Assembly (NCBI GenBank): GCA_023053545.1
Contig: JAKZAN010000006.1
Location: 12,407,412 to 12,471,411 of the forward strand
Direction of reading: 5' to 3'
Source of the DNA: Lepidurus packardi
Taxonomy: Eukaryota; Arthropoda; Branchiopoda; Notostraca; Triopsidae
DNA length: 64,000 nucleotides
The notes under the pieces are model-generated. The model saw nothing but the letters and a program-made list of their open reading frames with translations, did no database searches and had not been told where the DNA came from. This document shows positions 1 to 64,000 of the stretch, piece by piece. The translations under genes were made by a program, and so were the position numbers. Positions within the stretch are counted from its first letter, which is position 1; the number at the start of each line of letters is the position of its first letter.

Positions 1-1212
1 AGGATATGGTGTTCTTCTAGATAAGCTTGAAATCTTCTGGCGACAGCTTTCTCCAGCAGTTTGCCCAGGATGGGGAGCAGTGCAATTGGACGGAAGCTCT
101 CTATTGAATGGTGGTCAGGTTTTCCGGGTTTTGGAAGAGGGAGAACTTTTGCCGTTTTCCATGACTTTGGAAAATACCCGAGGGAGGGAGATGCGTTGAA
201 GATGTTAAGTACCGGTCTATCAATGGCCCGCCATACTGCTTTGAGGACAGTTGATTGGATGTCGTCGACACCGGCTGCTTTGTTAGGTCGTAATTCTCGG
301 AGTAAATCAGAGATTTCTTCCATTGAGAATTCTTGCTTCAGCGAACTGCGCGTGTTTGTTCGTCTCGACGAATTACTAGAAATCTTCATGGGAGCTGGCC
401 TCTGTGGATCTCTGGTTGGTACACCTTCTAGCAATTTTTCTGCTATGTAGTTTAGCTTCAGTCTTCCATCTGGAAAAACACCACCATCTTCTTGACGAAG
501 GAGATCCAGTCTGTTGCTGCTGGTTTCTTGTTTGAGCTTGCGATCCAAATTCCAAACTATTCTGTTATCGGGCGTGTCCATCTTCTTCGACCAGTACTCA
601 TCACGGCGCCGTCTTGTTACTGATCGGTACTGGTTCCTAGCACTCTTCCAGACTTCTTCCAGTCTCCGTCCTCCAAATTGGCGGTAACTCCGGAGTGCTT
701 TGGCCGCTTGTTTACGAAGGTCAATCAGCTCTCTGTTCCACCATGGGTTTGCTCTGGCTTTTCCGCATTTTCTGGGTATGTGGGTTACCATTGCTCGTTG
801 GATCGTGGAAGTCAACTTCTCTGTGGCAGCATCGATGGCTTCTGCGCCCAATAGGTCTGCAAACATATGGTGAGACTCCGTTAGTAGGGGCACCGCGCCT
901 AATTCCCACAAAGGACAGCAGGATAGCTTCATGATCGGATTCATTGTAGAAGTTTTCGTCGTCAAGGAGGCTCCACTGCACTTGAGTTGCTAACTGGGCT
1001 GAGGTCCACGTGAGGTCAATTGTGGAGGAATGCCCTCTTTCGTTTCTGAAGGTGGGAAGGTTCCAGTTGTTTAGTAGCTGCAGGTTGTTATCCGTCACCC
1101 AGTCGTATAGTTGACATCCCGCCAAGTCTGGAGTTTTTGCTTCCCACAACCAGTGGTGGGCATTGAAATCTCCCGTTATTAAATAACTGGAGCCAATTCG
1201 CTGACTTCTTCT
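1..1212 (-). pseudogene. LINE J1 ORF2, 3' part (endonuclease C-terminus and start of RT)
   Basis: This is the downstream half of a Jockey/I/R1-type non-LTR retrotransposon ORF2, read on the minus strand. The endonuclease shows GDFNAHHWLWEA near 1150, then STIDL and NESDHEAILL near 920-1010. A linker (KKMDTPDNRIVW, near 590) and RT motifs (LRPNKAAGVDDIQ near 270; SFRPIALLPILGKLLEK near 75) follow. The frame changes around 880, so it is not intact. RT continues past the window edge. The upstream half of the same copy lies at 16217-17911; a BEL element flanked by TAGGA splits the two. Close relatives in the window are at 20.4, 29.1 and 40.2 kb. Confidence 0.88.
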
Positions 1213-1217
1213 TAGGA

Positions 1218-1292
1218 TGACGTGAATTTCTTATAAAGTATGGAAATAAAATGAGGCCTGCGTTGTGTGTTGAGGTTTGGGGTAAGGGCCTT
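1218..1292 (-). repeat. BEL LTR, 3'-terminal 75 bases only
   Basis: These bases match 15905-15979, the distal end of the complete LTR, in the same orientation. A 13-bp piece (1276-1288) is repeated at 1291-1303 as filler before the inverted arm starts. This supplies the 3' integration end of the provirus. Confidence 0.85.
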
Positions 1293-1310
1293 TGGGGTAA
1301 GGGTCATTCT

Positions 1311-1330
1311 GTTTTGGTGCCGTGACCAGG
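1311..1330 (+). other. Primer-binding site region of BEL arm 1
   Basis: TTTTGGTGCCGTGACC directly follows the LTR end in the intact arm (15905 boundary), where a tRNA primer site is expected. The TGG-type start fits; I cannot assign the tRNA. The mirror copy lies at 15881-15900. Confidence 0.5.
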
Positions 1331-3352
1331 ATGGCCGAGTCCCTCTCAAATCTTAAACGAGCTCGTGGCGCATCACGCGGCCACATTACTCGAACGAAGA
1401 ATCTTGGCGAGAATCTTTTGCAAAATATCTTGACTCCGGTAGAGATGGTAAGCCAACTTTCCCGTATAATTGCGATCCTACAAGACAAGAAAGTGGTAGT
1501 CGACGGAGTAACGGACCAAATCAAAGCCGCCTTAACGCTTGACACCGACTTAGATTAAGAGTATAGACAAGACGAAGTCTGGCAATCCGAGTTTGATGAA
1601 ATATTCATGAGATTTGAGTCCAAGCTCGCCTTCTACAGAACTTTACCTGCCACAGCCTCACAACCCTCGTCTTCTCCCATGGCTACTTTAGCTAACCCTT
1701 TGATTACTATTACCCCTGTTCCATCCTCGTCCTATCCCAATGCTTCCGTTGCCACCACCCCCTTTTTGCGAAAATCGAAACTTCCTACCCTGCAATTACG
1801 TAGATTCGATGGAGATGTACTGGAATGGCAGTCCTTTTGGGACCAATTTCGCGGTGAGATCCACGACGACCCCACCCTCTCCCCCGCAGTTAAATTCAAC
1901 TATCTTCTTTCCGTATTGGAAAAGGATGCCAGAGAAGCGATCACCGGTCTTCAACCGTCCGATGTCCACTATATGGAAGCTATCGCCATCCTACAGGAGA
2001 ACTACGGGAGCAAGGAGAAGCTGGTTCAAGCACGCTTTAAGGCACTTCAAGAGCTTAAGCGTTCGGACGGGTCACTGGAATCGTTGAAAAACTTCCTTCT
2101 TCGTATGAACGTTCATCTTAGAGGATTGGATGCGCTAGGAAAATCACCCGATTCCTACGGGGAGTATATGGTTGGTGTACTTTTGGCAAAGTTACCTACC
2201 GAAACCCGCCGTAATCTGTCCCGATTCCAAAACAACTCAACGTGGACCATTGCAACACTACGTGTGGCTCTTAAACAAGAGGTAGACTTGCTGGAAGCAA
2301 GTGAGGATGAGAAAGTGACTTCTACTCCACCAGTTGAGACTCCCAAAGCGAAGCCTACCCCAAGAGGAAGCCCATCAGCGGCTGCTCTCATTATGAACAC
2401 TCGAAACGACGCTAGGCCCATCAAGTGCGCCTTTTGCGCTGATTCCCACAAGGCGGTAGAATGTACCCGCTATGCGACCCCCGAACAGCGTAGAGTTGTG
2501 GTAAGAGAAAAGAATCTCTGTTTTATTTGTCTGTCTAGTTCGAATCACACGACAGCCGTGAACTGCAGATCCAAGAATCGATGTCGCATTTGTCAGCAAA
2601 AGCATCACACCAGCCTCCATGGCTCCGCCCCCACCTCCTCTGTGATTGAAGCAAGTACCTCACCAACTCCGGCTCTCACTTTAGGCATTCCACCGAGTTC
2701 CAGCCTCGTTTTCCTCAAAACTGCGGTTGCTCCCGTTATGGTAAACGGACGGACTACCGTGGCGAATATTCTCTTCGATGAGGGAGCTCAAACATCGTTC
2801 GCTACTTCCGATTTAATGGCTAGACTGGACCATATCCCTAATCAATTTGTGAGAACAACTTTAAATGTTTTTGGATCCAGTAGTCGACGTTCTCTTCCAG
2901 TTACCCAACTTACCATCGTGACGTTACAACATGAGCAATACAACATTGGTGTCACCGTTGTTCCACGCATTGTGGTTCCTCTAGATCTTCGGACACCCGT
3001 AAATCTCCGGGATTTGCCCCACCTACGAAACCTAACGTTTGCTCACCCAAATGTGGGCCAGGAGGTATTCCCTGTCGATCTACTAATTGGAGCAGATTTC
3101 GCCTGGTATTTCCTGCAGGACGTCACTATTCGTGGACCAGGACCAACAGCTGTCAAAAGTTCTCTCGGGTACCTTCTCTCGGGTCCACTCCAATCCTTTT
3201 CCTCGGTTGCCCCTTCGTGTACCTATTACTTGTTGGCAACGCATCTATTCCTGACGAAAAACGTCTCGAGGATTTTTGGCGATTGGAATCAGTTGGCATT
3301 GGAGCAGAAGACACGGAAAGCGATTTCTTGCAGGAATATCAAGATTCTATGA
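1322..3352 (+). pseudogene. BEL/Pao gag-protease, arm 1
   Basis: This is the Gag and aspartyl-protease region of a BEL/Pao element. One reading frame runs from about 1322 but has an in-frame TAA at 1556-1558. It then shows the Pao-type gag core (LPTLQLRRFDGDVLEWQSFW), cysteine-histidine nucleic-acid-binding motifs (CAFCADSHKAVEC; CFICLSSSNHTTAVNC; CRICQQKHH) and a protease-like segment (ILFDEGAQTSF). The usual D-S/T-G triad reads D-E-G here. The frame is lost after about 3230, where pol continues in another frame. The same stop and frame break occur in arm 2, so they predate the duplication. Confidence 0.85.
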
Positions 3353-5870
3353 TTGAACGCCAGGACGACGGAAAGTACGTTGCAAGACTACCCTGGAAGT
3401 CGAACCATCCGCCCCTACCGAGCAACTTGGGAATCACGACCATCCGCACGGAAAACCTGATGCGAAAACTGAGAAGAGACCGATCTCTGTTACGGAAATA
3501 CGACAGCGTAATTCAAGATTACTTACTCAAGGGATTTATAGAGAAAATTACCCTAAACTCAGTGTCTTCCGGCGTGCATTACCTACCTCATCGGGCCGTA
3601 GTTAAGGATTCTGCTACCACGCCACTTCGTATTGTTTACGACTGTTCTTGCAAAGCCGATCCGGACAGTCCCAGTCTAAACGACTGCTTAGAACCCGGTC
3701 CTGCTCTGCAAAATGATCTTTGCGGCATTCTGTTACGTTTCAGGAGCCATCGCTTTGTCGTCACCAGCGATATAGAAAAGGCATTCCTAAATATCTCTCT
3801 TCACCCTAAAGACAGAGATTTTTTACGGTTCTTGTGGCCTCAAGACCCTCAAAACCCAGACTCTCCATTGGACGTGTACCGTTTTAAGGTCCTCATGTTT
3901 GGGGTTACCAGTTCGCCGTTCATTTTGCTTGCCGTCCTACTTAAACATCTTTCTTCGTATGACTGCCCACGAGCATCCTTATTAAAAGGGGATATATATA
4001 TGGACAATCTCCTCACAGGAACGGATACCGAACAAGAACTCCTGCAGTTATACCAAGACGCTCAAAGGATGCTTGCGGAAGCCCGCTTGAACTTGCGCGA
4101 CTGGAGTTCCAACAGTCCCCTCCTCCAGCAATTTACTGGTGTAGACCCTTCCTCAGCCATGGTCAAGACTCTTGGTCTTCTTTGGGCCCCAAAAGAAGAT
4201 TTTTTATCCTACCCCCCTCTTAACTTGTCTATGGATGTTGCAACTATGACGAAGAGAATTCTTTTGAAGCAGATCAGTAGCATCTTCGACCCCTTAGGAT
4301 ACCTTAGTCCTGTTGTTCTTTCAGCTAAGTTGCTTATGCAACGGGTCTGGAAACTAGAACTTGATTGGGATGACCCGCTCCCTGAGTCAGTTAAATCCCC
4401 TTGGCTGAAATTTGTCAAAGACTTTGTGGGATTAGAATTACTTCAAATTCCACGTTTTTACTTTTCTTCTTTTAAATCGTCGGTTAGTTTGCACGTTTTC
4501 GCGGACGCAAGCCCGCTTGCGTACGGAGCTGTTGCCTATTTAGTCACGGCAAGCTCCTCTTCGTTCGTCATTTCGAAATCCCGGGTAGCACCTCTTAAGT
4601 CTTTGACCCTCCCCCATTTGGAACTCTTAGCTCTGAATCTGGCGTGCCGTTTGGCTCACTTCGTTCTCCAAAGTCTTCACTTCGAAGACATTCCAGCCGT
4701 TTACCTTTCTTTGGACCGACTCCCGCATTGCGCTCCATTGGTCTACCGGCACTCGACCCCTTCGTCGTGCACTTGAAAATCGGGCTAATGAGATCCAGAA
4801 GTTAATGGTCAAACTGCAAGCACGATTACTCCATTGCTCTTCCAGCGAGAACCCTGCCGATTTACTCACACGAGGTGTATCCTTGGGAAGACTACAACAT
4901 TCTGTGCTTTGGAACCATGGTCCTGATTTGCTGAAGCAACCTTCGCTTAACGAAACCCACCCTGAACAGAGTCATGTTGTATCCCTTTTAGTCCAAAACA
5001 GATCTCTTACCCTCAGTGAGTCAGATACCCCGGATCCGGTCTTTCCCAACATTTTTTCTCGTTTTAGCTCATGGAGCAAAACGGTAAATGTATTATCTTG
5101 GGTTCTCCGATTTGTTCGTAACCTGAAATGTAAGGATAGACAAACTGGCCCCCTTCTACCTAAAGAGCTAGAAACAGCAGAGAACTGGCTCTTTCGTTTG
5201 GCTCAAGCTTTGGATTTCCCTGAAGTAGTTAAAGAATTAAAGGAGAAACGAGAGACTTCCAAGCCGAAACTATCAATTATTCGTCAACTCGGTCTCTTTC
5301 TCGATGACAACTCAGTTCTTCGCTGTAAAGGCCGTATACAGAATGCCTCTTTAACATTTTCGGCGAGGCATCCGGTCTTGTTGTCTAAGAAGTCACCTTT
5401 GACTCCCCTCTTAATACACCACTACCATCGTCAATCTTTACACTCTGGTGCAAATGCCCTTTTGACGCTTATTCGTCAGCGCTTTTGGGTCCCTGCTGCT
5501 CTCCCACTGATTAAGCAGATCATTCGTAAATGTATGATCTGCAAACGTCTCAATGGTTTTCCTTACAATGTGACCGAAGCCGCGCCTTTACCCTATTCCC
5601 GTGTATCTCCTGGGTTTCCATTTGAAGTCACCGGACTGGACTTTTTGGGTCCCATTTTTGCCGTAAAGTCTCCTGAGACTGTTGATGTAAAATTTTATGT
5701 CTGTCTATTTACATGTGCTAAAATCCGTGCAATTCATTTGGGACTCGTTAACGACCTGAGTGATGTCGCCTTTCTTCACGCTCTTCAGAGATTTATTAAC
5801 AGAAGAGGCTGTCCCCTTGAACTTCTTTCTGATAATGCTACGAACCTTGAAGCCGCATCCAACGTTCTTA
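3217..5870 (+). pseudogene. BEL/Pao pol: RT, RNase H and integrase N-terminus, arm 1
   Basis: The frame opens with the BEL pre-RT motif LEDFWRLESVGI, then RT (RIVYDCSCKAD; TSDIEKAFLNISL; FRFLWP; FKVLMFGVTSSPF). The catalytic box reads YMDNLLTG instead of the usual Y-x-D-D, a D-to-N change shared by arm 2. RNase H-like sequence (HVFADASPLAYGAV) follows; a frame change near 4713 is followed by ENPADLLTRG and the integrase zinc region and core (VTGLDFLGP; LLSDNATN). The coding sequence is interrupted at TTAA 5868-5871 and resumes at 12018. It could not give an active polymerase as read. Confidence 0.87.
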
Positions 5871-5883
5871 AGGCCACGGTGTA

Positions 5884-6644
5884 GTGTAACTTCTTATGGC
5901 GCTATAGCATGGCAAACTTAAGTTACACCTTTCTCAGTCCCTTTGCAATATAATCAAATTGTATTGTGACAGTAATGTATGGTATTTCTTTTTCAATTTA
6001 ACTGGGTTGCTAGTTTTTAATATTTGGCTTCCATAAATTTTTTACGTAGAAGAACATGTTAAAATATTGATATAGAAAAAAAAACCGAACCCAGATTTTT
6101 CGAGTTTATTATTATGATATTTTTAAAGAAAGAATTTTTCAATTATCTCTTACTGTTTACTTGGAAAGGTGTACTAAAGTTTATGAAATTCGGATGAGAA
6201 ATTGTGCTGCCACTCAGAAAATAACGACCAGGCAGGAAACTGCATAGCTTGTGCAGAACTCAAGAATGAGGATGAAAAGGAGATACCGTAAAAGTAGGGG
6301 GAAGGATATGACAAGTCACTAATTGGGTTTGCTCGAGCCTAAAGTAACCCAAGGGCACAAATACCTTGTGGCATTTTACCCTTTTCTTTTTGTCTCCGAA
6401 TGGCTTTTCTCGAACATTTTCCCCCTGTTAGCAAAGAGGGGAAAGAGGTCAAGAAAGCGAACCAAGTTGGGTCTAGAAAAGGTGAAAAGATTTCCGGCTT
6501 GGTTACGAAAGCTAAGACTATAAGTATAGCTGCAGATAGCTGCTTGGCGTGTAAATTTGGAAAATTTACAGTACAAATACATACATTTATTAAAGAAACT
6601 TACCTTACGTGTTGGTTTGTAATAATGAAAACTAGCTTTACTTA
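5884..6644. other. Non-coding 3' side of the Kolobok-like element
   Basis: This AT-rich stretch lies between the left inverted end and the tandem repeat. Only short ORFs occur on both strands and I recognise none of them. Confidence 0.5.
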
Positions 6645-6905
6645 GGCATCAGTTCTAATTTGGTCATCACCGGATGCAAGTAACTCTTAGCTCAATGGTA
6701 TATTTAAAAGATACCATTTCACGGTGGCATTTTATATTTGACATCTCACGAGAGGCTCAAACTATCCTTTACTCTCAGGCATTAGTTAGTATTGTCATCA
6801 CCGGATGCAAAAAACTCTTGGCTCAATGGTATATTTAAAAGATACCATTTCACGGTGGCATTTTATATTTGATAGCAACCTCTCGGATGTTTTTCATTGG
6901 TGAAC
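6645..6905. repeat. 131-bp subterminal tandem repeat, two units
   Basis: The block starting GTCATCACCGGATGCAA occurs at 6663 and 6794. Each unit contains the perfect hairpin GGTATATTTAAAAGATACC and a CTCACGAGAGG motif. Its position inside the end of the DNA transposon suggests subterminal transposase-binding sites; that role is inferred. Confidence 0.7.
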
Positions 6906-7043
6906 TCAATGATTTCATGAAGGAAATCATCTCACGAGAGGCTTTGACGTGCATTTCATATAAGCTTTCAATAAGTTGACCTCACGGTACATTTATAATT
7001 TTAATCCATGTGCATGTTTGACCAACATAATATGTGCATCAGA

Positions 7044-8742
7044 TCACTGATCAAGTGGTCTCTTTGCGGCTTTTTTACCGTTTGTTTGGTCTGCGACCTT
7101 TTTAGCCTCTATAGCGGCCAAAACGTAAGGCGGCTCCCGCGGAGCCAACTTTTGTCCCATCCGCGGGTCTGCAAGTTCAAGCAACATACAGTCCATGAAA
7201 AAGGCTCTGAGTTTTGGAAGCATTGTGTCTTCCCAAAAAACCCTGTCAAACACAATCCGCTCAACTTGCAAACTGTTCTTTGTCCATGCAACAAAATCAC
7301 ACCACGCTCTTCCGGTCACGGCAAGCTGTCCTATAACTTGGTAGTAGTGATTGTGCGTTCTCTTCAATCTCAGTTTGTCACCATCAATTAACTCTAGAAA
7401 GCAGTCCTTCGGTTTTGATTTTACAAATTCAATGAAGGAAGACGCTGTCTCTGCCTTTTGGGGACACTTTATCTCGATAAGTCCTTCGTCACCTACAAGG
7501 CCGTCGGGAGATGCTCCCAGGTAACCTAGCTCAGGATGCACCCAAAACCCTGATGGGACTACAGTCACACAGTTCTTTATTTCGTAGTCTTTCCTGGCAT
7601 TTGGCTCATTGGCCTGTCCGTAACGAGTACCTTCTGTGCTAATGTTATTAGGACTTAGTATTGCTTGCAATGTATTTTGACGCAAAGTTGTATCTCTGAG
7701 CTTACACACTTTGCCAAAGTGAGAAGCGGTCAGTCTACTCGCCCTTGCATCAAACCAATCAGAAGAATCAGCCTGCTCTCTAGTTTTCTCTTCAAGGGCC
7801 ACAATCTGCTCCCTGCTAAGCTGCTGTTGAGCAACAATCAGTTTGCACCTGTCACGTAAGATCTCCTCTGGCAAATCTGGCTTTCCATAATGGCAATCAG
7901 GTCCTGCGAAAGCTTCGCGACTCCGAGTCAAAGCTTGTCGTGGAGAAGCAATAGCATTATTTTCCCGTGACTTCTCTAACCGATTTCTGAACGAAAGAAT
8001 ATCGTCGTGACAATTCTTGGCAAAATTTTCTGTAGCAATGCTACAGGAACCATATTTTTTCAAAATAGCAGCCTGAAAACCTCGTCCATGGTGATATTCT
8101 AGAACAGCACCATAACATCGGTAATTATAAGATCCCCTTTGCGAGCGGAGAAATTGCTTGCCACCAGAGAATTTAGCCACCATGGACATAAACCGCTCTG
8201 CGAGGTTAGTCATAACTTCGGTAAGCAAACCTGCAGCTTTGCTCCTACAGCCCAACAAGATCTCCATTACTTCAGTGTACAAAGCAATGTGTACATTCTG
8301 TTTCAATTTCTGACCCACTGACTTACAACCCTTTCCACCATCGCTGGCCGCAGTGCAAAAAGTGTGGTCATTCAAAAGATAATGTCTGGGACCATTGCTC
8401 AGAAATGAACGAAGTTGATCAACATTTCCCTTCAATCTAGCGTTACGATTGATTGCACCTCGTGCTGCACCGCCAAGTTTACGTATCAAAAGAGGGGTCA
8501 AAATTTTCTTATTGGCAGGGGTTTTGCCCTGAAGTTTATACAGAGCTTTCGGGAAATTTTTCATTACATGATTTGCACACTCAAGCTTGCGGACGGTTTT
8601 CTGAGTGCGAGGAGTATTAGCGAGGATAGCATTATGGGTCGAAGAGTCCCCGTCACCAATAAACGTTCGATAGCGCAAGCCGTGCTTGTCTTCAGCATCT
8701 CTAAAACCATCTACAATAATGGAGCTTTCCATTGCTGTAGAC
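7044..8742 (-). CDS. Transposase (second half of Mutator-like DDE) fused to YqaJ-type nuclease
   Basis: The first part shows the Mutator/Kolobok-like catalytic segment FIGDGDSSTH, the ECANHVMKNFPKALYKL helix region and a conserved NLAERFMSMVAKF stretch. The second part (roughly residues 330-540 of this piece) has lambda-exonuclease/YqaJ motifs: SRLTASHFGKVCK, EPNARKDYE, GASPDGLVGDEGLIEIKCP and YYQVIGQLAVTG. Those D, E-x-K and Q residues are the usual metal and nuclease residues. The C-terminus is lysine-rich. The reading frame is open for the whole 562 residues. The N-terminal half is at 11218-11873, separated by a hAT insertion whose excision would restore the frame. Expected role: transposition, with a 5'-3' exonuclease aid of unknown purpose. 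Confidence 0.8.
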
Positions 8743-11209
8743 CAGGGGTCGGCAACCTTTTACCCAACGCGGGCCAGAACAAATGCATGGAGGGTAGTGG
8801 CGGGCCGGATTAATCCTTTGAACTACTAATTCAAAATTCAGCCGTAATAAAATTTTGGAGGATCAGGAAAGATGTTTATTTAATCCGAAATGTGCTTTAT
8901 TGGAAGAATTGTCTGTATTTTCAATTTAAAGAGACAATAAGTTCAGTGCATTGCATTACTCTTATAATGGGTTCGATATTCGTTTTAACATTGATTTGAC
9001 TTAGTTGAACTAGAATTAATGTGACGCTTGGTGCTGTTTGGCAGCTGAAAGTTTCTTCATATCACACGACATGCCAGACGATGCCAAGTGCAGTACGTCG
9101 CCCAAATGCTCGTCAGTAATTCGATTTCTCAAATGATTTTTTGTGTGTTTCATTTTTGAAAACAATTGCTCACACACGTAAGTGCTACCGACATTGATGC
9201 CATCCTTTTGGCGTAATTAGTTAAGTTCGGGTGACTCCCGGACTCAAGAAGATACTTCTTGTAGAAATCTGTTAGTGGTACACCACCTGCATTGAATTTT
9301 GATTTCAACACATCATTACATTGCAACTCAATGAGCTCCATCTGAATATTATCCGGAACGTTATTTACGTCGACATCAAAAGGTGTACTAAACATCCTGA
9401 AATCGACTACGTGTGATCGGAGATCAGCAAAACGTGAGGCAAACTCGCTTTTTAGAGTGCGGATCACTGCCACAAATTCGCAGCTTTCTTTTGGGTTTCT
9501 TTCCGCGAGTGTAGGAAAATGCGAATAATTAGACTTCTCAAGCTGGTTTTCCCACAATCGAAGCTTTGTTTCGAATGCAGTAACGTGGCTCCACATTTCA
9601 TGGATCAGTTGATTTTTTCCTTGAAGCTGCAAATTCAGGCTGTTCAAATGCCTCGTTAGGTCGACTAGAAACGCGAGGCTTGAAAGCCACGTTTGATCCC
9701 GAAATTCTTTGGCGTTCATGTTTTTGCTCTCAAGAAAGCCAGCTATTTCTTCACGGAGGGAATACACTCTTCCTAGCATAGCACCACGACTAAGCCAACG
9801 AACATCACAGTAATAAAGTAAGTCTCCATATTCATTCTCCGATTCGGACAAAAGTGTTCGAAATTGACGATGATTTAAACCCCGAGACAAGATTACATTG
9901 ACCGTTTTTACAGCCACGTCCATTACTTCATTCAGATTCGATGTTTTGGCACACAGTGCTTCCTGGTGTATGATGCAGTGTATCTTTGTGACATCGTGAA
10001 CGATTCCGAGGCCTTCCATATGTTTCCTAAGTAAGGCCACGACGCCTTTATTCTGTCCGACCATAGCCGGAGCTCCATCGGTTGTTACGGACACAAGCTT
10101 TGTCAAGTCCAAATCGAGATTCGAAAAACACTGAAGCAATGCTGCCAGAATGTCCTCTCCTTTGGTAGTACCCTTCATAGGTACCAGTTGTAGGAATTCC
10201 TCGACAATTTCGAAGGTTTCAGTAACTCCGCGTATAAATACTGCAAGCTGTGCAGTATCAGTGGCATCAGTGCTCTCATCAAGGGCTATTGAGAAGAACT
10301 GAAATTTCTTGCAACTCTTTCTTAAATTGCTTTTCAGGTCAGCTGATATTTCTTCAATTCGCCTCGTAACGGTTCTCGCCGAAAGGCTTACATTTGAAAA
10401 AAGATCCTTTTTCTCCGGACATACTATGTTTACAACGGCCATCAAACACTTTTTTACAAAATCACTATCTGTGAAGGGTTTCATTTCCTCTGCTATAAGT
10501 TTTGAGACAGCAAAACTCGCAAGTGTGTTTTTCTCAGATTCTGAGTTCTGATTCTTAAATACCAAGCTTTGCTTTTGCAGACTACGACTGAGTTTAGCAA
10601 TTTCGTCTTTTCTTAGTTGACCGGTAAATTCAGCGTGGTTAGAATGATTAGCCTCGTAGTGTCGCTTGATGTTGAACTCTTTATGAACGGCAACACTTGC
10701 CTGGCAAATGAGACATATAGGTTTTCCGAAATGCTGGACAAAGAAGTATTGATCAGTCCAGCACTCTTGGAAATTGCGACATTCGGTATCAACTTTTCGA
10801 CGCTTTGCTGACATTTTCCCAGAAAGTGGAAGAATTTGCTACAGTATCACAGAAAGTTGGCTACTTTACTATCACGAAAGTGAAGCACAACGAGGCGAAT
10901 CCACTATGAATAGCCGCAGAACGCGAACGTGGCAGCGTCAAGCTAAAAGTGGAACTGGAACAGCGAAATCAGTTCAAAATGCTAATAGTAGGCTTCACGG
11001 GCTACACTGTGCTGAGCAGACTAGACTAGGGTTGGATTCAGATGTTTTGCGAAAATCTTTTTAAAGGAACGACGTAGTCAAAACTTATATATTAGTTTAT
11101 AAGGTACCGCGGGCCGGATGCATGTAATATTTCACCCGTGGGCCGCGGGCCGGATAAAATGGGCTGGCGGGCCGGATTCAGCACGCGGGCCGTAGGTTGC
11201 CGACCGCTG
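8743..11209 (-). mobile_element. hAT transposon nested in the transposase-YqaJ gene
   Basis: The inverted ends are CAGGGGTCGGCAACC at 8743 and CAGCGGTCGGCAACC at 11209 on the minus strand. They are flanked by the 8-bp duplication CTGTAGAC (8735-8742, 11210-11217). GCGGGCCGGAT-type subterminal repeats cluster at both ends (8794-8812; 11107-11180). The length is 2467 bp. The ends and the 8-bp duplication are diagnostic of hAT. Confidence 0.93.
9012..10814 (-). pseudogene. hAT transposase (ZBED/GTF2IRD2-like) with C-terminal frameshift
   Basis: The protein starts MSAKRRKVDTECRNF. It has a BED-type zinc finger (CLICQASVAVHKEFNIKRHYEANH), the FSIALDESTDATDTAQLAVF catalytic segment, SVTTDGAPAMVG, IHCIIHQEALCAK and VRWLSRGAMLGR, all typical of GTF2IRD2/ZBED-like hAT transposases. 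The open frame ends near 9150. The hATC dimerisation segment (YVCEQLFSKMKHTKNHLRNR) is present downstream in another frame down to about 9012. A single-base change around 9190 would explain this. The rest of the frame is open, so the inactivation looks recent. Confidence 0.88.
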
Positions 11210-11217
11210 CTGTAGAC

Positions 11218-11873
11218 GGACCGTCCCAGTTTTTGAAACATTCGTGGGGGCGAGGATCCACTTGTTTGTTCTTAGCTTGTTGACAAATGGAACAATATTT
11301 GTTACGAACTCCTACATGCAATATTTTCTTGGTCCGCGCACCAATGATTACGCCCACACCTGACTTGGCTGTGTACCTGGTGCCGTGGCTCCTTTGAGAC
11401 CACCCACCATCGCCAATTACGGTTATGTACGGCGTGTTGTCTTCGTCGATTTGTTCAGCCCGTTCAGCCGATTCACGTTCTTCCTTCCCTGCATTTTCTA
11501 TTTCTAGCTTTGCCTCTTTCTCCCATATTTTCCCAACTTTACGTTCCTGTTCAATAAATGAGTTGCGGTTCATTGAAGGAACGCCAACGGTTGCCATGAA
11601 TTCTTCTAAGTGGTTATGGGCTGCACCAATTTGCATAATTCCCATTGCAATTTTTGTGTTGACGGACAGAGCCTGAACTTTATCTGACCTCAAGCGTGCA
11701 GCATGCGGCGAAATGTTCTTTTGGGTAGGCCTTACATGCGCATATGGAGAAACCTGGTCAGTTGTTATAAAAATTTTTTTTGTTAAATTGGTATTCCCTC
11801 CCATTCTCAAGCGAACATAGGGAGGAAGTTCCTTAGCATAAGCTGACCTTTTCCCTTTACCCCATACTTTACC
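11218..11873 (-). CDS. Transposase-YqaJ fusion, N-terminal half
   Basis: This open frame carries the first catalytic aspartate region, YITVIGDGGWSQRSHG, followed by a cysteine-histidine cluster (YCSICQQAKNKQVDPRPHEC). It then runs into the hAT site and continues in frame at 8734. The in-frame region reaches upstream past the first ATG (11810) to a TAG at 11874-11876, which is preceded by pyrimidine-poor sequence. An upstream exon is possible but I see no clear start. The 11178-11217 tail of the open frame is hAT and duplicated sequence. Confidence 0.72.
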
Positions 11874-12017
11874 CTAATTATTGTGTGCAGACCTCTAGTG
11901 CGAGAAATTAGTCATAGGTGTATATTTATTTGTAGCATTCTCAGGATATAGGGGTCTATGCCAGCGACATCTTTTGACGGAAAATAGTCAACTACTTACA
12001 CCACACCGTGGCCTTAA

Positions 12018-12783
12018 GAATTTGCAGGCATCCCAAGTCGTTACCTCATATCTCTCCCAAAAGAAGATCACCTGGAGACATATCCCTAAACGTGCTCCTT
12101 GGTACGGAGGCTTTTGGGAGCGACTCGTCGGATTGACAAAGTCCCTGCTGAAAAGAACCTTAGGAAGAGCGCGCATCGAAGTCCAGGACTTAGTCACCTT
12201 GCTGACAGCTATAGAAGCTCAATTAAATAATCGGCCTCTTACCCAGAATTCTAATAATATTCAAGACGATCAACCTGTAACCCCTTCTCATTTTTTACAT
12301 GGAAGAGTACTTCCTATTTTACATTGTGATTTGTCTTCCTTCGAAAAATCAGAACTGAGCGACCTCTTAAAGGCCCTTCATTGTCAACAATCCCTCCTGC
12401 AAATTTTCTGGCATCGTTGGTCCCGAGAATACCTAACGGCTCTCCGGTCTGCTCATTGCAATTTTTTATCCGGAAAACCGATAGAGATTAAAGAAGGGGA
12501 TCTTGTCTTTATTCACGACGAAGGAAAAAGGTTATTCTGGAAAGTCGGCCGTGTTACTAAACTCTGTATGGGTTTGGATGGAGTTGTCCGTTCCGCCATA
12601 CTTCGTACTGCAAACGGTACTACGAATCGCCCTTTATCCCGTTTGTACCCCATGGAAATCACCTTAGATTGTAAATCCAACCCTGTCACTGAGGACTCCC
12701 TACCACTTCGAGCAAGATCCTCGCGCCAAGCTGCCAAGAGAGCTAATTTGCGGATCCAGCAGATTGTTTCTGAAGAACAGTAA
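12018..12783 (+). pseudogene. BEL/Pao integrase C-terminus, arm 1
   Basis: It resumes the integrase frame lost at 5870. The catalytic-core end reads ITWRHIPKRAPWYGGFWERLV (WRHIPxRAPxxGGxWE is typical of BEL/Pao). It is followed by EAQLNNRPL and the DUF5641-like tail with EGDLVFIHDEGKRLFWKVGRV. It ends at a TAA at 12781-12783, just before the polypurine tract. This part has only one copy because arm 2 stops in RT. Confidence 0.87.
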
Positions 12784-12799
12784 TCTGCATCTTTGGCCG

Positions 12800-12848
12800 G
12801 CGGGAGGATGTTGTGAATTTGACTGCTTTCTTGTATCATTTGCTTTTC
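12800..12848 (+). repeat. BEL polypurine tract and first 40 bases of LTR, then inversion junction
   Basis: GGCGGGAGGA precedes TGTTGTGAATTTGAC, the LTR start also seen at 16211. After 40 LTR bases the sequence switches, at a two-base overlap (TC), into inverted RT sequence matching 4364 downward. This is the internal rearrangement point. Confidence 0.88.
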
Positions 12849-13994
12849 AAGTTCTAGTTTCCAGACCCGTTGCATAAGCAACTTAGCTGAAAGAACAACA
12901 GGACTAAGGTATCCTAAGGGGTCGAAGATGCTACTGATCTGCTTCAAAAGAATTCTCTTCGTCATAGTTGCAACATCCATAGACAAGTTAAGAGGGGGGT
13001 AGGATAAAAAATCTTCTTTTGGGGCCCAAAGAAGACCAAGAGTCTTGACCATGGCTGAGGAAGGGTCTACACCAGTAAATTGCTGGAGGAGGGGACTGTT
13101 GGAACTCCAGTCGCGCAAGTTCAAGCGGGCTTCCGCAAGCATCCTTTGAGCGTCTTGGTATAACTGCAGGAGTTCTTGTTCGGTATCCGTTCCTGTGAGG
13201 AGATTGTCCATATATATATCCCCTTTTAATAAGGATGCTCGTGGGCAGTCATACGAAGAAAGATGTTTAAGTAGGACGGCAAGCAAAATGAACGGCGAAC
13301 TGGTAACCCCAAACATGAGGACCTTAAAACGGTACACGTCCAATGGAGAGTCTGGGTTTTGAGGGTCTTGAGGCCACAAGAACCGTAAAAAATCTCTGTC
13401 TTTAGGGTGAAGAGAGATATTTAGGAATGCCTTTTCTATATCGCTGGTGACGACAAAGCGATGGCTCCTGAAACGTAACAGAATGCCGCAAAGATCATTT
13501 TGCAGAGCAGGACCGGGTTCTAAGCAGTCGTTTAGACTGGGACTGTCCGGATCGGCTTTGCAAGAACAGTCGTAAACAATACGAAGTGGCGTGGTAGCAG
13601 AATCCTTAACTACGGCCCGATGAGGTAGGTAATGCACGCCGGAAGACACTGAGTTTAGGGTAATTTTCTCTATAAATCCCTTGAGTAAGTAATCTTGAAT
13701 TACGCTGTCGTATTTCCGTAACAGAGATCGGTCTCTTCTCAGTTTTCGCATCAGGTTTTCCGTGCGGATGGTCGTGATTCCCAAGTTGCTCGGTAGGGGC
13801 GGATGGTTCGACTTCCAGGGTAGTCTTGCAACGTACTTTCCGTCGTCCTGGCGTTCAATCATAGAATCTTGATATTCCTGCAAGAAATCGCTTTCCGTGT
13901 CTTCTGCTCCAATGCCAACTGATTCCAATCGCCAAAAATCCTCGAGACGTTTTTCGTCAGGAATAGATGCGTTGCCAACAAGTAATAGGTACAC
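12847..13994 (-). pseudogene. BEL/Pao RT, arm 2 (truncated)
   Basis: It is the same RT as at 3217-4364, starting LEDFWRLESVGI and including YMDNLLTG, and it stops at LMQRVWKLEL. The open frame continues to 12513 only by reading through the junction into LTR and the antisense of integrase; that tail is not protein sequence of the element. There is no RNase H or integrase in this arm. Confidence 0.87.
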
Positions 13995-15889
13995 GAAGGG
14001 GCAACCGAGGAAAAGGATTGGAGTGGACCCGAGAGAAGGTACCCGAGAGAACTTTTGACAGCTGTTGGTCCTGGTCCACGAATAGTGACGTCCTGCAGGA
14101 AATACCAGGCGAAATCTGCTCCAATTAGTAGATCGACAGGGAATACCTCCTGGCCCACATTTGGGTGAGCAAACGTTAGGTTTCGTAGGTGGGGCAAATC
14201 CCGGAGATTTACGGGTGTCCGAAGATCTAGAGGAACCACAATGCGTGGAACAACGGTGACACCAATGTTGTATTGCTCATGTTGTAACGTCACGATGGTA
14301 AGTTGGGTAACTGGAAGAGAACGTCGACTACTGGATCCAAAAACATTTAAAGTTGTTCTCACAAATTGATTAGGGATATGGTCCAGTCTAGCCATTAAAT
14401 CGGAAGTAGCGAACGATGTTTGAGCTCCCTCATCGAAGAGAATATTCGCCACGGTAGTCCGTCCGTTTACCATAACGGGAGCAACCGCAGTTTTGAGGAA
14501 AACGAGGCTGGAACTCGGTGGAATGCCTAAAGTGAGAGCCGGAGTTGGTGAGGTACTTGCTTCAATCACAGAGGAGGTGGGGGCGGAGCCATGGAGGCTG
14601 GTGTGATGCTTTTGCTGACAAATGCGACATCGATTCTTGGATCTGCAGTTCACGGCTGTCGTGTGATTCGAACTAGACAGACAAATAAAACAGAGATTCT
14701 TTTCTCTTACCACAACTCTACGCTGTTCGGGGGTCGCATAGCGGGTACATTCTACCGCCTTGTGGGAATCAGCGCAAAAGGCGCACTTGATGGGCCTAGC
14801 GTCGTTTCGAGTGTTCATAATGAGAGCAGCCGCTGATGGGCTTCCTCTTGGGGTAGGCTTCGCTTTGGGAGTCTCAACTGGTGGAGTAGAAGTCACTTTC
14901 TCATCCTCACTTACTTCCAGCAAGTCTACCTCTTGTTTAAGAGCCACACGTAGTGTTGCAATGGTCCACGTTGAGTTGTTTTGGAATCGGGACAGATTAC
15001 GGCGGGTTTCGGTAGGTAACTTTGCCAAAAGTACACCAACCATATACTCCCCGTAGGAATCGGGTGATTTTCCTAGCGCATCCAATCCTCTAAGATGAAC
15101 GTTCATACGAAGAAGGAAGTTTTTCAACGATTCCAGTGACCCGTCCGAACGCTTAAGCTCTTGAAGTGCCTTAAAGCGTGCTTGAACCAGCTTCTCCTTG
15201 CTCCCGTAGTTCTCCTGTAGGATGGCGATAGCTTCCATATAGTGGACATCGGACGGTTGAAGACCGGTGATCGCTTCTCTGGCATCCTTTTCCAATACGG
15301 AAAGAAGATAGTTGAATTTAACTGCGGGGGAGAGGGTGGGGTCGTCGTGGATCTCACCGCGAAATTGGTCCCAAAAGGACTGCCATTCCAGTACATCTCC
15401 ATCGAATCTACGTAATTGCAGGGTAGGAAGTTTCGATTTTCGCAAAAAGGGGGTGGTGGCAACGGAAGCATTGGGATAGGACGAGGATGGAACAGGGGTA
15501 ATAGTAATCAAAGGGTTAGCTAAAGTAGCCATGGGAGAAGACGAGGGTTGTGAGGCTGTGGCAGGTAAAGTTCTGTAGAAGGCGAGCTTGGACTCAAATC
15601 TCATGAATATTTCATCAAACTCGGATTGCCAGACTTCGTCTTGTCTATACTCTTAATCTAAGTCGGTGTCAAGCGTTAAGGCGGCTTTGATTTGGTCCGT
15701 TACTCCGTCGACTACCACTTTCTTGTCTTGTAGGATCGCAATTATACGGGAAAGTTGGCTTACCATCTCTACCGGAGTCAAGATATTTTGCAAAAGATTC
15801 TCGCCAAGATTCTTCGTTCGAGTAATGTGGCCGCGTGATGCGCCACGAGCTCGTTTAAGATTTGAGAGGGACTCGGCCATCCTGGTCAC
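13859..15889 (-). pseudogene. BEL/Pao gag-protease, arm 2
   Basis: It is a mirror copy of 1322-3352 with the same in-frame stop (15653-15655) and the same frame break before RT. One residue differs from arm 1. The shared lesions show that the parent element was already defective. Confidence 0.87.
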
Positions 15890-15904
15890 GGCACCAAAAC
15901 AGAA

Positions 15905-16211
15905 TGACGTGAATTTCTTATAAAGTATGGAAATAAAATGAGGCCTGCGTTGTGTGTTGAGGTTTGGGGTAAGGGCCTTGTCCAACTTGATACAATCACT
16001 AGAAACAGAGGTCTTGTAAAATCGTCAGAATTTATTAAAAGGAAACGTTGCTACAAACTATAGCTAGTCACATGGGAATCGGCGAGAGTGCGAGAACAGG
16101 AAAAACGGCAGGGCTACCAACCCCTTGCACCCTTGGTCCAGAAAGATGCAAGAGGGTACAAAATGGGGCGGGAAAAGCAAATGATACAAGAAAGCAGTCA
16201 AATTCACAACA
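15905..16211 (-). repeat. BEL LTR, complete (307 bp)
   Basis: It runs TGTTGTG...CACGTCA and contains AATAAA near 16030 (minus strand) as a possible polyadenylation signal. It is followed by the primer-site region TTTTGGTGCCGTGACC. It is the only full-length LTR of the provirus and forms its 5' end. Confidence 0.88.
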
Positions 16212-16216
16212 TAGGA

Positions 16217-16559
16217 CTTCCTCCAGGAGTGTTGCCATGTCGGCAGTGTGGCGTCGGTAGATTACTACGATAGCTATCGGCGCACCGCTTGGGGGAGTAA
16301 GTTTCAATACTGCGTAAAGTTCAGTGATCTCCATAATTTGTACTGGGCTGCCCGCTTTGTGTAGAAGTACTATTCCTTCGTACTCTCGAACCAGTCTTGA
16401 AACGTCGAATCCCAGAATCTTCGCAGCCTGGAGGTTCTTAGGTGGTTCAAGAATGGCAATTGTGTCGATATTTTCTGCCTCCGCTATGCGAGCCGTTTCT
16501 TGTACTTGATGAAAAGTTTTCCTGACGTTATGGATTAGCAGCCCCGTGCCCACGATCAT
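16217..16559 (-). pseudogene. LINE J1 ORF2, 5' part (endonuclease N-terminus)
   Basis: It begins at 16559 with MIVGTGLLIHNVRKTFHQVQ. It continues with IDTIAILEPPKN (the apurinic endonuclease E motif region) and IVVIYRRHTADMATLLEEV, where the BEL insertion cuts it. The start codon overlaps the ORF1 stop as ATGA, a layout that suggests reinitiation. The rest is at 1-1212. Confidence 0.85.
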
Positions 16560-17911
16560 TTCTTCTTAACCAGTTCTTTGGTTCGTTCTGCCTTCTTCGT
16601 CTCATCTTTCCGGACCGGGCAGGTGTTGTCAAAGGCGCAGTGATCGCCTTTACAATTCGCACATTTCTTCGCATTGCTACTGCATGATCTTGAATCGTGC
16701 TTTTCCGCACACTTTGCGCAGGTCGGTGTTGTCGAGCGGCAAGTGGCAGCCAAGTGGCCGTATGCTTGGCAGTTGAAACATTGCAGAACTGTGGGAAACC
16801 GTTTGTCTTCTACTTGCGCTAACCGGTTCAAGGCGTAAAGCGAGCCCACTCTCAGCAACGTGGATTAGTCTTCAGGGGAACGGCAGGTGAGGAGGAGGGA
16901 GCCATAAGCTTTCTCGCTGTTGGGGTTCAACCATGAAACTTGGTTCTCGTCAAAGACAACTCCCAAGTCGGAATTTCTTTCAGAGAGGTGTTCGCAGATT
17001 TCTTTATAGATTTGGTCTCTGGGCAGCTGGTGGATAACTATCTTCAGATTGGGTTGATGCATGACGGTTTTCACCGGCCCCAGGGATTCTAGCTGGGCGG
17101 ACTTCAAAAAAGGTTCAGCTTTCTCCCTTCCTTCTCTGTTCTTGTACGTGAGCGCAAGGTTTCCATTCTTCGCCTTCCAGGCCAAGACCGGCTTCGGAGC
17201 ATTCGGGCAGATTTTGTTAAGATCCTTGTCCACTGCTAGCAGAAGATATTTCTTTGGAACCGTCATTTTGCGTTTTTCCGAGTCCTGCTGTTGAATAAAC
17301 AGCGTTTCCGATTGACCGTTAGCTGTTGGGTTTTGCGGAGAGGGGCTTGCTGGAACCGGAATGTTGCTTACTGATGCTGCGCGGCTTCTGAGCGCCTGGG
17401 AGAAAGACAGTACATTCGCTGGTTGGGGTTTGCTATGGGGGTCTTGTCTGAGGGATGAAATTTCCTCCGACAAGGCCTTCACCTGCCGCATCAGCTGTAC
17501 GTTGGATTCCTTGAGTTGCCGGTGCAACTTATCGTTTGCTTCCTTCAGTTCAGTTTCTTTTCTTCTACTTTCTTCTGTGGTGGTCTGCATCAAAGAAGGT
17601 TTCCCGCGTTCTACTTCCAGGTCTTTACGAAGACCAATAACTTCCGCTTTGAGCGCCATGATTTCCTGATTCAGATGATCATTGCAGTCTTTCAGTGACC
17701 TAAGCGTGGTTACGATGAAGTCCATAGTAGACATTTGTGTGGGGTCATCGATTGAAAGGGACCTTTTACGGAACGCAAGGTCATCTGAAGGGGAAAGCAT
17801 AGGGCGTTTCTGTGCTTGGGCTGGGTTCATTTTTCTTTCTCGACACGATTTGCAGTTTTTAGCCGCAGGCTTGTCTTTTTGAAAAAGGTCACCACAGGTT
17901 AGATATTTCAC
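16556..17911 (-). pseudogene. LINE J1 ORF1 (Gag-like, zinc knuckles)
   Basis: The frame starts near MKYLTCGDLFQKDKPAAKNC, giving an N-terminal Cys cluster. It then has a coiled-coil region (residues about 60-165, LRSLKDCNDHLNQEIMALKAE), an RNA-binding-like domain (TVMHQPNLKIVIHQLPRDQ) and three CCHC knuckles (CFNCQAYGHLAATC; CAKCAEKHDSRSC; CANCKGDHCAFDNTC). One in-frame TAA at 16865-16867 splits it. It is strikingly similar to ORF1 of the CR1-type LINE at 36.8-38.1 kb. Confidence 0.85.
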
Positions 17912-18261
17912 TTTGGGTTGTGGTGTGACGGTTGGGATGGGCGAGTCTATTTCAATTTCTACAAGAGCACGGGACGGGCCGGCTTGAGAAAAGCGGATTT
18001 CCCCTTTACGGGCGAGTTTTCTGGTGTTCTTAGCATTTCGACACTGGGCTAAGCCCTAAACAGTCACTTAGAAGACCTCGTTCATACACAAAGCAGAAAC
18101 TAAACGATATTAAAACGATCGACTAAGGTGCAAAAAGCCCCGAACTCCACTTAGTAACAAGATCAAATCAAACAAACTTGGGTACACTAATGAAACAAGT
18201 GAAAAGCAGGAGCGCACTTCAAAACACGTCCAAACTTCCCGCCAGCAAAATGGCTTCCTCA
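17912..18261 (-). other. LINE J1 5' leader
   Basis: Non-coding sequence lies between the ORF1 start and the abrupt switch to mitochondrial-type sequence at about 18262. No ORF is recognised. The sharp boundary is probably the 5' end of the LINE insertion. Confidence 0.55.
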
Positions 18262-18267
18262 TTACTT

Positions 18268-18335
18268 TATTTGTTAATGTAGAGAGCATAAGAGGTTTGG
18301 ATTCTCTAGGCGTTAGTGCAATTCTATCACAAATA
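18268..18335 (+). pseudogene. trnQ: trnQ-like mitochondrial tRNA copy
   Basis: A 7-bp acceptor stem TATTTGT/ACAAATA and a position between trnM and trnI support trnQ. The anticodon loop reads TTTGGAT, so the TTG anticodon is displaced or damaged. Confidence 0.65.
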
Positions 18336-18396
18336 ATTGAGGTAATACATTACATTATCTGCCCTATCAAGGTAAGCCTTTTAATCAGGCTCAATT
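18335..18396 (-). pseudogene. trnI: trnI mitochondrial tRNA copy
   Basis: The minus strand gives acceptor AATTGAG/CTCAATT and a CCTTGATAGGG anticodon arm with GAT for isoleucine. It lacks two bases near the 5' stem compared with the copy at 41092-41155. Confidence 0.8.
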
Positions 18397-18899
18397 TAAG
18401 TTAAAGATAGATTATTTAGATAAATAAATTTAATAGGATTATTGTATATAAAAACACATAAACATTACGTAGTTTGTTATTTTTTATGTTTTCATACTAT
18501 TACTAATACTATTTAAGTATTAGAAATAATTTTTTTAATAATAACATAATTTTTTTAATTTAAAAATTACGGGTTTAATAAAATGTAATTAATTTTTTAA
18601 GGTAATATTGGACATATATAAAATACTTAACATATAATATACTTATACAGGCATATTTACAACTTCTAGCACCCGAGCTTAATTAGTACATAAAAGAAAA
18701 TAGGAGAAATGAACCTTATTTTACAGGATGTAATGATTGAGGTTGTATCTCACCAATATAAATGTTTAATTGTATTTGAATGCGTCACATATGAAATGTA
18801 TTTTAGGCGTAGGGGGGGGAGAGATTACTCCTTTTTTCTTTTTTTTCTTTAATATTAAGCTATATTAAAGTTGGGATTAAATTATTAATACGTATCTTC
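18397..18899. pseudogene. Mitochondrial control region copy
   Basis: AT-rich sequence with T- and A-runs and a G-run at 18812 lies between trnI and rrnS. It contains about 150 bases that are missing from the second copy. Confidence 0.7.
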
Positions 18900-19730
18900 A
18901 TAAGTTTGATTCTGGCTTACACTTTGTTTAAATTTATAAACCAAATATTAATATATAATTACTTAATGTAACTAAAATGTAGTGGTTAATTTGATTATCA
19001 AGTTTTTGGAATCAGTTACAATTTTGAAGCCCAGCTTAACTCGTGCCAGCCGCCGCGGTTATACGATGGGGTTAAATAAAATTGTTTGGTGGAATTAAGT
19101 AGAATTTATTTTTAAATAATTTTTTGATTATATATTTGAGGGTGAAATCTTTAAATATATATTGTAATGATTATAAAAAAATACATTTTGTGAAATAAAG
19201 TTTTAGACGAGGATTAGATACCCTATTATTCTTTATTATTTTTTTATTTTTTGCGTGTCAACTTATTCTCTATTTTATTTTATTTTTATTCTATATTTTA
19301 CTCTTTATTATTGATGGCCTGGGTAGTAGTGATATTTTTAAAACCTAAAGAATTTGGCGCTACTTGATTCTTACTAGAGGAACCTGCTCTTGTATCGATA
19401 TTCCACGATTAAATTGACATATTTTTGTTTCCAGTTTGTATACCGCCGTTGTCAGATTATTTAAAAAAAAAATTGTATCTAATTAGCTTATTGCTGTGAC
19501 ATCAGGTCAAGGTGCAGCCGATAAATATGGGAGTAGTGGGTTACAATAAAGTTAAATTATTGCGGATTAATGGTTATATAATTTTCATTAAGGTGGATTT
19601 AGTAGTAAGTTAAAAATAAAATGTTTCTATGAAATAAGCTCTGAAGTGTGTACACATCGCCCGTCGCCCTCTCCTCTAAGGAGAGATAAGTCGTAGCATA
19701 GTAGATGTACTGGAAAGTGCCTCTAGATAG
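18900..19730 (+). pseudogene. rrnS: 12S rRNA (rrnS) mitochondrial copy
   Basis: Conserved signatures occur in order: TTTGATTCTGGCTTAC at the 5' end, GTGCCAGCCGCCGCGG at 19044, GGATTAGATACCC at 19211 and TACACATCGCCCGTCGCC at 19650. A T-rich segment at about 19222-19310 is absent from copy 2, so it is either a local insertion here or a deletion there. Confidence 0.92.
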
Positions 19731-19802
19731 TCAGATTGGAGCTAAATAAGTGAGCAATTCATTTACACTGAATTAATTTCGGTGCAATTCAGAATAGTTT
19801 GA
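19731..19802 (+). pseudogene. trnV: trnV mitochondrial tRNA copy
   Basis: The acceptor is TCAGATT/AGTTTGA with wobble pairs. The anticodon loop TTTACAC carries TAC for valine. It lies between rrnS and rrnL as expected. Confidence 0.7.
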
Positions 19803-20190
19803 AAATAAAATTATTGCTTATGATAATAAGAAAAAAATAATACTATAATAAGCAATATGCTTATAATAAGAAAAATAATTTTAATATCTTTTTATTAAGT
19901 AATTAGTAATGAAAGGTTGCGTTGGCGATAGTAAAATAGTACTGAAAAGGAAATAGGATATAATATGAAAATTTAATTTTAAAAAAAGCAGATATTAACA
20001 ATCGTACCTTGTGTATCAGGGGGCTATTAGTACATTTTATTTATTTGAAATTCCCAAAAAAAAGAAAGATCTAGTAGTTTATAAATATTTATGTACCATT
20101 ATAGTTTTTAATAAGCTGTTAGTAGTGAAATATTTTTTTTTATTATATTGGAGTATAGACATAAGCCTGTTGCCAAAGTTTATTATTAAA
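19803..20190 (+). pseudogene. rrnL: 16S rRNA (rrnL) 5' part, mitochondrial copy
   Basis: Signatures include AGTACTGAAAAGGAAA near 19938 and TACCTTGTGTATCAGGG near 20005, the conserved 5' part of arthropod 16S rRNA, followed by GAAAGATCTAGTAG. Homology fades near 20190, where the LINE 3' flank begins. Confidence 0.82.
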
Positions 20191-20919
20191 GATGTACATT
20201 TAAAACCGGGTAGGGGAAAGGGATATAACATAACGCTGTCACATTGGGCGGCCTTTGTAAACTGTCAAGCCCTTCACCGTATGTTTCCACCTATGTTAGA
20301 GAAGGTTTACTGTTGGGGAGAAGCCTTTACGTTTTTGGGATTCTGTCGCAGACAGAGAGCTAAAGCTCGAAACTTCAAGAGTCGAAAACGCTATAAATTA
20401 AAACTTGGACACAATCTATAACCAGGCTTTTCCTTCGTTGAATATCTTTTTGGCAGTGCTTAGAAAGGTTTCTACATAAGGGAAGGCTCTTGGGTAGGTG
20501 AGGAACTGGGCTGGAGGGAAGTGGATTTGTTTTTTACATAATGATCTGATTAGTTTAGCACGTGCTTTGTTAAGCCATCGACAATGTATGAAAATGTGCG
20601 CTAGACTTTGCTTTTTGTGAGTTGAGCAGGGGCAGCAGGAAGACCCCGCTTTTCCAATTTTCTGGAGATGTTGTAAAGTGGAGTAGTGCTTTCTTCTAGC
20701 TCTGATGATCTGGGCTACCATAGCGTGGGGCAGTTTATTTGTGCATATCGGTTTTTCTGAAAGGGATACATTTAGTTGACGAATGTTCAGGGTGAGTATG
20801 GATGATGTCCACGCTTCTTCCCAGAGCGTATGTGTACGTTTGCTTATTGTTTTCACATCCATTGCACTTTTTGGAATATTATCTCGGAAGATAATATTCA
20901 GACAGAAGAGGCCCGTCAA
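20191..20919 (-). pseudogene. LINE J4, 5'-truncated 3' end
   Basis: The ORF (20416-20919) is the C-terminus of a J1-type ORF2, with the closing zinc motif CCPCSTHKKQSLAHIFIHC and a tail ending KKIFNEGKAWL. About 225 bases of presumed 3' untranslated sequence lead to the mitochondrial copy; no poly(A) is seen. The 5' end is truncated around 20919. Confidence 0.8.
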
Positions 20920-22693
20920 GGAACGGCAAGGGAGGTGGGGGAGGAGAAAAAAAAACTTGGTCTCGAAAACCCCAAGCTAGCCAGCGTTTCTCAAAACCGT
21001 TGGAAGAAGCCTAATGGGGAAAAAAACGTTGTCGATTCTAAAAGCCAAGCGCCAGAATTTTCGCGAAGGGTATGCCTGAGAAAATATGGTTTACGAGTCT
21101 ACCGGGAATGGAATCCCTCTCCCTCCCTCCCAACCCCCCCCCCCCCCAAAAAAAAATAAAGGAGACCACCGTGCGTCAACGGCCAGATTGCGGTGAGCTT
21201 GCTTCGAAAGTGACTTCGGTGCACCGCCAGTTGACACATGCATAAACCCGTGATTTATGCCTCCATGTCCTACCCTCGGCTTTTTAATGGAGGAATGTCT
21301 GTATTTCTTTTCTGTGTCCTACCTGGTCGTTCTTTTTTGAATAATTAAAAGACAAATGTAGGTTCGTTTACTAATTGAGGGCAACACCCATGTCGCACCT
21401 TTGTGCACAAATTACCTTTTTCCTTCTTGACATATCGAAAGAACGGATTCACTTCCGACCTGGGGTCGACCTGGGGTGAATCTACACAGTAAAAGATAGG
21501 GGAAACACGCTAAGAAGGCTTTATTGTCTGCAGCTGGCATAATGAAACAGCAAATGAGAAATGATTCCAAAGGATTCAAAAATGTGAAAAAGATTCAACA
21601 GCCAAGATGAAAAAAGATTGTGAATCAGTTCATTCGAAAACGGGAGCCTTCTGCTCCAGAAAAAGTAGAAGGCGTTTTTTCTCAAAAGTTTGTCTTTATT
21701 TCAAACAAACGGGCATGCATTCTCCCACAGTCAAAATGTGTAAAACGTATTGTTAAAACGCCTCAGGTAATTTGCTCCCGTTTTAGTTTAAATTTATCGA
21801 CTCCATCGGACTTTAGTCAAACTGAAAGCAATCAAAGCTTAACTGTTAAGCAAGCAGCGTGCATATGTTCACATTTTGTTAAGTAAAAGCGGCACTATTG
21901 CTTATTTTCAAAATTATTCCTGCGTCACTAGGTTTCGAACGTTTTCAAGTTTGTTCGCTCCCACTGACTACACAGTGCCATTCATTCGCATTCATCTCCT
22001 TGTTCCATGCCGCTCAACGCGAGAGCATTCGCATACACGGCTGGTCCGCCAGTTTTCGGTTTGTCAAGTGGGTGGGATGACGTGTTTTTTCGTGACTCAA
22101 ATCAAACTTGTTAAAGCTGAAGACCTTACTAAGTTGTGTTTAAACATGAACCGTATTACTAAGTGTTGTCTCTTTTCTTTTTATTAGGTGGTGAAAAATG
22201 TTACGAACAGTTTACAAGTGTTCAATTTGTGGTGTGGTCCTTTCACTCATCCAGTTCCGCTCAGCCAACTTTTTGCCCGTTCGTTTTCGCATCCTATTGG
22301 AGAAGAAAAAGAAAAACGCAACTGTTTCTGCTATTTATCTGCTAAGCTGAGGCTGGGTGGAGACAGAAAAGTTTTCGCTGTGCCATACTTAAATGGTCTT
22401 AAATGGCGAAAACAGCGAAAACAGGCTTTCACTCCATTTGGTCCCTTAGTGCTCCGTCTGCGATTTTGCCGTGTTTACAAGACTGTTTGCTGTTTGGGGG
22501 CAGGATAAGAACTTTTCAGAAGAGATAAGAGCTTATTTTTATTTTTTCCAGTGTGGTTTTTTGGTTTCTTTCCCTAGCCAAGGCGTTCACTTTATGTTTG
22601 AACATATTGGTAATATGTTCATAGAAGGTAGACTGATTTTCAAGTGTTTAAATAGCTGAGTTTGAGCGTTTTTATTCCTATCTTACAGTTTTC
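20920..22693. other. No recognised gene; C-run and A-run at 21136
   Basis: Several short ORFs exist but none has recognisable motifs. A run of about 14 C then 9 A occurs at 21136-21158. Sequence near 22190-22365 is repeated at 25545-25668. Confidence 0.5.
22190..22365 (+). repeat. Dispersed repeat, second copy at 25545-25668
   Basis: Shared blocks include CCGCTCAGCC, TTGGAGAAGAA and ATCTGCTAAGCTGA in the same order with divergence between them. The repeat family is not recognised. A splice-acceptor-like tract (TTTTTATTAG) precedes this copy. Confidence 0.5.
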
Positions 22694-22786
22694 ATTCTTG
22701 TTCCTTTTTTTGTTCTGGTGGTTTATTCTTGTTCCTTTTTTTGTTCTGGTGGTTTATTCTTGTTCCTTTTTTAATTCTTGTTCCTT
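22694..22786 (+). repeat. 31-bp tandem repeat, three units
   Basis: The unit ATTCTTGTTCCTTTTTTTG plus TTCTGGTGGTTT begins at 22694, 22725 and 22756; the last unit is truncated. The array forms a pyrimidine-rich tract ending in TTTCTAG at about 22801. Confidence 0.85.
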
Positions 22787-22801
22787 ATTTGTCGTTTCTA
22801 G

Positions 22802-22938
22802 GACGCTCATGAGACCACGAGAGAAAAGGAGGAAGAACTCTCGAAGGTCCTGTGTTGCAACAGCTACGAAAAAGGGGAGCAGAACCTGCACCTGGTCGAC
22901 TTGGGGAAAAGTCTTTTCTACCCCTGCTACGTCTAGAG
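22802..22938 (+). CDS. Candidate terminal exon, unknown protein
   Basis: After a strong pyrimidine tract and TTTCTAG, an open frame reads DAHETTREKEEELSKVLCC and then a hydrophobic ending LGKSLFYPCYV before TAG. I see no matching upstream exon and do not recognise the protein. Chance is possible, since the frame is only 45 codons. Confidence 0.22.
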
Positions 22939-23363
22939 GCGTGGGGACGGGACACAGACGGGAGTCTTTTCAGAAAGGGGAGTACATTTCGTGTATTACT
23001 CTCTGCTTTCGTCTATGTTCGTATTTTTGGGCATCTAACGAAGACGATGTCAAAATTTGGAAGTCGAGGTAACGTTTTTGTTTCCCACAAATAACGTTGC
23101 AATTCTCAAACTTTTGAGGGAAATTTCTTTCTCATTTGAGTCTCTTGAGTCATTCTTTTAAATAAGCGCTAAAATTCGAAATACTGAATAGAGTAGTCCA
23201 ATTTATCCTTCAATTTTGTGCAAAATGAAAGATTTTATACATGCTCTTTGAGATTCAGAAAGTCTTTTGCATTAGAAAGAAAATGTCGTTTTTAGGATTT
23301 AGCCTTTGACTCATTTGTACAAGTTCCGACTAACTTTTTCCGCCTTCTATGTTTGTTTTGTAG

Positions 23364-23459
23364 GCCCTCCGTAATGCAGAGCGCAGAAAGAGGGTGGAAA
23401 GGAATCCTTTTGGGGCTGCGAAACTCGTCCAATGTCTCGAAGGGAAAAGGAAGATGTGA
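23364..23459 (+). pseudogene. Possible LINE linker fragment after a splice-acceptor-like site
   Basis: After TTTGTTTTGTAG the frame reads RRKRVERNPFGAAKLVQCLE and stops at TGA 23457-23459. Basic-rich RNPFxxxKxL segments precede RT in several LINE and Penelope-like polyproteins. The resemblance is weak and the fragment is short. Confidence 0.22.
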
Positions 23460-23949
23460 CTTAAGATAAGTTGACTTGGCCACGACTCACTAGTCTGGAA
23501 CTTTAACTCTTGTCTTACTCACCGAGTGTCGAGAAAAGGTACAAACGCCGTATACTCTAAATTGTAGCGTATTTCATAGTGGTTAATACTGGTTGTTTTC
23601 TCTTTTCTTCTAGTTCTCGGAGCCACAATGAAGCTAAAAGTATGAAGCAAAATATTCTTCCAAAATATTGCTTCCTTTTTTGAGCCCTTGGTGCTCTTTC
23701 CTCGCTAGTTAATGCGAAGGCATTCCCAAAGAAGATTATCCGTGCATCTATGGCGATTTCGCCAGCTGCAGCACCGAAGATCATCGTCATCATTATAGCT
23801 CTTAACTCAACCCTTGCCTTGCCTTTGAACGCCGTCCTAGCTGATCCCGCTGATCGTCTTTACGTGGCTTTGAGTCGGATTCGCCCTTTCTTGTGATGGA
23901 ACTAGGAAACGCAGAGGGCACTAGGTATTCTAGGAGGTTTGGTTGCGGT

Positions 23950-25460
23950 AAATCGCCTTAAAGATTTGCTGCAGTGTAACCTTCTGTTGGTCAGAAAAGT
24001 TTCCGTTGCTCCATTATGCGTTAGGTCTTCGCGTATTAGGTCTTTAAGTGGAGCTTTTCTGGGGCTGGGGGGGGGGCGTGATTTGGATGGATTTGGCAGA
24101 ACGATGGAAGCTAGGCAGGCCAAGGTTGAGTTCGAGTGTGGGGTTCAAGAAGTGGGGTAAGTTTTTATCTTATTTTTTTTTTGTTTAATACTAATAGTTT
24201 TAGTTTTTAATGAAGAAAAGGCTTTTCAACTGTGTCCACTGCCGAAGATTATCTTCAGTTGAAGCCTTTATGACGCTAAACTCCGTCCACTTGATAAGAA
24301 GACAAAGATTCTTGTGAGTTGCAGTTTCATCTTTGCTGGCATGGTAATTTTTTTTATTTGAATGAACTAGATTTTTTTTATTAGCATCTGCCTTGTCATT
24401 CGCTAATAGGCTTCAGATAGAGCTCCGTTGTGCTAATATTCCGTATTGGGGAAATACCACGAGCAGGTCTGCTCATTTTCCGCGTGTTTTACAATGTAGC
24501 AGCGGAGCTTCTTCGGGGCTGGGTGGGCGTGGTTCGGATGCATTGTTTGGCCCGTGAAGGACCAGCAGGCAAGGGACGGTATTTCGTGTATGGTGTTGAA
24601 GAGTAAGGTTTAAGTTCTTATTTTTTTTTAATTCTATACTAATGTTGTTTTTGTTCAAATAGACTAATTGGATCTCCTGCATTGTTACTCGACATAATAT
24701 TTTTGGTGTCTATGCCTTTATGTCGTTAAATTCCGACCATTCTTATATGGAAATAGAGTTTCTTGTGAGCTGCAGTTATCAGTTTCATAAGATTCGTGTT
24801 GGTGTTAATTACGCAAGGTATTTTTTTAAATCTGAATGAATTCGATTTTTTTTAAGGTTCGCCTTGTTCTTGGCTAATAGGCTTGAGATAGAGCTCCATT
24901 GTGCTAATATTCTGTATTGCGAAATACTGCGAGCAGACGCGCTCATTTTCCTTGTGTTAGGTCTTACATGGTTAGCAAAGGAGCTTCTCTGGTGGGCGTG
25001 GTTCGAGGGCATTGTGGTCCCGTGAAGAACCAGCAGGCAAGGGACGGTATCTCGTGTGTGGTGTTGAAGAGGTGGAGTAAGTTTTCAATTCTTGTTTTCT
25101 AAATTTTATACTGAAGATGTTTTGATTCAAATAGGCTATCAATTGGATCTCCTGCGTTATTACTCAATATTCTCTTCAATGACGTCTGTGCCTTTATGTC
25201 GTCAAATTCCGTCCATTAGAAGAAAACCAAGATTCTTGTGAGCTGCAATCGAATTCAACAGTTGCTACCTTGGCGTTCACCACTGGAGTTAAAGTATGTT
25301 AATTTGAAAGAACTGGTCTTTAAATTAATATTGGCTTGGTCCCAGGATGTTATGGGCTTCAGATGGAGCTCCGTATAGAAGTACGGTGAGCTGGTCCGCT
25401 CATTTGCGATTATTTTTTGAAGCGTAGCTTGTTCTATTGATAGTCCATCTTTGCTCGAAG
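23950..25460 (+). repeat. Degenerate tandem array, units of about 460 bp
   Basis: The marker AAA(C/T)TCCG(T/A)CCA recurs at 24272, 24723 and 25198, and GCTCATTT at 24474, 24941 and 25398. Each unit also has a GGAGCTTNTC...GTGGTTCGG block ending in a GGTGTTGAAGAG(T) donor-like GTAAG(T). A partial unit occurs near 25811. No coding potential is recognised. Confidence 0.72.
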
Positions 25461-25689
25461 GAGTTTCAGTAGGATTTTTTTATTTATTCAGTAAAACCTT
25501 ATTAAAATGTTTTGTTCAAGGGGATTGCGCATTGGTCAAGACAAGCCTGTCGTGTGGTGTGCGATGCTTTCCCTCCTCCCATCCCGCTCAGCCTAACTTC
25601 AGCCCTGGCCTTGCATCATCCTTTGGAGAAGAAGAAAAGACCCGCAACTTTAATCTGCTAAGCTGATATTCGGCTACTTGGAGGTAGCT

Positions 25690-26420
25690 AATTCACCTTC
25701 CGTTGGAATCAGGTGAACCATAAGGAACAGGTATGCCGGAGTGAAAGTCTTGTGGCTGGTTAGGTCTTTTGCCTTTTGCTTCCTGTGGGAGAAAGTCTTC
25801 GTTGTTGCCATTCATTAGGTCTTTAATGGCAACAGCGGAGCTTTCCTAGGGTCATGGAGTCAAACGGGTTGGTGGAGACTCGACTAGAGAACGCGAAGAC
25901 GTCGCCTGGCAGGGTTTGGAGTTTTGCCTGTGGACATTACACCTTGCACCCCTCGTCCCTGGGTGCCTGTATGCCTGGGATTTCATCACGTCGGCTAACC
26001 AGAAAAGGTATGCAGCGCCATTTCCGGTACGCGACAGGTCAGGGTTCGTGGCGTTCCTTCGGCCTGCTCAGGCACTACCTCAACGAAAAGCAGCCCTATT
26101 TAGCGTATATGAAAAAGATGGTGGGACGAGTCAGGCCTGGAATAGTAGCGTTCGTTCGGCCTGCTCAAGCATAACCGCAACATCTTTAGCCGGCGTGATA
26201 TAAGTTACATGCCAACGGCCATACCAAGCAGAATGTACCCAGATTCATCAGCTCCTGGAAGTCAATTTCCGATCGCTCCCGAGCAAAAGCTATTTTCTAG
26301 TTCATAGTTCATCACGAGAGTTAGAATTCCGTGATAGTGTCTATTTTTTTGGCGTGATTATTAAAAAGGAAATTGTGCATTTCCAATTTTTCCCATTCTC
26401 TCCGGTACGCTGTCGTTAAG
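25690..26420. other. No recognised gene
   Basis: The ORFs are overlapping and unfamiliar. The motif TTCGGCCTGCTCA occurs at about 26056 and 26156. Confidence 0.45.
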
Positions 26421-26680
26421 CAGATTCCAGATACATAATCAAGACAGTCTGGTTAAATCCCTCCCCCCTTTTTTGCCTTTTTCTCTCAGTTTCGAACTCA
26501 CATTGGTGGTATCGAACTGTTTTTTCCTCGCCATTCCTCCCCAGAAAGTTAACAGACTCCAGACACTCTGGTAAACTCCTTTGTTTCCCCTTATTCTCAG
26601 TTTATAACTCGGAAAGCTGGTATCGGGCACGTGCCCATACACTGTTTGTTCTTTTCTTCCCATTTGAACTCACACAGGTG
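26421..26680 (+). repeat. Two units of about 132 bp
   Basis: CAGATTCCAGATAC...GTCTGGTTAA (26421) and CAGACTCCAGACAC...TCTGGTAAA (26553) are followed by similar CTCAGTTT...GGTATCG blocks. They are diverged and non-coding. Confidence 0.55.
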
Positions 26681-26905
26681 AGTTATACGGACCTATACGC
26701 TAAATCTCGTTGAAGGGACCTATAGAATTTCGAAATTGAATTTCGGGTTTTCGAATAATCTTGAATCGAAAGTTAGACGGCTTGATTTGGGAAATTGTGC
26801 CGCTACAACAAAGTGTGGCAACAACGTACTTTTCAGAAGCAGAAACAATCTTACTGAATTTGCCGTCAATAAGCTATCTATTCCTTTTCTTCTTCACTTT
26901 CTTCT

Positions 26906-28005
26906 GCAAGGCTTTAGCCAAACAAAACAAACACCACTGCCATCTAGGTTGTTTCGAATCAATAAGCTAAGGCCTACGAGAGCCTTTAGGGCTCCATGTA
27001 GCTTGGCTTGTGACACCCAAGCCTCCGCTAGAAGGCGCGCATCCTTTGTTTGGATGAATCAACACGTTCTCCAAAGTTTTCTCGTGTGCTAGGTTTGATA
27101 TGCTTGGCACACGGCTCTGGTGTGCTTTTAGACGTTTCCAGCAGTTGAGTTAAGTTAGGTTAGGTTAAGTAGGTTAGGTTAAGTAGGTTAGGTTAAGTTA
27201 GGCTAGGTTAGGCAAGGTTAGGCAAGGTTAGGCAAGGTTAGGCTACGTTAGTTAAGTTAGGTTAGGTTAAGTTAAGTTAGTTTTGGTTAAATTAAGTTAA
27301 ATTAACCTAACCTAGCCTAACCTAACTTAACTTAACCTAGCCTAACCTAGCCTAGACTAACCTAACTTAACCTAACCTACTTAACCTAACTTAACTCAAC
27401 TGCTGGAAACGTCTAAAAGCACACCAGAGCCGTGTGCCAAGCCTTTCAAACCTACCACACGAGATAGGTGTGCTAGACTTTGGAGAACGTGTTGGGATGA
27501 ATACGTGAACGCGCATTGCTTCTCTGCATTAAGTGGTAAGCAGGGTAACTTTGAGATCACAACTCAATTCGCATGTCAGTTTTCTTAGAAAAATACGCTA
27601 GAATTCCAAAATTTGGAATGTCGTTGTTTTTCGTATGTCGTATGCCAGTTTTCTTAAAAAAATACGCTAGAATATTTCATGGCATGAAAATTTCCAAAAT
27701 TTGGAATGTCGTATTTTTTTCGCGTAAATGAAAGTTCATTTGCATTTTTCAAATTAATGAAGTTAAAAGTAAAATAATCAGTTCCTAAGTACTTCACTGT
27801 CAAGAAGTTTGGCAAGAATCTCGCTAACTTTTTGCGTAAGAGCGTTTTTACAAAGCTAAGCTATACTGGACTTTTAAGGATACCATTTGGTTTTGAGTAG
27901 ACTTGAGCGCTAAACATCTTTCTAGATGAATAAGTGCAATTAAGTAGTCGTTGGTATACCATTTTGCGATGCCAAAATTAAAGAGGAGCACACATCCTTG
28001 GATCA
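26906..28005 (+). repeat. Dispersed repeat family R, copy 1 (with MITE insertion)
   Basis: It is homologous to 44183-44790 from CAAGGCTTTAGCCAAAC to GAGGAGCACACATCC. This copy additionally has the MITE at 27060-27494 and an internal duplication of about 75 bp (27570-27645). No coding capacity is recognised. Confidence 0.85.
27060..27494. mobile_element. Foldback MITE with TTAGG-like core (435 bp)
   Basis: The ends are CAACACGTTCTCCAAAGT and its perfect reverse complement. They are flanked by the 8-bp duplication GGATGAAT (27052-27059, 27495-27502). The allied copy at 44330 has one GGATGAAT and no insert, a natural empty site. Long arms (about 100 bp each, few indels) surround a core of TTAGG/TTAAG words that flips to CCTAA/CTTAA at the midpoint near 27300. 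An 8-bp duplication suggests hAT-type mobilisation. Confidence 0.9.
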
Positions 28006-28544
28006 CATCCAGCTCCATTTTCCGAGAAATTGATCACGTTTAGGAGGAGAGCGGTTGCGTTTTTGGGGTCCTATCTAGTATAACGGATCTTGTGATACGG
28101 GCTTTCGCTGAGCTAAAGAAACTTCAGGCAATGCTCATTATGGAACCATTCGCCTTGAATTTTCCCGAAATGCAAACCTTATACCCTACGCACCATAGCA
28201 TTTCAAGATATCGTGGATTCAACAGCTTCGGTTGCAGATGATTTCTGTCTGTAAAGAGCACTGCTGTCCTATTCCTTACACGTTTAACTGTTATTAGCAC
28301 CCTTGCATAAGAAAGTCATCGATTTGTTTTAGCAGGGGCTCCAAGCTAATAACTTAATTTTAGTACTTTCATTGAAATTCTGTTAATCTTTAATAGCTCA
28401 GACAACACATGTTGAGAGTATGAGTAACGTTACAAGTAAAATTGAAGCTTCACAAGCTCTCAATATCACAGCCAGCGTCGAAAGCACCCCTGTTGGTACA
28501 TTAAGTACCGACAAGGGGTGCTTGGAAACTTCTTTGGAAACTTT
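28006..28544. other. No recognised gene; left flank of mitochondrial copy 2
   Basis: A short ORF (28420-28632) partly overlaps antisense cox1 sequence and is not a gene. The mitochondrial match fades out between 28545 and 28570. Confidence 0.45.
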
Positions 28545-29112
28545 CTCCAAAAAAATCGAAATAGCTGTTGGTATAAAATTGGATCCCCCCAGCAGGATCA
28601 AAAACAGGTGTATTCAAATTCCGGTCTGTTAAAAGTATGGTGATAGCTCCTGCAAGGACTGGTAATGAAAGCAACAGAAGGAGGGCAGTAATCGCTACAG
28701 ATCATACAAATAAGGGAATACGGTCTAATGATATACCTGCAGTTCGCATATTAATGATTGTTGTAATAAAGTTAATAGCACCTAAAATTGAAGAAATACC
28801 AGCCAAATCTAAAGAAAAAATTCTTAAATCCACAGATGCCCCAGCATGTGCAATACCCCCTGATAGAGGGGGGTATACTGTTCACCCAGTTCCGGCTCCT
28901 CTTTCTACACTACCCCCGCAAGAAGTAAATTTAAAGCGGGGGGGTAGTAGTCAAAATCTTATATTATTAAGCCGCGGGAAAGCTATATCAGGAGCTCCTA
29001 GTATAAGGGGTACCAATCAATTTCCCAAACCCTCCAATTAAAATAGGCATGACCATAAAAAAATTCTAATAAAAGCATGAGCGGTTACTACTACATTATA
29101 AATCTGGTCATC
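28545..29112 (-). pseudogene. cox1: cox1 mitochondrial copy, part downstream of the LINE J2 site
   Basis: Minus-strand translation shows barcode-region motifs: [64 protein letters not shown] and FFDPAGG. Internal indels around 28900-28990 break the frame. The 5' end of the gene is at 38951-39102, with LINE J2 between. Confidence 0.93.
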
Positions 29113-29494
29113 AGTTCGGCCTGAGCAGTTGAACGTACTGGATGTGTTTAGGTCTCAACTGTGTAGTTCCCAAACATCCCAAATTACAAACTAAACTTAT
29201 TTAATCAAAAGTGTCAGTGCCTTCTTTATGCAATATTGTTACAAATCGAACTTCTTACCACCTTCCAACCATGTAACAAAAGTCTTCTCACCGCCTATTT
29301 AGGCAGAAGACTCTTGAAACTTCGTGTTCTAAGACGTGTTAACATCGTTACACTGTGTTGTGTTGATTTCGTTACTCTTTTGGTTACATTGCAATCAGAC
29401 TCCAGTTTGTTCATTTCATTTTACTCCTTCATCTTCAATCCCAAACACGTCCCCAACCCTTTCCATCGCACTGCTGACGTCATCAAACCTTGAA

Positions 29495-30883
29495 ATGGAA
29501 TCAGAAATAGAAATCGATGACCCGCTTATACCTGTTATACCAGTTGAATCCGTTGAACCTGTTTTTTCCGTTGAACTTGTTTCATCTGTTGATCCTACTC
29601 ACACAGAAGAAAACCAAACCAACCTACTGAAATGTAACTAATGTGGAATCCTTTTCGAAAAGGACAGACCAAACGTCAAAAATTGTCAAGAATGTCGTCA
29701 CAAACCCCATTCCCACAAAAGAGCAAACTCTTTTTTACGAAGAAACTACTCGAAAAAGATCATTCTCAATTGATGACTTCCTCTCCAAAAGGTTAGACTC
29801 TTTAACGGATTTAATCCTAAATGTAGTTGAAAAACAAAACCTACTCCTACAAGAAAACACTGAACTGAAACGTTCCCTAAACATCCTGATCCAACAAAAC
29901 TCAGACCTAAAATCTGATCTTGAAATCTCTAGACAAGAAAGAAACTCCCACACTTCCACGAGAACTATAAGCGATCAGAAAGAAGAACCTCCTAAAGAAA
30001 CAGCTTGGTCTCAGATTATAAAAAAAATGGCAAACTCAGAACCTCAAAACCGACAGAACAAACCTACAACTCTGCAACCACATCTCAACAATCCACCTCC
30101 AAATCAAACTCAACCTTCCAAGAAGACCCAGAAATTGAAGAAGCCACCTTGATTCTCCAACAACTTGACGAAGAAAAGGCTAATAAATTCATCCCAAGAA
30201 AAGACCTCTTATCAATCTTGGAAAAAGACAAAAAAACTCAACCAAAACGCCCCAATCCCCATTTTCGTTCGGAAAACAAAAACAAAGAAACGTATTCTTA
30301 CTTACAAAAACCGCGAAGAAAAAGAAAAATCAAACGAAATCTTGGCTGAAACCTCCTTCTCCGAATTAGGACCCGTCAAAGCTGTAAACAGAAAACCAAA
30401 CCTTCAGATTGTGATTCACCAACTCCCCACAGATGAAACCCCTGAAGACATCTGCTCTCACTCGTTTTAAAACGAGCGATTTTTAGCTCTGGTCTCAACA
30501 TTAACTTTCAAACCAAACACTTCAAACGGATTAACCCTGGCAGCACTAAAAAATTCGGATCTGCTTGGTACACCTGCTCATCACTGATAGAAAAAACTAA
30601 GCTTCTTTCAGGCGGAGCCCTAATCGCCTTCAACTCAACAGTTCAAGTCGAAAATGTTAGACCTCCTTTAATTATCCAATGTTATAAGTGTCTAGAATTT
30701 GGCCACCTCTCCTTTTTTTGCCCCAAAAAGATTACACGATGAGGCAAATGCGCCGATCTCCAACATGATATTAAATCATGTACAAACTCCCGCTTAAAAT
30801 GCTCCAACTGCAGAGGTAACCATACAGCCTTCGATCACTCGTGCCCATCAAGAATAGCAGCTATCAAAAAAGCCGCCAGTTAA
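29495..30883 (+). pseudogene. LINE J2 ORF1
   Basis: It starts MESEIEIDDPLIPVIPVE. A TAA at 29639-29641 falls inside the N-terminal Cys motif (KCN stop CGILFEKDRPN), followed by frame changes. A coiled-coil stretch (LLQENTELKRSLNILIQQNS) lies near 29840-29930. CCHC knuckles near 30680-30840 (CYKCLEFGHLSFFC; CSNCRGNHTAFDHSC) include a TGA at 30739 where a Cys codon is expected. The layout matches J1 ORF1. Confidence 0.83.
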
Positions 30884-30912
30884 CCTCAAAACAAGCAAAA
30901 CCAAAACCCCTC

Positions 30913-33883
30913 ATGTCTCAAACTCAATGTAATTCCTCTTCTTCTCATTCCACCAATATTCTAATTCATAATATCCGAAAAAACAAGAATCAACTTTTTG
31001 AAACACTGCGTGAAGCACACAACCACAACTCTCACGTAGCTTTTATTCTCGAACCTCCAACTAATTTTAACTTAAAACAATTTCAAACTTCCAAACCACT
31101 AAACCTGACTCTTCATATATTGGTACTATTAGCTTCAAAGATAATTCAGCCCATCAGCCATCACATTGAAATATTAATATCTCGAGAACTTTACTCTCGA
31201 ACCAAAATATCATTCAAAAACCATCTCCCCATAATTCTTGTTACAATCTACAGAAGACATACAAATGAAGTCTCATCACTACTTACTGAAATCTGGAAGG
31301 AATTAGAAAAGATAAATGCTTACATAATTATCTGTGGCGATTTTAATGCCCATCACTGGCACTGGGAGGCAAAAAAAATGGATAAACCTTGCCTTCAGCT
31401 ATACGATTTTATCACTTCCTTAAACTTAATCCTCCTAAATAAATGGAATGTCCCTACATTCATGAACGAAAAGGGCGAATCCTCCACAATAGACTTAGTT
31501 TTCGCTTCTTCTGAAATTTCCCACCTTCTTCACCTTTGTCTTCTATATAACCCTGATTTTCTAAACGAATCTGATCATAAAGCTATCCTCCTAAAAATCA
31601 AAGCCCCTTTTGTTGAATATAGACCCGAACAATGGAACTATAAACTGGCCAACTGGGAACTAATCAACAACACCTTATCAGAACTAATGGAAAATAATAA
31701 AAACAAATTATTTTCTCTGAATAGTCCCAAGGAAATAGATGTTTCCACACAACTTTTAACTAAACTCCTTACCAATACAGCCAGCAAGTATATCCCAAAA
31801 ATCAATTCAACGAGAAAGAAAAATCCTTGGTGGACAAAAGATCTAAACCTCCTTAGAAAACTAACAGCACAACACCTAAAATTGTATAAAAAGTCACCAA
31901 CCCAAAACAATGAAAGAACTTGGAAGATGCTAGGAACTTATACACTATGAAATGTCGTCAAACTCGAGCGAACTATTGGCAACTAAAAATGAACACTCCT
32001 GACTCTAGAATTCTCTGGAAATTAGATCACAAATTTCGATCAAACGCAAACCAAAACTCATTAGACCAACTACTAGATGATAAAGGAAAATCTTTTAAAC
32101 AGATTACTGACAAATTAGACTTTCTAACTCAAAAAATGTTAGATCTACCAGCTCCGATCACCTCAATCCCTCAAATTACTGTACAAAAACAGGTACATAA
32201 AATTGACCATCTATACATAACTAGACAAACAAGTTTCGCTCTTCTGGATTACGAACAACTATCAGAATTAATTAAAAACCTTCCCCTCTTCAAAGCCTCT
32301 GGCGAAGACAATATACAACCAATACTCATTAAAAAGACTTGGCTATCCATTGGTTATGCTGTAACTGCACTATTTAATTCATCCATAAAATTATCTTATT
32401 TTCCTAAAGCCTGGAAATCGACCAAAATTCTCCCAATACCAAAACCAGGTAGAAATGACTATTCCTCCCACAATAATTTTCGTCCCATCGCCCTACTATC
32501 TCATCTTGGCAAAATCCTAGAAAAATGAATAGCCAAAAAAATCACAGACTACCTAGAACAAAAAAATATCCTATCAGAAAACCAATGGGGATTTAGAAAT
32601 CAAAGATCTACTGTAAATGCTATGCTAAACTTCTCAGATAATATCCTTAATGGTTTTGACAAAGGTAAAATTACCACGGCCCTATTACTAGACATTCATG
32701 GAGCGTTTAACAATGTCAACCATGCAGTTTTACTTCAAAAGGCAAGAAAGAAAAAGATCCCTATCAACCTAATCAACTGGCTTAAGAGCTTCTTAGATAA
32801 TATAACAGGATATAGCACATACGGCCCTTACACAAGTCAAAATTTCCATTTAAAACAAGGCGTTCCTCAAGGCTCGCCCCTCTCCCCTATCCTCTTTCTA
32901 ATCTACATTGACGATGCATTGAAAATTATCAAAAGTAAAAGATTAACAATTCAGGCTTTTGCGGACGACTTACTTCTTTTGATCAGTGGCAAATCAGAAA
33001 AAGGTAATATTAAAACCCTCGAAAAAGCACTAAAAGACATAGAAAAGTGGAGTGAACATGTAAAACTAACTTTCTCGAAAACAAAAACTGAACTCATACA
33101 CTTTTCAAGGAAAAGAACTATACAAAATCTACCACCTAAATGGGGACAAGAAATCATTCCTCCAAAAGATGAAGTGCGCTACCTTGGAATTATATTCGAT
33201 TCAAAATTAAATTGGAAAAAACACATCGCCCACCTATCCTCAAAAGGCCACTATATCTTAACCAGACTACAAAAATTAACTAACTTCCTTCCATCTATAA
33301 AAACTAATCAATTAAGAACTTTAGTTCTAAGCATCGTTTACTCCAAATTACTTTACGGATTACCTGCTTGGAGTAATGTTAAACTCTCTTCATTTCCACC
33401 CTTAAGAACACTCCACAGAAACGCACTCCTTCTCATCACTGGTGCTCTGAGGACCACCCCAACTTCAGCTCTACAGATAGAAACAGGAGTACCCCCATTG
33501 GATCTTTTACAATTAGAAAGAATTCTAAGATTTGCCCACAAAACAAACACCGGAATCACTTCAACTCCCATACATAAACGGTATACCTCATGCTCACTCT
33601 TTATCGAAATGACAAAAAAACAAAACCCTCTTCAAAAACTCCAACAAGAAGACATTAAAAAATCAATTAAACAAATCATTTTGCTGAAATGGACAGAAGA
33701 GTGGAATACACAAATCTCTCCCCTCCACGATTTAAACATCAATCCTTACTCAAAACCTATTTGCAAATCTAGTCATGCACAAAAAATCATATCTACACTC
33801 ATCCAATTAAGAACAACACACTTCCCCACAAAATCATATTTATTTCGGATTAAAAAAACCTCTAACATTATTTATTGCAACAT
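30913..33883 (+). pseudogene. LINE J2 ORF2: endonuclease and RT
   Basis: The endonuclease runs from TNILIHNIRKNKNQ through VAFILEPPTNF, VTIYRRHT, ICGDFNAHHWHWEA, STIDLVFA and NESDHKAILL. Frame changes occur near 31.92 kb and a TGA at 32526-32528. RT follows: NFRPIALLSHLGKILEK, LLLDIHGAFNNV, KQGVPQGSPLSPILF and the catalytic FADDLLLL at about 32962. The frame is interrupted at 33883 by the nested LINE and resumes at 38563. Codon use is strongly A-rich on the coding strand compared with J1. Confidence 0.9.
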
Positions 33884-33910
33884 ATAAGGCTTTATAAAGC
33901 CTCTTTGTAA

Positions 33911-36796
33911 CTATTTATCTCTACGAAATTGTAACGGGTCAAACATTTTTGAGCCAAAATGCTCATCTAGTGATTTTTTAAATGTCTGTGTGGAGGAGAA
34001 TTTGATCACTTTTTCTGGTAGGCTATTCCATTCGTCTATGATTCGGTTTTGGAAGGTCCAGCGGCCTACATCTTTGAAGAATCGTTCTGTCTTAAGTTTT
34101 AGGATATGGCCACGACAATTGCTTTGGTTGAAGCACAATATTTGTTCGGCGGACACATTTTCATAATAGGCGTGACACAATTTAAACGCTTCTATCAGGT
34201 CACCCCGTAGAAACCTATATGCCAGAGTTGGCAGGTTCAGGGCTTTGAGTCTATCTGTATAGGAGAGGTGACGAAGATTTCCAGGAAATTTGGTTATTCT
34301 CCTTTGAACTTTTTCTAGGGCTTCTAGGTCCCTGTTGAGGAACGGGCGCGTTACACAGTGGCCGTACTCAAGAATAGGTCTAACGAGCGTTTTATACAGC
34401 ATGGACAACATTGTTTTATCCACACAGGTGAAGTTTCGTCTAATTAGTCCAGCCACTCTCGTTGCTTTAGACGCAATGCTCGCATAATGTTGGTGAAAAT
34501 TAAGTTTTGTGTCAATCAGGACTCCAAGATCCCGTTCACAGTCGGTCTTGGCAATTACTTCGCCACCCAGGACATAACTACTTGTGACAGATTCATTTCC
34601 AATCCTCAGTTGGTGACACTTTGGGATGTTCAATTCCATCAGCCATTTCTCCATCCAAAGCTCAATGCTTTTAATGTCATCTTGGAGCTTAATCATATCC
34701 TCCGGGCAGTTAATTACGTTACTAATTTTGGTATCATCCGCGTAAAGAAAGACTGTCGACCCAATTTTGTCTGTTAGGTCATTTATATATATGTTAAATA
34801 GTAACGGACCCAGAACCGAGCCCTGGGGAACTCCGCTTAGGACATCTATCACTAAGTCACTGACTTCACCTTCAACACAAACTGACTGCGTCCGATTCGT
34901 TAAGAAACTTTTAATCCATTTAGTCAGGGTGGGTGAGGTACTAGGACCGAGACCGTAGTCAACCAATTTTTGAATAAGTCTACCATGGGGTACTTTGTCG
35001 AACGCCTTTTTAAGGTCCAGATATATAACATCAGTTTGGAGCCCCTTATCCGCATTCTTTTTCCAGTTCTCGACAGCAAGTAAAAGTTGACTTTCAGCGG
35101 AGCGTCCAGGTAAAAATCCGAACTGTTTATCTGATAATATTTTTCTGTGTCTAAATTCGGTCAAAATGTGGTCAGCAATAATTGATTCGAGGATTTTGCA
35201 CGTTACACAAGTTAAACTAATAGGCCTATAATTTGAGGGTAAGTCACGTTTCCCGGATTTAAAGATTGGGGTAACAACAGCACTATTCCATATTGTCGGG
35301 AGTTGGCCAGAGGAAATGGATTTTCGATAAATGAAAGTAAGCGGTTTGACTAGGACAGCAGCAGCTTCCTTGAGGACTTTAGGGTGTAACATGTCCGGGC
35401 CAGGGGACTTGGATGTATCCAACCTGTTAAGTTTCTCTAAAACCATTGACGCGCAAATATTGAGTGGGGGAAAAGGATCTTCCGAGACACAAGAATCAAC
35501 CTCTGTTATATCTATTTCGCGCGTAAATACAACAGAGAAGTGTCGGTTTAGTACATTTGCCTTTTCAATCGGTTCAGAAACAGTAAGTCTCGTGGTTTCA
35601 TCTAGTAATGGAGGTATAATGGTTCCGTTCTTTCTTTTCGCATTGACATGTTTCCAGAAGATTTTGGGATTGTCTTTTAAATTTTTTGCCAGTAGACTTT
35701 CTCTTCTGTTTACTTCCTGTCTGGTGGCTTTGCGCACTTTATTGCGGAAGCGTCGGTAATTTAACTCCAATGAAGAGTCATCTTTGTTTGATTTGAAGGC
35801 ATTCCAGGCATCCCTTTTTTCGGCTATTAATTTCAATGTTTCCCTAGAAACTGCTGCTCTACTACTATGTCGTCTAGGCGGTATGAAGCAATATTCCACA
35901 GATTTTACTGTGCGCAGGAACTTGCTGTACAGATCATCCATGGATTCTGAGTCTTGAAATACTTGATCCCAGTTGACTTTGGAAAGGACTCTTCTTATCT
36001 CCTGGTAGTTGCCTTTATAGTAGTTCGGCCGTTGTATATTCTTCTTTTCCAGTCGGTTAGTTTGCAGGATAAAAGTTATTACAGCATGATCCGATTTTCC
36101 GATTGGCGACTGGACTTCAACATATGTCACAACCTCGGGGTTACTTACAAGTAGAAGATTGAGCAAGCTCGGTTTGTTTGTTCCACGGACTCGAGTGGGT
36201 TCTTCAATTAATTGGTCAAGGAAGTTATTGTTGAAACAATTAAGAAATACGTTTTCAGGATTAATTTGTTGCGAGTGTGTATAACGGTGTTGCCAATTAG
36301 CTTTAGGGAGATTGAAGTCACCCACTATGACTATATTTTGATTTGGGGAAGCTGTCATTTCCGAAATTTCAGCGCAAATCTCCTTATCATTTTCTGCGGT
36401 GCTGTAAGGACTTCTATAACACACACCGAAGATCGTATTCATTCCATTTAAATGACTGATTCGTAACCATAACATTTCTTGGGGCACAGATTCACGTTGG
36501 GGTACGGGGTACACTCTCAAATTGTTTTTACTATAACAAATAACGCCACGCCCAAGGTCACTATCCAAATTGATGTCAAGCGTGTTGTATCCACTGATTG
36601 ATAATTCAGCAGCTGTAGGTTTGAACCTGCAGTTTTTAGGTTTAACCTCCACAATTGCTATAATGTCTGGCTCTTCAGATTGTGCAAGTAGTCTCGTTTC
36701 TTCAATTTTGTTTAAAAGAGAATCAGAGTTAAAGAACATACATTTTAAATCCCGGTTCTTGGTCTTTAATCTGGAAGGCTTTGCCCTGGAGTTATG
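33911..36796 (-). CDS. CR1-type ORF2: AP endonuclease and reverse transcriptase
   Basis: This long frame has 942 codons from the first Met at 36739. The endonuclease has SLLNKIEETRLLAQSEEPDI, IVIVGDFNLPKANW and GKSDHAVITF. RT has NYRPISLTCVTCKILE, DVIYLDLKKAFDKVPHGRL, GVPQGSVLGPLLFNIYINDL and the catalytic FLYADDTKI. The C-terminal region includes VRPILEYGHCV and a run ending DPLQFRRDK. No stop or frame break is seen. The frame is open upstream to the ORF1 stop, 19 codons before this Met, so it could be translated by readthrough as well as by its own start. Confidence 0.92.
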   Translation of the reverse strand, partial: HNSRAKPSRLKTKNRDLKCMFFNSDSLLNKIEETRLLAQSEEPDIIAIVEVKPKNCRFKPTAAELSISGYNTLDINLDSDLGRGVICYSKNNLRVYPVPQRESVPQEMLWLRISHLNGMNTIFGVCYRSPYSTAENDKEICAEISEMTASPNQNIVIVGDFNLPKANWQHRYTHSQQINPENVFLNCFNNNFLDQLIEEPTRVRGTNKPSLLNLLLVSNPEVVTYVEVQSPIGKSDHAVITFILQTNRLEKKNIQRPNYYKGNYQEIRRVLSKVNWDQVFQDSESMDDLYSKFLRTVKSVEYCFIPPRRHSSRAAVSRETLKLIAEKRDAWNAFKSNKDDSSLELNYRRFRNKVRKATRQEVNRRESLLAKNLKDNPKIFWKHVNAKRKNGTIIPPLLDETTRLTVSEPIEKANVLNRHFSVVFTREIDITEVDSCVSEDPFPPLNICASMVLEKLNRLDTSKSPGPDMLHPKVLKEAAAVLVKPLTFIYRKSISSGQLPTIWNSAVVTPIFKSGKRDLPSNYRPISLTCVTCKILESIIADHILTEFRHRKILSDKQFGFLPGRSAESQLLLAVENWKKNADKGLQTDVIYLDLKKAFDKVPHGRLIQKLVDYGLGPSTSPTLTKWIKSFLTNRTQSVCVEGEVSDLVIDVLSGVPQGSVLGPLLFNIYINDLTDKIGSTVFLYADDTKISNVINCPEDMIKLQDDIKSIELWMEKWLMELNIPKCHQLRIGNESVTSSYVLGGEVIAKTDCERDLGVLIDTKLNFHQHYASIASKATRVAGLIRRNFTCVDKTMLSMLYKTLVRPILEYGHCVTRPFLNRDLEALEKVQRRITKFPGNLRHLSYTDRLKALNLPTLAYRFLRGDLIEAFKLCHAYYENVSAEQILCFNQSNCRGHILKLKTERFFKDVGRWTFQNRIIDEWNSLPEKVIKFSSTQTFKKSLDEHFGSKMFDPLQFRRDK

Positions 36797-38134
36797 TCAA
36801 TCCTGCTGAGAGATAGGTGCAACTGCTTTCGACGATTTTTCTACACGCTGGTTCGTGGATAAGCTAGGATAGTTACCAGCGCCTGAGCGCGCATTGTGCG
36901 ATTTTTGTTCTCTCTCCTTCTTCTCTTTCTGTCTAATAGGGCAACTTGCGTCAAAAGCAAAATGTTCACCTTTGCAATTCACACATTTTTTGGTATCCTC
37001 CAAGCATTTCCTTGTGTCATGTTTTTGGGCACATTTTCCACAAGTTGGTTCTTTATCTCGGCATACCGCGGCTACGTGGCCGTATGCTTGACAGTGAAAG
37101 CATTGATGATACTGAGGGGGGTTGTTGTCTTCTACTTTAATTCGCCTATTAAAGGCAAAGAGCATTCCAGCCCGCAGCAGATTTGCCTTCTTCTCAATGC
37201 AGTCGCACGAGACCAATAGAGACCCGTAGGCCTTCTTACTGCTGGGATTTAGCCATTTAACTTTTTCTGCATTGAATACGACGTTCAGACTTGAATTTTT
37301 TTCGGACAGATGTTGACAAATTTCTTGGTAATTCTGGTCCCTAGGTAGTTGGTGTACTACTACGCTTAAGTTCAATTTTCTTGAGATCATTCTTACCGGG
37401 CCAAGTGTGGATAAGACTACTTTCTTGAGTAACGGTTCCGCTTCAAGCTTTTCATCGTGACTCTTAAAGACGAGTTTGATATTCTCGCTTTGTGTTTGGT
37501 GTGCCAGTACAGGATTTGGGATCTTAGCAGCCCTGAAGTCGTCGTCAATCATTTTAAGTAAACCCTTACGGGGAACCTTGCTGGCTCTCTTTTCAACATC
37601 TTCTTGCTGTATAAAGAGCGTTTCCAACTCTCCATCATCATCTTGATTATCCTTGCCTAATTGAGGGGTGGCTGGTGCTTGATTAGGCCAGTGCCTGGTC
37701 ACTTGCTCATGAGGAGCTTGAGGACGTTTGGCCAGCTCCTCTCTCAGAAGTCGAATTTCGTCTATCAGAATTGGGACTAATTCCGCTAGGGGAAGTAAGG
37801 TATCGACCTTAGCTTCCAGACAGCTGACTCTTTCTTTTAGACCCTTTTGAAATTCCTGCAATTGAAGAGGTAATGATGGATCTGACTCCGAACGTTTTCG
37901 CAAAGGTTCACCGCTCGATACGGCCGTTTTTTGCTGGCGACAACTCTTGCAGTTCTTCGCAGCAGGATGATCTTTTACAAACGTGTTTTGACAGGTGATA
38001 CATCGAACCATGTTGGCCTGGTCTTGCGTTTGGGAACGAACAATTTCTGTAGTTTTGGTAGCCTGTACATGCGCTTGAGAGCAAACGTTTTCCATTGTTT
38101 TCTTTCGAGTTTGTTCGGGGACCGCCCCCTCCAT
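36797..38134 (-). CDS. CR1-type LINE ORF1 (Gag-like, three zinc knuckles)
   Basis: It is a 445-residue open frame. An N-terminal Cys cluster (CITCQNTFVKDHPAAKNCKS) is followed by a short coiled coil (LKERVSCLEAKVDTLLPLAE), the RNA-binding-like segment (LSVVVHQLPRDQNYQEICQH) and CCHC knuckles (CFHCQAYGHVAAVC; CGKCAQKHDTRKC; CVNCKGEHFAFDASC). The knuckles and N-terminus are much closer to LINE J1 ORF1 than the respective ORF2s are to each other. It ends in TGA followed by C, in the same frame as ORF2. Confidence 0.9.
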   Translation of the reverse strand: MEGAVPEQTRKKTMENVCSQAHVQATKTTEIVRSQTQDQANMVRCITCQNTFVKDHPAAKNCKSCRQQKTAVSSGEPLRKRSESDPSLPLQLQEFQKGLKERVSCLEAKVDTLLPLAELVPILIDEIRLLREELAKRPQAPHEQVTRHWPNQAPATPQLGKDNQDDDGELETLFIQQEDVEKRASKVPRKGLLKMIDDDFRAAKIPNPVLAHQTQSENIKLVFKSHDEKLEAEPLLKKVVLSTLGPVRMISRKLNLSVVVHQLPRDQNYQEICQHLSEKNSSLNVVFNAEKVKWLNPSSKKAYGSLLVSCDCIEKKANLLRAGMLFAFNRRIKVEDNNPPQYHQCFHCQAYGHVAAVCRDKEPTCGKCAQKHDTRKCLEDTKKCVNCKGEHFAFDASCPIRQKEKKEREQKSHNARSGAGNYPSLSTNQRVEKSSKAVAPISQQD

Positions 38135-38562
38135 AGGCAGGCCCCGTCAGCAAAACAACCACAGGCAGACCAGCACTTATGAGAATTGTAACAAATTAAC
38201 CACAGGCAATCCAACACTGTCAGGGATCCAACACTTATGAAAATTATAACAAGAACACTTAACTCGACAGGAGAACTATGTTTTAGAGACTTTTTCTGAC
38301 TCGTATCGTACAGAAAAGGCAAAAGTTCGAGAGCACACGGAATCACGTCTCACGTCTATTGGAATCACATATCATCCTATTGGAATCACATATCACATAA
38401 TCACATATATTTTGGGACTTAATCCCGTGGATCGCATGTAAGCATTGGCCATTTCTTACAAGTTTGGGGGAATACAGGTTTTCAGACTCGTTGTCGTTCT
38501 TGGAGAGATTAAGTTATTGGTTGAACCGTGGGCCACACTTTGGCCAAGACTCTCTTCAACAT

Positions 38563-38770
38563 GATTTGTCCTTGTACTAACTACTTCCGCCAAACATTAA
38601 CTCATATACTTTTTCATTGCCCACTGTTAAACAAACCTAGAGCCATCTTACTTAGAACGCTAAGTCAAAACAAACTACATTTCAAACTCGAACAAATCTT
38701 AACTAACCAAAAAATCTCAATCCCAATCACCAATTATATCAATTCCGCAAAAAAAATCTTAAAACTTTAA
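38563..38770 (+). pseudogene. LINE J2 ORF2 C-terminus
   Basis: It resumes after the nested LINE with CPCTNYFRQTLTHILFHC, the closing zinc motif, and ends NSAKKILKL at a TAA (38768-38770). The 3' untranslated region and poly(A) follow to 38950. Confidence 0.85.
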
Positions 38771-38926
38771 AATAAAAGTATAACAAATGCGTTATTTAAA
38801 ATTTCCTTTTAATCAAATGACTTTTTTCTCCATATAATATACCTGGTACGAAAGCCTATGTAACACAAACAGAAATAGTCAATAAAGAAGAGGCAACGAG
38901 CTATGCTCAAGCCCCTATCAAACTGG

Positions 38927-38950
<24 letters not shown>

Positions 38951-38957
<7 letters not shown>

Positions 38958-39102
38958 TCATCTCCGATAAGGCTTCCTGGTTGACCCACCTCTGCTCGAA
39001 TGAATAGGCTTAAAGCGGTTCCTACTATCCCTGCTCAAGCGCCAAAAATTAAATAAAGTCTCCCAATATCCTTATGGTTTGTTAAATAAAGTCAACGTCG
39101 CC
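38951..39102 (-). pseudogene. cox1: cox1 mitochondrial copy, 5' end
   Basis: Minus-strand motifs include [25 protein letters not shown] and [15 protein letters not shown], the N-terminus of cytochrome oxidase subunit I. It abuts trnY and continues at 29112 beyond LINE J2. Confidence 0.93.
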
Positions 39103-39166
39103 ATATAGTGGCTGATAAAAGTATTAGACTGTAAATCTAATTATGAGTTTGATACACTCCTATATT
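39103..39166 (+). pseudogene. trnY: trnY mitochondrial tRNA copy
   Basis: The acceptor ends are ATATAG/CTATAT. The anticodon arm TTAGACTGTAAATCTAA carries GTA for tyrosine. It lies between cox1 and trnC as in the ancestral order. Confidence 0.82.
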
Positions 39167-39170
39167 AATG

Positions 39171-39230
39171 ATTTTATAGTTTAAAAAAAATTTGAGAGTG
39201 CAAATCTTAAGATGCAGCGTGGCAAAAATC
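39171..39230 (+). pseudogene. trnC: trnC mitochondrial tRNA copy
   Basis: The acceptor GATTTTA/AAAAATC has one mismatch. GTGCAAATC holds a GCA anticodon for cysteine. The 3' end overlaps trnW by a few bases. Confidence 0.72.
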
Positions 39231-39289
39231 TAAGAAATTTTCTTAATTTAAGCTTTGAAGGCTATTAGTTTATTTAACTTAAGATTTTT
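39224..39289 (-). pseudogene. trnW: trnW mitochondrial tRNA copy
   Basis: The minus strand gives acceptor AAAAATC/GATTTTT and ATAGCCTTCAAAGCT, the conserved arthropod trnW anticodon-to-variable segment (TCA). Confidence 0.85.
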
Positions 39290-40186
39290 TAACTATATTA
39301 AATAAGATCAATTGCATAAAAGTAGACCTAAAATAGAAAAGAAGGATACAAAAAAGATTTGTTAAGTTGTATTTTACTTTCTTATTTCATATATTTTTTC
39401 TATATAAAAGATTTCTATTAAATGAAATTAATAAATAATAATAAAAATAAAAAATAGTAATAAAAAGTAAATAGATTGGAGATAATTAAAATTATTAATC
39501 TAAACATTATTATTGCAGTACTGGTATTTTTGATAATAAGTAATTTTGGTATAAATCGTAAAAAAGGTGGTAACCCTCCAAGGGAGAGTATATTTAAAGA
39601 GAGTAGTAACTTAATCACGGGGTTTAAAGAGTGATTAGAATTTATTTGAATTATAGAAACTAGTTGGTATAAATTAAATAATTGAGTTACAGAGAATCGG
39701 ATAATTACATAAACAGAAAAATAGATTCATAGAACTGAATTATTAATTAAGCAGGCAGGTAGTAATCAACCAATATGGTTAATTGATGAAAATGCTATTA
39801 TAGAAAGTAAAAGATTTAAGTTAAATCCACCTAGGCCTCCAATAACACCTCTTAATATAGCTGCTAACAAGATAAGTTTACTATGGGTAAAGGATCTTGT
39901 TAGCAATAGGAGGGGGTTAATCTTTTGGAGCGTGGCCAAAATTAAAAATATATTTCAAGAAAGTCCTTCAGCAACTACTGGAAATCAAGTATGAAAAGGG
40001 GAGGCTCCTATTTTTAATAATAAGCTGATTATTAAAAAGATAATAATAAAAGACGATGGGTATGTATAGTAAAAGAGGCTAAATAAAGCTCAAAATATAA
40101 AAATAACAGTTATAAATTGTAATTATAAGATATTACAATTATCAATCTTAATAATAATAAAGAAAGAGTGGCCTATCCCTGAAGTC
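39290..40186 (-). pseudogene. nad2: nad2 mitochondrial copy (N-terminus lost)
   Basis: Minus-strand translation shows LLKMGASPFHTWFPVVAEG and WNIFLILATLQKINPLLLL. The C-terminal LNILSLGGLPPFLRFIPK also matches NADH dehydrogenase subunit 2. It is interrupted at about 40187 by LINE J3; the N-terminal part expected before trnM is largely missing, so target sequence was deleted or rearranged. Confidence 0.85.
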
Positions 40187-40945
40187 ATTCCAAAGCGTAA
40201 ACGGTACACCAAGTGCCTAGAGAGAGCAAGGCAGTTTGCGGCTAAAGCCTGGTCGTCTCCGCCTGAATCACTAAAAGTGGCTGTGATAGGCATCGAACGC
40301 TCAGTTATGGATCAGTGGTCAACCCGATGGGGTACGTGTAAGAGTCCACTTCATGATTTGCTAACAAATCCTGGAAATCGAGGTATCACGTACACGAACC
40401 TCCCTCGAAGCACAATTTCAAAAATCATCCAACTACGAACTACGCATTTCCCCACCAAGACCTACCTTAAACGTATTAAGAGAACTGATTCTGACCTGTG
40501 TACATGCCACGACCAAGATAGACAAGACCTCTCTCACCTCCTCTTCCACTGCCGTAAACTAAACAAGGAAAGAGCTACCCTCCTTCGCGAACTTAGCAGA
40601 TCAAAAATCCATTTCAACGCCAGAGAAATGCTATCGAGAGAGAAGGCCTTTCCCGCCATCGTCACCTTCTTCAGGCAGGCAGTGAAAGTATGCGATTGAC
40701 ACAATCAAAGAGCGATGTTATGTTTCCCTTCCCTCCTTACCCCCTGTTCCCTTTTCCTGTACCCCCCCCCCCCCCCTGACAGGGTAGTATCTTGATGACT
40801 ACCCAATATGGGACCCTTGTGCTGGAATTATTGACAATGCATGTAAAAATCGTATGCTTGAAATATAGCGAACGGCAATAGGCGCGAGCCTACGCCGGTA
40901 AAAGGAAAAAAAAAATAAAAAAAAAATAAAGAAAAAACATAGGAA
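40187..40945 (+). pseudogene. LINE J3, 5'-truncated, inserted in nad2 copy
   Basis: The ORF (40277-40699) shows IIQLRTTHFPTKTYLKRIKR and CTCHDQDRQDLSHLLFHC, the same C-terminal zinc motif as J1, J2 and J4. The 3' region contains a 15-base C-run (40763-40778) and ends A-rich (40900-40940). It is clearly a short dead-on-arrival insertion; the target duplication is not evident. Confidence 0.85.
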
Positions 40946-40964
40946 TCGAGGATTAATCAAAATT

Positions 40965-41028
40965 AATAAAGAGAGTAGCTCTATCAGTGGGGTATGAGCC
41001 CGTTAGTTTAACTTTAGCTTACTTTATT
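40965..41028 (-). pseudogene. trnM: trnM mitochondrial tRNA copy
   Basis: The acceptor is AATAAAG/CTTTATT. ACGGGCTCATACCCC carries the CAT anticodon for methionine. It is well preserved. Confidence 0.85.
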
Positions 41029-41092
41029 TGTTAATGTAGAGAGCATAAGAGGTATGGATTCTCTAGGCGTTGGTGCAATTCTATCACAAATA
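41025..41092 (+). pseudogene. trnQ: trnQ-like mitochondrial tRNA copy
   Basis: It has the same acceptor stem as 18268-18335, but the anticodon loop reads TATGGAT, so the copies have diverged here. Confidence 0.65.
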
Positions 41093-41155
41093 ATTGAGGT
41101 AATAAGTTACATTATCTACCCTATCAAGGTAATCCTTTTAATCAGGCACTCAATT
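41092..41155 (-). pseudogene. trnI: trnI mitochondrial tRNA copy
   Basis: The acceptor AATTGAG/CTCAATT is perfect over 7 bp and the GAT anticodon lies in CCTTGATAGGG. It looks like an intact fold. Confidence 0.85.
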
Positions 41156-42130
41156 TAAGTTAAAGATAGATTATTTAGATAAATAAATTTAATAGGATTA
41201 TTGTATATAAAAATACATAAACATTACGAAGTTTGTTATTTTTTTATGTTTTCATACTATTACTAATACTATTTAAGTATTATAAATATTTCTTTTAATA
41301 ATAAAATAATTTTTTTTAATTTAAAAATTACGGGTTTAAAATGTAGTGAATTTTTTAAGGTAATTTTAGACATATGTTTCATTTGATTTGAGTGCGTCAC
41401 ATATGAAATGTATTTTAGGAGTAGGGGGAGGGAGATTATTCCTTTTTTCTTTTTTCTCTTTAATATTAAGCTATATTAAAGTTAGAGTTAAATTATTAAT
41501 ACTTATCTCCATAAGTTTGATTCTGGCTTACACTTTGTTTAAATTAATAATCCAAATATTAATATATAATTACTTAATTTAACTGAAATGTAGTGGTTAA
41601 TTTCATTATCAAGTTTTTGGAATCAGTTACAATTTTTAAACCCGGCATAACTCGTGCCAGCCGCAGCGGTTATACAATGGGGTTAAACAAAATTGTTTGG
41701 TGGAATTAAGTATAATCTATTTTCAAATAATTATTTGATTACATATTTCGGGGTGAAATCTTTAAATATATATTGTAATGATTATAAAAAAAATTACATT
41801 TTGTGAAATAAAGTTTTAGACGATGATTAGATACCCTATTATTATTTATTAGTGATGGTCTGGGTAGTAGTGATATTTTTAAAACCTAAAGAATTTGGCA
41901 GTACTAGATTCTTACTAGAGGAACCTGCTCTTGTATCGATATTCCACGATTAAATTGAGATATTTTTGTTTTCAGTTTGTATACCGCCGTTGTCAGATTA
42001 TTTTTAAAAAATTGTCTCTAATTAGCTTATTGCTGTGACATCAGGTCACGGTGCAGCCGATAAATATGGGAGTAGTGGGTTACAATAAAGTTACACTGAA
42101 TTAATTTCTGTGCAATTCATAATAGTCTGA
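41156..42130 (+). pseudogene. rrnS: Control region, rrnS and trnV remnant, mitochondrial copy 2
   Basis: The control region (to about 41512) lacks roughly 150 bases present in copy 1. rrnS (41513-42092) keeps GTGCCAGCCGCAGCGG and GATTAGATACCC. It then joins directly to the trnV anticodon arm (TTACACTGAATTAATTTC), a deletion of about 210 bases that removes the rrnS 3' end. The sequence stops matching near 42170. Confidence 0.85.
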
Positions 42131-42679
42131 AAATAAAATTATTGCTTATTATAATAAGAAAAAAATAATACTCCAGGGAATAATACGCCAGGGAAAACAT
42201 CGAATGGACTTTGATCTAATTCTGCGACAACCAACCTCGTATCGATCTTATCGAAAACAAGTTGGGAATATTGGATTTGCTGGTTGAAGTATGCAAAGTA
42301 ACAAAATATTGGTTTCCATCTGGTAGTTATTTTTTATAGGATTTTTTTGTTAACAGTTATCTGAAGGATCGGATCGAGTGTGGGTTTGGAAACTCCAGGG
42401 CAAATGCGGAACTTTTTCCCACCTTAGCAAGCCACGCTTCTCGAATACGGCATTTATTATCACCCATTTTGCGGATAAAGTCGAGCATGAGTGCGAATGA
42501 TTTATGGAAAAGAACCGCGATACTGCCATGGAAAAACAAGTCGACATCCTTCGCCATCGCAAAGTATTTAAAAGAAAGAAAACACACACAAAAATCCTGA
42601 TTTTTGGTGTGAATTTTATTTGTGGAATCCATTAGTGTCTGACGACAGCCAAGTGCAACGTGCAACCAGTAGTGGGGAC
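42131..42679. other. No recognised gene
   Basis: A minus-strand ORF (42357-42713) and a shorter one overlap here; I recognise no motif. The ORF runs into the LINE relic on its 5' side and may be read-through. Confidence 0.4.
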
Positions 42680-43612
42680 AAAATCTCTGAAAAACTGGCA
42701 TAAAATTCAACACTCAGCCCATCCGGCCCTGGGGTCTTATCGCGAGGTAATAAGTTTATTGCTGACCTAACTTCTCTCCACGTTATCGTTTGCTTTAAAT
42801 TTTCCTCGTCATCGTGGGATATTGCCATCTCTAGAAAGGATGTTCCAAACACTTCCGTCTCTTCTACTCTCTCTTCCGGTGTGTAGATGGTTTGGAAATG
42901 GTTTTCGAATAAAGCTCTCATGTCCTCTTCCTTGTAAAGGAGTTCCCCATCTGGTCTTCTCAAGCTTTTAAAAATGCTCTGGTTAGCTTTCCTTTTTTCT
43001 TCCAGTACGTGGGTCAGACTCGCTTGTTCACCCTTTTGTATACTATCTATTCGGCTCTTGTATAATGCATCTTGTATTTGGCGTATTTCCATTTCTCTCA
43101 ATTTGTCTATAGTATACAAAATCCCCCCAACTCCCTGCATTGGCACTCACTTTCTCGCTTGCCTCATCGAAACAGCTCTTGTAAAAGGATCTTAGTATAT
43201 TCTGCTCAATTTTTATTTCTTGCTGGAGGCTCCTGGCAAATAACTGAATGTTCTTCTTAAAATTATTCCAGCACCTTATGTATGGTTTCTTTGGATCCAA
43301 TCGGGTAGTAAACTCTTGAGCTAGTTCCTTAACGTGTATGACGAAGCGCGGGTCGTTTAATACATCTTGGTTTAGGTGCCATCTATTGGGTCTCCGTCTT
43401 ATTTCTTCTCTTGATGTCTTCAAGAGTGCCTTTGAGTGTTACTATGACCGCTTTATGGTCCGATCCTAGGAAAGTTGTGTTCTATTTTATGAAAGTTATT
43501 TTTCAAACTTTTGCCCAAATAAATTCTATCAAGTCTAGCTCCTCCTTTGGAATGGATGAATGTTAAGTCTGTCGTTAGCGCGTATTGAAGGCGATATGCG
43601 TCTACTAGCTCA
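42680..43612 (-). pseudogene. Tx1/L1-type LINE ORF2 relic
   Basis: Read on the minus strand, the endonuclease C-terminus (GGARLDRIYLGKSLKNNFHK) leads to the linker (RRPNRWHLNQDVLNDPRFV) and EEKRKANQSIFKSLRRPDGE. Then comes the RT entry motif LLPRDKTPGPDGLSVEFY, before an abrupt end near 42680. Frame changes occur near 43120 and 43430. It is a clade different from the J and CR1 LINEs in this window. Confidence 0.82.
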
Positions 43613-43699
43613 AAACCGTTTATTGCACGTTTTACAAGTTACAAGTTAACAACCTTCGATTACAAGTTAAGCCGATTTCAACCTTAACCCGATCTACGC

Positions 43700-43800
43700 C
43701 AATTGGGACAGAGTTGAGGGAGCCCCGACTCCGGAGGTGAGTTCGTGAACTCAACTCCGGAGTCGGGGCGGCAGTGGAAACACAGCCTAAGACTGTGTGT
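43700..43800. repeat. Remnant related to the MITE at 57698-58082
   Basis: It shares CAACC-TAACCCGAT and ATTGGGAC blocks with 57972-58016. It contains the hairpin GCCCCGACTCCGGAG/CTCCGGAGTCGGGGC. No complete end is seen. Confidence 0.45.
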
Positions 43801-44182
43801 ATGTTTTCATTTTTAAGGTAAATGGGTTGACCTGGTTGACTCCTCTCACAAAAAAGGGAAAAAAATAAATAGGAGATCTTGTGTAATGAGATCGCTTGCT
43901 TTTTAACAAGATTTCAAGCAGACGCGAGGCCATCTGAATCCGTCCTCCACGTAAAGAGCCATTGTTCCATTACAATATGCCAATATGGGCTTTTTTTAAC
44001 CGACATATTGACAATCCTTCAAGAGTTAGGTAAACGCTACAAACTCTGTCTACTTAGGAGCTAGAAATAGCAAGAAAACTTTCACAAAATTGTGAAAACA
44101 CAAGAATAACATTCACGCTTTGACACTTACGTAAAAATGGTTTGCACAGAATCACCAGTTAAGTTTAGAGTTACAGGATGGC
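43801..44182. other. No recognised gene
   Basis: Short ORFs only; it flanks repeat family R copy 2. Confidence 0.4.
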
Positions 44183-44790
44183 GTCAAGGCTTTAGCCAAA
44201 CAAAACAAACACCACAGCCATCTAGGTTGTTTCGAATCAATAAGCTAAGGCCTACGAGAGCCTTTAGGGCTCCGTATAGCTTGGCTTGTGACACCCAAGC
44301 CTCCGCTAGAAGGCGTGCATCGTTTGTTTGGATGAATACGTGAACGCGCATTGCTTCTCTGCATTCAGTGGTAAGCAGGATAACTTTGAGATCACGTACT
44401 CAATTCGTACGCCAGTTTTCTTATAAAAAATACGCTAGAATATTTCATAGCATGAAAATTTCCAAAATTTGGAATGTCGTTTTTTTTCGCGTAAATGAAA
44501 GTTCATTTGCATTTTTCAAATTAATGAAGTTAAAAGTAAAATAATCAGTTCCTAAGTACTTCACTGTCAAGAAGTTTGGCAAGAATCTCGCTAACTTTTT
44601 GCGTAAGAGCGTTTCTACCAAGCTAAGCTATACTGGACTTTTAAGGATACCATTTGGTTTTGAGTAGACTTGAGCGCTAAACATCTTTCTAGATGAATAA
44701 GTGCAATTAAGTAGTCGTTGGTATACCAGTTTGCGATGCCAAAATTAAAGAGGAGCACACATCCAGCTCCGGTTTTTCCGCAGTTGCATA
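44183..44790 (+). repeat. Dispersed repeat family R, copy 2 (empty MITE site)
   Basis: It is collinear with 26906-28005 without the MITE and without the internal 75-bp duplication. A single GGATGAAT at about 44331 marks the ancestral MITE target. No coding function is recognised. Confidence 0.85.
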
Positions 44791-45062
44791 ACTGCTATGA
44801 ATGTAGAAATCAGCACCTACTGTCTGCTCCTTATAAACAGGAAAATGATTCCTTTCATCCTTCTGTTTGTAATCCAGTGGTATGTATAGGTACTTTAATC
44901 GGTTTCTTTAATATTTGGGTTTAATTATTAACTATTATCAGTTTCTTTGATATTTGGTTTCCTAAGAAATAAATTTAATTTACTTTTTTGTTTATTTTTG
45001 TCTAAGTTGGTAGTGAAGCTAATATATAGGTTAGGGTTTGAGGGATTAGCTTCGGCCCCTAT

Positions 45063-45464
45063 TGCTGAGTTTCTTACTTTTATTAAACTCAACAACTTAA
45101 CAAGGTAGACGTAGGCAGGCGGTTTTAATAGTTTTATTTAGTAAAAAGAAAGCAGAGAAACAGCACACTTGTACTCACAGACCAAAAACACTGTCATAAC
45201 AGAACCCAAGTGTTTCGTCTCAGTCGAAAGACAGCACATAATAACAACTGCGGGTCGACTCCCCTTTGGCGCGACCCAGGCTTCACCTTTTATACCCGCG
45301 TCGTGTGCCACTTGTACTTATACCCTCGGCCTTCCACCGACGTGGACTTACATAGTTCTCCTGAAGGACAACACAACTTCTACACAACTTCTAAACCCCT
45401 ACCAGAAGAACTTGTCCACGTCGGAGGAAAGCCAGGGGTATCGCCACGTGTGGGGATCTCAACA
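45063..45464 (-). repeat. Gypsy 3' LTR
   Basis: 402 bp, directly repeated at 50055-50456. It contains a TTTATACCCG-type AT box near 45290 on the plus strand and an AATAAAAG-like signal near its minus-strand end. Confidence 0.93.
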
Positions 45465-45542
45465 TCCTCCACCTCTATTTCACATCCCATAAACAAAAGA
45501 AAACACAAACATACACACACAACTGGAGCTGGGGGGGAGGGT

Positions 45543-46202
45543 TCAATCGTCGAGGTATCTTCGGTTCGGCACTCGTCTACGGCCTCGACTGCTGGTGAAA
45601 TTTTTAGTCAGGAAACCATCTTCAGACGTACCACTTTCTGAATCCAAATTGGCTTCACCACACGGGACTTCGTCTGGGCTTCGGGGCTTCACTGTTGCCA
45701 TCGGTCGTATTCCATCCGGTACGCGACGTAAGTTAGATCCATGCACCAACTTACGGACACGCCCTCGCTGAATGACAAAATCCGGGGGCAAGCAACGGAT
45801 AATCCGGAACGGGCCCACCGCCCTAGGAGCCAATTTAGACAGCAACCCTCGTTTGGGTTGAAACACTTTTAAAAATACCTCGTCCCCCAACCGGAAATTG
45901 TTCCGATCCCCATCTACATCTTTACAGGTCAAAGAATGAACAGAACCTAAAGCTAACCCTCTGGCCTCTGACAACCCCTTACATAACTCCTTTACATAAT
46001 CGTCATATGAACTCTGTTCCTCGACCTCAGAAGAGTCGTCTAGTAACTCAGAGATTAAGGGGACCCTTGCCTGTCTCCCAAACACTAACTCAAAGGGACT
46101 GTAACCTGTAACGGCATGCTCTGCGGTCCTATACGCTAATACAACTACATCCAACCACTTGTCCCAATCTTTCTGGTTGGTGGCCACATAATGGGTTAAC
46201 AT
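45543..46202 (-). pseudogene. Gypsy integrase C-terminus (frame-shifted from pol)
   Basis: It continues the integrase core with WLDVVVLAYRTAEHAVTGYS and PFELVFGRQARVP, then the GPY/F-like module VGPFRIIRCLPPDF and a basic tail. It sits in a different frame from the upstream pol; the frame changes near 46230, just after the HPACNGQ motif. A one-base change is enough to explain it. Confidence 0.88.
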
Positions 46203-49200
46203 TTCACAAAGAGTGCGATTAAACCTTTCAGTTGTCCGTTACACGCAGGGTGATATGGCGTAGTGCGCAATTTCTTGATCCCTAACCTTGCACACAAACA
46301 TCTTATCAAGTGAGACTCAAAATTTGTCCCTTGGTCGGTGAGAATCGACTTGGGGATTCCGAAACGACAAATAAAGTTGACTAAACAATTACAGACACTC
46401 TCCGCGGTCTGATCAGACAGCGCATAAACCTCCACCCATTTCGTGAACAAATCAGAAACGACCAAGACATATTTATTTCCTGAACTAGCACTTGTCAACG
46501 ACAGAATGTCCATTGAGACTTGAGAAAACGGCTCGCCAATGACAGGCACGAATTTTAACGGCTGACGGTGTGGGCGAGAATCAATCTTCGTTGATAAACA
46601 ACTAGGACACTGCCGACAATACTCCCTAACCTGCTTCTTAAGGTTATACCAATAATACATAGGAGTGACACGCGAAAGCGTCTTGCGAACCCCTAAATGC
46701 CCTGCGGTTGGAGCTTCATGAGCCAACCGCAACACTTCATTGCGCAACAATGGTGGAACCACTTGCTGAAAACCTTGCGACCCGCTTCCGTCAGTACTAC
46801 GATAAATCCTGATACCATCAGTGGTATAATCAGCTGAATCTCCGAGATAAAAACGAACCTCGTCAGACAGATCGTCAGGAATGGGCATATTACCCTCAGC
46901 ACTAGATTGCAAATACTTGATAAACCATTCATAACTAGTGTTTTGCTCGTCGGGAACGCTCAACTTACGACATTGACGAGACAGAGCATCAGCATGGGGA
47001 ATATCTTTACCCGGACGGTGCCGGACCTCGAAACTGTATTGACCTAACCACAATACCCATCTAGCCAGTCGAGGAGATCTATCCCCCAACGAACGCCAAA
47101 ACTTCAACGCCTGGTGGTCGGTTATTATGGTGAATGGACGACAGAGCAAATAATGTCGGTATTTTTCGATACCATTCAACAGAGCTAAAAACTCTTGCTC
47201 CGTCGTGAAATAATTCACCTCCGCGGGTTTCCACAAACCTGACGCATACGAAACAGCATAATCCAAACCCTCGTCATCTTCTTGCGACAACACTGCGCCC
47301 CAACCCACCCTACTGGCGTCAGTTGTCAGAATAAGCGGCCTACCCAGGTCAATGTTACGTAAAACAGGCTCGGAACAAAGTTTATCCTTTAGCTGGCCAA
47401 AAGCTAAACCACACTCATCACTCCACACAAACGGTACTTCTTTACGAGTTAACCGAACAATGGGTGCTACAATCCGCGCGAAATCTGGTACAAAATGACG
47501 ATAATAGCTACACAACCCAATGAACTGCCTAACCTCTCTGACATTTTGTGGGACAGGCCATTTTCGGACCTTCTCGGATTTATCTAAGGCTGGTCTAATT
47601 TTGTCACCTGCGAGAACATGACCCAAGAACGTGACTTCACGGGTAAAGAAACTGCACTTTTCAGGGTTCAGTTTTAACCCATGTTCTCTCAACCGGTCTA
47701 ATACTAACCTCACATCTTCAAGGTGCTTATCGAAACTTGAACTAAACACCAACACATCATCAAGATAAATTAAGGCAATTTGCCACTGAAGACCTGTCAG
47801 AACTCGGTTCATCATCCGCTGGAACGTACTTGTGGCGTTGCATAATCCAAACGGTAGAACGCGGAACTGGTACAATCCTTCGCTCATAGTAAAAGCAGTA
47901 ACTTCTTGCGAATCTACGTCCATCGGAACCTGCCAATACCCGCTTCTCTGATCCAAACTCGTGTACCAACTAGCGGTACCTATTGCACCTAACAAATCAT
48001 CAATCCTAGGCAAGGGGTAACTATCTTTTACGGTCACATTATTGACTTTGCGGAAGTCAACACAAAATCGATAAGAGTCATCCTTCTTTTTGACCAATAC
48101 TATGGGACTAGCCCATGGGGATGTACTTGGCTCGATTATACCGGAATCAAGCATGTCCCTTATCTGCTCATGCACTACATCCCGCAAATGAACTGGTACT
48201 CTATAGGGCACCTGCTTGATCGGATGACCCGACGTCACGATCTTATGACTAACCTCCTTCACGCGACCCACCTCGCCGTGGAGAGAAAATACATCTTTGT
48301 ACTCTTCCAGAAGGGAACGTACCTTACTGGACTGCTGGTCGGATAGCTCTTTCAGCTGGGGAGGCCAAACGGATGTCTCCTCCCCTGGACCTACATTAGC
48401 TCGACTACAAGGTGGTAACACCTCGTCAGTCAACAAGACAGCTGACACTTCACCAATGACGGAATCTGCCTCTAACCTAAACGGCTGATCTGCCGTGTTG
48501 CAAATCAATACGGTAACTACTTCACTGGTGTCGTTAACACAAGCTCTAGCAACTAGGATTCCTTTGCCTACGAACTCTTTACACGGTTCTATAATTAAAG
48601 TTTCTCCTAACTCGACTCTACGCGAACAAAAGGGCAAACGGACTGAAGCAGATAAAAAAGTTTCAGAGTCAGGTGGCAAACCCACGGCTTCTCTGATCTT
48701 AACTGAACCTCTGAACGCATCCAACAGTACCTCTTGGCCAAGTAATCTTAACGTACCTTTACCAAAATCAAGTTGGGCAGAAGTAGCTTTTAGGAAATCC
48801 ATGCCAAGAATCAACTCATCATGACAGTTCACAATTAATACATCTAAACTAACTTCTCCCTTCTTACCCCAAGACAAGGCTACTTTGGCTTCGCCCTCTA
48901 CTTTTAAGGCTAAATCCCTCTTAGCAGTCGTAACCTGACACTGACTAGGTCTAATTACCAAGTCTGACAAATGATCGGCTACGTACGAGCTCAACAGGGT
49001 GCACTGGCTCCCACTATCTAAGATAGCATTACAAATCACATCAGCTACTCGGATCTTTAGGACCGGGCACGACTCTACTGCAACTCTACGGGATACTGCA
49101 CTTTCTTCAGCTACTTGACAATTCTTGCTCAAGTGTCCTACCTTTTTACATTTACTACATATGATCTTACAACTTTCCTTCAAATGACCCTTCACGTACA

Positions 49201-49222
49201 ACTCGAACAAGCTACAGGACAA
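46196..49222 (-). pseudogene. Gypsy pol: protease, RT, RNase H, integrase core
   Basis: An open frame of about 1008 codons. It has a zinc knuckle (CSKCKKVGHLSKNC), protease (AILDSGSQCTLL; ELILGMDFL), RT (FCVDFRKVN; LPFGLCNATSTFQR; catalytic IYLDDVLVFS), RNase H (LILTTDASRVGWGAVLSQE; TDHQALKFW) and the integrase HHCC region (HEAPTAGHLGVRKTLSRV...CRQCPSC) with core DILSLT...LTDQGTNFES. The frame is lost at about 46230. Apart from that lesion it looks functional. It probably depends on a frameshift from gag for expression. Confidence 0.92.
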
Positions 49223-49983
49223 TCCCTTACTAAGTGTCCGGACTGCTTACAACCATAACATTTCGAGCCTGACGCTCCGTCCTTGCTAGGGGAAGATTTC
49301 GACTTACCCCCGCTGCTTGTCTTATCCGTAATCGACAACTTACGGTTAGATGCGGACTTGATCGGTGTAGATTGGCGGACAACTTCTTTGGACACCCGCA
49401 TGATGTTCAACTTCTCCACATGGGCAGCAACGGATGTCAGCTGGGCATCGTAGAAACGGGGCCGCCAATCGGCCAGTAGCCCTTTCACAAATTGCTCAGT
49501 GACAAAACGCTCGATGATGTCTTCTGCGACGATGTCGGTGTTAGCAGTTTTAAACAACCGGCGAAGATCGCTTCCGTATACATGGGCTGACTCCTCCCGC
49601 GACAGGGTGCGATTGTAGAATTCCGTCAGCTTCAAACGTTGGGCTTCTTTGGGTTGAAATACGCGAGACAGCCCCTCCACGAGCTCGGTGAAGGCAGTAG
49701 GCGGGGGAGACAAACAGTCTAACACACATTCAGCATCCTCTACCATTAACGCTGGTAAGATGCGAAACATTTGCCCATCGGTCCAACTGTTAGCTACCGC
49801 TACTCGACGAAACCGGGCCATGAACTTGCTGAAATCGCCCTTACCATCGAACTCAGGCGCACTGACAACCAACTTCTGCTGCGCCATTTCGACAGCCTCA
49901 CTCACTCCAATGTCAACTGTCGATAACTCAGCCTCAACTGGGTCCACTTTTACAGTAACACCGAGAAAACTGGGAGCCGCCAC
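49192..49983 (-). CDS. Gypsy Gag
   Basis: A 263-residue frame beginning MAAPSFLGVTVKVDPVEAE. It contains a retrotransposon-Gag core (FDGKGDFSKFMARFRRVAVA; FNR-like EFYNRTLSREESAHVYGSDL) and a zinc knuckle CYGCKQSGHLVRDC near the end. It overlaps pol by 31 bases in the -1 frame. A second knuckle would span the switch, so either a -1 ribosomal frameshift or a one-base loss is possible. Confidence 0.9.
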   Translation of the reverse strand: MAAPSFLGVTVKVDPVEAELSTVDIGVSEAVEMAQQKLVVSAPEFDGKGDFSKFMARFRRVAVANSWTDGQMFRILPALMVEDAECVLDCLSPPPTAFTELVEGLSRVFQPKEAQRLKLTEFYNRTLSREESAHVYGSDLRRLFKTANTDIVAEDIIERFVTEQFVKGLLADWRPRFYDAQLTSVAAHVEKLNIMRVSKEVVRQSTPIKSASNRKLSITDKTSSGGKSKSSPSKDGASGSKCYGCKQSGHLVRDCPVACSSCT

Positions 49984-50054
49984 TGTTCTTTCACTTTAAT
50001 GTACTAAAGCCAAAACCAAAACCGGATCGAATAAATTCGTATCCCACCGCTGAC

Positions 50055-50456
50055 TGCTGAGTTTCTTACTTTTATTAAACTCAACAACTTAACAAGGTAG
50101 ACGTAGGCAGGCGGTTTTAATAGTTTTATTTAGTAAAAAGAAAGCAGAGAAACAGCACACTTGTACTCACAGACCAAAAACACTGTCATAACAGAACCCA
50201 CGTGTTTCGTCTCAGTCGAAAGACAGCACATAATAACAACTGCGGGTTGACTCCCCTTTGGCGCGACCCAGGCTTCACCTTTTATACCCGCGTCGTGTGC
50301 CACTTGTACTTATACCCTCGGCCTTCCACCGACGTGGACTTACATAGTTCTCCTGAAGGACAACACAACTTCTACACAACTTCTAAACCCCTACCAGAAG
50401 AACTTGTCCACGTCGGAGGAAAGCCAGGGGTATCGCCACGTGTGGGGATCTCAACA
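50055..50456 (-). repeat. Gypsy 5' LTR
   Basis: 402 bp. On the minus strand it is followed by GTCAGCGGTGGGATACGAAT, which resembles the complement of a tRNA acceptor plus T-arm without the usual leading TGG. Confidence 0.93.
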
Positions 50457-50748
50457 CTATTAATAATTTTTTGTAATTTATAGAAAATAAGTTATGTTTT
50501 TATGCTTAGAAATAGCGATAATTTAAAATAATGTTATAATTTACATTTATTATGAAATTATTTTTATTCAAAATTCACATTTTTATATTAGGATAAATAC
50601 TAAATTTTAATAAGAATTTAAATAATATAGCTATGAGTAGAATACTATTACAAAGAATTTAATGTGTGAATTACAATTAAGGAACTCGGCAAACCTATTT
50701 TTGGCTTGTTTATCCCAAACATCTCCTTGTGATATAATACAATGTATA
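50457..50748. other. No recognised gene
   Basis: AT-rich flank of the Gypsy insertion; nothing recognised. Confidence 0.4.
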
Positions 50749-51545
50749 GCCTGCTCCACAGTATAGAGGTTTACACAGTATGGTAACAGGGGTGTCCTTC
50801 CAATGTTAAGGTTTTCTCACAAATCTCTCGGTCCCAAGAGGATGTGGGGTAACAAGGAACGTAGGAGGGATGGATTCACAGAATTGCCCATCCTACCCCA
50901 GAAGTAGGCATTCCTAATCTACTAGAAAAAGGGTTCGAGAAGAGAAGAAAACATTCAGAAAACGGGGGACTGGTGGCCTTTCTCTAGGGAGTTTTGGGCT
51001 GACGTAGGGTCCTACCGTCAACGCGCGCATTTGAAAGTGTTTTTGGAAAAATGCCTATGCTATTTTTTGGTAATAAGTCTTACACTAATCCCTTTCAAGT
51101 TCACATTGCTTGTTCACAATGGATAACTCGTATATAGACATAAATTGTCATAACAACACATATAGACATTAATATACATGGGTATTTTTATAGTATATGG
51201 AGTTAAACCTGTATACTATAAAACACCTATGTATGGGTTGCAAAATAGACTGCCTCCTCGTGGTGCAACCTGGGTAACGCGAAATAGTCTAGGATGTGTA
51301 TATTTGACCTAGTTAATGCATCTTTTATTTTAAGCTCACATAGTTTAAAGCAGTAGATTTCAATTACGCGCTTTGTAAACCGTCGTGACATTTTGAACTG
51401 CACTGGGAGGTTTGCGAATGTACCCTTTCGTCTTCTGGCCTTTTAGCTGAATATTACTCTGGGGACCCAGAAGGTCGTCAGAAAACCTTAACATTGGAAG
51501 ATAGCCCTGTTAGCATACTGTGAAACCTCTATACTGTGGCGTGGA
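50749..51545. mobile_element. MITE-like element with about 68-bp inverted ends
   Basis: The left end CACAGTATAGAGGTTTACAC to AATGTTAAGGTTTTCT (50749-50817) is inverted at 51479-51545 with few differences. The interior is non-coding. No clean target duplication is visible, so the family is undetermined. Confidence 0.72.
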
Positions 51546-51564
51546 CAGAACTTCGGGGCTGCAG

Positions 51565-51942
51565 AAAAACAGCCGTATGCGTTTGTTGGAGGATGCAGTT
51601 AATGGAACACTAGAAAAAATAGCTTCTGATATAAAGTAGGTATCCATTTTGTAAACATAATCAATCAATCTTTTTGTAAACATGATCAAAAATGATCACT
51701 AGCCTGCTATAGCACTGTTTCTTTGTATGTTTAGGCCTGGTCTGTTGGCTAAGCATTTGAAGCTGCCCAGTTCGATCGTCGCTGGAATGCATACGGATTT
51801 GGTGGAGAACTTTAAGAGAAGAGCACAAGAGGAACTTACGAACTTTGTGGAGGAAAATGATCGTGAAATCGAAAAGAAACTGAATGAGTTGGATCTAACT
51901 GAGGAGAATACAACTGCCAAACCCGGTTATGTTGCCTGGTGA
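51565..51942 (+). CDS. Two exons of a small coiled-coil protein, unidentified
   Basis: The exon at about 51565-51635 (RMRLLEDAVNGTLEKIASDI) joins across a 99-base GT-AG intron (51636-51734) to 51735-51942. The second exon (PGLLAKHLKLPSSIVAGMHT, then EELTNFVEENDREIEKKLNE) ends AKPGYVAW at a TGA. The reading frame is kept across the junction, which supports a real gene. The C-terminal half is a charged helix or coiled coil. I do not recognise the family. Upstream exons are not seen; a MITE ends 20 bases before this exon. Confidence 0.5.
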
Positions 51943-52229
51943 AAGGAGATCGGAAGAACGTCAGAAATTCAGATTGGTTGCCTACGTTGAGTTCGTTATA
52001 CTCCGTTATATTATTACTTCCCTAAAACACGTTATATTTCTAAAATAATATCCATTTTGCAATATGCATGTTGTTCTTTCAAGTGCGTGTACACATTTTT
52101 GTATGAAAATTCTATCTGCATATATGTAAAAAATGTACAAAATGCATCTTGATGTTTATCTTGATTACTCACGTGAAAGTCAACAGTCCAGGCAAGAGCA
52201 AGACAACTAGTTTGGGAAAGTCAACTTAC
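51943..52229. other. 3' flank of the coiled-coil gene; nothing recognised
   Basis: AT-rich with possible AATATGC-type sequences but no clear polyadenylation signal. Confidence 0.35.
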
Positions 52230-52489
52230 CTACAATCACGCAGTGACGGGCTGGGTTTTGGAACTGTACTATTCCCAAGCACAAACACGATATGAATTAA
52301 GAGACCGAAAATGAAGCACATGACGGTCATGCTATGCAGATTTTGCAGCTCGGGTAGAAATGCGTAGAGGACAAACGTGGTGAATAGAAATATGGATGAG
52401 AAAAGAAGAAATACGACTAGACTTTGATAGCCTAAATTGAAATCGATACCATCTACTATCACGTTTGGCGAGCACGTAATGGCGTTTAG
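52230..52489 (-). CDS. Exon of a Methuselah-like G-protein-coupled receptor (TM1-TM2)
   Basis: The exon lies between an acceptor (CATGTTACAG on the minus strand) and a donor (TGTAG/GTAAGT). It encodes a short ectodomain end (NAITCSPNVIVDGIDFNLGY), a hydrophobic TM1 (SLVVFLLFSSIFLFTTFVLY), the hallmark AFLPELQNLHSMTVMC and TM2 (FIFGLLIHIVFVLGNS). The F-x-Y-x(2)-LPEL-NLH motif is typical of arthropod Methuselah-like secretin-family receptors. Other exons are not found nearby. It could be a gene fragment or one exon of a large gene spread beyond the window. Confidence 0.6.
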
Positions 52490-52695
52490 CTGTAACATGG
52501 ACAAAACGAAGCAAAAAGAAAACACGTGAAATAATTACGATGTTTCGGTATCACTTCTCAAAGAGTACACTACTTACTTGTTAGGGAACAGAAATGTCTT
52601 GAAAGTAGGCTACACCATAATCCTTCATCTCCTCTTCTTTTTTCATACAGGCTTTATGATTTATGAGTTTACAGGATTTATGAAGGTATAACGAT

Positions 52696-53238
52696 CAGGG
52701 CTGTTGTGGAGACCTACCTTCTCGAGATCGAGACGAGACCGAGACCGTCCAAAACTTTTCGAGACCGAGACATCATGTTTCTGACCGAGACCGGGACCGA
52801 GACTACCGAAAACTGTAGAAACCGAGACCGGCCTCGAGACCAATTTGGTCTTTGTCTTGGGCATTGGTCTTGGACCAGTTGGCTCAACTGGCATTTTCGC
52901 GTGGACGGGGTTCAGCTGGACGGGCGTTTTAGCGTGAACAGCTCAACGGGACGGCTTGGCGCTCAGTTCAAAAACTGCCTTCCGTTCAACTGCGTTCCTG
53001 GCGCATAGTAGAACTCGGGACGATCCCTAAGCACGCCCGAAGCTGGACGGGCGTTTTATTGTCAACGAGAGCAGTTCAACGGAAGAACTGGTGAACGGAT
53101 TAGTTCACAATAAAACGCACCGTAAGTCTCGAGACAATTCTTTCGAGACCAAGACCTGACAATTTTTTTAGAGACGAGACCGAGACTTTAGGGCCCTTGA
53201 GACGGTCTCGAGACCGCGACCCGAGATAACAGCCCTTG
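52696..53238. mobile_element. Non-autonomous hAT element rich in GAGACC repeats
   Basis: The ends CAGGGCTGTTGT (52696) and CAAGGGCTGTTAT (minus strand from 53238) are flanked by the 8-bp duplication ATAACGAT (52688-52695, 53239-53246). CGAGACCGAGAC-type repeats fill both subterminal parts; the middle contains GGACGGGCGTTTTA twice. No transposase. Confidence 0.85.
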
Positions 53239-53246
53239 ATAACGAT

Positions 53247-53723
53247 GCAAGTAACAGAAGTAACCATAAAGAATAGAAATACTTTCTTAGGAACTTTCCT
53301 TGAGTTCACGAGTAACCTCTCATAAACATGAAACCAAGAAAAAGAAAAATTATAATCTTACAAAATAAAAAGACTTGGCAAGCGTGACAAAGACAAAATG
53401 TAAGCAAAACAAAATGAAAATATATTGTAGCGTAGATTGAAGTTACGCAGAATAAAAACAGGGAGATTAGTTTAGTTCACAAGGCGCGTATCAAGAAAGG
53501 GAAAGTAACTTTTGGCTTTTGTTTTTGCAAATATCAAAGCTCGCGCGTTTCGCACAATTGCTCCCACCGTCAGTCCCATTCAACTCTGCGCTCTCAGCTC
53601 TTCTTACTGTCAACTGGTCCGTTGACCAGTTGAGCATGACGGAATCCCCGGTAGACGAGAAAATGCGAAGAACGCACGTCGCAGTTCAACTCCTTTCGTT
53701 CAACAACCAGTTGACAATAAAAG
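53247..53723. other. No recognised gene
   Basis: It contains GTCAACTGGTCCGTTGACCAGTTGA-type hairpins near 53610-53640, resembling the middle of the hAT MITE. ORFs are unfamiliar. Confidence 0.4.
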
Positions 53724-54829
53724 GGGACTAGCAGATTCACCACAGCCAAAACCTGTTTGTACTAATCCTGTAAACTCACCACAACTTTTCTCTAGTGACA
53801 ATTCCCCACAGGAAAATTCACCACAGTATCAGTATACTATGTCAGTATTCAATGATCATACTGTGGTGAATTTTCGTGTGGGGAATTGTCACTAGAGAAA
53901 AGTTGTGGTGAGTTTACAGGATTAGTACAAACAGGATTTGGCTGTGGAGCCATCTGTGGTGAATTTTCCTGTGGGGAATTGTCACTAGAGAAAAGTTGTG
54001 GTGAGTTTACAGGATTAGGTAAACACAGGTTTTGGCTGTGGTGAATCTTCTCTTACCCGTGACAATTCCCCACACGAAAATTCACCACAGTATGATCATT
54101 GAATACTGACATATACCCAAGTGACAATACCCAAGTGAAGATGAAAATTTTAACCACGTAATCATAATTAGTAATAAATTTGAATACAAACTACAACTTT
54201 TAAAATTTGTTTTCATGATTGCTCACGTTTAATAATAATTCATTTGAATACAAACTACAACTCATTTTGTGTTACAAACTACTACAACTCGTACAACTAC
54301 CTCTACAATTTGACTACAAACTACAATTCGTTTAAATTCGTTTAAACACTCGTTAAGCGAAACTGATTTTCCCATTTAAATCAGTGTAAAAAACGATAAT
54401 GCGTTCCCTGCGAAATATTTTTTAAAATGTTTATTCAAATAAAATTACAGGTACATGCTTATAAATCGTTAAAGACGTAACAACCTGGAAAAAAACATTG
54501 ATTGGAAAAAACAGGATTGCTCACGCAAAAAATAATAATACATTTGAATACAAACTACAACTCGTTTTCAGAAATAATAACACAGCATCGGGCGGGGCTA
54601 GCGTGGGGAGTGGAGGAAGGCTTTAAGGTGGGTTTCCCACTATGTCAGTATTCAATGATCATACTGTGGTGAATTTTCGTGTGGGGAATTGTCACTAGAG
54701 AAAAGTTGTGGTGAGTTTACAGGATTAGTACAAACAGGATTTGGCTGTGGTGAATCTTCTAGTCCCCTTTGTACTAATCCTGTAAACTCACCACAAGTTT
54801 TCTCTAGTGACAATTCCCCACACGAAAAT
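53724..54829. repeat. Foldback element F, copy 1
   Basis: The terminal motif GGGACTAG(A/C)AGATTCACCACAG occurs at 53724 and inverted at about 54752-54775. Inside are arrays of an 80-base unit (CTGTGGTGA, TGTGGGGAATTGTCACTAGAG, GTTGTGGTGAG, TTTACAGGATTAGT) in both orientations. They surround a 550-base middle (54100-54645) that recurs in copy 2. The extra array at 54775-54836 touches the Myb/SANT gene end. Confidence 0.75.
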
Positions 54830-55516
54830 TCACCACATATGGTCGTCCATATCATCAAACTCATCTTCAAAAACTGTACCTTAAGAGAATAAGATTTCAC
54901 TGAACAATTCACGAAAACTTACATGCGTTGCTCGTTGATGTTCCTGGCAAATTTCGTCTTTGTTCACTCGGATTCTGTTCCTCTTTTAGAGAGTCCTACC
55001 GGGTGAATGTTATGTCCCTCTCCTAACGAAGACATTTTCATAATTGAATTTCGATTACTATTATAATGATTAATTACCAATTATATCCTGAATTTCCTCT
55101 ATATACGGTGGAGTATTCAGTAGTCCGTCAGCTCCACTTCCGGTCTTCTCAGATTCTTTGACGTAAGTTTTGTACGCCTTCATTATATTTTGCCATTTTT
55201 GGTCGACTTTCAGTACAGGATTTTCTCCGAGGTAATACCCAGCCTCGGCCAGTGAATTTGATAGAATGTCCAGGTATGCTTTTTTCTGGTCTTGTTATCG
55301 CTCAAAGCTGACCAATGTTTCTTTACGAGACCTAATAAGGCAGTTAGCATTTGCGAAGACATTTTGTTATAAAAATTACTTCAAAATAACCGCGTCGCCT
55401 TATTGTCTAGCGCTTTACTCACGTTTCTTTCCTATCCATATTGGCTTCTTTTTAGAATTCTCGGTCAGGACCCAGTTTTCTTCAACTTCCACAATTTCGT
55501 ACTCGTAGCTTTCCAT
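54830..55516 (-). pseudogene. Myb/SANT-like DNA-binding protein gene, four inferred exons, frameshifted
   Basis: Exon 1 (55423-55516) starts MESYEYEIVEVEENW. Exon 2 (55078-55331) has the domain: LVKKHWSALSDNKTRKK, then in the next frame AYLDILSNSLAEAGYY, VDQKWQNIMKAYKTYVKE, KTGSGADG and YIEEIQDII. Exons 3 (54923-54982) and 4 (54830-54879) give a polar linker and the acidic end FEDEFDDMDDHMW. All junctions are GT-AG and phase-compatible, apart from one frame change in the six-A run at 55279-55284. Such proteins accompany PIF/Harbinger transposases. No transposase is visible here. Confidence 0.6.
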
Positions 55517-56078
55517 ACCACACAATCCTGAGAAAAACAAAGAAAGGGGGAAAAATTCGTTGGTTTAAAATTAATTCGCTTAACAATAATATACATTGAT
55601 TTGCTCAAACGTACCTATACAATTTCTTGGTAGCTTTCGATTCGCAATTTTTTGGGACTTTCACTTGTAGTCCTACAACTGTACTGTAATATTTACAACA
55701 GTGGATTGGCTTTAAGTATGCAAAGTCAAGGTCAATTTTAATCAAAGTCATTTCACTAGGGAAATTGCAATGGTGACGAAAAAGGGAGACTGAAGTGCTT
55801 TCGGTTTGCATTCCAATCTCACAGAAAAAACATAAAGCACAAGAGTATAAAGTAAAAAGAGTGATTTATTCTTCCTGGAATGACCAATTGTAGTCCAAAA
55901 CATTTCCGAAACAAAGGAAGTTCTTCATTGTTCGTATTTGCTACTCACTTTACAGGGATTACAGTCAAATAAATTTATTGTAGATTTATACACGATTTAA
56001 ACAAGAAATAAAAATGAGAAAATACACAAGAAACATGATACAAAACCCAATGTTTACAAACAAATGGTAATGGGAGGG
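55517..56078. other. Upstream region of the Myb/SANT-like gene
   Basis: A minus-strand ORF (55605-55811) ends near a donor-like GTACGT but its phase does not fit exon 1. It is probably leader or promoter sequence of the gene. Confidence 0.35.
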
Positions 56079-57092
56079 GTACGAGAAGATTCACCACAGC
56101 CGGGTACGATAAGATTCACCACAGCCAAAACCTGTTTTTACTAATCCTGTAAACTCACCACAACTTTTCTCTAGTGACAATTCCCCACAGGAAAATTCAC
56201 CACAGATGGCTCCACAGCCAAATATTGTTTCTACTAATCCTGTAAACTCACCACAACTTTTCTCTAGTGACAATACCCCACACGAAAATTCACCACAGTA
56301 TGATCACTGAATACTGACATATACCCAAGTGACAATACCCAAGTGAAGATGAAAACTTTAACCACTTAATCATAATTAATAATAAATTTGAATACAAACT
56401 ACAACTCGTTTGAATTTGAACACAACTACAACTTTTAAAACTCGTTTTCAGGATTGCTCACGTTTAATAATAATAATTTTTGAATAAAAACTACAACTCG
56501 TTTTGTGTTACAAACTACTACAACTCGTACAACTACCTCTACAATTTGACTACAAACTACAATTCGTTTAAATTCGTTTAAACACTCGTTAAGCGAAACT
56601 GATTTTCCCATTTAAATCAGTGTAAAACACGATAATGGGCCCTGCGAAATATTTTTTTAAATGTTTATTCAAATAAAATTATAGGTACATGCTTATAAAT
56701 CGTTAAAGATCGTAACAACTTGGAAAAAAACATTGATTGGAAAAAACAGGATTGCTCACGTTTAATAATAATACAGTTGAATACACACTACAACTCGTTT
56801 TCAGAAATAATAACACAGCATCGGGCGGGGCTAGCGTGGGAGTGGAAGAAGGTTTTAAGGTGGGTTTCCCACTATGTCAGTATTCAATGATCATACTGTG
56901 GTGAATTTTCGTGTGGGGAATTGTCATTAGAGAAAAGTTGTGGTGAGTTTACAGGATTAGTACAAACAGGTTTTGGCTGTGGAGCCAACTGTGGTGAATT
57001 TTCCTGTGGGGAATTTCACTAGAGAAAAGTTGTGGTGAGTTTACAGGATTAGTAAACACAGGTTTTGACTGTGGTGAATCTTCTAGTCCCCG
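56079..57092. repeat. Foldback element F, copy 2
   Basis: It has the same ends, arrays and 550-base middle (about 56310-56870) as copy 1, in the same orientation, with small indels. GTGGTGAATCTTCTAGTCCCC closes it at 57092. Together the two copies bracket the Myb/SANT-like gene. Confidence 0.75.
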
Positions 57093-57694
57093 TTCCACGC
57101 ATGCTTGCCTTGAAAACAAACAAAAACAAAAATTTGTCGTAGTAAAAAGTGAACGATGGATGGCCAGTAACGGAGCAGTGGTCACGCCTAACCGTCCCCT
57201 TTCTCAACCAACCAAGAAACATCGCGACGTGAAAACATGGACGTTTAGGGCAAAGGTCTATTGCGTTGCACACGTTTCAAATGACGTTCATTTGAAGGTT
57301 ACCCGAAGCCAAAAAAGGCCCCCGAGGGAATTGAAGGTTATTTAGAGGGCATTTGAAGGTTACATGGAAGTCATTGAAAGTTATCTGGAGCCAGGAAAGG
57401 CTGTTGAGGGCCTTGAAAGTAATTTAGAGGTCATTGAACCGAATTCGTCATCAGGAGCCGCCTTATCACAATGCGTCAGTGGGTTTTTGAATAATATACC
57501 TGTATCTTCTTGTTTTTCCCAGGGCGAACTTGTCACTTGCACTCCAAGTGTTGAGGCACTCTGCTCTAGCTAAATCTAATCTAGTTAGGTTCAATACCCT
57601 GTTGCCGTACCTTCAGAGCCAGGACAATGATCTAGAGAGGGAAAGTAAAGTGGAAAGTCAGTGTTTGTGGAATTTACAAACAAAAGTACCTTTC
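57093..57694. other. No recognised gene; degenerate short repeat 57290-57450
   Basis: GAAGGTTA(C/T)...GAAAGTTATCTGGAG-type words recur every ~35-65 bases between 57290 and 57440. Short ORFs only. Confidence 0.4.
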
Positions 57695-57697
57695 TAG

Positions 57698-58082
57698 GGG
57701 TGCGTTCCAATTGGCGACTCAACCCGGGTTGAAGTGGGTTTTCAACTCGGGTTCCAGAACTCGCCTGTTTCAAGTGGCCAAACTCGGGTTCAAAGCGGAG
57801 TTTGGGGAAGGGTTGTTCGACTCCACTTTGGATCAGGGTTGAACACAGCAGAAGCGAGTTGGGGGACGTTTCGCGTCTGGGTGCTAGGTGGAGTCGTGGT
57901 TCGATGTAAACAAAACAAAGCTTCATTGATTCAAACTAAGATTCATTGTCTCTGATTACAAGTTATATCGATTCCAACCATAACCCGATTGAATAGTACA
58001 AGTGCCTATTGGGACGCGGGTTTACTCAACCCGAGTTCAGAAAACTCAACTCCCTAGTCGAGTTCGCAATTGGAACGCACCC
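57698..58082. mobile_element. MITE of 385 bp with GGGTGCGTTCCAATTG ends
   Basis: The inverted ends GGGTGCGTTCCAATTG are flanked by TAG on both sides (57695-57697, 58083-58085). CAACCCGGGTT/AACTCGGGTT words occur near both ends. A 3-bp duplication suggests PIF/Harbinger-type mobilisation, although TAG is not the usual T-W-A. Confidence 0.75.
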
Positions 58083-58085
58083 TAG

Positions 58086-58369
58086 GAGCTGGTATAGAAG
58101 TTGTAAGACTAAGCGGTTTTGGAATTTCCCCGGTAGCTTTCATAGTTGTCGGTTCTTTCAATTCCTTAATCGTGGCCAGGACCTTGTTGGTTTCGTAAAA
58201 TTTTCAATGCCTATCCAATGTCCACCATGTGGTCGTTTGTTTATAGACTCTATGATACTTGTTTACCTGGGGCCTTGTCACTCATCATTAGCTCATTAGC
58301 GTTTGTTGGTTTTCCCTGCACTAGCAGTTGACACATTCTTGAGGAGCCTAGCAGTGCCGACCGATGCGA
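58086..58369. other. No recognised gene
   Basis: Short unique sequence between the MITE and the 125-bp array. Confidence 0.35.
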
Positions 58370-58860
58370 TGTAGCATATTAACCATTGTAAACATTCCGA
58401 TTATGTCGAAATCAAAATTTAAACAAATCGGAAGTAGCAAAACAAAAAATTTTCAAATCGAACGTTGTAAACATTAGAAACTGCTATAACATTAATGTAG
58501 ATTGAACAATTTTTAAACGTTTTTCTCTACAGTTTTTGCGTATCAGAATTCAAACAAATCTACAAGAAGCAAAACAAATTCGTCCGAATCAAGCGTTGTA
58601 AACTTAACAAACTACTGTGACAGTAATGTAGATGCAACTATTCTAAATAGTTTTAGTAATGTTTTTTACACACCAGAATTCAAACAAATTTGCAAGAAGC
58701 AAAATTGTTCGAAGCAAACGTTGTAAACTTTAAAATCTGCGGTGACAGAAATGTAGCTAGAATTATTAAAAAAGTTTTTGTGTAATTTCATTAAAATTGA
58801 ACTTTAAATAACTGTTGTAGAAACAATGTGATGTACATTACTGTCACGGTAATGTATGGA
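58370..58860 (+). repeat. Tandem array, units of about 125-130 bp
   Basis: The words CGTTGTAAAC (58463, 58594, 58718), ATTCAAACAAAT, AGAAGCAAAA and GTGACAGTAATGTAG recur in order. Related, partly inverted words (ATCTACATTACTG) appear at 59640-60240. Confidence 0.7.
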
Positions 58861-59039
58861 TTCGAAGGATTCTTTTTAGGTTCGTATTCTCCATAATATG
58901 TTCGCTGTTATTATTGTGGTTCTCTCGTTCTTTCTCTTGTGACGGATCCTTATTCTCTTTGAGCGGTGTTGTGTAGCTTGTTTTCCTTCTGGTGGATCCT
59001 TATTCTCTTTAAGGTTTTCGGTTGGAACGATAGTGCCCT

Positions 59040-59475
59040 GGTAAGGCACCACTGTGCATTGGTAAAGCACAAGTGTGCACCAGTACTACACCCTTGCAGC
59101 ACCAGTGTAGCATGCAGTGCGCCCACTGCAACACCCGGTGCACCCCAGTGCAGCACTCAGATCACCTCAGTGCAAACCAATGTAGCACTCAGTGCGCACC
59201 GGTGCTTCACCGGTCCTGCACTCAGTGTGCACCGGTATTCTACCAGTGTGTACTGGTACTGCACCGGTGTAACACCACTGCACCCAGTGCAACACCCGGT
59301 GTGCACCAGCCGTTCACTCAGTGTTCACCAGCACGCACCAGATCAGCACTCAGTGTACTCCAGTGCTCAACCAATGATGCACCAGCCTAGCACTCGATGT
59401 ACACCAGTGGAGCACTCAGCCCACTCAGTACTCCACCAGTGCACCCTAATACTTCACCAGTACAGTACGCTCTGT
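59040..59475 (+). repeat. CAGTG/CACTG minisatellite
   Basis: A degenerate array of 10-11-base words such as GCACCAGTGT and GCACTCAGTG. It gives long but meaningless open frames on both strands. It is flanked by related 100-base sequences (TTCGCTG-TATT-TTGTGGTTC) at about 58900 and 59518, so it may have expanded inside a duplicated unit. Confidence 0.82.
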
Positions 59476-59639
59476 CCTACTTTTGTCCAGGTTAGGTTCT
59501 TCATTCTCTGTCATCTGTTCGCTGATATTCTTGTGGTTCCTCTAATTTTATCCCTTCTGGCGCATCCTAATTCCCTCTAAGCCGTTTGATTGGAATGATA
59601 ATAATTTTCTTTCTTTCAGCAAATTGGTTTGCAGTCCGA

Positions 59640-60240
59640 TTTGCATAGAAAATGAACAAACGTATTGTAGATCACCGTAATCTACATTACTGCGACGGTA
59701 GTTTGCTGGGCTTAAAAAGTTCCGTTCGAACGATATTCCATTCGAGCCGAAAGTTTGTTGAGTTTAGAACGTTCGGTTAGAGCGATTTTTGTTAGGTTAG
59801 GTTTCATGCAAATCGGACTCCAAACAAATCTGATGGCAGCCAAACAGATATAGTCCGATCCAAATATTTTGAATCGTTCGAATGGAATGTTCTAAAGTTA
59901 AAAAGTACTGTGTCAGTAATGTAGATCAGACTATTTAAGAAATTATTTGCTATGTTTATTCCGAACCAGACTTCGAACGAATCTTCTAGAAGCAAATAAA
60001 ATCGCTCGTATCGAACGTTCTGTTAAGCTTCTCTGTATGTGTTGTGCGTATCCTAGAAACGGGGTCACGCCCGAACCCTTCAGAATAATGAGTAGCGAGG
60101 GATCTTCAGGTAAATTGAACGTTCTGGTCCCACGTTTATCAAACGTATTCTAAAACACTGAGATCTACATTACTGTCACGGTAGTTTATTGAGTTTAGAA
60201 CGTTCGGTTCGAACGATTTTCGGTTAGGTTATGTAAGAGT
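59640..60240. repeat. Diverged, partly inverted copies of the 125-bp repeat
   Basis: ATCTACATTACTG(C/T)(G/C)ACGGTAGTTT occurs at about 59680 and 60163. The opposite-sense TGTCAGTAATGTAGATCAGA occurs near 59912. GTTTAGAACGTTCGGTT occurs at 59762 and 60194. Confidence 0.65.
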
Positions 60241-60560
60241 GGTAACCTTAAAAGTATTGTATGGTAAGCTTGTGTGGTATGGAATAAGTGAAAGGTGAAG
60301 GTTGTCATTCTTCAGACTTGACCAGGATCTAACTAATCGACCTGACCCGTCTTCACTTGGACTGACTCACACTGGGACTGGTTAGCTGACATTACCTTGT
60401 ACTATCCATATAAAGGACTATGCTTCTTAAATACAGAAGTGTTCCGGGTGGAATGCCAAGGTCAGGCTAATCGTTAAGGGTCAACCCCATTGTGACCGGT
60501 CCTCGACATTTCTGCGTAATTGGAAACGTTGCCTTACCAGCCGGGGACAATATACGTACG
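60241..60560 (+). promoter_or_regulatory. Possible LTR or leader of the decayed BEL element; G-run
   Basis: A TATA-like CCATATAAAGG at about 60407 precedes transcribed-looking sequence. A 12-T then 18-G run lies at 60560-60590. LTR ends could not be defined, so this is tentative. Confidence 0.25.
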
Positions 60561-60589
60561 TTTTTTTTTTTGGGGGGGGGGGGGGGGGG

Positions 60590-61000
60590 AAATGAGCGTG
60601 AGCTAATGGAAGAGGGACGGGTTGGGGAGTCTTGGTGATTGGGAGACTTAGGGCAGTTACCCTGAACTCGTACAATGCTCTCGGAACTCGAAAATTATTA
60701 TTTGGTAGTTCCTCTGTCTTTGTATGCTTGTCTTTAATGGTAATTTGGGTGGGAACTATAGAACTAGTCCTAAAGTCATCGATGTTCTCATCGTGTACAT
60801 TTATTTCGACTTTCATTCCGACCTCGTGTTCTTTTATAAACCGAATTTCGTCCAATGCATCGTTACGCGCCTTTCATACTGCATCGAACGGAATCCTGTT
60901 ATTGAAATTCGCAAATTCATTTAGAAACTCGTAATTTCTCAGAATCCTGAAAAACATTCTTTGTTCTTTGGATTTGTGACAAATTTCCCCTGTAAATGTC
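60590..61000 (-). pseudogene. Unrecognised coding-like stretch with one in-frame stop
   Basis: Minus-strand reading gives QRMFFRILRNYEFLNEFANF, a stop near 60870, then DEIRFIKEHEVGMKVEINVH and LPNNNFRVPRALYEFRVTAL in the same frame. It looks like constrained protein but I do not recognise it. Confidence 0.3.
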
Positions 61001-61849
61001 GACGTCTCATCAGTGGATGGAGAAGATGAAATCGAAGAAGTTCCCGACCCAATGATCGCAAAGATACTCCGAACCCAAACTATGATGAAACTTTTAAAAT
61101 GCATCGAAGATAATAATGATTTGATACGTATTTTAAGACGCAACGTTGCTGAACAGTTTAATGAATGTCCAAACCACCATGGCACATATATCCACGCCCA
61201 AAGATTGGGAGGCCCACGGTAAAAAGCTGAGCAACGATATAGCAATTGAACATGAAGAAAGGACTAACAAATGTTTTAAAGAGGTGGACGAATATCTTTA
61301 GTCACGGGCCGGCGAACCTGCTTCCTCAATTGCTTCCCGATCAGTATCTCGCACTTCTACAAGGTCTTCCCCTCTTCAAGTGGCCGAATTGCAGCGAGTG
61401 GTAGATGAGCTTCAATTGCAACAAGTGATTCGCGATAAAAGGTAAGAGCAAAATAGCTACAACAGATAGAAGCTGAGCTGCGGAGACGTCAATCCTAAAT
61501 AGAAGCAAGGCGGCAGGAGCAGAGGATGGTCAACACAGTGGAGAAAAAACGAATGGAGGAAAATCTTGTTCCCTTTCTCTGTTCTCTGTTCCCTTACCAC
61601 CGAATTATAGATTGCTAGATTCTGCAAGGACGAATCTCTCTGTGCAGGTCCACGAGGAACCTCTACCTCAAATTCCTACAAACCGTTCCGAAGCTGAACA
61701 ACTGCCCCAGATACACCCCCCCACTATTCCAACGACCGCCGCAACGACCTGACATAGGATTTGGATCGTTTATACACTGTTCTTCAAGTCCCACTCATAG
61801 ACGAATAACCCAGCAAATAGCTCCATATCGTTTCCATCACCATTCAAAA
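61001..61849 (+). pseudogene. Decayed N-terminal gag or leader of BEL element 2
   Basis: An acidic start (DGEDEIEEVPDPMIAKILRT) and glutamine-rich helix-like stretches (VDELQLQQVIRDK) lead into the gag core. Multiple stops occur. Assigned by position only. Confidence 0.4.
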
Positions 61850-62747
61850 TGGGTTTGAGCTCAGCCAGTTCAAATAATGCTGAGTTGGTATCGCCAAACT
61901 TCACCGTTGATACCAGAGCCGATGATTGGATACAACGGCGCGAGGTGACCCCACAATTATCTGCAAATACATCCTAGCTTGGCACTCACTTACCAAAAAT
62001 TGACATTGAGAAGTTGTCCGGCAATCCAAAAGAGTGGCCAATGTTTTATCGTCATTCAACACCCTCGTTCATGACATTGACCCTTCCAACTCATATCGTT
62101 TAACCCTTATGCGTACTTACCTACACCCAAACGTTTCCCAGAGTATTGCAGATTAGCTCCATAGCCCTGAGCTTTACTGGCAAGCACTCGAAGAGCTTTA
62201 CCGTCGATATGGTAACCCGCGTCTTGTTTCTCGCGCTTACCTTCGAAATTTAATCGAACTTCCAAGCCTCAACACCGATAACTTCGAATCCATAAAATTT
62301 TTCGCCAGGAGGCTTCACGGAATTGTTTCAACACTCGATCACACTGGTCATAGGCACGAGTTGCATTCTGGCGGCATGTTGGAGCAAATTATGAACAAAC
62401 TTCCTGATAAATTTCGAAGTCAATGGCGTAAACAGCTTTTCAAAATTCTCCTCACAAGGTCGTCCACTCTCAAAGACCTTGACAAGGGTTAAACGATTAC
62501 GTCACCGCAGAGATGATGTTTCGGTCCCTTACCACGCTGAAGTCGAGAACCAACAATGGGAAACGAACGAGTGACCCGAAATTTAGCCAGCCGAAACATC
62601 CTGCACACCCCACAGTCCCAACGGTATTGGCAACCTCTGACGACCCGTCAATTTTGCAAGGGAATGCTGTTTTTGCAATGAAAGGCACGACCCTGCCAAA
62701 TGCTCCGTGCTTACATCGAAGACCCCAACCCAAAGAGCGCAATTAGT
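61850..62747 (+). pseudogene. BEL/Pao element 2 gag, decayed
   Basis: The gag core reads PKIDIEKLSGNPKEWPMFY, then SYRLTLMRTYL, LYRRYGNPRLVSRAYLRNLI and EQIMNKLPDKFRSQWRK. Several in-frame stops and frame changes are visible (e.g. TAG near 62152). It is a BEL/Pao lineage distinct from the one at 1.2-16.2 kb. Confidence 0.82.
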
Positions 62748-63638
62748 AAGAGAAAATGGATGTTGTTTTCGCTGTCTCGTTCAACAAAATTTCTCTAAAA
62801 ATTGCCAAAAAGCTTGAATGTGGAACCGATGATTGCAAATCTTTCCGTCATTCCTTGCTACATGGCGCTCACAGAGTTTTCCCTAAACGATCTTCGACTG
62901 AAGCGCAAGCCACTCCAAAACCCAGCGATGATTTGATTTCTCACGGACATGTGGGTTCATTTACAAGAAAATGGACGCCAATTCCATACCTTCGCACTAT
63001 TCGATTCAGGAAGCGAAGTTTCTCTAATCCATGAAAAAGCAGATAAAGAGCTTAACCTTGAAGGACCCACGCGATCGCTTCGTCTTGGCACTTTTCATGG
63101 AAGCGACCCGGAATTTTCAAGTCAAACCGTCAGCTCCGAAGCCGTGTCTAAGTATGGACGCTGTCGCCTCAAATTCTCTAAAGTCAGCACTGATCCGAAA
63201 CTTAATCTGTCCCGAAGAAAGATAAACTGGCCAACCGAAAAATCGAAATGGATTTATTTAGCGAATCTTGATATATCTTTGATTGACCCCGTGCAGGTTA
63301 CCGTTTTAATCGGTATGGACATACCAGAAGCCCGTGAGTATATGGATATGCGAAAGCCACCTGAGGGTTTCAGAGGACCGCGATCTTTGTTAACACCGTT
63401 CGGTTGGTGCGTTGTTGGATCACTTGACCAACCTGCGAAGACAAAATCCGATACGTTTCTTAACGTCAACTTCATCCACGGCAATAATTCCGAATACGAC
63501 CTTGAAGCCACTATCCAGAATTTCTGGAAGATTGATTCTCTTGGCGTTAAGCTCATCGATAATCCGAAAACTCAGGAAGAAAATCGAGCACTGACGATTC
63601 TGGAAAATACCACTCTACACAACGGTGAACGCTACTAA
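62748..63638 (+). pseudogene. BEL/Pao element 2 zinc region and protease
   Basis: A Cys-His region (CFRCLVQQNFSKNC; CKSFRHSLLHG) precedes the protease, whose active site FALFDSGSEVSLI is intact. GMDIPEAREY follows and the segment ends at a stop (63636-63638). The protease frame (62949-63638) is the best-preserved part of this element. Confidence 0.85.
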
Positions 63639-64000
63639 ACAGGACTCTTATGGACAATTGATGTCGTCATCCTCTCTAACAATCGAAATCAAGCTCTTTG
63701 TCGTCTTTTTATGTTGGAACGTCGTTTCAAACAAGACCCAACACTGGCCTCACGTTATGCAGATGTGATTGACGAATACATTGATGGCGGCTTTGCTAAG
63801 CGCCTACAAAGCTCCGAACAACCTGGACCAGATGGACGGACATGGTAATTACCTCAACGCGCCGTGATCAATCCAAACAAGCCAAAAAAATGTACGCGTT
63901 GTCCTCGATGCTTCGAAGACCTGCGAAGGAAAGTCGCGAAACGAAGCGTTGATTAAGGGACCAGACTTTATAAGCAGCATCTTGGGAGTCCTTCTACGGT
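63639..64000 (+). pseudogene. BEL/Pao element 2 RT N-terminus, running off the window
   Basis: RNQALCRLFMLERRFKQDP, YADVIDEYIDGGFAKRL, PQRAVINPNKPKK and VVLDASKTCEGKSRNEALI are spread over different frames, the usual BEL RT entry. At least two frame breaks occur in 360 bases. Confidence 0.82.

Follow-up and report, generated by a model that had tools for sequence, protein, structure and literature searches.

A single rearranged BEL/Pao insertion with multi-kilobase inverted arms in the Lepidurus packardi assembly

As far as the assembly can show, the block at positions 1218-16211 of the window (the whole 64,000-nucleotide stretch analyzed here, C5:12407412-12471411 of a 108.6-Mb genome in 344 contigs) is real, entered the genome as one insertion and is a rearranged copy of a BEL/Pao retrotransposon. 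The origin that we favour, with moderate confidence, is two strand switches during reverse transcription followed by ordinary integration of a single BEL/Pao cDNA. The insertion is an unusually clean case of a known kind of copying accident and not a new kind of element.

Results and Discussion

One insertion into a LINE-like element

The block is hosted by a LINE-like element, which is found on both flanks and carries a match to an endonuclease-type domain at 721-1149 on the minus strand. The right LINE flank retrieved 43 matches in the genome, of which 30 were excised as loci, including the locus itself. A 601-base empty-site query was made by joining both LINE flanks and retaining a single TCCTA. 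Seven LINE copies (L047-L053) aligned to 597-600 of its 601 bases at 96.8-97.5% identity and were unbroken at the joint; additional partial LINE copies also cross the insertion site, some of them broken elsewhere. Since these copies are uninterrupted and TAGGA flanks the block, 1218-16211 represents one insertion with a 5-bp target duplication. The initial annotation, made from the sequence alone, had described this single duplication around the whole block and had named a different target duplication on an inner boundary as one observation that would count against its reading; the outer duplication is present (Table 1), and the inner joints of the block showed none.

Coding regions and primer site

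The assignment to BEL/Pao put forward earlier is supported by matches to DUF1759 in gag (6.9e-32) and to Peptidase_A17 (2.6e-44) and RVT_1 (1.1e-08) in pol. In the integrase region, Integrase_H2C2 (1.1e-09) was matched before a nested DNA transposon and DUF5641 (3e-18) after it, while the catalytic core gave no match when its pieces, split by the nested transposon, were searched apart. LTRs of the TG...CA form, the 5-bp target duplication and a tRNA primer site near the 5' LTR are further features of BEL/Pao elements found here. The primer site, TGGTGCCGTGACCAGGAT, lies 8 nt from the LTR, and its 18 bases complement the 3' end of tRNA-His(GTG) including the CCA. A stricter first tRNA pattern found no place in the genome, and a second pattern found eight, six of them exact; two of these six were retrieved, and ARAGORN identified both as tRNA-His(GTG). 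Relatives of the gag protein were at most 47% identical, and bivalves accounted for 10 of the 12 named ones (80 matches among 7999 candidates scored).

Table 1. Features of the BEL/Pao insertion and its target site (window positions)
Feature	Position	Strand	Remark
Target-site duplication TAGGA, left copy	1213..1217	.	Empty site in LINE copies
LTR stub, 75 bp, LTR positions 233-307 (U5 end)	1218..1292	- (antisense)	
Stutter, second TTGGGGTAAGGG copy	1292..1302	.	At joint of LTR stub and sense run
Left inverted arm	1303..4364	+ (sense)	Last 4 nt of LTR, 8-nt spacer, primer site, gag, pol start
Primer-binding site, 18 nt	1315..1332	+	Complement of tRNA-His(GTG) 3' end with CCA; mirrored in right arm
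gag-like frame, DUF1759	1607..3352	+	Frame broken by 1-bp deletion at 3221, in both arms
RVT_1 and Peptidase_A17 (reverse transcriptase, Pao peptidase)	3217..4776	+	
pol with integrase zinc-binding domain	4805..5872	+	Until nested transposon
Nested DNA transposon	5873..12012	-	Mutator-like/YqaJ frames split by zinc-finger frame
Remainder of pol (DUF5641) and purine-rich tract preceding LTR	12013..12808	+	
First 40 bp of LTR (U3)	12809..12848	+ (sense)	Broken at inner joint, 2 bp shared
Right inverted arm	12847..15908	- (antisense)	pol start, gag, leader
Complete 307-bp LTR, TG...CA	15905..16211	-	5' LTR of antisense element
Target-site duplication TAGGA, right copy	16212..16216	.	Empty site in LINE copies

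Inverted arms and joints

Comparison of the window with itself recovered the inverted arm pair of the initial annotation, with its length of 3,062 bp and constant coordinate sum of 17211, and with a single mismatch (C at 2298 versus T, in sense, at 14913). No other inverted match in the window reached 230 bp. The description of the block as one giant palindrome was not borne out in full: the 3.06-kb arms are set 8,482 bp apart.

The LTR ends reported earlier at both extremes need a more precise reading: together they form the U3 and U5 termini of a single antisense provirus, the right one belonging to a complete LTR and the left one being the U5 end of a 75-bp stub. Between stub and sense run, TTGGGGTAAGGG starts at 1277 and again at 1292. 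The sense run opens with the last four LTR bases (1303-1306), 12 nt ahead of the tRNA-His primer site, and continues through the first 40 bp of the 3' LTR; the 6.1-kb DNA transposon splits it. As had been noted, the middle holds no complete LTR, only LTR positions 1-40. Compared with an ordinary antisense copy, the left LTR lacks 192 bp, and the interior is present once inverted at its full extent and again in part, with inner joints at LTR positions 40, 233 and 304 and in pol. The joint at 12847/12848 was spanned by one of 33 genome matches to a 120-bp query, namely the locus itself.

Misjoins are known to arise where inverted arms are nearly identical. An assembly or library artefact, in the form of a repeat misjoin or of chimeric inverted molecules, would fit the near identity of the arms and the position of the insertion about 58 kb from the contig end. 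We nevertheless consider it improbable, as it would require two separate joints, each with its own sequence (the stutter and the LTR break), in a block whose arms have private variants in common and differ at one site, and whose outer ends and TAGGA are exact.

A pair of head-to-head insertions, or an insertion nested within another, has a counterpart elsewhere in the genome, where opposite neighbouring copies occur at C2:2717327-2734054. Those are two separate copies of another BEL family, of which the right one retains both 392-bp LTRs and the left one is cut short, and they differ at 21 sites and two gaps over 4.6 kb, unlike the arms in the window. The single outer TAGGA, the empty site in seven LINE copies, the absence of an inner LTR terminus or inner target duplication and the origin of both arms from one parent (see below) uphold the earlier rejection of two independent insertions. 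Autointegration, which the initial annotation had offered beside a strand-switched cDNA, needs an LTR terminus joined to an internal site, and none of the inner joints has one. We regard independent insertions, nesting and autointegration as scarcely credible.

A proposed reverse-transcription origin and its rival

The other half of that earlier proposal, strand switching, is the one we favour. The bottom-strand chain would have started as plus-sense DNA comprising a complete LTR, the primer site and gag, run into the reverse transcriptase gene and then switched to minus-sense at LTR position 40. The minus-sense chain would have passed back through the 3' end of the element and then pol and gag, as far as a point shortly beyond the primer site, the place at which the second strand transfer of minus-strand DNA normally occurs. 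There it would have stuttered and ended with the final 75 bp of the LTR as a plus-sense stub. Such a product would have kept an intact end of each kind, U3 and U5, which would have permitted normal integrase processing and insertion with the usual 5-bp duplication. That the polymerase was the element's own reverse transcriptase, and that the switches came in this order, we infer.

This account remains unproven because a rearrangement after integration would leave identical outer ends and an identical target duplication. Both models share these features, and the main argument of the initial annotation, which had overlooked such a rearrangement in its set of explanations, therefore does not separate them. 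In this rival, a normal antisense provirus would have had its interior inverted and 3.06 kb duplicated, with loss of 192 bp of the left LTR, either by an inversion with widely staggered breaks or by a replication or repair polymerase that switched template in two steps; the arms would result equally well.

The breakpoints lean toward a cDNA origin. All four fall inside the element and three of the four in LTRs, for which P = 0.004 if breakpoints were uniform (a post hoc test, with LTRs making up 614 of 5,963 bp, the length of C16a), and one of them, at 1303, is separated from the tRNA-His primer site by 12 nt. Nothing in a rearrangement of a resident provirus ties breakpoints to LTRs or the primer site, and a stagger of 3 kb seems long in our judgement. 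The 2-bp homology and the slippage repeat at the joints are as expected for template switching by any polymerase. The cDNA model does not fully account for a landing point 75 nt from the U5 end, and the 1-bp deletion shared by the arms, which breaks the pol frame, could already have been acquired by a resident provirus prior to the duplication, which would count against a cDNA origin and for the rival. Large inverted repeats elsewhere in the genome (described below) likewise speak for a rearrangement after integration. Weighing these points, we hold that rearrangement to be rather unlikely, and a serious competitor to strand switching all the same.

Other copies and their mutations

Across the genome the LTR gave 26 matches, including three inside the block itself. 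Seven other copies with two LTRs were found, all seven pairs being flanked by a 5-bp duplication; C16a and C16b are mirror copies in a larger inverted repeat and were counted as one insertion, leaving six independent ones. Over the 3,062-bp arm region, both arms have in common eight substitutions and the 1-bp deletion, all absent from the seven other copies. The arms therefore share a single parent sequence, as opposed to having been drawn from two family members.

Eight shared substitutions against one difference looked at first like a late duplication, and the arm mutation load was tried as a clock. This was rejected, given that the other copies carry 0-8 private substitutions with identical LTR pairs in most insertions. 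The two LTRs do not differ in five of the six independent insertions and differ at two sites in the sixth. If all 29 private substitutions of the six post-dated integration, 5.8 LTR-LTR differences would be expected; two were observed (P = 0.07 for two or fewer), a shortfall that is only suggestive. As high private loads occur elsewhere together with identical LTR pairs, the private variants in the window need not be post-integration, and its private load is no evidence for or against a long prior life as an ordinary provirus. Dating by the LTR pair was of little use with the left LTR reduced to 115 bp. Synonymous and nonsynonymous private substitutions gave no signal, with 3/5 in the window versus 2/4, 4/4, 2/1, 3/4, 0/0 and 1/4 in the six lineages.

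Inverted pairs elsewhere in the genome

A search for other BEL copies with inverted halves had been proposed in the initial annotation. We looked by eye for opposite-strand matches of equal score less than 30 kb apart among the 150 scored of 272 peptidase/reverse transcriptase candidates and the 150 scored of 281 gag candidates. The gag candidates recovered the inverted pair of the window, and the two lists together gave three further pairs, around C2:2278162, at C2:2719564/2731329 (two separate copies) and at C16 448561/477733. Outside this scope fell opposite pairs of unequal score, such as C6:2836507-2867283, and pairs of equal score more than 30 kb apart (C1:11754556/11797919, C16:565249/613907). 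Among the candidates scored, none of the three further pairs of equal score within 30 kb has the structure seen in the window.

The C16 pair belongs to a larger inverted repeat around 463382, in which 9,999 bp of outer flank differ by 13 mismatches (99.87% identity). The inverted repeat around C2:2278162 has arms of at least 9,361 bp, which come to within about ten bases of the limits of the sequence examined, with five mismatches and one gap (99.94%) and a 786-bp spacer. In both, the arms extend past the element ends to include whole elements and their flanks, unlike the window, and these two repeats look chromosomal in origin.

Comparison with known systems

Abnormal template switching has been inferred from one 5-bp flanking duplication for complex LTR retrotransposons of Triticeae, rice and maize (Sabot and Schulman, 2007; PMC1950507). 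Those elements share with the present insertion a composite LTR structure inside one target duplication. However, they have two complete cores and a common third, inner LTR, which the present insertion does not have; here, in an animal BEL/Pao element instead of plants, the second part is inverted and incomplete, as is the inner LTR. Among defective HIV-1 proviruses, internal inversions are recognized as a class of defect (PMC9278108, PMC9238239), one series giving 1.3% (n = 1) for inversions alone and 1.3% (n = 1) for inversions with a deletion (PMC9278108). An inverted interior within a provirus is common to these and the present insertion, whereas multi-kilobase inverted duplications are not described in the passages considered from the two HIV-1 reports. 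Passages of a further study deal with inverted host DNA at sites where HIV integrated aberrantly and not with inversion inside the provirus (PMC5041404). Among the titles and opening lines of abstracts that our literature search returned, none described an LTR retrotransposon with an inverted half within one target duplication, which is not proof of absence.

In Drosophila inversions, staggered breaks leave inverted duplications at the breakpoints. Their topology is that of the post-integration rival, but the breakpoints there are chromosomal, whereas here all lie within one element. Muk, a natural inverted duplication of a maize transposon, reportedly starts silencing, as Slotkin is said to have described in 2005. 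Like Muk, the window holds an inverted duplication of a mobile element that is in principle able to give hairpin RNA, although Muk is a DNA transposon and the element here an LTR retrotransposon known from its sequence alone.

The window preserves an inverted retroelement insertion as a clean fossil, in which both inner joints can be read to the base and close relatives occur in the same genome. If it was made during reverse transcription, integration tolerates a scrambled interior between two LTR ends, one of them a 75-bp stub. The structure leaves the picture of how BEL/Pao-type elements work unchanged. The right LTR, which is complete, faces the inverted arms, so that the anatomy by itself would allow a hairpin transcript; were this LTR still to start transcripts, they would probably carry a 3-kb hairpin. 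The window thus suggests where to seek natural hairpin-RNA loci that could start the silencing of an LTR retrotransposon family. A fuller scenario, in which two reverse transcriptase strand switches, the second at the second-strand transfer, gave an integration-competent cDNA and a copy whose 3-kb hairpin could, by way of small RNAs, silence the family to which it belongs, is speculative and in our view unlikely.

The nested DNA transposon

In the nested transposon, the zinc-finger frame has a Spin-doc type finger above the cut-off. It is perhaps hAT-like, which we offer as a suggestion only because its DUF4371 match is below the cut-off. The Mutator-like transposon would, under the cDNA model, have landed after the BEL/Pao insertion; it lies in the unduplicated part and therefore gives no date for the palindrome. 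Repeats of the GCCACGGTGT type terminate it at both extremities, and its 6-bp target duplication, CTTAAG, is found at 5867-5872 and 12013-12018. All seven other BEL copies match up to 5872 and resume at 12013, overlapping in CTTAAG, in agreement with these boundaries.

Other BEL copies and repeats in the genome and the window

The search for further copies of the window's BEL/Pao LTR retrotransposon family, and for inverted BEL pairs, also retrieved a number of side loci on other contigs of the genome, which are listed here together with additional repeats of the window.

Side loci and further repeats (C, contig; L, excised locus)
Position	Loci	Feature
C16:435000-491763	L041-L043, L005, L006	Large inverted repeat, centre 463382
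C2:2268408-2287914	L076, L077, L084, L085	Inverted repeat, 786-bp spacer
C2:2717327-2734054	L078-L083	Two opposite copies, another BEL family
C4:719049-723710	L010, L012, L014	Three same-orientation LTRs, window's family
C1:184450-187286	L044	Copy of window's family
C72:107383-120080		Three BEL-family matches, one orientation
C83:83573-95505		Three BEL-family matches, one orientation
Window 18262-19844, 41019-42172		Fragmented direct repeat, 92-95% identity
Window 53720-57092		Short direct and inverted repeats, clustered

The C16 repeat takes in two mirror copies of the window's family with their flanks; its outer flank is 99.87% identical over 9,999 bp, the repeat extending at least as far as the sequence compared, and the central 10 kb gave no inverted match. 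The arms of the spacer-bearing C2 repeat are 99.94% identical over 9.36 kb within the fetched sequence, and are at least that long. Each holds one BEL-type element between 323-bp direct repeats, which we read as its LTRs. In the second C2 pair one copy is cut short and identity is 99.48% across 4.6 kb; the copies are read as independent neighbours rather than as a palindrome.

Because the flanking bases of the three C4 LTRs are identical on both sides, these probably represent one solo LTR, locally duplicated. The C1 copy (longest piece ~98.4% identical) retains a 3' LTR without a matched 5' part, and carries a small rearrangement close to the reverse transcriptase gene.

Among the matches listed, three on C72 are evenly spaced at 6,106 bases and three on C83 at 5,761 bases, in each case in a single orientation. 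This pattern is suggestive of BEL elements arrayed in tandem, which may share LTRs. C72 has at least six further BEL-family matches at other spacings. Within the window, the cluster of short repeats appears satellite-like.
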